Shown in pieces: positions 1 through 35,778 of a DNA stretch of 35,778 bases. Below the pieces are notes generated by a model that saw nothing but the letters and a program-made list of their open reading frames with translations, ran no database searches and was not told the DNA's origin. Origin of the DNA: Acidobacteriaceae bacterium (lineage in GTDB: Bacteria; Acidobacteriota; Terriglobia; Terriglobales; Acidobacteriaceae); assembly GCA_003162935.1 (NCBI GenBank), contig PLUW01000122.1, positions 1 to 35,778 of the forward strand, written 5' to 3'. Each line of letters opens with the position of its first letter. Position 1 is the stretch's first letter. Made by a program: the position numbers and the translations under genes.

Positions 1-266
1 GCGATGTCCCAGTCGTGCGGGCCATCGGTGGTCACGTTGGTCCAGACTTTGTAGTCGCTGATCAAGCCTTCCTTCTTCAACGCATCATACGAAGGCTTCA
101 CATGCTCACGAAAATCTTTCCAGAACGGTTCAGACTGACCGGGGTTGAGGTGGTAGTAGGTGACGCGCCACACCGGCCCGAGATCATAGTTTGGGTTTTG
201 CGCATAGACGGGGAGCGCGGTTAGCAGGGCGACTGCAAACAACACAGCGCAAAGAGTTTTTCTCAT
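1..266 (-). CDS. Secreted protein of unknown function, 3' part missing
   Basis: Only the first 88 codons lie in the window; the gene runs off the left edge. The start ATG at 266 is preceded by an AGGAGG Shine-Dalgarno at good spacing, which fixes the start. Residues 1-23 form a signal peptide (basic MRK, a hydrophobic run, then VYA before Q), so the product is exported. The visible mature part begins NPNYDLGPVWRVTYYH and continues with a short charged helix-like stretch. I do not recognise the family; the pattern of aromatic residues and a 'sum over time' style small domain could be a dimeric alpha-beta barrel, but that is a guess. It lies downstream of uvrC on the same strand, about 105 bases away, and has its own ribosome site. 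Confidence 0.75.
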   Translation of the reverse strand, partial: MRKTLCAVLFAVALLTALPVYAQNPNYDLGPVWRVTYYHLNPGQSEPFWKDFREHVKPSYDALKKEGLISDYKVWTNVTTDGPHDWDI

Positions 267-293
267 GTTGCCTCCTGTTGGATTCGGACTGGG

Positions 294-332
294 CGGTGAT
301 AGCCCAGCGGCGAACGCCGAAGCGTATCACCG
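294..332. repeat. Nested inverted repeat between uvrC and the secreted-protein gene
   Basis: Outer arms CGGTGATA (294-301) and TATCACCG (325-332) are perfect complements; an inner CGGC-GAAC-GCCG hairpin (308-319) sits between them. There is no T-run on either strand, so it is not a classical intrinsic terminator. It may be an operator or attenuating hairpin in the leader of the secreted-protein gene that starts at 266, or a repeat element. Confidence 0.5.
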
Positions 333-371
333 CGAAGGGCCGTTTTCAAGTTGAGGCGCGCCACGAGCCGG

Positions 372-2294
372 TTAGCTGCCCGTCACTGCTTCTGCGTTGC
401 GGAAATACTTCTCGATGGCCTCAGCCTGAGCGTTCGTAACGACCGCCGACAATGCCGCCACGTCGGCTTGTTTCACCGCTTTTAGGCTGCCGAAATGTTC
501 CAGCAGGCGGCGGGTCGTGGATTCGCCGACTCCCGGGATTTCTCTTAGTTCGGTGGCCCGGTCTCGGATCTGGCGGCGCTTGCGGTGGAAGGTTACGGCG
601 AAGCGATGGGCTTCGTCGCGGATCATTTGGACCAGATGCAAGACGGGGGAATGATGGTCGAGAACGATGGGGTCGTCTTCCTGTCCGTAGACGTAGATGA
701 TTTCTTCGCGCTTGGCGATTGACGCCAGGGGTTGATTGATGATTTCGAGGGCTTCGAGCGATTGCGCGGCGGCGTGGAGTTGGCCCAGGCCTCCGTCGAT
801 GAGCACCAGGCTGGGCATGGACTTTTTCTTTTCCGTCTTTGTTTCTTCGAGCAGGCGCTGGTAGCGGCGGGTTACGACTTCTCGCATGCTGGCGAAGTCG
901 TCCACTCCTTCTACCGTCTTGATGATGAATTTGCGGTAGTCGGACTTTTTCATCTTGCCGTCTTCCCAGACCACCATCGAGGCGACGGTTTCGGCTCCTT
1001 GAATGTGGCTGATATCGAAACACTCGATACGCTTGGGCGGTTCGGGGAGGGATAGGGCTTCTTGCAGGGCTTCCTGGATGGCCTTGGCGTTGGGCTTCAG
1101 GATTCGGAAGCGCTGGTCGTAAGATTGCTTGGCGTTGGTGCCGGAGAGATCGACGAGTTCGCGTTTGTCTCCGCGCTGCGGGATGGTGATGTGAACACGC
1201 GTGGCTCGACCGCCTTCTCCGGCAAGTTGATCGCTGAGGGCTTCTTCTAACTCTTCGCGATCTTCAAAGTCGACGGGGACGTAGATGTTGCGCGGGACGT
1301 AGGGCTGCGCCAGATAGAGCTGCTTCAGCAGGGCGGAGAAGAATTCCGCGGGGTGGAATTCGCCGGCGGCGGGACGGGCGGGGACGCCCGTCGCTCCATC
1401 GTTTGTATTGGTTTCGTCGATCTGCGCGAATTCGGGGAGATCTTCCCAGAAGAATTCCCTGCGGTCGAGAACTTTTCCTCCGCGCATGTGGAACAGGTTG
1501 ACGGCCAGCATTTGATTTTCGTAGTGATAGCCGAAGACGTCGGCGTCGTCGCCTTCGGCGGCGGCGATGCGTTGCTTTTCCTGCAACTGTTCGACCGTGG
1601 AGACCAAGTCGCGATAACGGGCCGCGCGCTCGAACTCCTGCGCTTCGGCGGATTCGGACATGCGTTCGCGCAGAGATTTCACCAGGTCGGTTTGCCGGCC
1701 TTCGAGGAACAGCTTCACGTCCCGCACGGCTTCGGCGTAGATCTCGGGCGTGGTCAGGTCCTTCACACACGGGCCGAGGCAACGCTTGATGTAGTACTGC
1801 AAGCAGGGGCGAGGATGGTTGCGAGTTAAATCGACTTTGCAGGACGGGACGAGGAAGTGACGATGAATCAGATCGACAATGCGATAGGCCAGGTTGGCAG
1901 GGAAGTAGGGACCGAAGTAGGCGCTGCCGTCCTTGCGCAGGCGCCGGGTCACATAAACGCGCGGGAAGCGCTCGGCCAGCGTCAGCTTTACGTAAGGGTA
2001 CGTCTTGTCGTCGCGCAGCAGGATATTGAAGCGCGGTTTCTTCTGCTTGATGAGGTGATTCTCCAGCGCCAGCGCTTCTTTGTTATTGGCGACGACGATG
2101 TAGTCGACGTCGACCGCCTCGCGCACCAGCGTCCCGGTTTTCGCGTCTTCCCAGCGCCCTTCGTGGAAGTAGGAGGAGACGCGGGAGCGCAGGTTCTTGG
2201 CCTTGCCTACGTAGATGACTTCGCCTGCGGCGTTCTTGTAAAGGTAGACGCCGGGGGAAGTGGGGATGGTGCGGATTTTCTGGGGGAGATCCAT
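372..2294 (-). CDS. uvrC: UvrC, excinuclease ABC subunit C
   Basis: Nucleotide excision repair nuclease that makes the 3' and 5' incisions after UvrA/UvrB have located the lesion. The 640-residue protein has the full architecture: N-terminal GIY-YIG domain (GVY at 15-17, IYVGKAKNLRSR at about 27-38, metal-binding Glu in ALENHLIK), a Cys-containing connector (CLQYYIKRCLGPC), a UVR helical hairpin that binds UvrB, the RNase H-like 5' nuclease (FDISHIQG, LIDGGLGQ, RDEAHRF supplying Asp, Asp and His) and a C-terminal helix-hairpin-helix (EIPGVGESTTRRLLEHFGS). The frame is open ten codons further upstream, but MDLPQKIRTIP matches the usual N-terminus, so ATG 2294 is chosen. A palindromic element is inserted in frame in the linker (1373-1392). 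It is divergent from the toxin-antitoxin pair across 58 bases. Confidence 0.97.
   Translation of the reverse strand: MDLPQKIRTIPTSPGVYLYKNAAGEVIYVGKAKNLRSRVSSYFHEGRWEDAKTGTLVREAVDVDYIVVANNKEALALENHLIKQKKPRFNILLRDDKTYPYVKLTLAERFPRVYVTRRLRKDGSAYFGPYFPANLAYRIVDLIHRHFLVPSCKVDLTRNHPRPCLQYYIKRCLGPCVKDLTTPEIYAEAVRDVKLFLEGRQTDLVKSLRERMSESAEAQEFERAARYRDLVSTVEQLQEKQRIAAAEGDDADVFGYHYENQMLAVNLFHMRGGKVLDRREFFWEDLPEFAQIDETNTNDGATGVPARPAAGEFHPAEFFSALLKQLYLAQPYVPRNIYVPVDFEDREELEEALSDQLAGEGGRATRVHITIPQRGDKRELVDLSGTNAKQSYDQRFRILKPNAKAIQEALQEALSLPEPPKRIECFDISHIQGAETVASMVVWEDGKMKKSDYRKFIIKTVEGVDDFASMREVVTRRYQRLLEETKTEKKKSMPSLVLIDGGLGQLHAAAQSLEALEIINQPLASIAKREEIIYVYGQEDDPIVLDHHSPVLHLVQMIRDEAHRFAVTFHRKRRQIRDRATELREIPGVGESTTRRLLEHFGSLKAVKQADVAALSAVVTNAQAEAIEKYFRNAEAVTGS
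1373..1392. repeat. REP-like palindrome in frame inside uvrC
   Basis: GACGGGCG-GGGA-CGCCCGTC is a perfect 8-bp inverted repeat with a 4-base loop. Its core GGGCGnGGACGCCC is repeated at 14551-14563 between two other genes with one changed base. In uvrC it encodes part of a Gly/Pro/Ala-rich linker (GATGVPARPAAGEF) between the UVR and RNase H-like domains, where an insertion is tolerable. Confidence 0.6.
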
Positions 2295-2335
2295 CGGGGT
2301 TATGTTTAGTGTAGTGTAAAACAATTTGACGGAAG

Positions 2336-2364
2336 TGTGTTACAATAATGACATGGGTAACACA
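2336..2364 (+). promoter_or_regulatory. Extended -10 promoter and operator-like inverted repeat of the vapBC-type pair
   Basis: TGTTACAAT (2338-2346) is an extended -10 element (TGn plus TACAAT). A TTGACG at 2326 is too close to serve as its -35. Transcription would start near 2353, the A of the antitoxin ATG. Perfect arms TGTGTTAC (2336-2343) and GTAACACA (2357-2364) flank the start, overlapping the -10, as expected of an autoregulatory operator bound by a ribbon-helix-helix antitoxin. The functional roles are inferred. Confidence 0.5.
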
Positions 2365-2565
2365 ATCACAATACGTCTTCCCGAAGAACTGGCTGAATGG
2401 CTGAAGAGCACCGCTCGCAAGACAGGAGTTCCGGTTGGCCGGTTGGTTCGTGAAGAACTGGAACGCGCAAAACGAGAAAACGGCACTAAGTCGTACATGC
2501 GCTTATCCGGTTCGATCGATGGCCCTCCCGATCTTTCCTCGCGTAAGGGATTCTCCAGAAAATGA
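2353..2565 (+). CDS. Ribbon-helix-helix antitoxin (VapB/CopG-like)
   Basis: A 70-residue protein. Residues 3-9 (NTITIRL) form the beta strand of a MetJ/Arc/CopG ribbon-helix-helix DNA-binding fold, followed by two helices (PEELAEWLKSTARKTGVPVGRLVREELERAK). The C-terminal half (SYMRLSGSIDGPPDLSSRKGF) resembles the toxin-wrapping tails of PIN-domain antitoxins. The frame is open nine codons upstream (TTG at 2326), but ATG 2353 begins the conserved strand and lies at the predicted transcription start, with no Shine-Dalgarno, so translation is probably leaderless. The stop codon overlaps the start of the PIN toxin gene (ATGA), which is the usual antitoxin-first coupling. It should neutralise the toxin and repress the shared promoter. 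Confidence 0.88.
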   Translation: MGNTITIRLPEELAEWLKSTARKTGVPVGRLVREELERAKRENGTKSYMRLSGSIDGPPDLSSRKGFSRK

Positions 2566-2969
2566 CGGGCATTGCGGACACCGGTTTTCTTGTGGCATTT
2601 CTGAATCGCCGCGACCGGCATCACGAGTGGGCCGATGAGATCGGCATGCGCGCTTCAGAGCCGTTGCTCACATGCGACGCGGTTCTGGCGGAGACCATTT
2701 TCCAGGTTGGGTCCGTGGCCGAAGTTCTCGGACTGGTGCAGGAGGGATTCTTACAGCTCGCCTTTGATCTTCGGGGAAATCTCAATGAGGTCCTCGATCT
2801 CGCTGAGCGCTATCGAGATCGCAGTCCCGATCTTGCAGATTTGTGCCTCATACGAATGAGTGAACTATACGAGAGACTGCCCGTGTTCACGGTCGACGAA
2901 AAGGATTTTCGCGTCTATCGAAGGAACAAGAGGGACGTAATTCCGATCATTTGCCCACCCCGTGGCTGA
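2562..2969 (+). CDS. PIN-domain ribonuclease toxin (VapC-like)
   Basis: A 135-residue PIN-domain protein, the usual toxin length. The acidic metal-binding residues are all visible: D6 (IADTGFLVA), E44 (LAETIF), D93 (LADLCL) and D112 (TVDEKDF). This predicts a magnesium-dependent endoribonuclease cleaving tRNA or rRNA when released from its antitoxin; the actual target cannot be read from sequence. It overlaps the antitoxin gene by four bases (ATGA), so translation is coupled. It ends three bases before the stop codon of the convergent pepA gene, and I see no terminator between them, so the two transcripts may run into each other. Confidence 0.92.
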   Translation: MTGIADTGFLVAFLNRRDRHHEWADEIGMRASEPLLTCDAVLAETIFQVGSVAEVLGLVQEGFLQLAFDLRGNLNEVLDLAERYRDRSPDLADLCLIRMSELYERLPVFTVDEKDFRVYRRNKRDVIPIICPPRG

Positions 2970-2972
2970 TCT

Positions 2973-4481
2973 TTACGCACTCCACCCCTTCACAAACTCC
3001 ACCAAACTGCGCAACGCGATTCCCGACGGCCCTTTGGCGATCCAGGGTTTGCTGTCTTCCATCCAGGCGGTGCCGGCGATGTCGAGGTGGATCCAGGGAG
3101 TGTCTTCGGCGAATTCCTTCAGGAACATCGCGGCAAAGATTGCGCCTCCCCAACGGCTGCCGGAATTCACCATGTCGGCGATGTTGGACTTCAAGTTCTC
3201 CTTGTATTCGTCGTCCAAAGGCAGTCGCCACATCTTCTCGCCAGCTTGCTGGTTGGCCTTGGCGAAACGCTCGTAAAGCTCGTCGGTGCTGGCGAAGATT
3301 CCGGCGTTCACATAGCCCAAGGCGACCACTACAGCTCCGGTGAGAGTTGCGGCGTCGACGAGATGGGTGCAGCCTAACTGGCGGGCATAGCAGAGCCCGT
3401 CGGCCAGGATGAGGCGGCCTTCGGCGTCTGTATTGATGATTTCGATCGATTTGCCGGACATGGCGATCTGCACGTCTCCCGGCTTTTGCGCTTTGCCCGA
3501 GGGCATATTTTCGGTGGCGCAGACGATGGCGGTGACTTTCACCTTCGGCTTGAGCAGCGCGATCGCGCGCATGGCGCCGATCATGGTGGCGGCTCCGGCC
3601 ATGTCGTATTTCATTTTCTCCATGCCGTCCGCTGGTTTGATGGAAATGCCGCCGGTGTCGAAGGTCACCCCTTTTCCAACCAGCCCGAGGTGCACGTCTT
3701 TCGCCGCGCCCGTCGGTTCGTAGCGCAACACGATCAGCGCGGGCGGTTCATCGGAGCCTTGCGCGACTCCCCAGAATGCCCCCATCTTCAATTGTTTGAT
3801 CTTGTCGGCTCCGTAGGCCTCGCACTTCAGGCCGACTTCGGCGGCCATCTTCTTGGCGCGCTCGGCCAGGATGTTCGGCGTCATCAGATTCGATGGTTCG
3901 TTGACCAGATCGCGGGTGAAGTTCTGCGACTCGGCTACGATGCGGCCAGCCTGCATGGCGGCTTCCAGGGACTTGGCATCGCCGCTGGTCACGATGGTGA
4001 GGGCGTCGATCTTCTGCTCTTTATCCTTTTCCTTGCGATCGCTCTTGTAGTAGCCGGGATCGAAGTCGCCGATGATGGCGCCCTCGACGATGGAGCGCAC
4101 GGCGTCGAAAGGAGAGGGAACTCCATTTCCACCGCCGCTGGCGAAGGCAAAGCTGTGGACGCTCTTGGCTTTCAGCGTGCGAACGGCGGCGCCGGCCAGT
4201 TTGCGTAGTTCTGCGGCTGAAAAATTCTTCGCTTTGCCGCCGCCGACGAGCAGCAGGCGTCTCGCTTTCAATCCCGTCGGGTGGTGCAGCAGCGTGGTTT
4301 CGAAGGGCTTGCCCGTAACCTCGCCGCTGGCAATCACGTCTTTGGCAGCTTCGCGGACGGCTTTGTCGTCGCACTCCACTGCCGGAGCGGGCTTGTCTTT
4401 CTCACTGTGATCGAGCACCACGACGACCAGGCAATCGGTTTCCAGCTGAGACGGGGCGGAGGAAGAGATGTTTGTTTTCAT
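2973..4481 (-). CDS. pepA: Cytosolic leucyl aminopeptidase, peptidase family M17
   Basis: Hydrolyses N-terminal residues from peptides with two metal ions; active as a hexamer in the family. The 502-residue protein has the typical length and a full active site: K270 and D275 (GLVGKGVTFDTGG), K282, D293 (KYDMAGAA), and the signature NTDAEGRL with D352, E354 and R356, which falls at the same numbering as in E. coli PepA. The N-terminal 170 residues are the variable macro-like domain. The ATG at 4481 has no clear Shine-Dalgarno. Some family members also bind DNA (XerA), but nothing here suggests it. Convergent with the VapC-like gene and divergent from the proline dehydrogenase gene. Confidence 0.96.
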   Translation of the reverse strand: MKTNISSSAPSQLETDCLVVVVLDHSEKDKPAPAVECDDKAVREAAKDVIASGEVTGKPFETTLLHHPTGLKARRLLLVGGGKAKNFSAAELRKLAGAAVRTLKAKSVHSFAFASGGGNGVPSPFDAVRSIVEGAIIGDFDPGYYKSDRKEKDKEQKIDALTIVTSGDAKSLEAAMQAGRIVAESQNFTRDLVNEPSNLMTPNILAERAKKMAAEVGLKCEAYGADKIKQLKMGAFWGVAQGSDEPPALIVLRYEPTGAAKDVHLGLVGKGVTFDTGGISIKPADGMEKMKYDMAGAATMIGAMRAIALLKPKVKVTAIVCATENMPSGKAQKPGDVQIAMSGKSIEIINTDAEGRLILADGLCYARQLGCTHLVDAATLTGAVVVALGYVNAGIFASTDELYERFAKANQQAGEKMWRLPLDDEYKENLKSNIADMVNSGSRWGGAIFAAMFLKEFAEDTPWIHLDIAGTAWMEDSKPWIAKGPSGIALRSLVEFVKGWSA

Positions 4482-4722
4482 GATGGAGTATGTCCAGTAT
4501 CCACGGTTCAGGGGGAAATGCGCAACTCAGTGGCGGGAAAGAGCGGTTGGGAAATCATCACGCGGTTGCAACGCGAAGAAAGCTCAAGTAGATGGCACGC
4601 ACTGCAACTCGCCTCCGTTTGTGATAGAAAATACTGGTACTGCTCGGTAATGCTGCGAAGCCCGCAAGTCTGCGAACCATGATCGTTTCTGGCAGCCTGA
4701 ATCCGCGAAAATCCGGTGCCCC

Positions 4723-5649
4723 GTGCTGAGGACGATATTCATCGCCCTGTCCGAAAGCCGGCGCATGCGTGGCATCGCCGAACGCTCGCGCCTGGGCCAG
4801 CGTACCTCCGCCCGGTTCGTCGCCGGCACCGAGGTTGCGGACGCCATTCGCGCCGCCGCCGCCATGAACCAGATCGGCGCTGGCGTTTCCATCGATAATC
4901 TCGGAGAAAACGTCACCAACGCCGACGAAGCCCGCGCCAGCGCCCAGCTCTACCACAACCTGCTCGACCAAATTGCCGCGAACAAGCTGAACGCCAACAT
5001 CAGCCTGAAGCTGACCCACATGGGCCTCGACGTGGACGAAAGAATGGCCTATGACATCGTCCGCGGGCTGGTCGCCAAAGCGGCCGGCATGTCGCCCACA
5101 AATTTCGTTCGCGTCGATATGGAAGGCTCTCCCTATACGCAGCGCACGCTCGATTTCGTTCACGAACTGCACCGCGTGCCGGGCAACGAGGGAAGCGTGG
5201 GCGCGGTGATCCAGTCGTATATGCGGCGCGCCGAGGCCGACGTCGAGAAGTTGCTCTCCGAGCGCATCCGCATCCGCCTCTGCAAAGGCGCATATAAAGA
5301 ACCCGAAGACATCGCCTTCCAGAAAAAGTCCGAGGTCGACGCCAGCTACGTCAAGCTGATGAAGATCCTGATGAAGAGTGGTGTCTATCACGGCCTCGCG
5401 ACCCATGACGAGTCCATTATTAAGGAGGCCAAGGCCTTTGCCACGCGCGAGAACATCGCACGCAGCGCCTTCGAGTTCCAAATGCTGCACGGCATCCGCC
5501 GCGACCTGCAACAGAGCCTGGTGAAAGACGGCTGGGGGGTGCGCGTCTACATCCCCTTCGGCACCGAGTGGTATCCCTACTTTATGCGGCGGCTGGCCGA
5601 GCGCCCAGCCAATGTTCTGTTTATCGCGAAGAATCTGCTGCGCCCGTAG
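4723..5649 (+). CDS. Proline dehydrogenase, monofunctional, FAD-dependent
   Basis: Oxidises L-proline to pyrroline-5-carboxylate, passing electrons through FAD to the quinone pool. The 308-residue protein is the catalytic (beta-alpha)8 barrel alone, as in Thermus and Deinococcus enzymes, with no DNA-binding or P5C dehydrogenase part. Visible family motifs: ISLKLTHMGLD, VRVDMEGS, RLCKGAYKEP, LATHDESII, FEFQMLHGIR, and the C-terminal signature RVYIPFGTEWYPYFMRRLAE whose arginines bind the substrate carboxylate. The start is a GTG at 4723; no Shine-Dalgarno is evident, and no earlier in-frame start fits. The partner P5C dehydrogenase is not in the window. A short T6 run at 5734-5739 after a GC-rich stretch may help end this transcript. 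Confidence 0.93.
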   Translation: MLRTIFIALSESRRMRGIAERSRLGQRTSARFVAGTEVADAIRAAAAMNQIGAGVSIDNLGENVTNADEARASAQLYHNLLDQIAANKLNANISLKLTHMGLDVDERMAYDIVRGLVAKAAGMSPTNFVRVDMEGSPYTQRTLDFVHELHRVPGNEGSVGAVIQSYMRRAEADVEKLLSERIRIRLCKGAYKEPEDIAFQKKSEVDASYVKLMKILMKSGVYHGLATHDESIIKEAKAFATRENIARSAFEFQMLHGIRRDLQQSLVKDGWGVRVYIPFGTEWYPYFMRRLAERPANVLFIAKNLLRP

Positions 5650-5784
5650 AAGCAGCGCTAAACCAAACGGCGTCAATCGGATAGAGACAAAACAGGCACA
5701 AACGGCAGAGTTTGCTCCGGCGAGCGCGCTAGCTTTTTTCTTCCCGGCGTGAAGGGAATTGGCGAGCGTTCTCGTTTTATCACA

Positions 5785-5946
5785 TGGAGGCCAACCTGGA
5801 TTGGGTCCACAGCCTGCCCCCCTCGGCAGTGTGCATGTACCCAACTGGGGATATGGGTCCGCGGCTCGCAACGATTTTGTACCGAGACTCCGGTTTCCAA
5901 CTCAATGCTCTGCGTTGCCACGGGGAAGGGCAACGCAGAGTTTTTT
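5785..5946 (+). ncRNA. Candidate structured small RNA, family not recognised
   Basis: The 327-base gap between proline dehydrogenase and the GNAT gene has no convincing reading frame but folds well on the plus strand. P1 pairs 5785-5788 with 5896-5899 and 5793-5800 with 5889-5895 (one bulged T). P2 is a long hairpin 5801-5844 (TTGGGT/ACCCAA, CACA/TGTG, CTGCC/GGCAG, C-rich loop). P3 is CTCG/CGAG (5865-5868/5883-5886). The RNA ends in a 12-bp intrinsic terminator. A second TGGGT at 5854-5858 could compete for ACCCA in P2, so two folds are possible. No plus-strand gene lies downstream, so it is not a cis leader. It could be a 6S-like RNA or an Acidobacteria-specific sRNA; I cannot assign it. No clear promoter was found. 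Confidence 0.5.
5908..5946 (+). terminator. Intrinsic terminator, 12-bp stem and T6
   Basis: CTCTGCGTTGCC (5908-5919) pairs perfectly with GGCAACGCAGAG (5929-5940) across a 9-base loop and is followed directly by TTTTTT (5941-5946). On the minus strand there is no T-run after the hairpin, so it acts on plus-strand transcription. Confidence 0.88.
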
Positions 5947-5976
5947 GTCTTGTGGGAAACCGAGACGCGATTCTCC

Positions 5977-6924
5977 CTACCCCTCCCAAACAAACGCATC
6001 AAACACCCGCGTCGATTCAAATCCAATGCGCTTGTAGAGCGCAATCGCGCGGTCGTTGGCTTCAGTTACGGTCAGCGAGATGAAGCGGAATCCCCGCCCG
6101 CGCAAATTTTTAGTCGAAGCCGCCATCATGGCCTCGCCCAGTCCCGCCGAGCGGTGTTCGGGGAGCACGCATACCTGCGTAATGTGGCCAACATCGGGGC
6201 GCACCAGCGAGCACAGGATCAATCCGACGAGCGTGCGGCGCTGGAAGACGACGAAGGACGACTGTGGATCGAACGCGCCGCAGCCGGGGAAGCGCACGAT
6301 GTTGTTCAAAAAACGCAGCGAGCCGGTGAGCGTCCGATATTGATCGTTAATTTCGGAATCGACGTGGCCGCGATACGCGGCGGTGATCAGCGCGGCGGCG
6401 GATTGGTATTCCTGCTCCGACCAGGGGCGGATTTCGAACTGCGGCGGCAACGGGCGCGCGGGCTTTGCTGGTTGGGGATGCTTGCCCATCTCAAAATTCA
6501 TGAACACGCGCGGATGGCGGCTGAAACCCTGTTGCAGGAATGGCCGCGCGACTTCTCCGGTATGGTGCGCCAGCAACTGCGCCTCCACGCGATGAATGCC
6601 GGGCGACTGTTGCAGCGTCTCGATGACGTGGGTGAGCAGGCGTTCTTCCACTTCGTGACGGTCGGGGCCGCGGGCCGAATCGCGAACGAACAGGTCTCCG
6701 ATAACACCCTTGCTCGACTCGTAGACAAAAAAGGAATAGCCGAAAATGCTGCCCCGCTCGATGGCGGCGTAACCGGGCAGAATTTTGGCATCCATGTAGC
6801 GCAGGATCATCTCGGCGGAAGTGCCGTAATCCCACGAGAGGTCCCGCGCCCACAGGGCGATCTCGTCTTCCAGCAGCGGGCGAAGGTCGGCGGAAGAGAA
6901 GTGGCGGAGATCGAGAATTTCCAT
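5977..6924 (-). CDS. GNAT-family N-acetyltransferase with tandem GNAT-like halves
   Basis: A 315-residue protein, about twice the size of a single GNAT domain. The C-terminal half (about 165-315) is a complete GNAT fold: motif A HITQVCVLPEHRSAGLGEAM has the R-x-x-G-x-G acetyl-CoA pyrophosphate loop, and the later VTEANDRAIALYKRIGF is the usual motif B. The N-terminal half (about 1-150) looks like a degenerate GNAT domain (FGYSFFVYESSKGVIGDLFV) without the acetyl-CoA loop. The substrate is unknown. It is the last gene of the same-strand series after rbfA, nrnA and GT39, but a 116-base spacer with an inverted repeat separates it from the GT39 gene, so it may have its own promoter. No Shine-Dalgarno is evident at ATG 6924. 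Confidence 0.88.
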   Translation of the reverse strand: MEILDLRHFSSADLRPLLEDEIALWARDLSWDYGTSAEMILRYMDAKILPGYAAIERGSIFGYSFFVYESSKGVIGDLFVRDSARGPDRHEVEERLLTHVIETLQQSPGIHRVEAQLLAHHTGEVARPFLQQGFSRHPRVFMNFEMGKHPQPAKPARPLPPQFEIRPWSEQEYQSAAALITAAYRGHVDSEINDQYRTLTGSLRFLNNIVRFPGCGAFDPQSSFVVFQRRTLVGLILCSLVRPDVGHITQVCVLPEHRSAGLGEAMMAASTKNLRGRGFRFISLTVTEANDRAIALYKRIGFESTRVFDAFVWEG

Positions 6925-6934
6925 AGAGGAGCCA

Positions 6935-7028
6935 GGTTTCAGAGTTTCAAGGTCTCAAAGTTTCAAAGCTAAAACCTGACGCTCGCGTTTGCCGATGCTT
7001 CCCTCTGAAACCTTGAAACTCTCAAACC
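6935..7028. repeat. Intergenic inverted repeat built from GTTTCAAG-type units
   Basis: Arms 6935-6952 (GGTTTCAGAGTTTCAAGG) and 7011-7028 are reverse complements at 17 of 18 positions. Each arm is itself made of short direct repeats of the type GTTTCAA(G/A)G. It fills almost the whole spacer between the GT39 and GNAT genes. Similar simple palindromic elements are common between genes in Acidobacteria (from memory); here it could give a transcript hairpin. Function unknown. Confidence 0.7.
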
Positions 7029-7040
7029 TTGAAACCTTTC

Positions 7041-8717
7041 CTATTTCACCCAGTACAAATCCAACTTCTGCGCCGGCATGCTGGTTAAGAACGACACTCG
7101 GCGTCCCGGAACGAGCTGGGCAACCTGCGCCTGCGTACTTTGCCCGGCAACCAGAACATGCGCTGCGGCCGGAATGTTCCCGTCCTCGTATTGTTCCGCC
7201 GGACGATTGAGATAAAACTCCAATCCGTATTTCCGCTCGCGACTAAGATGATAAACCGCGATGGGGACCGGCTCGCGCGAAAAAGACTGAATGCGCTCGG
7301 CAATGGGACGAGCGGATTGCGTGGCGTCGATGACGGGTGCGGCGAAGCGGACGACGGCGGCTATGCTGATGACCACGGCCAACACAGTGACGCGGCTGAA
7401 CAGACCCAGAGCGGCGCGAGAGCGGAGCGCAACCGCAATGCCTAGCGCAACCACGGCTGAGACGGCGGCGGCGATATAGGTTCCCTGCGTCCACAGCAGG
7501 CGATGACTCACCGCAACTGACGCGGCCGAGAAAGCGGCAAAGATCAGCAGTCCGCAGAGAACTCCATGAGCGTCGGCGAAAAGCGGCGAAAACACTCTCT
7601 CGTCCCGCGACCCCCGCGATCCCTCAGCGCCCTCTGCGTTGAACGCTCCAACGCCCCGGCAAGCGGCGAGATACTCGGCGACCAGCAGCGCCGCAGCGGG
7701 AACGGCAGGCACGATGTACCCCGGCAGCTTCGATTGCGACGCGCTAAAAAATAGAATCGGCACGACGATCCAGATCAGAAGAAACAGATCCCAGGAATCC
7801 TCCGGACTGGCAAACGCCTCTTTGGCCCAGCCTTCCGACCACATCAGCCGTACGCGTTGGGCGACGGCTGCGATCAGTATGATCGTCCACGGCACAGTGG
7901 CCAGCGCGAACACAGGCAGGTAGAACCAGAAGGGCTGAGGGTGGTGGTAGACGTTCGTTGAGAACCGTGCCAGATTGTGTTCGAGGATGAAGAAACGGAA
8001 GAACTCCGGATTGCGCAATTGCACCGCGACATACCAGGGCAACATCACAACGAGGTAGAGGGCAATGCCGGGGATCCAGAGAGCGCGCGAAATGGCTCGC
8101 CAGTCGCGCTTTGTGGCCGCGAAGAGAACAATGACGGCGGCGGCCAGAGCCGGCGCGACCGGGCCTTTGGCTAAAGTTCCCAGCGCAATAAAAAAGTAAA
8201 ACACAGCTAGATAGGCGTGCCGCCGGCTTTCGTACCAGCCATACCAGCCGAGCAATGCAATCGCAAAGCAGGCGGCAAGTGGCATGTCCGTAGCGGCGGC
8301 GTGGGCGAATCCAACTACGGCGGCGCAACTGGCGGTAATAAGAGCGCCGTCAAGTTCGCTGCCGGGGCGGAAGCGCCGCAGGAAAAAATAAACGGCTGCC
8401 ACGAGCAAGGCGGCATCGAAGGCGGCGGGCAGACGGGCAGCCTGGTCGGTGACGCCAAAAACGCGGAACGACAGCATGGCTTCCCAGTAATACAGCACCG
8501 GTTTTTCCAGCCACGCCTTGCCTTGCAAAGTGGGCGTCACCCAATCGGAGCGCTCAAGCATTTCGCGCGCCACCTGCGCGTAACGCGGCTCATCGGCGCC
8601 GACCAGACCAAAGGCTCCGAGCCCATAGAAGAAAAGAAATCCGCAAAACGCAACAAGCAGCAATACGTCGGTGCGGCTTCGCGGACTCGTGTCTGCTTGC
8701 GTTCGTTGCGGATTCAT
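7041..8717 (-). CDS. Membrane glycosyltransferase, GT39 / ArnT-like
   Basis: Integral inner-membrane enzyme that would transfer a sugar from a polyprenyl-phosphate donor to a lipid or protein on the periplasmic side. The 558-residue product has about a dozen hydrophobic segments and the first-loop signature ADEPRYAQVAREML followed by SDWVTPTLQGKAWLEKP and YYW, where the acidic DE pair is the presumed catalytic or metal site of ArnT/PMT enzymes. The frame is open 45 codons further upstream inside the nrnA-like gene, but MNPQRTQAD at 8717, 11 bases after that gene's stop, is the sensible start. A soluble C-terminal domain follows the last membrane segment. A repeat-derived stretch (NAEGAEGSRGSRDE) interrupts a loop. 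The substrate is not predictable. Confidence 0.9.
   Translation of the reverse strand: MNPQRTQADTSPRSRTDVLLLVAFCGFLFFYGLGAFGLVGADEPRYAQVAREMLERSDWVTPTLQGKAWLEKPVLYYWEAMLSFRVFGVTDQAARLPAAFDAALLVAAVYFFLRRFRPGSELDGALITASCAAVVGFAHAAATDMPLAACFAIALLGWYGWYESRRHAYLAVFYFFIALGTLAKGPVAPALAAAVIVLFAATKRDWRAISRALWIPGIALYLVVMLPWYVAVQLRNPEFFRFFILEHNLARFSTNVYHHPQPFWFYLPVFALATVPWTIILIAAVAQRVRLMWSEGWAKEAFASPEDSWDLFLLIWIVVPILFFSASQSKLPGYIVPAVPAAALLVAEYLAACRGVGAFNAEGAEGSRGSRDERVFSPLFADAHGVLCGLLIFAAFSAASVAVSHRLLWTQGTYIAAAVSAVVALGIAVALRSRAALGLFSRVTVLAVVISIAAVVRFAAPVIDATQSARPIAERIQSFSREPVPIAVYHLSRERKYGLEFYLNRPAEQYEDGNIPAAAHVLVAGQSTQAQVAQLVPGRRVSFLTSMPAQKLDLYWVK
7566..7643. repeat. Repeat-like low-complexity segment in frame in the GT39 gene
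   Basis: Read on the minus strand, this segment starts AACGCAGAGGGCGCTGAGGG and encodes NAEGAEGSRGSRDERVFSPLFADAHG in a loop between two membrane segments. Its composition differs from the rest of the gene and it looks like the AACGCAGAG-type intergenic repeats of soil bacteria (recalled from memory). It may be an in-frame repeat insertion. Confidence 0.35.
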
Positions 8718-8728
8718 TGCTCGCGGAC

Positions 8729-9706
8729 TCACTCGCAGCGTGGTTCGGCCGCTGGCTCCGCGTTCAAGAGTACCGCTTCCGCGCGCAGACGGTCGACAAT
8801 TCGCGAAACGGCGACCGACAGAGGGCCCTCGATCGAACAGCCGCTGGCGCATTTGTGACCGCCTCCGCCGAAATACTCGGCCACGGTCGAGACGTTGACC
8901 TCGCCTTTGCTGCGGAGGCTGACGCGCAGGCGGCGATCAGCGAGTTCGCGAAAAAAAACAGCGACCTGCACATCGCCCATGGAGAGCGCGTAGTTGACCA
9001 GTCCCTCGCAATCTTCTTCGCGGGCGCCAAAGCGCGTCATCTGCTCCTGCGTGACCCAGATCCACGCGAGCGAACCTTCACGATGCAGATTCGAGAGCGC
9101 CGCCCCCAGCAACCGCATCTTGGCCGTCGAATGTCCGAAATAGATGGAGCGCGCACACAGCGCCGGGTCGGCACCGGCCAGCGCCAACTCGCGCGCCACG
9201 GTGAAAGTGTGCTCGTTCGTGCCCTCGAACATGAACGAACCCGTGTCGGTCATGAGTGCCGTGTACAGGCAGGTCGCCATGTTGCGATCAATGGGGACGC
9301 AGGCCCTACGCGCAAAGCGGAACACCAGTTCCGCAGTCGCCATGACCGAGGAATCGATCCAGTTGACGTTGGCGAAATTGCGGCCGCTGACGTGATGGTC
9401 GATATTGATGAGGAAACATTTGTCGAGACCATCCAGCAGCGTGCGCCGCGTGCTGTCGCATTCGAGCAGAATGACGGCGTCGGCCGCTGGAATGCGATCG
9501 GCCTTGATGACGCGATCGGCGAAGGGAAGGTTCTGATAGATGCGAGGCACGCCGTCATGCATGACCACGTCGGCCACTTTGCCCATGACGCGCAGGATCT
9601 GGGCGCAGGCAAGGGCCGAGCCGATGCCGTCTCCGTCGGGCCGGGCGTGCGAAGTAACGACGAACCGCTGCCGCGACCGAATTTCCTGTAAAACGCGTTC
9701 TACCAT
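8729..9706 (-). CDS. nrnA: DHH/DHHA1 phosphoesterase, NrnA-like nanoRNase / pAp phosphatase
   Basis: Degrades 2-5 nucleotide RNA fragments (and in some species pAp) to mononucleotides, completing mRNA turnover. The 325-residue length fits NrnA. The DHH domain shows HARPDGDGIGSA near residue 20, an Asp in LLECDSTRR, the name-giving DHH in INIDHHVSG, and a further Asp in ALMTDTGSF. The C-terminal DHHA1 substrate domain ends with FGGGGHKCASG. ATG 9706 starts MVERVLQEI. It lies directly downstream of rbfA, the common rbfA-nrnA neighbourhood, and 11 bases before the GT39 gene, so the three probably share a transcript, apart from the repeat in the rbfA-nrnA spacer. Confidence 0.93.
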   Translation of the reverse strand: MVERVLQEIRSRQRFVVTSHARPDGDGIGSALACAQILRVMGKVADVVMHDGVPRIYQNLPFADRVIKADRIPAADAVILLECDSTRRTLLDGLDKCFLINIDHHVSGRNFANVNWIDSSVMATAELVFRFARRACVPIDRNMATCLYTALMTDTGSFMFEGTNEHTFTVARELALAGADPALCARSIYFGHSTAKMRLLGAALSNLHREGSLAWIWVTQEQMTRFGAREEDCEGLVNYALSMGDVQVAVFFRELADRRLRVSLRSKGEVNVSTVAEYFGGGGHKCASGCSIEGPLSVAVSRIVDRLRAEAVLLNAEPAAEPRCE

Positions 9707-9723
9707 GAAGTGCCTGACTCGGG

Positions 9724-9783
9724 AGTTGTCAGTTCCCAGTTCTCAGCAAGACGCGCCCTGGGTTTTACTGACAACTGAGAACT
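9724..9783. repeat. Intergenic inverted repeat of CAGTTCTCAG/GTTGTCAG units
   Basis: AGTTGTCAGT (9724-9733) is the exact reverse complement of ACTGACAACT (9767-9776), and AGTTCTCAG (9738-9746) of CTGAGAACT (9775-9783). Both units occur on each side in swapped order, so this is a compound palindrome rather than one hairpin. It sits between rbfA and the nrnA-like gene. Confidence 0.7.
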
Positions 9784-9786
9784 GCT

Positions 9787-10170
9787 TTAAGGGCTGGGCT
9801 CAGCCCGCTTCCGCGCCCGTTTTTTCTCGCGGCCCAGCAACTCATCCACTCGACCCTCCAGTTGATCGGCGCGATCGATCTGGAAATAAAGCTCCGGCGG
9901 TTTGCGCAGCCGCAGCCGTTCCGCCAATTCGTGCCGCACATAATTCTTGGCAGCCGTCAGCCCTTCCAGCGTGCGTTCGGCCTCGGCCTCGTTGCCGGCC
10001 ACGGTGACCATCACGCGAGCCGACCGCGCGTCGTCGGCCATAAGCACAGAACTCACGCTCGCCAAGCCGATGCGCGGATCGCCCAGTTCGCCTTCGAGAA
10101 TCGTTTCGATCTCCTCGCGGATGGCCTGGCTCAACCGCCCGCGATGATATTTCTGCCCACGATGCTCCAC
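9787..10170 (-). CDS. rbfA: Ribosome-binding factor A
   Basis: Binds the 30S subunit during late maturation of the 16S rRNA 5' end and cold adaptation. The 127-residue protein has the KH-like type fold and family features: QKYHRGRLSQAIREEIETIL at the N-terminus, the LGDPRIGLASVSSV strand-turn-strand, and the ARVMVTVAGNEAEAERTLEGL segment, ending in a basic tail (GREKKRARKRAEPSP). The start is GTG at 10170, supported by GAGGTG six bases upstream; this is one of the few genes here with a clear ribosome site. It begins the rbfA-nrnA-GT39 series and is divergent from the M28 peptidase gene across 92 bases. infB, its usual upstream neighbour, is not adjacent. Confidence 0.93.
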   Translation of the reverse strand: MEHRGQKYHRGRLSQAIREEIETILEGELGDPRIGLASVSSVLMADDARSARVMVTVAGNEAEAERTLEGLTAAKNYVRHELAERLRLRKPPELYFQIDRADQLEGRVDELLGREKKRARKRAEPSP

Positions 10171-10222
10171 GGCACACCTCGAACGGAGAAAACTTGTAAG
10201 AATATCAGAAACAACCCCGCAG

Positions 10223-10252
10223 TTGACACTCGTTCTCCGAGCAGCCTACGAT
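10223..10252 (+). promoter_or_regulatory. Sigma-70-type promoter of the M28 peptidase gene
   Basis: TTGACA (10223-10228, perfect -35), an 18-base spacer, and TACGAT (10247-10252, five of six). Transcription would start near 10259, only about four bases before the ATG at 10263, which implies a leaderless or nearly leaderless mRNA. Confidence 0.65.
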
Positions 10253-10262
10253 TTGCAGAACC

Positions 10263-12173
10263 ATGACTTGCAGAACCATGCAGACTTCAAAAACCTCCTA
10301 CTCCCGTCCAACTTGTGCGCGCACCGCGAACCACCCCGTCGCGCAGCGAATTGCGATTCTGTTTCTATTGCTGGCCTGCGCGTATGTTGCGCGGGCGGCG
10401 GCGCCGCCACTCCCCGCCGCCGATCCGCAGCGCTACGTCGACGACATCAAAGCGCTGGCTGCTCCGGCGATGGAAGGTCGCGGCGCCGGCACAAAAGGCA
10501 TCGCCCGCGCCGAGCGCCTGATCGAAAAACGCTACAAGAGCCTCGGCCTCGAACCCGCGGGCACGAATTCCTACCTCCAGCCTTTCACCGTGATCACCGG
10601 CGCGCAACTGAAAGGGAAGAACGATTTCGTGGTTACGAGTGGCGGCGAGAAGCATCAGCTTAAAGCCAAACAGGATTTCGTTCCCTATAGCTTTTCGGCT
10701 TCAGGATCGGCGCGCGGCGCTCTCGTGTTTGCCGGCTACGGCATCACCGCCGGCGAATTTCATTACGACGACTACGCCGGCCTCGACGTCAAAGACAAGA
10801 TTGTCGTCGTGCTGCGCTACGAGCCTCCGTCGTTTGGCGAGAAGACCGGCGCGCCGGGCGGAACCCATGCCGCGACGAATCAGGTCATGACGCAGCATTC
10901 GCAACTGGTGACCAAGGCCATCAACGCCCGCAATCATGGCGCGAAGGCCCTGGTGCTGGTGAATGGCAAACTCGGCGACGGCGAAGAGGATCTGCTCACG
11001 CGCTTCGGCAGCGTCAGCGGCCCAGAGGATGCCGGCATCCTTTTTCTTCAAGTCAAGAATGATGTCGCCGAAAGCTGGCTGAAGGCGACGGGCAAATCGC
11101 TCCACGAATTGCAGAAGCAGATTGACGACTCAATGAATCCCGCGTCGTTCGCGCTGCCCGCGGATCAAACTGCGGCGCTAACCGTCAGCATCCGCACCAC
11201 GCGCGCCACCGTGAACAACGTGCTGGCGTACCTTCCCGGCAAGACCGACGAATACGTGATCATCGGCGCGCACTACGATCACCTCGGCCGCGGCAACTTC
11301 GATTCGCTCGCGCCGTCGCAGATCGGCCAGATCCATCCCGGAGCCGACGACAACGCTTCCGGCACCGCCGGAGTGCTCGAACTGGCGCGGCTTTTAGCTC
11401 CGCAAAAAGGTCAGTTGCGGCGCGGAATTCTCTTTATGTCGTTCGCCGGCGAAGAGCTCGGCTTGCTCGGCTCGGCCGAGTGGGTCAAGAATCCGACGCG
11501 TCCGCTCGACAAGGCCGTCGCCATGCTCAACATGGATATGATCGGCCGCATCAAAGACGACAAGGTCTACATCGGAGGCGTCGGCACCGGCTCCACGCTC
11601 AAGGCCGCGGTCGAGCAGGCTGCCGAGAAGTCTGGATTCAAGATCGAGTATTCGGCCAGCGGATATTCTTCCAGCGATCACACTTCGTTTGTCACCAAGA
11701 AAATTCCGGTTCTGTTTTTCTTTTCTGGCCTGCACTCCGACTATCACAAGCCTTCCGATACCTGGGAGAAGATCGATCCGGTAGCGGCGACGCGCTTGCT
11801 GGCCGTGGTCGGGATGACGGGCGAGCTACTGGCCGATGCGGAGGAGCGTCCGGCATTCATCGTGGTCGCCGAAGACAAACCGGCAGGCGGATCGGGCGGC
11901 AGCGGCTACGGCCCGTACTTCGGATCGATCCCAGATTTCGGCCAGGTCGAAACCGGCGTGAAGTTCTCCGACGTGAAGCCCGGATCGCCCGCCGCCAAGG
12001 CTGGCCTGAAAGCGGGAGACATCCTAATCCAATTCGGCGACAAGCCGATCAAAAACCTCTACGACTTCACCGACGCCCTGCGCCGCAGCAAGGTCGGCGA
12101 CGTGGTCGAGGTGAAAGTGCTGCGCGACGGCCAGACGGTCACGGTTCCGGTCAAGCTGGAACAGAGGAAGTAG
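10263..12173 (+). CDS. Exported M28 zinc aminopeptidase with PA-like insert and C-terminal PDZ domain
   Basis: Predicted secreted or periplasmic di-zinc peptidase. Order of parts in the 636 residues: signal peptide (hydrophobic 28-43, cleavage after ARA); catalytic domain split by a protease-associated-like insert (about 140-310); catalytic core with the zinc ligands H337 (GAHYDH), D362 (GADDNASG), E397-E398 (FAGEELG), D425 (NMDMIGR) and H495 (HSDYHKPSD); and a PDZ domain (about 560-635, SPAAKAGLKAGDILIQFGDKPI) for peptide binding or regulation. Two in-frame ATGs (10263 and 10278) lie in a 15-base tandem duplication; neither has a Shine-Dalgarno. The first is kept because the predicted transcript starts just before it. 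It stands alone, followed by the HigBA pair about 40 bases on. Confidence 0.93.
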   Translation: MTCRTMQTSKTSYSRPTCARTANHPVAQRIAILFLLLACAYVARAAAPPLPAADPQRYVDDIKALAAPAMEGRGAGTKGIARAERLIEKRYKSLGLEPAGTNSYLQPFTVITGAQLKGKNDFVVTSGGEKHQLKAKQDFVPYSFSASGSARGALVFAGYGITAGEFHYDDYAGLDVKDKIVVVLRYEPPSFGEKTGAPGGTHAATNQVMTQHSQLVTKAINARNHGAKALVLVNGKLGDGEEDLLTRFGSVSGPEDAGILFLQVKNDVAESWLKATGKSLHELQKQIDDSMNPASFALPADQTAALTVSIRTTRATVNNVLAYLPGKTDEYVIIGAHYDHLGRGNFDSLAPSQIGQIHPGADDNASGTAGVLELARLLAPQKGQLRRGILFMSFAGEELGLLGSAEWVKNPTRPLDKAVAMLNMDMIGRIKDDKVYIGGVGTGSTLKAAVEQAAEKSGFKIEYSASGYSSSDHTSFVTKKIPVLFFFSGLHSDYHKPSDTWEKIDPVAATRLLAVVGMTGELLADAEERPAFIVVAEDKPAGGSGGSGYGPYFGSIPDFGQVETGVKFSDVKPGSPAAKAGLKAGDILIQFGDKPIKNLYDFTDALRRSKVGDVVEVKVLRDGQTVTVPVKLEQRK

Positions 12174-12189
12174 GGGCGCGACCCGGCTC

Positions 12190-12231
12190 TTGCATATCTG
12201 TGATCTATAAGTTACAATGACACATGTGATC
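12190..12231 (+). promoter_or_regulatory. Promoter and operator-like repeats of the HigBA-type pair
   Basis: TTGCAT (12190-12195), 17-base spacer, TACAAT (12213-12218); expected transcription start near 12225. The -10 covers the first ATG (12217), so translation may begin at the in-frame GTG at 12226. A direct repeat TGTGATC occurs at 12199-12205 and 12225-12231, and CACATGTG (12221-12228) is a perfect palindrome; these are candidate sites for the antitoxin. Confidence 0.55.
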
Positions 12232-12549
12232 GAAGTTCGCCGTTACCTGACGAAGAGCGGCCGAGATGTATTCGGCGAGTGGTTGGCTGGACTCAGGGAC
12301 AACCGGACACGGGCAAAGATAGTGGCCCGGGTCGATCGGCTGTCGGCGGGAAACTTCGGAGACTGCAAGTCGCTGCGTGGGGGATTGTTTGAGTTGCGCA
12401 TCGACTGGGGACCGGGCTATCGGGTCTATTACGCGCTCGATGGAGCAACTTGTGTGTTGCTGCTCTGTGGCGGGAATAAGAGGAAGCAATCCTCCGACAT
12501 CAAGCGCGCTGCGGAATACCGCAAGGACTATCTGGAAAGGACGCGATGA
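12217..12549 (+). CDS. RelE/HigB-type toxin of the Gp49-like addiction-module family
   Basis: A 110-residue basic protein of the HigB/Gp49 branch of RelE-type ribosome-dependent mRNA interferases. Family features: N-terminal strand IEVRRYLTKSGRDVFGEWLAGL, RAKIVARVDRLSAGNFGDCKSL, the strand pair LFELRIDWGPGYRVYYA, and the C-terminal LLLCGGNKRKQSSDIKRAAEY whose Lys/Arg-rich segment binds RNA. Toxin-first order with the antitoxin downstream is typical of higBA. The ATG at 12217 lies inside the best -10 box, so the GTG at 12226 is an alternative start three codons later. The stop overlaps the antitoxin start (ATGA). The cleavage target is not predictable. Confidence 0.9.
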   Translation: MTHVIEVRRYLTKSGRDVFGEWLAGLRDNRTRAKIVARVDRLSAGNFGDCKSLRGGLFELRIDWGPGYRVYYALDGATCVLLLCGGNKRKQSSDIKRAAEYRKDYLERTR

Positions 12550-12857
12550 CCATGAAACGCAAGGCGAGCATATCGCACGACGAGGCGACGGTTCGTGAAC
12601 TGCGCGACAATCCCGACTTTGCCGCGGAGTATCTCAGAGCAGCCTTGGAGGATGCCGACGAGCCGAGCGTGCTCCTGATCGCGCTGCGCCGCATCGCGGA
12701 AGCCAGAGGCGGAATCGCCAAGGTAGCCAAGGCCGCTGGCATTGAGCGCGAGAGTTTGTATCGCGCGTTGTCGGTGCGTGGGAATCCTCGCCTCTCCACG
12801 CTGGTTGCCGTGACCAAGGCGGTGGGCTTGCGGCTCACGGTGGAAGCGGCGCGGTGA
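12546..12857 (+). CDS. HigA-type helix-turn-helix antitoxin
   Basis: A 103-residue partner of the preceding toxin. The C-terminal part is a Xre-type helix-turn-helix (IAKVAKAAGIERESLYRALSVRGNPRLSTLVAVTKAVGLRL), as in addiction-module antidotes of the HigA/YdaS-like group. The N-terminal DEATVRELRDNPDFAAEYLRAALED is the helix pair usually seen in this family. It starts with ATG four bases before the toxin stop (a second ATG is two codons on), so the two are translationally coupled. It should bind the toxin and repress the shared promoter. Confidence 0.9.
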   Translation: MTMKRKASISHDEATVRELRDNPDFAAEYLRAALEDADEPSVLLIALRRIAEARGGIAKVAKAAGIERESLYRALSVRGNPRLSTLVAVTKAVGLRLTVEAAR

Positions 12858-12860
12858 AGG

Positions 12861-12881
12861 GCGGGCCTTAAGGCGGCCCGC
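12861..12881 (+). terminator. GC-rich hairpin after the HigBA pair
   Basis: GCGGGCC (12861-12867) pairs with GGCCCGC (12875-12881) across a 7-base loop, four bases after the antitoxin stop. No T-run follows, so it is at best a weak or Rho-assisted terminator. Confidence 0.35.
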
Positions 12882-12969
12882 GCGATCCCACATATACAAA
12901 CGGACATGACGAGTTGTTAAGCACCCACCATACGGAAACGGCATTGGCAGGCAACGGCTGGATCTCCAG

Positions 12970-12993
12970 ATGGTCATGAGCAAAATTGACCAT
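12970..12993. promoter_or_regulatory. Inverted repeat upstream of the zinc-ribbon-like gene
   Basis: ATGGTCA (12970-12976) and TGACCAT (12987-12993) are perfect complements separated by 10 bases, a spacing used by dimeric repressors. A weak extended -10 (TGCTATTCT, 13042-13050) lies between it and the gene at 13143. The rest of 12882-13142 shows nothing else I can support. Confidence 0.3.
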
Positions 12994-13142
12994 TCGGCGC
13001 ACCCACGGTGACTATAACCTTAGAGGGTCTTACACAAAACTTGCTATTCTGGCCGAGCAGCCTCTTGTGCGGGTCAATCCCGACGACCGATCATATCTTG
13101 GGGGCTAGGAGAAAATCTCATCCGAAACCAACTAGGTGCCTC

Positions 13143-13643
13143 ATGGCAACTTTTGACCAATTTCCCGCGCTTGTTTGCAAGAGCTGCTCCCGGCCCATTC
13201 CACTTCCTCCAGCCAAGTGTCCCGATACATCGGAGGGTCAAGGACTGTGGCCCAAGGGAGGGTCAAGACGAAATTTCTTATGTCCCGCGTGCAGGCACGT
13301 GCATGGGTATTCGGCTCCAGATATCCAGTTGATGCTCCCTTACACGGATCCGCGCCGAGCATCCACTTCCTACAACGTCGCTTACATACGATTGCAATGC
13401 GAGGTGCAAGGCTGCGCTTCCATCATACGCATTCGCACACTCATGGCATTCAATAAATGCCTGGATGAAGAGGCGACGGCAATGCTGGCGGCAAGCCAAG
13501 CGCATGCGATTGCGTGTGGCAACGGACACAGCCTAAACGGCCCTATTGTCCATAAAAGTCTCGCTTTCGATGTCCACTTGGACGAGGATTGGGAGACCGG
13601 GGACGGTTGGAATCGGCGCGCTCCCGCGCGATTGAGCGCTTAG
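13143..13643 (+). CDS. Unrecognised small protein with zinc-ribbon-like cysteine pairs
   Basis: A 166-residue protein I do not recognise. It has no signal peptide or membrane segment, so it is probably cytoplasmic. Two CxxC pairs, C12-C15 (CKSC) and C47-C50 (CPAC), are spaced as in a zinc ribbon; a second set, C86, C91 and C125 with H129 (CGNGH), could form another metal site. The frame is open 45 codons further upstream, but MATFDQFPALVCKSC with AGGTG five bases before it is the likely start. Codon use is less GC3-biased than in its neighbours, and it sits next to a toxin-antitoxin pair, so it may have been acquired. It stands alone, convergent with the response regulator gene. Confidence 0.6.
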   Translation: MATFDQFPALVCKSCSRPIPLPPAKCPDTSEGQGLWPKGGSRRNFLCPACRHVHGYSAPDIQLMLPYTDPRRASTSYNVAYIRLQCEVQGCASIIRIRTLMAFNKCLDEEATAMLAASQAHAIACGNGHSLNGPIVHKSLAFDVHLDEDWETGDGWNRRAPARLSA

Positions 13644-13677
13644 GAAAACGGCGCTCGGCATGGGCGCTGGGAACAGA

Positions 13678-14403
13678 CTACCGCCCAGCTTCAAACCGAT
13701 ATCCAATTCCGCGCAGGGTTTTCAGATAGCGCGGATGACGCGGATCGCGTTCGATTTTTTCGCGCAGACGTCTTACAAAGACGTCAATCGAGCGCGGAGT
13801 CACAAACGACCCTTCTTTCCACACCGCATCAAGCAACTGGTCGCGGGTGAAGACGCGTCCGCGATGGCGAGCGAGGTATTCGAGCAGGCGGAATTCGCGC
13901 ACCGTGGTCAAAACTGGATTGCCCGCGACGCGCACGGTCATCGACGCCAGATCGATTTCCAATTCCCCAACTTGAATCACTTCCTGATGGACAGTTTCCG
14001 GCTGAACGCGCAGCACGTTGCGGATGCGCGCGATCAATTCGCGGGGACTGAAGGGCTTGGTGATGTAACCGTCCGCGCCCACTTCGAAGGCCTGAAGACG
14101 GTCGGGTTCCTGCGTTTTGGCGGAGAGGAAGATGACAGGCGTTTTGGCCAGATGCTCGTGCTGGCGAATCTCGCGGCAGAGATCGAATCCGTTCATGCCG
14201 GGCAACATGATGTCGAGCAGAAACAGCGACGGCATCGCCAGCGCGGCCTGGGGAACGACCGGCGCTCCGGAGAAAAACGTGGAGACGTCGAAGCCAGCGG
14301 CGCGCAGATTGTGTTCGATGAGGTGCGACACGTCGGGATCGTCTTCGACGACGTAGATCAGAACGGGATAGCGCGGTTTGGGTACCGCTTCCAAAAGATC
14401 CAT
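13678..14403 (-). CDS. OmpR/PhoB-family response regulator, orphan
   Basis: Two-component transcription factor of 241 residues. The receiver domain (about 13-128) has the acidic pocket E20-D21-D22, the phosphoacceptor D64 (LLDIMLPG), S94 and K116 (TKPFSP). The winged-helix DNA-binding domain (about 140-240) has the family pattern LTTVREFRLLEYLARHRGRVFTRDQLLDAVW, SIDVFVRRLREKIE and the C-terminal LRGIGYRF. It is closest in look to PhoB/PhoP-type regulators. The frame extends to a TTG at 14499, but that codon lies inside 11-bp-phased repeats and the extra residues fit no domain; ATG 14403 is preferred. No histidine kinase is adjacent. The repeats at 14489-14517 are a plausible self-binding site. 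Confidence 0.92.
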   Translation of the reverse strand: MDLLEAVPKPRYPVLIYVVEDDPDVSHLIEHNLRAAGFDVSTFFSGAPVVPQAALAMPSLFLLDIMLPGMNGFDLCREIRQHEHLAKTPVIFLSAKTQEPDRLQAFEVGADGYITKPFSPRELIARIRNVLRVQPETVHQEVIQVGELEIDLASMTVRVAGNPVLTTVREFRLLEYLARHRGRVFTRDQLLDAVWKEGSFVTPRSIDVFVRRLREKIERDPRHPRYLKTLRGIGYRFEAGR

Positions 14404-14488
14404 GGCCTGAAGGAGAGCCTCACGCGGTGTCGACGAGCTTCGATTAGTAAAGAGCTTCGCTTTGCGACTCCTAACAGTAGAGGGACGG

Positions 14489-14517
14489 TGTTGCGGCAAT
14501 GTTGCGGCAGTGTTAAA
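14489..14517 (-). promoter_or_regulatory. Three 11-bp-phased direct repeats upstream of the response regulator
   Basis: TGTTGCG (14489), TGTTGCG (14500) and TGTTAAA (14511) start exactly 11 bases apart. Read in the gene's direction this is TTTAACA, CGCAACA, CGCAACA. PhoB/PhoP-type regulators bind direct repeats with one helical-turn spacing (B. subtilis PhoP: TT(A/C)ACA-like repeats). The site lies 86-114 bases before ATG 14403. Binding is inferred. Confidence 0.45.
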
Positions 14518-14547
14518 GGAGGGTTAATTTGAGCGCGCGCAGCGTGT

Positions 14548-14565
14548 CCGGGCGAGGACGCCCGG
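14548..14565. repeat. REP-like palindrome between the hydrolase and regulator genes
   Basis: CCGGGCG-AGGA-CGCCCGG, perfect 7-bp arms. The core matches the palindrome inside uvrC (1376-1389) with one difference, so the two belong to one dispersed repeat family. Confidence 0.6.
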
Positions 14566-14594
14566 CGCTCCACTGGGATGGGCAGGATTCCCGA

Positions 14595-15659
14595 TCAATG
14601 GGGTTGGGATTGCGGCGGCGAAACGGCGGCGGCTGGCGGCGCTGCTGGTTCGGGAAGCGACTGAAGCTCATGCTGAATCCATTGCAGGTTCTTGCCGTCA
14701 ATGAAAGCCGCGGTGAACTCGTCCTCATTCTTGTAGAGCTCCAGTTTGGAGCCGGCGGGGACGGCGGCGCGCAGCTTTTCCTGTATGGGCTTGGGTGTGT
14801 TGGCGTCGAATAGTTCGGTGTCGAGACGAAATTTCTTCGCCTGAATCTTGGGTAGCCAATCGAGTGGATCGAGCGGCGCTACCCTCTTTAGGAACTCCGG
14901 CTTCACGTAGTCCGCGCGTTCCTCCGCGGGCACGAAGGGCGAGGTTGCGATCCAGGCGGGCCAATCTCCCCAGGGATCGAGTGCTTCGAGCACCTTTATG
15001 CGCGGGTCGACAGCCGAAGCGAGGATGGCGATGCTGGCTCCCGAGCCCTGGGTGAACATTCCGACGCGGTTCATGTCGAGATCGCCGCGCTGCGCCAGAT
15101 AGTTCAGCACCATTTGCACATCGTGCGCCGAGGTGGCGAGGCTCTCCTGCAATTCGCTGAGGAACCACTGCTTCATGGGACGGTCGTGGTAGCGGTGCCC
15201 GGTGAGCGCGGTGACGAAGCCCACGGCGGCAAAGCCGTTCCTAGTCACCAAGTCTTCGTATTCGTCGCGCTTGAAGATCTCGGTGTCGGTGGGATAGCCA
15301 TAGAGATACAGGATCACGGGAGGGTTTTTGACTCCCTTGGGCTTCATTACATAGAGGTCGATGGGATCGCCCCAGCGCCACTGGAGTTGGAGCAGTTCGA
15401 CCGTGTAGTGAGGTCTGTCCGTAAGGAAGACGACCGGACGAACGGGTAATAGATGGCTGCCGGTTAGCAAGGGCGAGGTCCAGTCCTCCCGCACGCTTTC
15501 AAAGCGATGGTCGTTTGGATCGGCGATCGGCGGAGATGCCGGGGTGAATTGAGCCGCGCCGCTGCGAGCCAAGAGCAGGATTGCGCCGGCGAGAGCGATC
15601 GCTCGTAGAAAGTTGAGTGAAAGTAGATTGGACATCGCTTTAGTTTTCCCAAGAAGCAT
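14595..15659 (-). CDS. Exported alpha/beta hydrolase-fold protein
   Basis: A 354-residue protein with a signal peptide (hydrophobic AIALAGAILLLA, cleavage after GAAQ region). The mature part shows an alpha/beta-hydrolase layout: a strand with PPVILYLYGYPTD (oxyanion region), a helix with SAHDVQMVLNYLAQRGDLD, then RVGMFTQGSGASIAI, where a nucleophile elbow is expected. The elbow reads Q-G-S-G-A rather than G-x-S-x-G, so activity is uncertain; a later DPWGDW could hold the acid. The C-terminus is Pro/Ala/Gln-rich. ATG 15659 is the first start; ATG 15635 (MSNLLSLNF) is an equally reasonable one, and neither has a clear ribosome site. Substrate unknown; related proteins are annotated as acetyl-xylan-esterase-like or dienelactone-hydrolase-like. 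Confidence 0.78.
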   Translation of the reverse strand: MLLGKTKAMSNLLSLNFLRAIALAGAILLLARSGAAQFTPASPPIADPNDHRFESVREDWTSPLLTGSHLLPVRPVVFLTDRPHYTVELLQLQWRWGDPIDLYVMKPKGVKNPPVILYLYGYPTDTEIFKRDEYEDLVTRNGFAAVGFVTALTGHRYHDRPMKQWFLSELQESLATSAHDVQMVLNYLAQRGDLDMNRVGMFTQGSGASIAILASAVDPRIKVLEALDPWGDWPAWIATSPFVPAEERADYVKPEFLKRVAPLDPLDWLPKIQAKKFRLDTELFDANTPKPIQEKLRAAVPAGSKLELYKNEDEFTAAFIDGKNLQWIQHELQSLPEPAAPPAAAVSPPQSQPH

Positions 15660-15711
15660 AGCCTATCAATATTAACGTTCGGTGACTGCCGGCTTTGGCG
15701 CCGTCGGTGGG

Positions 15712-15748
15712 TTCAAAAAGAAGGGCGAGCCGGTAAAATGGCCCGCCC
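15712..15748 (-). terminator. Intrinsic terminator of the first PstS-like gene
   Basis: On the minus strand GGGCGGGCC (15748-15740) pairs with the complement of 15723-15731 with one A-C mismatch across an 8-base loop, then TTCTTTTTG follows. The same arrangement follows the paralogous gene (17892-17927). Confidence 0.75.
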
Positions 15749-15777
15749 CTCGTGTTCGGTACAACAGTTTAGTGGAG

Positions 15778-17571
15778 TTACGGTCTGGTCACACACGCAC
15801 TCGGGTTGTTGTTTACGCTTTGCACGGTTTTTGAACCGGCCCCGGTTTCCTTGATGATGCAGCCGCCCAGGTCTCCGCCAGCTTCGGTTGTCCCGGCGTT
15901 ATGTGGAGCCGCGCCAATCAAGTTGCCGCCGCCGTCGTACTGTTGGTAGTGCGAACGCAGGTGCGTGAGCCCCGGATCTGTGGGATATGGAGCCACTGTC
16001 GTCTTTACAAACGGAACGTAGTCTGGCACGGAGGAGACAACATAGGCCTGCGATTTCTTGATCAGGTCGTTGGCTGCCACTTTGCCTTTTGCGTTGGTGA
16101 CCAGGCGCAGCACCGTCCAGGCACTGTAAGTGCCATTGCGGAGGTTGGGGAACGAGAGTCCGCCTGTCCAAATCTCGCTTTCGGGGCAGGGGAAAGCGCC
16201 AGAGCAGGCAACGGGCAGATTGGCAGCACCCGGTATAGTACCGGCGGTAGTGGGCTGACCGGGGTCGGAGCCGCCGTAGGACGCGAAGAGCGGGTCGACA
16301 CCGTCCAGTTGGATGTAACCGTAAGCGGTGCTATTGGCGACCGAGCTGTAGTTGCCGTAGCCGAAGAGGCCGTAGCCGATGCCGTCCAGTCCACCGAATT
16401 TCGCGGAAGAGTTTTGGACCGACTTTACCTCCTCGCTGGAGCCAATGGCGCGATGACGTGAGCCGAGACCGCTAAGGCAAGTTCCTGACTGGCCTGCGAG
16501 TGGATTATTCGCGCCCACATTGGATTCCTGGCTTAAGCCGAGAACCGAACCCGTTCCCGTGCCGGTGTAAACCGTGGGACGGCGGAATACGGTGGCTTCA
16601 GCAACGTTGCCCTGGCCGGAGATGGGCTCGTTGATGAAGATGTTGATTGCCCCCGCGGCCAGACCGAAGGCGCTGGCGTCGCAGTTGGCGCCCGAGAACG
16701 CCTGTTGCAGTTGAGTGGGAGTTGCGTTGGTGAGACTGGCGAGCGGGCCAATGTTCCGCTCGGTGAAGAATATCAACGGAGTGGCTCCAAAGTTCAGGAC
16801 GTTGTAGCTGGGTATGGTGTCGCCGCTGATGGGGTCGACGCCGCTGATGTTAAAGGCGAGAACATTGGCCTGGGCGGTGCTGCCCGGGTACCCGCTCTTG
16901 ATGGGGTTTCCGACATAGGCTCCAGAGGCTTGGCCGAGGCCGTTGGCCGGGCAAACGCCCGGGGCATTGACGGTGTTGTATCCGAGGCCGTCGAGTTCGT
17001 CGCTGGCGGCACCGCCATAGCTTCCAGCGCCGAGTTGGGAGTTGGTGCGGCACGTCAGGAACAGGGCATCTTCGGGACGGTATACCGTCGCGGCCGCATT
17101 AACGAGGGTTCCGGCCGTGAAGACGGCGGCGATGGCCGCTGGCAAAGCCGAGTCCGCGCCCCAGAATGCGGAAGAGATCTGATTCGCGCCGGTGCCCGTG
17201 AGACTCGCCGACCCGACGATTGAGGTGCACGAAGGCTGGGCAAAGTAGCAGCGTGTTCCGACGACGGCGTCCACCTTGTTGAACGACCATACCTTGGTGA
17301 CGGCGGAATTCCAAACGATCCAGAGGGTGCCGGCGTCGACGTTGTTGGGTGTGACGCGAGTGTCCACGAGGTTGGCAACGTTGGAAGCGCTGGTCCAGTG
17401 CCCAGCACCAGCGCCAGCCTCCTGATAAGCGGCTAACGCGAGCGACTGCCACATGGCCGAAGAGCCCGAGATGGTCAACTGCACGACCACGGGTTTGGCG
17501 TTTGCCAGGGGCACGATGCCTCCAAACATAGCCAACAACAGAGATGCAAAAATCGATTTCATGCGCGACAT
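15778..17571 (-). CDS. Secreted PstS-like binding protein, paralogue 1
   Basis: A 597-residue secreted protein with a signal peptide (cleavage after ANA, about residue 25). The mature N-terminus VVVQLTISGSSAMWQSLALAAY resembles the start of PstS-type phosphate-binding proteins (strand, Gly/Ser loop, helix). Other PBP-like segments: VDAGTLWIVW, NVLAFNISGVDPISGD, INIFINEPISGQGNVAEATVFR (position of the PstS ligand-binding S-G-T loop) and a C-terminal NLRNGTYSAWTVLRLV. It is longer than PstS (about 320-350 residues) and has several Cys (RCYFAQPSC, CLSG, CPESE) that suggest disulfides. No permease or ATPase is nearby. It is tandem with a clear homologue upstream (17957-19804), conserved even at the MSxMKSIF start. 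Ligand unknown; the PstS link is by pattern only. Confidence 0.72.
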   Translation of the reverse strand: MSRMKSIFASLLLAMFGGIVPLANAKPVVVQLTISGSSAMWQSLALAAYQEAGAGAGHWTSASNVANLVDTRVTPNNVDAGTLWIVWNSAVTKVWSFNKVDAVVGTRCYFAQPSCTSIVGSASLTGTGANQISSAFWGADSALPAAIAAVFTAGTLVNAAATVYRPEDALFLTCRTNSQLGAGSYGGAASDELDGLGYNTVNAPGVCPANGLGQASGAYVGNPIKSGYPGSTAQANVLAFNISGVDPISGDTIPSYNVLNFGATPLIFFTERNIGPLASLTNATPTQLQQAFSGANCDASAFGLAAGAINIFINEPISGQGNVAEATVFRRPTVYTGTGTGSVLGLSQESNVGANNPLAGQSGTCLSGLGSRHRAIGSSEEVKSVQNSSAKFGGLDGIGYGLFGYGNYSSVANSTAYGYIQLDGVDPLFASYGGSDPGQPTTAGTIPGAANLPVACSGAFPCPESEIWTGGLSFPNLRNGTYSAWTVLRLVTNAKGKVAANDLIKKSQAYVVSSVPDYVPFVKTTVAPYPTDPGLTHLRSHYQQYDGGGNLIGAAPHNAGTTEAGGDLGGCIIKETGAGSKTVQSVNNNPSACVTRP

Positions 17572-17707
17572 AATCCTTAAATTCCTTTCGCAGGGTTTGT
17601 AGGTCCGGTCCCGTCTCTCGGGCCGAGGGGGAAGCGAGTTCGAGCATAGAGGCGAAATTCCATAATGTCAAGTAGTTCTATAGAGATTATTTCAGTAATA
17701 CATAAAC

Positions 17708-17726
17708 TTTGCACAACCAGTGCAAA
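17708..17726. promoter_or_regulatory. Operator-like inverted repeat upstream of PstS-like gene 1
   Basis: TTTGCAC-AACCA-GTGCAAA, perfect 7-bp arms and 5-base spacer, 137-155 bases before the start codon, in the AT-rich part of the spacer. The size suits a dimeric repressor or activator. No similar sequence was noticed in front of paralogue 2. Confidence 0.4.
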
Positions 17727-17891
17727 AAGTATTCGGCTAGCGGAAAGTGCGGTCATCACGCGAAAACCAGGCTTGGAAATGCAGGTTCAAGTTGTGCTAT
17801 GGCAATAAAGTAGATGGGAGATAAGGATTATGTTCGAGAAGCGGGGTTCTCCGAATCGCGGCCGGCTTGACGGTTGCACTCCGGAGGGCCA

Positions 17892-17927
17892 CCAAAGAGG
17901 AAGGGCGGGCCCATGACAGGCCCGCCC
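17892..17927 (-). terminator. Intrinsic terminator of the second PstS-like gene
   Basis: GGGCGGGCC (minus strand 17927-17919) pairs perfectly with 17911-17903, 7-base loop, followed by TTCCTCTTT. The flanking bases up to the stop codon resemble those after paralogue 1, so the terminator was duplicated with the gene. Confidence 0.7.
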
Positions 17928-17956
17928 TCGTGTTCGATGAAGCGGTTTGAGTGAAG

Positions 17957-19804
17957 TTACGGCGTCACGGGTCGAGTCACACAGGCCGATGACAACGGGC
18001 TGTTGTTCACCAGCCCGGTGGTGGTGGAACCGGCACCGGTTTTGGAGTGGATGCAGCCACCCATGTCGCCGCCCGCCTCTGTGGTCGTGCCCAGGTTATG
18101 GGGCGCCGCACCGAGGAAGTTTCCGGCTCCATCGTACTGTTGGTAGTGCGAGCGTATAAGCTTCAGCCCCGGATCACCCGAGGTCGCCGCAAACGGAATG
18201 TAATCCGGAACGCTAGTGACGTTGAGCTTGTTCCCAGCCACTGAGAGGTCCTTGGCTTGCGCCAGCGACGTGGAGCCGGTTGTGCCCACCAGGCGCACGA
18301 TCGACCAGGCTTTGTAGCTGCCATTGCGAACGTTCGGGAAGGAGAGACCGCCCGTCCAGATATCGCTTTCCGGGCAGGGGAATGTCGAGCTGCAGGTTGT
18401 GGGCAGGTTTGCCGAGCCCGGCAGCGTACCGGCCGAGCCAGGGGACGGATTCGTTGCGGTGGCGGGCTGACCAGGATCGCCACCGGTGTAGGAAGCGAAG
18501 ATCGGGTCCACGCCGTCCAGCTGAATGTAGCCTTGGCTCGGGAGGTTGGCGATCGAACTGACGTTGCCGTAGCTGAAGAACGTGTAGCCGATGCCGTCGC
18601 GACCGCCAAACTTAGCGGCCGAGTTGGCAACCGACTTGACTTCCTGGCCGGTGCCAATGGCGCGATAGCGCGCGCCGGCGCCGGACAGGCAAGTTCCAGA
18701 CTGCCCGTTGAGCGGGTTGTTGGAAGGAGCGTTGACGTTGGCTTCCTGGCTGATGCCAAGAGTGGAACCGGGATAGACGTCCGGTTTGCGGAATACAGTG
18801 GCTTCGGTGGTGTTCATTGTGCCCGACAGCGGTTCGCGCAGGAAGATGTTAATGCCGCCGGAGGCTAGACCCAACGCGCTGGCGTCGCAGTTGTTTCCCG
18901 AGAACGCCTGTTGCAGTTGCAGATCGGTGGCGTTGGTCAGAGTGGCGAGTGCGGACGCACGCTGATCGATGAATACGATGGGAGTGGCTCCCACTTCCAC
19001 AACCGAAAAGGCCGGGATGGCGGTGCCGGTGATGGGGTCGCTGCCGCTGATGTTGAACGACACAACGTTGGCCTGCGAAGGGCTGCCGGGGTACGCGCCC
19101 TGGATGGCGGTTCCCTCGTAGTAAGCGGTTGAGGCCAGGCCCGAGGGTGAGCCGAAGACACCTGGACAAAGGCCCGACGTGAGACCGGGGCTATTGTTGT
19201 AGCCGAGGCCGTCCGTGCCGTCGGTGCCAAAGCTTCCGTTGCCGAGCGGTGAGTTAACGCGGCAAACGACGAAGGCTGCATCCTCAGGACGGATATCGGT
19301 GGCGGCGACGTTGACTGCAGTTCCAGCGCCGTTGAAAAAAGCCTGCACTGCAGCCGGAGGTGTCGAGTCCGCTCCCCAAAGATTGGTTCCGATCGCCTGA
19401 TCGGCGCCCGTCCAAGTGGTCACTTGCACCGAGCATGCGGGCTTGGCGAAGAAACAACGGTCGCCCACGACGGAGTCCACTTTGGTGAAAGCCCAGACCT
19501 TGGTCGCACCCGAAGTCCAAACAAGCCAGATGGCGCCAGCGTCGGTGTTGCTGATCCGGTTGTCCACGAGGTTGGTGTTGTTAGCATTCTGGGACCAGTG
19601 GCCGGCCGCAATGCCGTGAATTGGGGCGGGGCAGGTGGGGTAGTGGGGACAGGCGAGGCTCCAGGCGCCGAGCGCCTGACTCTGCCACATGGCCGAGGAT
19701 CCGGCAATATTGACCTCCAGTACGGTTGAGGCTTGGGCCAGAGGCGCAAGACCCAAGAGCGCGGTCAAAAGAAGCAATCCGAAAATCGATTTCATATGCG
19801 ACAT
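17957..19804 (-). CDS. Secreted PstS-like binding protein, paralogue 2
   Basis: A 615-residue secreted homologue of the 15778-17571 product. Signal peptide cleaved after AQA (about residue 25), then VLEVNIAGSSAMWQSQALGAW. Shared blocks include NLVDNRISNTDAGAIWLVW, KVDSVVGDRCFFA, VVSFNISGSDPITG, INIFLREPLSGTMNTTEATV, YIQLDGVDPIFASY and PNVRNGSYKAWSIVRLV. The S-G-T in the central loop and the N-terminal Gly/Ser loop are the PstS-like features. Compared with paralogue 1 it has an insertion near residue 55 with two extra Cys (CPHYPTC). The start ATG 19804 has a GAGGG ribosome site about eight bases upstream. Phased repeats at 19991-20019 may activate it. The two genes are separated by a terminator, so each is probably transcribed on its own. 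Confidence 0.74.
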   Translation of the reverse strand: MSHMKSIFGLLLLTALLGLAPLAQASTVLEVNIAGSSAMWQSQALGAWSLACPHYPTCPAPIHGIAAGHWSQNANNTNLVDNRISNTDAGAIWLVWTSGATKVWAFTKVDSVVGDRCFFAKPACSVQVTTWTGADQAIGTNLWGADSTPPAAVQAFFNGAGTAVNVAATDIRPEDAAFVVCRVNSPLGNGSFGTDGTDGLGYNNSPGLTSGLCPGVFGSPSGLASTAYYEGTAIQGAYPGSPSQANVVSFNISGSDPITGTAIPAFSVVEVGATPIVFIDQRASALATLTNATDLQLQQAFSGNNCDASALGLASGGINIFLREPLSGTMNTTEATVFRKPDVYPGSTLGISQEANVNAPSNNPLNGQSGTCLSGAGARYRAIGTGQEVKSVANSAAKFGGRDGIGYTFFSYGNVSSIANLPSQGYIQLDGVDPIFASYTGGDPGQPATATNPSPGSAGTLPGSANLPTTCSSTFPCPESDIWTGGLSFPNVRNGSYKAWSIVRLVGTTGSTSLAQAKDLSVAGNKLNVTSVPDYIPFAATSGDPGLKLIRSHYQQYDGAGNFLGAAPHNLGTTTEAGGDMGGCIHSKTGAGSTTTGLVNNSPLSSACVTRPVTP

Positions 19805-19964
19805 GGTTGTGATCCCTCTCTATAGGAAATGTTGGTGAAGACTCTTTCGTTGCGCATGGGGCTCTTGGCCCCACACAGGATCGCGGCTCCGTCCAGCGTG
19901 CGCTGCGCGAGTGTTTCCGATCCGCGCATAGCAACTCTTCGCAGCTAAGCTTGAATTTAGGGCG

Positions 19965-20019
19965 AGTCTATCCGCTAGTTCGCCGTGCGATGTTAAGGTT
20001 CCGTGACAAGTTGGTGAAA
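19965..20019 (-). promoter_or_regulatory. Phased repeats and -10 box in front of PstS-like gene 2
   Basis: Read on the plus strand, TGTTAAG (19991), CGTGACA (20002) and GGTGAAA (20013) start 11 bases apart; on the gene's strand they are TTTCACC, TGTCACG and CTTAACA. A minus-strand TAGACT at 19970-19965 could be the -10, placing the repeats at about -33 to -61, the usual position for PhoB/PhoP activation. The motif resembles the repeats before the response regulator (TTTAACA). Inferred. Confidence 0.4.
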
Positions 20020-20300
20020 ATTCCTTAATGTGACGCGCGCGGAACGATGCGCCAATTCAGGCTTTCCCACGCGCGCCCGCGCTAAGTGCGGCATGTGGTG
20101 CGACTTCCGCGCTGCCGGTTTCGTCGTAGAACGGCGGCTTCGGCTGTGGAAAAAAACAGAGTTATCCAGCCTGGCATCTTGGCGCGTTGGATTGGAGTTC
20201 CTGAACGCAGAGCCTTATTGAGATAGAGCTGGAGGTAATGGCAGAGCCAGATACTGGGGGCGGGAATCGCAGGATTGGCTGGAGCGGGCGTCTGTTGCGG

Positions 20301-20360
20301 CTTTGCGGGACCGCAAAGTCAAGTAAAGAAATAGGATAAAGTCTATTTATTTACTTGACT
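20301..20360. repeat. Two abutting palindromes upstream of the TBDR operon
   Basis: First: CTTTGCGG-GA-CCGCAAAG (20301-20318), perfect 8-bp arms. Second: arms AGTCAAGTAAA (20317-20327) and TTTACTTGACT (20350-20360) are perfect, and inside them AAATAG (20329-20334) pairs with CTATTT (20343-20348) across an 8-base centre. Overall 17 of 18 arm positions pair over 44 bases. The second is strikingly AT-rich for this GC-rich region, and its right arm contains the TTGACT used as a candidate -35. Confidence 0.75.
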
Positions 20361-20384
20361 ATATTCCGCGGGCCGTTCTATGCT
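20355..20384 (+). promoter_or_regulatory. Candidate promoter of the TBDR operon
   Basis: TTGACT (20355-20360), 18-base spacer, TATGCT (20379-20384), giving a leader of about 120 bases before ATG 20512. A second -10-like TACAAT (20477-20482) has only a poor -35 (TTGGGG, 15-base spacer). If the first is used, the palindrome overlaps the -35 and would act as an operator. Confidence 0.4.
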
Positions 20385-20511
20385 TTTCAATCAAGTGGTT
20401 GGCCGGTCGGCGTTCGGGAAGAGCGGCCGTCGGCGATTTTCACACTCCCTTAACCTTGGGGCCGTGGACCGCCGGATACAATCCCCCCTTGCAACTGCAT
20501 TCGAAGTGCAT

Positions 20512-23500
20512 ATGACTCTGGAGCGTTTAAGAGTGCCAAGTTCTGCGCTTTGTGTCTTTTCCCGTATCGTCCGCGTGTCGGCGCTCGTGCTGATTGGGCT
20601 GTCGTTGAGTGCGGCGCAAGAGTCGCCGGCGGTGGCGGACGGTAAAGGCTCCATCCACGGGACGGTGACCAGCCAGGCGGGCGCGATCGTAGCGGATGCG
20701 AAAGTGGTGCTGACAGGAACTGGAGGCGCGAGACTTGCCGTTCCGGTCAATGCCAAGGGCGAATATTCCGTTACCGGTCTCTTTCCGGGGACTTATATGG
20801 TCACAGTGTCGGCGGTCAACTTCGCCGACCTTGTCTTTGACAATGTCACGCTGGCACCCGGCCGAAAGCTGACACTGGACGCCACCCTGAAGCCGCCGAG
20901 CGCCAAGCCGGCAGTCGAGCCGAGCGGCGCGGAGCAAGTGGACCAAAGTGCGGCTCCGGCTGCTAAGACAATTGCGGGGGACAAGGGCGCAATCAGCGGC
21001 ACCGTGACCGACCAGACCGGAGCCGTCGTAGTCGATGCGAAAGCGGTGCTCACCGGCGTTGCGGGAGCAAAACTCGAAACCCAAGTCAATGAAAAGGGAG
21101 CGTACTCGTTCAGCGGGCTGGAGCCGGGAACTTACAAGCTGGTGGTAACAGCGACTAATTTCGCCGACATGCCATTTGACAATGTCGTGGTGACAGCGGG
21201 GCTCGAATTAGCGCTCGATGCTTCCCTGGCGACGGCGAGAGCCAAGAAGGAAGAAGTGAACGTCGAGGGCGGCGGCGTGGGACAGGTGGAGACTGAGACC
21301 GCCACGGCCTCCAGCACGATTACGACAAAAGAAGTTGTGTCGATCGGACTCAATGGACGGAATTTCACGCAACTCATCGCGCTCGCGCCCGGCGTCAGCA
21401 ATCAGACGGGGCAGGACGAAGCCAAGGTTGGAGTTGTGGGCAGCGTGAAGTACAGCGTGAACGGCGGCCGGGTCGAGTACAACACCTTCGAGGTCGATGG
21501 CAGCGACGTACTCAACACGGGACTGAATGGCGCCGCAGCCACACTGATGGTCTATCCGAGCCTGGATGCGATTCAGGAAGTGAAGGTAATCACGGCGAAC
21601 TACGGCGCACAGTACGGGCGCACGGCGTCGGGTACGGTGCAAGTCACGACCAAGTCCGGAGCGCCGAAGTGGCACGGAAACCTCTACGACTTTATCCGCA
21701 ACGAAGCGTTTAACTCGCGCAATTACTTCGACGTTGTCTATACCCAGCCGACTCCTCCCGGACAGACTACGCCCGGGGCGGTCATTGGGGACCATGCTCC
21801 GCTGTACCGGCGGCAGGATTTCGGAGGAACCATCGGTGGGCCGCTCTACATTCCCCACCTCTTCAACACCACAAAGGACAAGACGTTTTTCTTTTACTCG
21901 GAGGAATTTCGGCTGGAGAAAACGCCTACAGAGTACAACGAGGCGGTGCCGGGTTTGAAGGAGCGCGGCCTGCTCCTGACTTCGCAGGGGCTGCAACCGA
22001 ACCTGCAGATGGACCCCGCGACGGGAGTTTATTTCCAGGATTTCGACTTTACCGACGTGTGCCCGGCGAACACCACCGACTTCGTTCGCTCACAGTACCC
22101 AGACTGCCCGTCGCTGCTGAGCCAGGGAGGTGGTGGGGTCCTGATAGCGCTGCCGCATTTGCAAGCGGGCGCTGGTTTTTCGCCGAGCGGCACCAGTGTG
22201 GATAAGAACGCGCTAGCGATCCTCAATGCGAATCTGATCCCGCTGCCCAACGCGCCGTTTGGCTGCAACCTCAGCGTGGCCAATTACAATGCCGCCAGCC
22301 CCGACCCGACCGACCCCAACCGCTGTTACGACCTGGCAGTTTCCCCATCGACATACTGGCGCGAGGAGTTGTTTCGCATCGATCAAGTAGTCAGCGATAA
22401 GTTTAAAGTGTCGTTTCGCTACATTCACGACTCCTGGGACACGACGGTGCTGACCCCGCAGTGGAGCTACCTGAGCATCACCCACCCCTCGGCGGCGACG
22501 TTCCCCACCGTTCAGAACCGTTTCTTTGGGCCGGGCACAAGCCTGGTGGCGCGGCTCACGAACACCATCTCGCCCGCGCTGCTGAACGACTTCGTGGCCA
22601 GCTACGTGAATTCGAGCATTACTCTTCGGGACGAGAACGGGCCGGGCGGCGCGGTGTTTCAGCGCAATCCCACTCTGGATCAGCCGCTGGTTCAAGATCC
22701 GTCGGCGCCGGGACAATGCAACCCCGTGCTGAGCGCCGATCCGGCCACGGGCTTCCCGCAATGCGCGATTGGCTACATTTTCAACAATGGGTTCGGCGGC
22801 AAAATGCCCGGAGTCGAGTTTCTGGGGACGAACGCGGCGTACGGCGGCAGGGGGTTTGCGGTCGACCCCTCCTACATGCCGTGGGGACACACCAACCCGA
22901 CGTACTCTGCGCGCGACGACATCGGCAAAGCGCTCGGGAAGCACACGCTGCAATTCGGAGCACAATATGTGTACTCGCAGCGCAATCAGGATAACAACGC
23001 GATTGGCGCGGCTTCGGGAGACACACAGGGCCTGTTGACTTACAACAATCTGGCGCACAGCACGGGAAACGCCTTTGCCGACTTCCTGGTGGAGAAAGCC
23101 GACTCGGCAGGGAATCCCACTGGCTTCATCCAGAGCTTTACCCAGGATTCGGCGAAGCACCGCTACTACCAGCGCTACCAGATCGCGGAGCCGTATTTCG
23201 AAGATGACTGGAAGGTCATGCACAACCTCACGGTGAACCTGGGTTTGCGCGTCAGTCTGTTTGGCACCTACAGCGAGAAAAACCGCAACGCATGGAACTG
23301 GGAAGCGTCGCGATTTAATCCGACGCGATTTGCGGTCGATCCGGTGTATGGCGAACTGCTGGATGGAAATGCCGGGTCGACTCCGGTGCCGTTCAATCCC
23401 GTCACGTTTCAGATCGACCCTGGCGTGGTGAGCGACCTGGGTCTGGTGCGATGCGGGTATGACGGTACGCCCGCCAGTTGCATGAAAGGTCATTTGTTCA

Positions 23501-25146
23501 ATCCGGCGCCGCGCGTTGGTTTTGCCTGGGATCCCTGGGGCGACGGCAAGACGTCGATTCGCGGCGGCTATGGAATTTTTTTTGAGCATGGCACGGGGAA
23601 CGAAGCGAACACGGGATCGCTCGAGGCGAGCGCGCCGGTCGTGCTCAGCATGACGCAGCAGCTTCCGCTGAGTTACACCTGTATCGGCAACGTCGGGTAT
23701 GGACCGGCGTTTGACCCCACCAATGCGGCTTGCGCCAGCCCCGCGGCGACTGCGAGTTCCGTGCAACCTGCGGCTGGTTCTGTTTTTCCCCTGGATGTCA
23801 CATCGATCCCGACCAAAGCGACCTGGCCGTATGCACAGCAATGGAGTTTTGGAGTGCAGCGGGAACTGCCCAAAGCGTTCGTCCTGAATATGGCTTATGT
23901 GGGAAGCAAGGGAACGAAATTGACGGTCGAGCGGCAACTCAACCAGTTGCGGCCGTTGCCGGCGAGCGAGAATCCGTTTGCACTGAACGAGCCCCTGACG
24001 ATTGCGGACTGCACGGTTCCAGCTCCGAACTATTCAGCGCCTGGATCATTAATCGGCAAGGAATGGCAACCGTTCCAGCTCATGGATGGACACACGGTCT
24101 CGGCACAAGACGCCGCCTATGTGTATTTGCAGGCGGCGTGCACAAATCCGAACATTCCGAATGTAAACGCTCTTGTCGTCGTCGGACCGAACGGTTCGAC
24201 CCCCGCAAGGCCCTACCCGGGTCTGGGAAGGGTCCTGTCGCTGCAGAATGTGGCCAACTCGAGCTATCACGCGCTCCAGACCACGGTGAGGCACAGCAGC
24301 GGACCGCTCACGCTCGGCATCTCCTACTCGTACAGCCACTCGATCGACGACGCTTCGGATCGAAGCGATCCGGTACTGGTGGACTCTTACGATCTGCGGG
24401 AGAACAAGGCCAGTTCCAGTTTCGACGAACGTCATCTGGCGACGGTCAGCTACGTATATCAGTTGCCGCTCAAGAATTTTCCGCGCAACTTCGTCGACCT
24501 GGTCGAGGAGCGGCAACCCGATGCCGACGCCCCGCCCAAGGCAAGCTGCTGCTCGAAGCTTTCGAATGAGATTCTCGATGGCTGGGAGCTTTCGGGAGTC
24601 ACGCTCTACGCTTCGGGAACGCCGTTCACGGTGATCAACAGCGCCGGGAACACCGGTATTTCGCTGACCGACAACGCTGGAGTGTCGAGCGGACTGGGCG
24701 TCGCCGCATCGTATCCCGACGTGGTGAAATCGCTGCCGTCGCCCGGCAACAATTCCCAGAGCTTCGGGCGGCTCATCGGCAACCCATCGGAGTTTGTGGC
24801 TCCGCGAGGACTCACGTTTGGCGACGCCGGCCGGAACTTTCTGAATAATCCGTACCGCGTGAACTTCGATATGGCGTTGCTGAAACATTTCAAGGTGCGG
24901 GAAACGGGCGTGCTGGAGTTCCGGGCCGAGGTGTTCAACATTTTCAATCACACTCAGTTCCGGGTCTACGATCCCGACAACCCGGGCAGCACGGGAAACA
25001 ATATCGTGAGTTGCTACGCCGGGCCGCTGTATTCCGCCGGGTTTAAGGGCAGCGCGGCCGATTGCGTGACCGGGGCTTCGTTCCTGCACCCGCTCGACGC
25101 CCATCGTCCGCGCACGATGCAGTTTGGACTGAAGCTGGGCTTTTAG
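20512..25146 (+). CDS. TonB-dependent receptor, Oar-like, with duplicated N-terminal carboxypeptidase-regulatory-like domain
   Basis: Outer-membrane protein of 1544 residues, longer than the 1000-1200 usual for acidobacterial Oar-like receptors. Signal peptide about 1-35. Two tandem beta-sandwich domains, 46-127 (KGSIHGTVTSQAGAIVADAK) and 158-239 (KGAISGTVTDQTGAVVVDAK), repeat with a 112-residue period. The plug follows (about 265-400: TITTKEVVSIGLNGRNFTQL, then NGGRVEYNTFEVDG and a GRTASGTVQVTTKSG segment), then the long beta barrel, ending in an aromatic residue (FGLKLGF) as outer-membrane assembly requires. The frame is open 44 codons upstream, but that ATG (20380) overlaps the candidate -10, and ATG 20512 gives the signal peptide. 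First gene of a unit with three lipoproteins. Substrate unknown. Confidence 0.92.
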   Translation: MTLERLRVPSSALCVFSRIVRVSALVLIGLSLSAAQESPAVADGKGSIHGTVTSQAGAIVADAKVVLTGTGGARLAVPVNAKGEYSVTGLFPGTYMVTVSAVNFADLVFDNVTLAPGRKLTLDATLKPPSAKPAVEPSGAEQVDQSAAPAAKTIAGDKGAISGTVTDQTGAVVVDAKAVLTGVAGAKLETQVNEKGAYSFSGLEPGTYKLVVTATNFADMPFDNVVVTAGLELALDASLATARAKKEEVNVEGGGVGQVETETATASSTITTKEVVSIGLNGRNFTQLIALAPGVSNQTGQDEAKVGVVGSVKYSVNGGRVEYNTFEVDGSDVLNTGLNGAAATLMVYPSLDAIQEVKVITANYGAQYGRTASGTVQVTTKSGAPKWHGNLYDFIRNEAFNSRNYFDVVYTQPTPPGQTTPGAVIGDHAPLYRRQDFGGTIGGPLYIPHLFNTTKDKTFFFYSEEFRLEKTPTEYNEAVPGLKERGLLLTSQGLQPNLQMDPATGVYFQDFDFTDVCPANTTDFVRSQYPDCPSLLSQGGGGVLIALPHLQAGAGFSPSGTSVDKNALAILNANLIPLPNAPFGCNLSVANYNAASPDPTDPNRCYDLAVSPSTYWREELFRIDQVVSDKFKVSFRYIHDSWDTTVLTPQWSYLSITHPSAATFPTVQNRFFGPGTSLVARLTNTISPALLNDFVASYVNSSITLRDENGPGGAVFQRNPTLDQPLVQDPSAPGQCNPVLSADPATGFPQCAIGYIFNNGFGGKMPGVEFLGTNAAYGGRGFAVDPSYMPWGHTNPTYSARDDIGKALGKHTLQFGAQYVYSQRNQDNNAIGAASGDTQGLLTYNNLAHSTGNAFADFLVEKADSAGNPTGFIQSFTQDSAKHRYYQRYQIAEPYFEDDWKVMHNLTVNLGLRVSLFGTYSEKNRNAWNWEASRFNPTRFAVDPVYGELLDGNAGSTPVPFNPVTFQIDPGVVSDLGLVRCGYDGTPASCMKGHLFNPAPRVGFAWDPWGDGKTSIRGGYGIFFEHGTGNEANTGSLEASAPVVLSMTQQLPLSYTCIGNVGYGPAFDPTNAACASPAATASSVQPAAGSVFPLDVTSIPTKATWPYAQQWSFGVQRELPKAFVLNMAYVGSKGTKLTVERQLNQLRPLPASENPFALNEPLTIADCTVPAPNYSAPGSLIGKEWQPFQLMDGHTVSAQDAAYVYLQAACTNPNIPNVNALVVVGPNGSTPARPYPGLGRVLSLQNVANSSYHALQTTVRHSSGPLTLGISYSYSHSIDDASDRSDPVLVDSYDLRENKASSSFDERHLATVSYVYQLPLKNFPRNFVDLVEERQPDADAPPKASCCSKLSNEILDGWELSGVTLYASGTPFTVINSAGNTGISLTDNAGVSSGLGVAASYPDVVKSLPSPGNNSQSFGRLIGNPSEFVAPRGLTFGDAGRNFLNNPYRVNFDMALLKHFKVRETGVLEFRAEVFNIFNHTQFRVYDPDNPGSTGNNIVSCYAGPLYSAGFKGSAADCVTGASFLHPLDAHRPRTMQFGLKLGF

Positions 25147-25160
25147 TAAGTGGAATCATC

Positions 25161-26645
25161 ATGCCGAGATTGACGAAAGATCGAACGCTTTGCCGCACGA
25201 ATCGTCCGTTGCGTGCGAGTCGTTGGCTGCCTTCGCGCCGGTTTGGAGCAGGGTCCGGAGAGCGTCTGCTGCTGGCGTTGCTGTGCACGACGACGCTGGC
25301 TGGCATCCTGATACTTTCGGCGTGCGGGAGCGGCAGTTCCAGCACTTTGCAAGCAAACGTATCGTTGTCAGGCAACTGGCAGTTCACGATGGCGCCTCCG
25401 GGCGACGGTTCGTTCCTCGGCGGGCTGCAAGGCGGGTTCGTGGTGCAGAGCGGTAGTTCGGCGACGGGAGCCGCGGCCTACGCCGTCTCCTCGCCGCAAC
25501 TCCCGATCCCGTGCAACACGGGATCGGCGGCGATCACGGGAACCATAAGCGGCCAGGACGTGACCATCATGGCAGTCGCGGGCACTCAGACTTTCACGCT
25601 CACAGGAACGCTGAGTTTCAATGGCACGCAGGACTATGGTTCCACGTTCGTTGGCGAAACGATGGTAGGTACCTACAATTCGACCGCCGGCACAGCCGCC
25701 GATGGAGCGCCTTGCGGGACCGAGCAAACCGGGCTGCAATGGAGCGCCGTTCTGGTGCCGCCGATGACAGGCGGGATTCAGGGGAGCTTCCATAGTACCG
25801 ACGCAACCACGGGGCTGAACAACCAGGATTTCCTGCTTACAGGATCTCTGACGCAGGCAGCGAACACGGGCGCGAGCAGCGCCGTGGTCACGGGCACGTT
25901 GAACTTCACGAGCCAGGCATCGGATTCCAGCGTCTACCCTTGTTTCGATACGGCGTCGATTTACGGTCAGATCAGCGGCAGTTCCGTCACGCTACAGATC
26001 GTGGGAGCCAGCCAGGCGATCGTGGGTCTGATTGGGGCGCCAGCCGGAACCAACGGAACGACGGGCCTGAATCCGGTGGCGTTCGTCTCCTCGCAGGGCG
26101 GCTACATTCTGAATGGGGTTGGACCTTCTTACTTAGTGGCTACAAGCGCGTGTCCGGGCAGCACCGGCAACACCGGCGCCGCGGGGGACTATGGGGATAT
26201 GTGCCTTTCGGTGGGAAGCCCTTTGGGAACGGCTAACGCTTGCCAGCAACCGTTCTCGCTGACTCCGGCCAGTTTGACTTTCCCCGCACTCGCGGTTGGC
26301 AAAACCGCGACGCAAGCGATCTCGCTGGTAAACCAGTCGAACGGCGCGCTGAATGGCATGGTCTTGGCGGTAGCTGATAATCCGGCAAACGCGACTAACT
26401 TTTCGGAGACGGACAACTGCGGGTTCGAAGGAGTTCCGTCGCTGGGGCAGCCGTTCGCTCTCACCTCGGGGCAGGCATGCACGATCACGGTCACATTTGC
26501 TCCGCAGAGTGCGTCGCCATTGAGCGCAACTCTTAACCTGACCAGCCCGGTGAGCGCGGACAACGATACGGCTTTTGCTGTACCCATCGCGGGTACGGGA
26601 GTCAGCGGGGACGCAGATGTGGAGCGTTATGCAGAGATCGACTAG
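25161..26645 (+). CDS. Secreted lipoprotein with choice-of-anchor/Hydin-like Ig domain (lipoprotein 1)
   Basis: A 494-residue lipoprotein: hydrophobic LLLALLCTTTLAGILILSAC with the lipobox cysteine at C55, followed by GSGSSS. The next 300 residues are beta-rich, Gly/Ser/Thr-rich (SGNWQFTMAPPGDGSFLGGL, QTFTLTGTLSFNG, GGIQGSFHSTDATTGLNNQD) and homologous to the N-terminal part of lipoprotein 2. From about 365 there is an Ig-like domain of the ASPM-SPD-2-Hydin type (LTPASLTFPALAVGKTATQ, ACTITVTFAPQSASPLSATL). ATG 25161 lies 14 bases after the TBDR stop; GTGGA at 25150 is a weak ribosome site. Probably anchored in the outer membrane and exposed to the surface or periplasm; ligand unknown. Confidence 0.82.
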   Translation: MPRLTKDRTLCRTNRPLRASRWLPSRRFGAGSGERLLLALLCTTTLAGILILSACGSGSSSTLQANVSLSGNWQFTMAPPGDGSFLGGLQGGFVVQSGSSATGAAAYAVSSPQLPIPCNTGSAAITGTISGQDVTIMAVAGTQTFTLTGTLSFNGTQDYGSTFVGETMVGTYNSTAGTAADGAPCGTEQTGLQWSAVLVPPMTGGIQGSFHSTDATTGLNNQDFLLTGSLTQAANTGASSAVVTGTLNFTSQASDSSVYPCFDTASIYGQISGSSVTLQIVGASQAIVGLIGAPAGTNGTTGLNPVAFVSSQGGYILNGVGPSYLVATSACPGSTGNTGAAGDYGDMCLSVGSPLGTANACQQPFSLTPASLTFPALAVGKTATQAISLVNQSNGALNGMVLAVADNPANATNFSETDNCGFEGVPSLGQPFALTSGQACTITVTFAPQSASPLSATLNLTSPVSADNDTAFAVPIAGTGVSGDADVERYAEID

Positions 26646-26652
26646 GAATCCT

Positions 26653-29001
26653 ATGCGGTGTCGTACGAATCGCGAACTGCCTGCGACCGCGTTCTACGGG
26701 TTCGGCGTGAGGGGTCTGTTGCCATTGCTGCTCGCGGCTGTGGTGACGCTGACGGCGTGTGGGGGAAGCAGTTCTCCCAGTTCGCAGCAGGGCGCAACGC
26801 TGGCGGGCAACTGGCAGTTCACGATGGCGCCGCAGACGGATGGGAACCAGGCCGATCCGACTTTCAGCGGCGGTCTGCTGGGCGGGTTTTTGTTGGATAC
26901 AAATGGTTCGATCAACGGGCAGACGGGTTACTCGGTTACATCGTCGGCTTCCATCACGGGACCATGCAACGCCGGATCGGCTCCCGTGGCGGTAACGGTC
27001 AGCGGGCAGAACGTGACCATTACAGAGGTCGCCGGCTCACAGACATTTACGCTGACTGGAACACTCAGTTCCGCCGGGTCGACGATGATGGGAACCTACA
27101 CGTCGACGGCCGGGACGGCGCCCGACGGCTCACCTTGCGGATACGCCGTGACCGGAACCTCATACACGTGGAGCGCAACTTCGGTGCCGCCGATTACCGG
27201 AACCATCACCGGGAGCTTCCACAGTACGAGCGAGACATCGGGTCTGGCCAATCAAGACTTCATCGTGTCGGGATCGCTTGCCCAGGGACAAAATATCGGC
27301 GCGAGCAACGCGACGGTGACCGGCACCTTGAGCTTTATCAACCCGGTCACAAGTCTAAGCAACTACCCTTGTTTCTCGGTTGCCTCGGTGAACGGCCAGA
27401 TCAGCGGCACGTCTGTCATTTTGCAAATCATTGGGACGAACGGAGCGACGGTGGGTTGGATGGGCCAACCGGCGGGTTCGCCGACGGGCGTCAATCCCGT
27501 GACCTTGAACACGGTGCAGGGTGGGGCGGTCGTTCTGCAAGGGGTGGGGCCCTCTTACATGGTAGTTACCGGCGCTTGCCCGGGCATCCTCTCCAATGCC
27601 ACTGATGCCGGCGACTCGGGAAACATCTGTCTGGGATTAAACAGCACAACCGCTTGCCAGGAACCGATTACGCTGACTCCGGCGGTTGTGACTTTTCCCG
27701 CTCAGATGCTGAATTCGCCGACAACGACGCAGACGATCACGCTGGCAAACAATTCCGGCTCCACGCTGAACGGTCTGACGTTGCAGTGGCAAGTCGATAC
27801 CGGATCGTTCGACGGAAATCCCAGCGATTTCGACGGGCTGCCGAACTTTTTGGAGCAGGATACGTGCGCCTCTCCCTTCGGGTCGAGTTTCTCGCTCAGC
27901 GCGGGCGGGTCCTGCACGATCACGGTTTCCTTTACTCCGCAGGAAGGCTGCCCTTGGATTCCGTTCCCTTATGGAGGCAATCCGGCGGGCATCACGGGGA
28001 TTGCGCCGGAATATTGTCCTTTTCCTCTGGGCGCAACCTTGACAGTGGTCAGCCCATCGAGCGCGGACGGCGAAACCTCTTTTGCCGTGCCCATCACCGG
28101 CCTCGGGCTGAGCGCTCTTCAACCGTCCACGCCCGAACTCGATTTTGGCGCGGAGGAACAGTTCAGTCCCGCCGAGGCGAGTCTTCCTCAGGCGTTGTCG
28201 TTCACGAACAATAGCCCGAATCCAGTGCAGATCCTCGGCAGCGCTGCGTGCGTGAATCCGCCGAAGGGGTCGCTCACGCTTCCGCACCCCTTGTTGGCAA
28301 CCAGCCGGGTTGCCGGCCTGCAAGTGGTAGGCACTCCCCCGGGCGTAACGAATTCCATTACAGCCGACAATGAAACCATCCAATACAACTGCGACAGCGA
28401 TTCCGGCACCTTGAAGCCAAACTTCCAGATCTCGTCGGACACTTGTATGGGCGCGTTGCTGGCTCCACAGGCTTCGTGCAGCGTCGAGGTGATCTATGTG
28501 CCGCAGCCGAACACCAGTCTCAATAGCGGTCTGGATTATTTTTTGGAACTGAACACGGTGCAATGCACCAATGCAGTGAATGAACCCCCGTCTCCGCCCA
28601 ACTGCGAAATCGACAGCGGACGTTTTCCGGTGGAGTTGAGAGCCAATGAGCCGAGCTCGCTGCGGATGTCTCCCAGCGCGGGGCTGGATTTTGGGTACCA
28701 GAAGAAGGGCACGACGAGCGCTCCGTTGACGATTACGCTGCTCAACGACCCGAGCCTGGCGACGACCCAGACCGTGACCTTCATCGGCAGGATTGCGGTG
28801 ACGGGAAGCAGCTATACGGAAAGCGACAATTGCCCGGCTGCCCTGGCTCCCGGCGCGAGTTGCACTCTGATCGTGACGTTCACACCCGGCAGTGTGGGAT
28901 TCGTGAAGGGTAACCTCACCATCGATTACACCGAGACCTCGAGCGCGGGGTCGAGCACCGGGCTTCCCCAATACGTGTATCTGCGGGGCACGGGGCAATA
29001 G
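26653..29001 (+). CDS. Secreted lipoprotein with several Ig-like domains (lipoprotein 2)
   Basis: A 782-residue lipoprotein, paralogue of lipoprotein 1. Lipobox LTAC with C36, then GGSSS. The N-terminal beta-rich region repeats lipoprotein 1 (AGNWQFTMAPQTDG, QTFTLTGTLSS, GTITGSFHSTSETSGLANQD, YPCFSVASVNGQISGTSV). Three Hydin/choice-of-anchor-D-like domains follow: about 350-480 (LTPAVVTFPAQML), 490-640 (PELDFGAEEQF) and 650-775 (AGLDFGYQKKGTTSAPLT, ASCTLIVTFTPGSVGFVKG), two more than lipoprotein 1. Start: ATG 26653 with AGGA five bases upstream, seven bases after the previous stop; earlier in-frame ATGs (26575-26629) overlap lipoprotein 1 and are less likely. Both N-termini share CRTNR, evidence of duplication including the signal region. 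Confidence 0.82.
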   Translation: MRCRTNRELPATAFYGFGVRGLLPLLLAAVVTLTACGGSSSPSSQQGATLAGNWQFTMAPQTDGNQADPTFSGGLLGGFLLDTNGSINGQTGYSVTSSASITGPCNAGSAPVAVTVSGQNVTITEVAGSQTFTLTGTLSSAGSTMMGTYTSTAGTAPDGSPCGYAVTGTSYTWSATSVPPITGTITGSFHSTSETSGLANQDFIVSGSLAQGQNIGASNATVTGTLSFINPVTSLSNYPCFSVASVNGQISGTSVILQIIGTNGATVGWMGQPAGSPTGVNPVTLNTVQGGAVVLQGVGPSYMVVTGACPGILSNATDAGDSGNICLGLNSTTACQEPITLTPAVVTFPAQMLNSPTTTQTITLANNSGSTLNGLTLQWQVDTGSFDGNPSDFDGLPNFLEQDTCASPFGSSFSLSAGGSCTITVSFTPQEGCPWIPFPYGGNPAGITGIAPEYCPFPLGATLTVVSPSSADGETSFAVPITGLGLSALQPSTPELDFGAEEQFSPAEASLPQALSFTNNSPNPVQILGSAACVNPPKGSLTLPHPLLATSRVAGLQVVGTPPGVTNSITADNETIQYNCDSDSGTLKPNFQISSDTCMGALLAPQASCSVEVIYVPQPNTSLNSGLDYFLELNTVQCTNAVNEPPSPPNCEIDSGRFPVELRANEPSSLRMSPSAGLDFGYQKKGTTSAPLTITLLNDPSLATTQTVTFIGRIAVTGSSYTESDNCPAALAPGASCTLIVTFTPGSVGFVKGNLTIDYTETSSAGSSTGLPQYVYLRGTGQ

Positions 29002-29003
29002 CG

Positions 29004-31091
29004 ATGGCGAGCATGACGATGCGATTCAATTCTGGGAGGCCGGCAGTGGCGAGCAAACGATCGATTCTGGTTCTTTTAGCGGCGGCGACGATTGCATTTC
29101 TTGCCGGATGCGGAGGAGGAAGCACGGCGAACGTGCAGAATCCTCCACCGCCGCCGCCGTCGAACCTCTCCATCGCTTTTCAGCCTGAGCCCGGAGGAAC
29201 GCTGGCGGTCAGCTTCACGGAAAATCTCACGGCGGTGGTCACCAACGACGCTCAAAACCTTGGCGTCGATTGGTCCTTGACCTGCCCGAACCCTCAGAAT
29301 ATTCCCAGCCTCTGTGGCAGTCTTAGCGCCTTGCACACCGCAAGCGGTACTGCTACAACCTTCACGGCGCCCTCTGCGTTTTTCGCGAATTCCATGGACG
29401 TGGAAATTGTGGCCTATGCTGCAGCAAATCACAATACAAACACTGTCGCGCCAATTCTGATCACCAGCTTTACCAGCGGCCTTCAGGCGGGCAACTATGT
29501 TCTGCAGGCGCAGGGAGTGGATTCCAGCCTGAGCCCATACCAGATTGCTGCCGCGATCACGCTCGACGGCCAGGGGAACGTTACGGGCGGAGAGCAAACG
29601 GCCAACTACGCCGCGACAGGGTCTTTATCGGACAAAATCAATCCCGCGGGCAGCAATTATTTCATCGGCAGCGACGGACGCGGATCTATCACCCTGCAAA
29701 CTGGGGATAACAAGATTGGCGGGAATGGCGTCGAGACGTTTGCTTCTGTGTTCCTGAACAATAGCAACGGGGGGAATCCCCGGGCGCTGATCTCGCAAAT
29801 GGACCTCGGAAGCGCGGCCACCGGCGCCTCGGCGACCGGGACTCTGTCTTTGCAGGCAAGCGCGCCGACAGCGCCTTTGGGCGGCTATGCCTTTGTAGTC
29901 AACGGCACCGATGTTGCCAACGTCAACAACCCGCCGGTGGCTTTCGGCGGAGTCTTGAATATCGACTCGGCCAACACAATCTCGGGAAATGGCAGCGTGA
30001 CCGATGAGATCCTCGGAAAGAAAGTGAACGCAACTGCGGTGGGGGTCTCCGGAACGCTGACGGCTCCGGATCAGTTTGGCGTGCTCACATTGAACCTGAC
30101 GGCCCCGTTCGGCACCGCTGGCAAGCCCGTGTCGTTGCAGTTCACCGGCTACATTGTCGACGGTTCCCACATCCAACTCATTGAGACCGACGCCGCTGCC
30201 GGCGCTGCCTCTCCGTTTGGGTTGACCGCTGGACCGGCCATCGGCCAAGGCACGGCCACCGGAACCTTTACCGGCAACGCGTCGTTCACCGGCACCTACG
30301 TGTTCGGTATTCCGGGAGTGGACCTCAGCAACAGCAATCTCGCGCCGTCCACCTTGACTTCGGCGGGTCTGTTCACGGCCGATGGTGCCGGCAATCTGAC
30401 CAATGGATTCACGGACACCTTCCTGGATTTGAATGGAACTTCAGAAACGGGCGCTCAGATCAGCGCTCCTTTTACTGGAACCTATTCCGTCGATTCCAGC
30501 GGAACGGGCCGCGCCAGCCTGACTTCCATCACCTTCACTCCCGAGCCAAAGCACGGGTATAACCCTACCTTGTTTTTCTACCTCACCGGCACCGGCAGCG
30601 AAAATACGCCGCTAGTGCTCGAAGGCGGGGACACGCACTATCCATCGGTAGGAACGGGAATCGCGTACCCGCAATCGGCTGCGGCTCCTGCTTTCAGCGG
30701 CGATTACGGGCTTCGCTTCACGCAGGAGCTGGAGGGTTCCGAAAACGACGGCACCGGCCAGTGGAATGCGAACTCGACAACAACGCCGCCCTCTTTGTCT
30801 GGCGCAGCGGACGTCAACATTTCCGGCGCCAATCAGGACCAACCATTTACGGGAACCTTCGCTGCACCTACGGCTGCCACTCCTTTTCCGGGTACGTTGC
30901 TGGGAACCACCAACAATACGGTGAGCAGCGCGGTGTTCAGCCCCCAAATCACGGTGGATTATTACTTCATCGACGCCAGTCACGGTTTCTTCATCGAAAC
31001 CGATTTGCTGACCCCGGGCGCACAGCAGAACGGACAAGTGTCGCTCGGATATTACGCCGAGCGGACTCCCGTCTGCAGCGGTTGCCCATAG
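29004..31091 (+). CDS. Secreted lipoprotein with tandem beta-rich repeats (lipoprotein 3)
   Basis: A 695-residue lipoprotein: ILVLLAAATIAFLAGC, lipobox cysteine C36, then a Pro6 linker (about 47-52). An Ig-like stretch (about 55-155) is followed by about four copies of a 120-150-residue unit that begins G-x-Y-x-F/L and often carries T-x-DGxGN-x-T-x-G: LQAGNYVLQAQG, LGGYAFVVNGTD, FTGTYVFGIPG, FSGDYGLRFTQ. Not homologous to lipoproteins 1 and 2 as far as I can see. ATG 29004 is two bases after the previous stop, so it is translated from the same message; no terminator with a T-run follows the stop at 31091. I do not know the function; the layout suggests a surface-exposed binding protein working with the TBDR. 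Confidence 0.8.
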   Translation: MASMTMRFNSGRPAVASKRSILVLLAAATIAFLAGCGGGSTANVQNPPPPPPSNLSIAFQPEPGGTLAVSFTENLTAVVTNDAQNLGVDWSLTCPNPQNIPSLCGSLSALHTASGTATTFTAPSAFFANSMDVEIVAYAAANHNTNTVAPILITSFTSGLQAGNYVLQAQGVDSSLSPYQIAAAITLDGQGNVTGGEQTANYAATGSLSDKINPAGSNYFIGSDGRGSITLQTGDNKIGGNGVETFASVFLNNSNGGNPRALISQMDLGSAATGASATGTLSLQASAPTAPLGGYAFVVNGTDVANVNNPPVAFGGVLNIDSANTISGNGSVTDEILGKKVNATAVGVSGTLTAPDQFGVLTLNLTAPFGTAGKPVSLQFTGYIVDGSHIQLIETDAAAGAASPFGLTAGPAIGQGTATGTFTGNASFTGTYVFGIPGVDLSNSNLAPSTLTSAGLFTADGAGNLTNGFTDTFLDLNGTSETGAQISAPFTGTYSVDSSGTGRASLTSITFTPEPKHGYNPTLFFYLTGTGSENTPLVLEGGDTHYPSVGTGIAYPQSAAAPAFSGDYGLRFTQELEGSENDGTGQWNANSTTTPPSLSGAADVNISGANQDQPFTGTFAAPTAATPFPGTLLGTTNNTVSSAVFSPQITVDYYFIDASHGFFIETDLLTPGAQQNGQVSLGYYAERTPVCSGCP

Positions 31092-31171
31092 GGAAAACGG
31101 GCTCGTACCCGGGGGATTGTCGAGCGTCGGCGGAGCGCCGTCTCTGACCAACGATGGGCGCCTCCTGCTCT

Positions 31172-31201
31172 TTGCTCGCACCCCGACCGGCGCGTTACAC
31201 T
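31172..31201 (+). promoter_or_regulatory. Promoter of the DUF3467-GT39 pair
   Basis: TTGCTC (31172-31177), 18-base spacer, TACACT (31196-31201). The expected transcription start, near 31208, coincides with the ATG at 31209, pointing to a leaderless mRNA. Confidence 0.5.
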
Positions 31202-31208
31202 GCGAAAT

Positions 31209-31502
31209 ATGAATACAACGAATCAACCGAATGTGAAGTTCGTTCAAACCCCCGACTACCGCGAAGCTTATGCCAACAGCGTGCAAATTCGGGTCAATGT
31301 CTGGGATTTTTTCCTGGTCTTCGGCACCATGCAGCAAAGTACGGAAACGCAGGTGGAACTGCGAAACTTTCAGGGAATTTATCTGAGCCCGCAGCAGGCC
31401 AAGGCGCTGATGGCGCTCATGCAGCAAAATGTCTCGAACTACGAGGCCGCGTTTGGCGAGATCAAGCTTGATCCTCGCGCGCCGGGCGGACCGATTCACT
31501 GA
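31209..31502 (+). CDS. DUF3467 family protein
   Basis: A 97-residue cytoplasmic protein with the DUF3467 pattern: PDYREAYANSVQIRVNVWDFFLVFG, then TQVELRNFQGIYLSPQQAKALMALMQQNVSNYE and a short C-terminal tail. The family is small, widespread and of unknown function; its fold is probably a beta sheet with one helix. The ATG at 31209 sits at the predicted transcription start with no ribosome site. Its stop (TGA) shares a base with the ATG of the following GT39 gene, so the two are translated together. That coupling is the only clue to a role. Confidence 0.9.
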   Translation: MNTTNQPNVKFVQTPDYREAYANSVQIRVNVWDFFLVFGTMQQSTETQVELRNFQGIYLSPQQAKALMALMQQNVSNYEAAFGEIKLDPRAPGGPIH

Positions 31503-33127
31503 TGCACCGTTCAACAATGGCTGCGCGACGCACGGCGCAGTTGGATGGGATCGCGAAATCTCGCCCGGCATCTTCCGTGTGGACCGAGCAGTTGCTTCTA
31601 TTCGCGCTGTTCTTCGCCGGATTGATGCTTCTGCATGCGCCGCTTCTGCGCCTTCCTTATTTCTGGGATGAGGCGGGCTATTACGTTCCGGCGGCGCGCG
31701 ATTTATTTCTGACGGGCTCGCTGATCCCGCATTCCACGCTGTCGAATGCGCATCCGCCGCTGGTAATGGCATGGCTGGCGCTGGCTTGGCGTGTCTTTGG
31801 ATACTCTCCCCTCGTCACCCGCACAGCCATGCTGGCGCTGAGTGCGTTTTCGCTGCTCGGTCTGTTTCGGCTTTCGCGGAGAGCAGCCAATTTGCCGGTG
31901 GCGTGGGCGGCCATCGCATTGGTGGCGATCTACCCGGTGTATTTTACGCAGAGTTCTCTGGCGCAGGTAGACCTCGCGGCTGCGGGGTTCACATTCTGGG
32001 CGCTGGCCGCATATATCGAGGACCGTCGGTGGGCGCTCGTGCTCTGGTTTTCGCTCGCGGCTTTGGCGAAGGAGACTGCGATCCTGGCTCCGCTGGCGCT
32101 GTTTGCGTGGGAAGCGCTCGGCTACTTTCTTCGGTCCGGCGCAAGTATAAATCGTTGGCGGCAAATTCTTCCGCCCGCGGGCAGACGCATGTACCTCCTT
32201 TATACGTTGCTTCCAGTTGTGCCCTTGGCGGGCTGGTACGCCTACCACTACGCGAAGACAGGTTTTCTGCTCGGGAACCCAGAATACTTTCGCTACAACG
32301 TGGCCGCCACCGTCAATCCTCTGCGCATCCCCCTGGCGTTCGCAATGCGGCTTTGGCAGGTCTTCGGGTACTTCGGTCTTTACCTGCTCACGCTGGCGGG
32401 GTCGCTGGCAATGCTGCGTCCGGCGCGAGTGGTAGGCGCAGTTGCGCGCCCGCGAATTCCATTGTGGATGCTGGCCGCGTTTCTCTCCGTCCTGCTCGCT
32501 TACCTCGTTTTTATGTCGGCCGTCGGCGGAGCCGTGCTAGCTCGCTACATGTTGCCCGTAGTCCCACTGGTGATTCTGGTGGTGGTCTCGACTCTGTGGC
32601 GGCGCGCGCGCTATTGGAAATGGATTGTCGGAGCAGTGGCCATTGCCTTTGCCGCGGGTCTCTTCAGCAATCCGCCGTACGGATTCTCTCTCGAAGACAA
32701 TCTCGCCTATCGCGACTACATCGTAATGCATGTGGAAGCTAGCAGATTTCTGGCGATGCGATATCCCGGCGCACGCGTTCTGACCGCATGGCCGGCGTCC
32801 GACGAACTTACGCGGCCATGGCTTGGTTATGTCAATGTCATGCAGCCTTTTCGCGTCGTCCGCGTCGAGGATTTTTCATCGCCGCAGGTGCAACTGGCCG
32901 CAGCGGCCCGCGACCGGTTTGACGTAGCTCTGGCTTTCTCCACGAAGTACGAGCCGCCGCATCCGCTGCTTGAGAATTGGGATGCGTGGCAGCGCGTCAA
33001 GGAAAGGTTCTTTGGCTACCATCGCGATCTGCTGCCGGAGGAAATCGCCCAGCGCCTCGGGGGGACGATTCCCTATCGCACGGAAGTGAACGGGCAGTGG
33101 GTCGCGGTGATTGCGATGGAGCGGTGA
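31502..33127 (+). CDS. Membrane glycosyltransferase, GT39-like (second copy)
   Basis: A 541-residue polytopic membrane protein of the GT39/ArnT/PMT superfamily. The first periplasmic loop has FWDEAGYYVPAARDLFLTG with the acidic DE pair, then HPPLVMAW; about ten further hydrophobic segments follow, and a soluble C-terminal part (about 400-541) ends in NGQWVAVIAMER. It would transfer a sugar from a polyprenyl-phosphate carrier to an unknown acceptor. It is not closely similar to the GT39 protein at 7041-8717. The ATG at 31502 overlaps the DUF3467 stop (TGATG). A later Met (codon 6) is possible. It converges with modC across 75 bases. Confidence 0.87.
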   Translation: MHRSTMAARRTAQLDGIAKSRPASSVWTEQLLLFALFFAGLMLLHAPLLRLPYFWDEAGYYVPAARDLFLTGSLIPHSTLSNAHPPLVMAWLALAWRVFGYSPLVTRTAMLALSAFSLLGLFRLSRRAANLPVAWAAIALVAIYPVYFTQSSLAQVDLAAAGFTFWALAAYIEDRRWALVLWFSLAALAKETAILAPLALFAWEALGYFLRSGASINRWRQILPPAGRRMYLLYTLLPVVPLAGWYAYHYAKTGFLLGNPEYFRYNVAATVNPLRIPLAFAMRLWQVFGYFGLYLLTLAGSLAMLRPARVVGAVARPRIPLWMLAAFLSVLLAYLVFMSAVGGAVLARYMLPVVPLVILVVVSTLWRRARYWKWIVGAVAIAFAAGLFSNPPYGFSLEDNLAYRDYIVMHVEASRFLAMRYPGARVLTAWPASDELTRPWLGYVNVMQPFRVVRVEDFSSPQVQLAAAARDRFDVALAFSTKYEPPHPLLENWDAWQRVKERFFGYHRDLLPEEIAQRLGGTIPYRTEVNGQWVAVIAMER

Positions 33128-33145
33128 TCTCTCTTCTTTTGTGAT

Positions 33146-33164
33146 GACGGGGCTATGCCCCGTC
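33146..33164. terminator. Hairpin between convergent GT39 and modC genes
   Basis: GACGGGGC-TAT-GCCCCGTC, perfect 8-bp arms. No T-run on either side, so it may be a weak bidirectional terminator or a dispersed palindromic element (compare GACGGGCG in uvrC). Confidence 0.4.
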
Positions 33165-33202
33165 CAAGCGGGCATCGCCTCGCTTCCACACACGTACAGC
33201 AA

Positions 33203-34378
33203 TCACGTTTTCATCAGATGGCACGAATGCGTCTTGACCACAACCCAGACACTTTTTCCGGGGTCAAGTTGCAGAGCGTCGCGCGCCGCCAGCGTCAGGT
33301 GCACCTCGAACTCCGTGCCGCCGCAATCGACGATCGCCGAGACGATCACATCTCTCGGCTCCAGCCGCCGAATAATCCCAGGCAAAATATTGCGCGCACT
33401 CAGGCCGCGTGGACTTTCTGTGGCCAGCAGCAGGTCGCCGGCGCGAATGCCAACACGCAACTGCGAGCCGACCTCGGCTCGAACCAGCGGTGTCTCCAGT
33501 TCCACGGTGCCGCTTCTCAGGTGGCGCGTCGTCAGTTTGCACCTCATGGTGCCGCGATCTTCGTGAAGTGCCAGTACAGAGGCGTCGAATATGTTTTCGA
33601 ATCCCGACAAATGCGCGGCGGTTTCCAGTTGCGGGGCGCGCATGACTTCGTGCGGCTGCCCTTGTGCCACGATTCTACCGGCTTCGAGAATCACGACTTC
33701 ATCGCCCAGTGCGAACACTTCTTCGCGATTGTGCGTGACCAGCAGAATTGGAACGCGGTGGTGCTGATTCCAGTTACGCAGATCGCCGACGAGCGACGAC
33801 TTTGTAGGCTGGTCAAGCGCAGCCAGCGGTTCATCGAGCAGCAAAGCGCGTGGTTCGGTCACCAGCGCGCGCGCCAAAGCGACGCGTTGGCGCTCGCCGC
33901 CCGAGATTTGCGCCGGCCGGCGATCGCGCACGTGAACGATGCGGAATGCATCGAGGATTTCGCGGCTGCGCGCCTTCCGCTCCGAATCGCGTAGCGCGCG
34001 CAGACCATAAGCGACGTTCTCTTCGGCAGTCAGATGCGGGAACAGCGCGAGATCCTGATGCACATAGCCAATTCGGCGTTTCCAGACAGCGATACCGACT
34101 CTCTTTTCCGAGTCGTAAAGTTCTTCGCCGCCCACGGCGATGCGACCTTCGTCCGGGTCAGTCAAGCCGGCAATGCAATCGAGCAGCGTCGTTTTGCCCG
34201 CGCCCGAAGCGCCGAAGAGAATCGTGAATCCCGCCAGCGCGCGCAAGTGGATATTCAGGATGAAGCTGCCTTCGACGTTTGGGAAGCGCTTCCGAATGCG
34301 GACTTCGAGTTCGGAGGAAATCGGCTGCGTTGACGAGAGCGGATCAGGTCGCGCCGGGATCAGGATCTTTACTGCCAT
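33203..34378 (-). CDS. modC: Molybdate ABC transporter ATP-binding protein
   Basis: Energises molybdate import with ModB. The 391 residues contain Walker A GASGAGKTT (56-64), the Q-loop (YVHQDLALFPHL), the signature ISGGERQRVALARAL, Walker B ALLLDEPLAALD and the switch His in LLVTHNREEV. The C-terminal 100 residues are the TOBE/Mop oxyanion-binding region (SARNILPGIIRRLEP, DCGGTEFEVHLT), which separates ModC from most other importers' ATPases. About 20 residues precede the usual N-terminus, so a later start is possible. Its start overlaps the end of modB by 10 bases, as in other mod operons. Confidence 0.94.
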   Translation of the reverse strand: MAVKILIPARPDPLSSTQPISSELEVRIRKRFPNVEGSFILNIHLRALAGFTILFGASGAGKTTLLDCIAGLTDPDEGRIAVGGEELYDSEKRVGIAVWKRRIGYVHQDLALFPHLTAEENVAYGLRALRDSERKARSREILDAFRIVHVRDRRPAQISGGERQRVALARALVTEPRALLLDEPLAALDQPTKSSLVGDLRNWNQHHRVPILLVTHNREEVFALGDEVVILEAGRIVAQGQPHEVMRAPQLETAAHLSGFENIFDASVLALHEDRGTMRCKLTTRHLRSGTVELETPLVRAEVGSQLRVGIRAGDLLLATESPRGLSARNILPGIIRRLEPRDVIVSAIVDCGGTEFEVHLTLAARDALQLDPGKSVWVVVKTHSCHLMKT

Positions 34379-35043
34379 GGACCCACCGCCCAGGGGCGCC
34401 GATTGAGGCCGTACACGACCGACAACACGACGAATGAGATGACGAGAAGCGCGAGCGCCGTTTGGTTCGCGCTGGAGTAATTCGCCGTCTGCACCTGATC
34501 GTAAATGTCGATCGAGATGGTGCGGGTCACGCCGGGAATGTTGCCTCCTACCATGAGCACAACTCCAAACTCGCCTAGCGTGTGCGCGAAGCTCAACGCA
34601 AAGCCAGTAACCAGCCCGGCTTTCGAGAGCGGAAGCACGATGCGGCGAAAGGTTTGCAGCGGCGAATGTCCGAGCGACGCCGAGGCGTGGAGCAGCGTGC
34701 GGTCGACCGAGCCGAATGATGCCGCAAACGGTTGTACGGCGAAGGGCAGGCTATATAACAACGATCCGATCACCAGTCCTTCAAAAGTGAAGGCCAGCGT
34801 GTGGCCGGTGAGCGACTCCCACCAGCGGCCTAGCGGGCTGCGCGAACCTAGGGCTACCAGGACATAAAAACCTAGTACCGTCGGCGGCAGGACGATGGGA
34901 AGCGCGACCGTGGCTTCGATCAGAAATTTCCAGCGCCACCGCGAGTAGGTAAGCCAGTAGGCGATGGGGATTCCGATGGCGACGAGCAGCGTCGAGACGA
35001 TGGCTGCGAGACGCACGGTGAGCCAGAACGCCTGCCAGTTCAT
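34369..35043 (-). CDS. modB: Molybdate ABC transporter permease
   Basis: Inner-membrane channel subunit of the molybdate importer, 224 residues with five to six membrane helices. Family features: LPIVLPPTVLGFYVLVALG, PFAVQPFAASF, the EAA-type coupling loop HASASLGHSPLQTFRRIVLPL, and THTLGEFGVVLMVGGNIPG-like segment near the end. The frame is open ten codons upstream, but ATG 35043 (MNWQAFWLTVRLA) has GGGAG at good spacing and is chosen. It follows modA after 13 bases and overlaps modC, so all three are one transcript. Confidence 0.94.
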   Translation of the reverse strand: MNWQAFWLTVRLAAIVSTLLVAIGIPIAYWLTYSRWRWKFLIEATVALPIVLPPTVLGFYVLVALGSRSPLGRWWESLTGHTLAFTFEGLVIGSLLYSLPFAVQPFAASFGSVDRTLLHASASLGHSPLQTFRRIVLPLSKAGLVTGFALSFAHTLGEFGVVLMVGGNIPGVTRTISIDIYDQVQTANYSSANQTALALLVISFVVLSVVYGLNRRPWAVGPWQ

Positions 35044-35056
35044 TTCACTCCCATTT

Positions 35057-35778
35057 TCAATGCGGGTCCCCACTCAGGCTAAAGCCGTAACTGGTGAGCA
35101 GGGAAGTGGCTTCGGGAGTGCGCAGAAAGTCGAGGAACTTGCGGGCAGCGTCCCGTTGCTTCGACCTGGCAAGCACTACGGCCGCCTGATTGAGCGTGGG
35201 ATAGGCATCGAGTGGGACGATCCAGTAGCGGCCCTTGTCTTTCATCGCGGGTGCGAGCGCATGCGAGAGCGCGATCAATCCTGCCTGCGCGTTGCCCGAT
35301 TCGACGAACTGCGCGGCTTGCGAGACGTTTTCTCCGACGACGAGGCGGCTGGAGACCTGATCGTAGAGTCCAAAATGCCGCAGCGTGGCTTCGGCGGCGC
35401 GCCCGTAAGGCGCAGTCGCTGGATTCGCGATCGAAATTTTCTTGACCGACGGATCGAGCAACGCCTTGATGCCGAGTGTCGGTACGTCGAGCGGCGATTC
35501 GGCTGGAACCCACAGTACGAGACGGCCGACGGCATAGCGGTAGAGCGTGTCTTTGGATGCCAGTCCTTCGGCGATCAGCTGCTTTGGGTATTCTTCGTCG
35601 GCGGAGAAGAAGATGTCAAAGGGAGCCCCGTTTCGGATCTGATTGGTTAGATTGCCGGACGCTCCGAGGGAGAGCTTCACCGTCTGGCCGGTCTTTTTCG
35701 TGTAAGCGTCGACCAGTTGGGGCAGAGCGGCGCTCATATCCGCCGCTGCAGCCACTGTGATCTCCTGGGCGGTGGCGA
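35057..35778 (-). CDS. modA: Molybdate-binding periplasmic protein, 5' end missing
   Basis: Captures molybdate (or tungstate) and delivers it to ModBC. The frame is open to the window edge, so the signal peptide is outside; the visible part begins just before QEITVAAAADMSAALP, which is the mature N-terminus of ModA. Ligand-loop and family features: SLGASGNLTNQI, FDIFFSADEEYPKQL, the signature NPATAPYGRAAEATL, and GLIALSHAL with RYWIVPLDAYPTL. The GTG at 35755 is internal, not a start. About 235 residues are present, nearly the full mature domain. Confidence 0.94.
   Translation of the reverse strand, partial: ATAQEITVAAAADMSAALPQLVDAYTKKTGQTVKLSLGASGNLTNQIRNGAPFDIFFSADEEYPKQLIAEGLASKDTLYRYAVGRLVLWVPAESPLDVPTLGIKALLDPSVKKISIANPATAPYGRAAEATLRHFGLYDQVSSRLVVGENVSQAAQFVESGNAQAGLIALSHALAPAMKDKGRYWIVPLDAYPTLNQAAVVLARSKQRDAARKFLDFLRTPEATSLLTSYGFSLSGDPH

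Follow-up and report, generated by a model that had tools for sequence, protein, structure and literature searches.

Phosphate depletion in Flavobacterium induces loci that encode a TBDT together with a lipoprotein, and the PusCD loci (PMC8115612). PHO boxes are built from direct repeats of 11 nt with species-specific motifs, such as CTGTCAT in E. coli and GTTCACC in Streptomyces (PMC4415409). Glycan-uptake systems of the SusCD type also place a TonB-dependent receptor (TBDR) and surface lipoproteins in one transcription unit, like the locus studied here.

We have studied a gene cluster reminiscent of the TBDT/PusCD loci that low phosphate induces in Bacteroidota; to judge from its sequence, however, it is made of unrelated parts. 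It is apparently an undescribed, conserved cluster of soil Acidobacteria, and may be almost entirely confined to one acidobacterial family. From the computed gene linkage, a dedicated TBDR clade, PHO-box-like elements, a PstS-type anion motif and a lost nucleophile we conclude that it is probably a Pho-regulated outer-membrane phosphorus-acquisition system.

Results

The window is a stretch of 35,778 nt from an Acidobacteriaceae bacterium (GCA_003162935.1, contig PLUW01000122.1, positions 1 to 35,778, forward strand). A sequence-only reading had proposed a candidate uptake system at 15778-31091, and on re-checking all the ORFs and coordinates claimed for that interval were confirmed. Two PstS-like secreted proteins, PL1 (15778..17571, 597 aa) and PL2 (17957..19804, 615 aa), are encoded on the reverse strand. 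Across a divergent region that is indeed 707 bases long (19805-20511), the forward strand encodes the TBDR (20512..25146, 1544 aa, or 1588 aa from an alternative in-frame ATG at 20380), followed after gaps of 14, 7 and 2 bases, as had been claimed, by the lipoproteins LP1 (25161..26645, 494 aa), LP2 (26653..29001, 782 aa) and LP3 (29004..31091, 695 aa). The earlier reading omitted the reverse-strand gene adjoining PL1 (14595..15659), yet this is a core member of the module. It encodes a secreted protein of α/β-hydrolase fold with a length of 354 aa, or 346 aa if translation begins at the second ATG.

Scans of the region for promoters and terminators gave results near chance overall. A terminator-like hairpin of 12 pairs lies 3′ of PL1 (15720..15751, reverse strand) and is one of the two strongest such sites, in a region where their number is at chance level; another, of 13 pairs including 9 G-C, lies 3′ of PL2 (17901..17929, reverse strand). 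An inverted repeat of 18 bp (20317..20360, forward strand), which overlaps a promoter-like TTGACT, is located 150 bases before the TBDR, and has one short match only among relatives (L045). There are no Rfam matches in the window. It had been stated that no ABC transporter is present; this is true of the module, but a molybdate-type modCBA is found just outside it (33203-35755). We regard modCBA as flank because modC and/or the preceding gene occur in relatives that lack the module, and both modCBA and pmt2 were rejected as parts of it.

Do the two halves belong together? The sequence-only reading supposed that they cooperate, and named as contrary evidence that they not be neighbors in related genomes. 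Comparison shows that they are neighbors throughout the Acidobacteriaceae, at more than one chromosomal site, and that in many loci both halves have PHO-box-like elements. The PstS-like gene is linked to the TBDR in most of the loci drawn from this family. Among 298 genomes of the order the PL gene is present in 50, the hydrolase-like gene in 51 and both in 48 (Fisher p about 3e-49). The hydrolase-like gene immediately adjoins PL in 40 of 47 distinct loci, and a related TBDR is found in the same loci, slightly further on in one subgroup. The TBDR and the PstS-like gene retain their place in the core as first proposed, while the three lipoproteins are replaceable and the hydrolase-like gene must be added; the constant core is PL, the hydrolase-like protein and the TBDR. 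The comparative evidence supports the reading of the locus as a putative uptake system.

These genes might be chance neighbors, or hitch-hike passively on a genomic island, with halves that have no common function. The site of the module is an insertion hot spot, and the distribution of the module is patchy (47 of 298 genomes in a single-sequence search), both of which agree with such an explanation. However, the same three genes are linked at different chromosomal sites and in both orientations among relatives, and the M28-to-pmt2 insertion site is empty in relatives L144, L147, L149, L150 and L153; the linkage is therefore more than background synteny. The dedicated TBDR clade and the shared boxes facing both arms, described below, also count against chance. 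Divergence is correlated between the parts of the module (Mantel r 0.56-0.68, inseparable from species phylogeny), which is compatible with, and lends support to, their co-inheritance. We consider a chance association highly improbable.

The domain search revealed in the TBDR the elements that define its class, i.e., PF13620 (CarboxypepD_reg) in two N-terminal stretches, a plug (PF07715) that at 23.0 bits falls slightly below the cut-off of 23.9, and an OMP_b-brl_4 barrel (PF25183, E 1e-136). TBDRs of this CarboxypepD_reg/OMP_b-brl_4 class are abundant in the window's own genome. The 45 TBDRs of the loci form one clade with support of 100, apart from 21 non-locus paralogues; the best own-genome paralogue shares about 26-31% identity along its length, compared with 43-77% among the locus TBDRs. 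Another function of a TBDR, e.g., protein export, would produce an identical linkage.

PL1 and PL2 had been called twin PstS-like proteins. They are certainly paralogues (58% identical), but their likeness to PstS is remote. Neither has a match in Pfam or NCBIfam, and the curated PstS models were not passed. A profile of the PL family retrieves the PstS structures 4n13, 1twy and 4exl with E between 1e-4 and 1e-3, and its R-xxx-SGT oxyanion motif aligns with PstS. The arginine is found in 33, the serine in 32, the glycine in 34 and the threonine in 31 of 34 sequences. PL2 keeps the motif as REPLSGT, whereas PL1 has NEPISGQ, with loss of the arginine and threonine; in the two PL copies of L005 the anion loop is likewise changed. 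The PL proteins are about twice the length of PstS. No pstCAB was found beside PL1 and PL2 among the window genes scanned, the other loci being only partly annotated, and no phoU lies next to PL. A model of PL2 predicted from 11 sequences was poor (pLDDT 40) and was kept out of the fold searches. In the window's own genome (83% complete) no PstS was found by TIGR00975. Closer inspection of a PstS-domain match on contig C24 of that genome showed that it does not belong to a pst operon.

Several oxyanions are bound by PstS-type folds. It might be, then, that the module takes up another oxyanion or a carrier-bound nutrient (e.g., arsenate, a sulfate ester, a phosphonate or a metal-phosphate chelate) and is merely co-regulated by phosphate, and the changed anion loops of the window PL1 and both L005 copies are in keeping with this. 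Nevertheless, most PL members keep the canonical loop, and the regulatory elements are of the kind seen at pstS and ppk, not at genes for another anion. Uptake of such an alternative oxyanion or nutrient is in our view distinctly unlikely.

By both profile and fold the hydrolase-like protein matched acetyl xylan esterases and hydrolases; its structural model (pLDDT 60) was used for fold only. It shares its fold with the CE7 acetyl xylan esterases, but the GxSxG nucleophile elbow of an active α/β hydrolase was not found, the window protein having GxGxG. The position of the catalytic serine is occupied by glycine in 26, leucine in one and asparagine in one of the 28 aligned family members. The protein is thus predicted to be a pseudo-enzyme.

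Within the divergent region lies a PHO-box-like element (19989..20028, reverse strand) of sequence TTCAC-N6-GTCAC-N6-TTAAC, which reads towards PL2 and has a conserved GATAGACT downstream. Its three 11-bp direct repeats (KTMAY-N6) are conserved in near relatives and have the geometry of PHO boxes. Three-repeat boxes gave 54 matches in the loci drawn, compared with 0-2 in shuffles; 50 of the 54 are upstream of PL or the TBDR, spread over 20 loci, and the boxes face both arms of the module. A four-repeat pattern gave 34 matches in 29 relative genomes, compared with five for a reversed control. Ten of these are at the module and eight are before pstS, and the seven of these pstS genes that were checked pass TIGR00975. 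Further matches fall in the stretch that separates ppk1 from a porin-like gene adjoining pstS, and before secreted PF04185 phosphoesterases. Tandem 11-bp repeats of the type that precedes pstS and ppk in relatives are therefore present at the module, as expected for a Pho-regulon promoter, with three repeats only in the window. Since the window's own genome (83% complete) has neither a four-repeat box nor a detectable PstS, the Pho reading of the window depends on a single three-repeat element. A three-repeat box is lacking in about half of the loci, mainly distant ones. In some relatives PhoB-like regulators are encoded beside the module, with PhoB as the best NCBIfam match, below its cut-off. 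Direct repeats of similar spacing are also used by OmpR-family regulators other than PhoB.

In several distant loci an ECF sigma factor is found instead, between PL and the TBDR region. In P. aeruginosa VreA/VreI/VreR form a PhoB-controlled set of receptor, sigma factor and anti-sigma factor (PMC4971064), and by analogy the TBDR and PL might detect phosphate outside the cell, or a ligand, and thereby control the sigma factor, transport being secondary. Yet no gene of the window or of its near clade encodes a sigma factor, and the domain search of the window TBDR gave CarboxypepD_reg domains but no match to an STN signaling domain. We attach very little probability to a signaling role.

The three lipoproteins have the lipoboxes LSAC (LP1), LTAC (LP2) and LAGC (LP3). 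LP1 has a choice-of-anchor-D/ASH domain and LP2 more than one, and LP3 has no assigned family. They had been taken as three distinct proteins, but LP1 and LP2 are paralogues, with 47% identity across almost all of LP1. The remark that none is SusD-like was borne out, with no SusD family in LP1-3 up to E 1. No phosphatase is encoded among the module genes. LP1-3 occur only in the nearer clade; elsewhere other beta-rich surface proteins take their place.

Could transport be outward? In a Pho-controlled surface-remodeling or protein-export module the TBDR would export or display the lipoproteins or PL, with PL and the dead hydrolase acting as periplasmic chaperones. Oar of M. xanthus is required for secretion of the protease PopC, according to a paper that classes TBDTs by their CarboxypepD_reg N-termini (PMC6434023). 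The variable partners across the loci, large Ig, TIG, NHL, MBG and CHB_HEX proteins, look like surface or adhesive proteins, and a hydrolase-like protein that lacks its nucleophile would suit such a role. However, a chaperone would not need the ligand-type anion motif that nearly all PL proteins keep; the company in the regulon (pstS, ppk and phosphoesterases) is nutritional; and the same-class TBDRs that abound in the window genome are unlikely all to be exporters. On balance we think export rather unlikely.

Discussion

Since the cluster has the DNA switches of the classical genes of phosphate starvation, it probably scavenges phosphorus. For such an acquisition system we infer a ligand, a direction of transport, a cellular location for PL, the formation of a complex and a role for the dead hydrolase. 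On phosphate starvation, a PhoB-type response regulator would bind the tandem 11-bp repeats in the PL2-TBDR intergenic region and thereby switch on both divergent arms. LP1-3 at the surface may serve to capture or to anchor a ligand that bears phosphorus, or else its carrier, and the TonB-powered TBDR would move this across the outer membrane. Through the R-xxx-SGT loop the PL proteins would then bind phosphate or a phosphoryl group, either holding it or passing it on, with the catalytically dead protein as their putative obligate partner or scaffold.

Available phosphate is scarce in the acid and peat soils in which Acidobacteria abound, and in the literature searched there is little description of how they acquire phosphorus at the outer membrane. 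The cluster is a concrete candidate for the way in which it crosses that membrane. The elements provide an initial computational view of a PHO box in Acidobacteria, and their pattern is a regulatory handle for finding the remaining regulon. The cluster also offers PstS-like proteins a use outside ABC transport. More tentatively, it could represent an undescribed class of outer-membrane phosphorus scavenger, found almost only within one family of Acidobacteria. Its long PstS-like protein would cooperate with a TBDR rather than an ABC transporter, a dead hydrolase would be an obligate partner and lipoproteins would be swapped between lineages; this might replace PstS in genomes such as that of the window.

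How does the cluster compare with known systems? With PstS of the Pst ABC transporter, PL shares a central segment, the R-xxx-SGT loop and PHO-type boxes upstream; it differs in being twice as long, in having no adjoining pstCAB or phoU, in scoring below every curated PstS model and in being tied to a TBDR. The module differs from SusCD in having neither a SusD family domain nor a glycoside hydrolase. Oar (PMC6434023), compared by domain architecture, possibly belongs to the same broad TBDT class by its CarboxypepD_reg N-terminus, but here there are Pho-type regulation and PstS-like partners. PUMA3/VreAIR of P. aeruginosa is similar in having a receptor-like protein under PhoB control, and an ECF sigma factor as in some distant loci here, but VreA is believed to lie in the periplasm and to act in signaling only, with no PstS-like partner (PMC4971064). 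The Flavobacterium loci, like the cluster, have TBDTs with CarboxypepD_reg-like domains and surface lipoproteins, and some also have unassigned lipoproteins downstream (PMC8115612). PusCD loci contain the SusD-like PusD and phosphatases, neither of which is found among the module genes; the acidobacterial cluster, in another phylum, has instead a PstS-like pair and a dead partner of α/β-hydrolase fold.

Composition and linkage of the module

We found all six genes described by the sequence-only reading at their positions when open reading frames and coordinates were checked. The TonB-dependent receptor (TBDR; 20512-25146, plus strand, 1544 aa) contains two CarboxypepD_reg domains, an OMP_b-brl_4 barrel and a plug slightly below the Pfam cut-off. 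Of the lipoproteins that follow it (to 31091), LP1 and LP2 are paralogues of 47% identity, both with choice-of-anchor-D/ASH domains, and the domain search assigned no family to LP3. The secreted PstS-like proteins PL1 (15778-17571) and PL2 (17957-19804), on the minus strand, are 58% identical. A seventh gene (14595-15659, minus strand), 118 bases after PL1, belongs to the unit and encodes a secreted hydrolase-like protein.

A single-sequence search found the PL family in 47 of 298 genomes of the order, and three further carriers came from applying a family profile to selected genomes; the hydrolase-like family is present in 51 of the 298. The two families occur together in 48 genomes, PL alone in two and hydrolase-like alone in three, two of these being fragments (Fisher p ~3e-49). 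They are directly adjacent in 40 of 47 distinct loci drawn, and a relative of the window TBDR adjoins the pair in most, lying some kilobases away in one subgroup. Outside the family, the PL profile found one carrier among 396 genomes sampled across the phylum.

The 45 locus TBDRs form a single clade (support 100) apart from non-locus TBDRs, in a tree that set them against 21 such receptors, 20 encoded in the genome of the window and one in that of a relative, and whose method is prone to joining long branches. The separation is large: identity to the window TBDR is 43-77% for locus TBDRs and about 26%, over long alignments, for its own-genome paralogues. The sequence-only reading had proposed a two-armed uptake system, to be refuted if its halves were not neighbours in related genomes; they proved to be neighbours, so the hypothesis survived this test, and the observation behind it is upheld with small corrections only.

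PstS-like and hydrolase-like proteins

A profile of 34 PL proteins matches the phosphate-binding PstS structures 4n13, 1twy and 4exl (E 1e-4 to 1e-3). The aligned part terminates in R-xxx-SGT, which anchors phosphate in E. coli PstS; among the PL proteins R is conserved in 33, S in 32, G in all 34 and T in 31. The motif, intact in PL2 (REPLSGT), reads NEPISGQ in PL1, and the two proteins have therefore probably diverged. PL proteins are about twice the length of PstS, and the part beyond the PstS-like stretch is without known relatives.

Both profile and predicted model of the hydrolase-like protein match alpha/beta hydrolases, best of all acetyl xylan esterases. At the nucleophile elbow, 26 of 28 sequences have Gly instead of Ser and the other two have Leu and Asn; the C-terminal part of the alignment holds no conserved His. 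Invariant residues, including H179-D180-V181-Q182 and W230-x-D232-W233, may form a binding surface. The protein is most likely a pseudo-enzyme; an enzyme with an unusual active site is the less likely alternative.

A PHO-box-like element at the module

When the divergent regions (19805-20511 in the window) of near relatives were compared, a conserved element emerged at 19989-20028 on the minus strand, ATTAAGGAATTTTCACCAACTTGTCACGGAACCTTAACAT, with TTCAC, GTCAC and TTAAC at exact 11-base spacing and a conserved GATAGACT about 20 bases beyond these repeats. PHO boxes are 11-nucleotide direct repeats of species-dependent motif (E. coli, CTGTCAT; S. coelicolor, GTTCACC; PMC4415409). A three-repeat regular expression gave 54 matches in the drawn loci versus 0, 0, 0, 1 and 2 in shuffles, a count that alone is non-independent evidence, the pattern having been derived from the same loci. 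Fifty of the 54 lie upstream of PL, TBDR or a small intervening gene; they are spread over 20 loci and frequently face both arms. The window region also contains, before the TBDR, an 18-bp inverted repeat (20317-20360) that is 94% complementary and overlaps a promoter-like TTGACT; relatives gave a single short match to it (L045).

A whole-genome search with a four-repeat pattern provides an independent test. In 29 relative genomes it gave 34 matches, versus five with the reversed pattern, four of them from one genome. Ten of the 34 fall at the module. Another eight have a near-identical element in common, and all seven genes checked of these eight pass the PstS equivalog model TIGR00975. One falls between ppk1 and a porin-like gene situated 3.5 kb from pstS, with a ppx-like gene close by, and two precede secreted PF04185 phosphoesterases. 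The module repeats are thus of the same type as those at the classical phosphate genes of these genomes. Other matches stand before genes that are unrelated or whose kind is unknown, some of them by chance. Four-repeat boxes also precede genes for secreted YncE/lactonase-like beta-propellers or similar proteins (G149:C1, G231:C22 and G070:C18; loci L165, L175 and L189), possibly new members of the Pho regulon. The window's own genome (83% complete) yielded no PstS by TIGR00975 and one weak, unrelated PF12849 match, so its box is compared with pstS through relatives.

Insertion site and mobility

In the window the module is flanked by an M28 peptidase gene (10263-12173) and the glycosyltransferase-like pmt2 (31502-33127). 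These genes are adjacent without the module in five loci of the genus (L144, L147, L149, L150 and L153). The module occupies this site in L145, oriented as in the window, and in L157, L158 and L050/L100, reversed relative to the window; some genomes whose site is empty carry it elsewhere. The M28-to-pmt2 gap (12173-31502) is an insertion hot spot, empty in some members of the genus and holding diverged modules in either orientation in others. No integrase was recognised there in the window or in L144, L147, L149, L150, L153, L145, L157 and L158. A HigB-like (Gp49) toxin and addiction-module antidote pair (12217-12857, plus strand) adjoins the module within the gap.

The genus holds two diverged module types, both present in one genome (G293). 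Within any locus all three core genes match one type (PL about 51-64% versus 30-33%; hydrolase-like 63-75% versus 40-48%; TBDR 66-77% versus 44-46%), indicating that the module genes travel together.

Variable partners and proposed function

LP1-3 are kept in the near clade, LP1 not being a separate gene in every case. Distant loci instead encode other large proteins that are secreted and carry Ig-like, TIG, NHL, MBG, CHB_HEX or He_PIG domains. The main rival reading, an Oar-like module for TBDT-dependent (TonB-dependent transporter) export or display (PMC6434023), is made attractive by these large beta-rich partners. An OmpR-family regulator is added in some loci, its top NCBIfam match being PhoB, under cut-off, and an ECF sigma factor in others. 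Sigma-70 region 2 proteins occur in distant modules L054, L056, L070, L072 and L075-L080, one inside a 923-aa protein, and some have a neighbour with an H-x3-C-x2-C stretch, anti-sigma-like in appearance. In L050, L051, L053 and L055 PL and TBDR are separated by a small secreted Ig-domain protein (~280-300 aa), which has a box of its own pointing towards it.

The module is best read as a candidate Pho-regulated outer-membrane phosphorus-acquisition system, by which the uptake hypothesis likely gains a substrate class, phosphorus. We found no description of this combination in the literature searched, of incomplete coverage, and it may perhaps be new. SusD was tested for and is absent, and the module holds no phosphatase; it is therefore not a member of the PusCD systems. 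Nevertheless, its proposed working is similar to that of the low-phosphate TBDT/lipoprotein and PusCD loci of Flavobacterium (PMC8115612).
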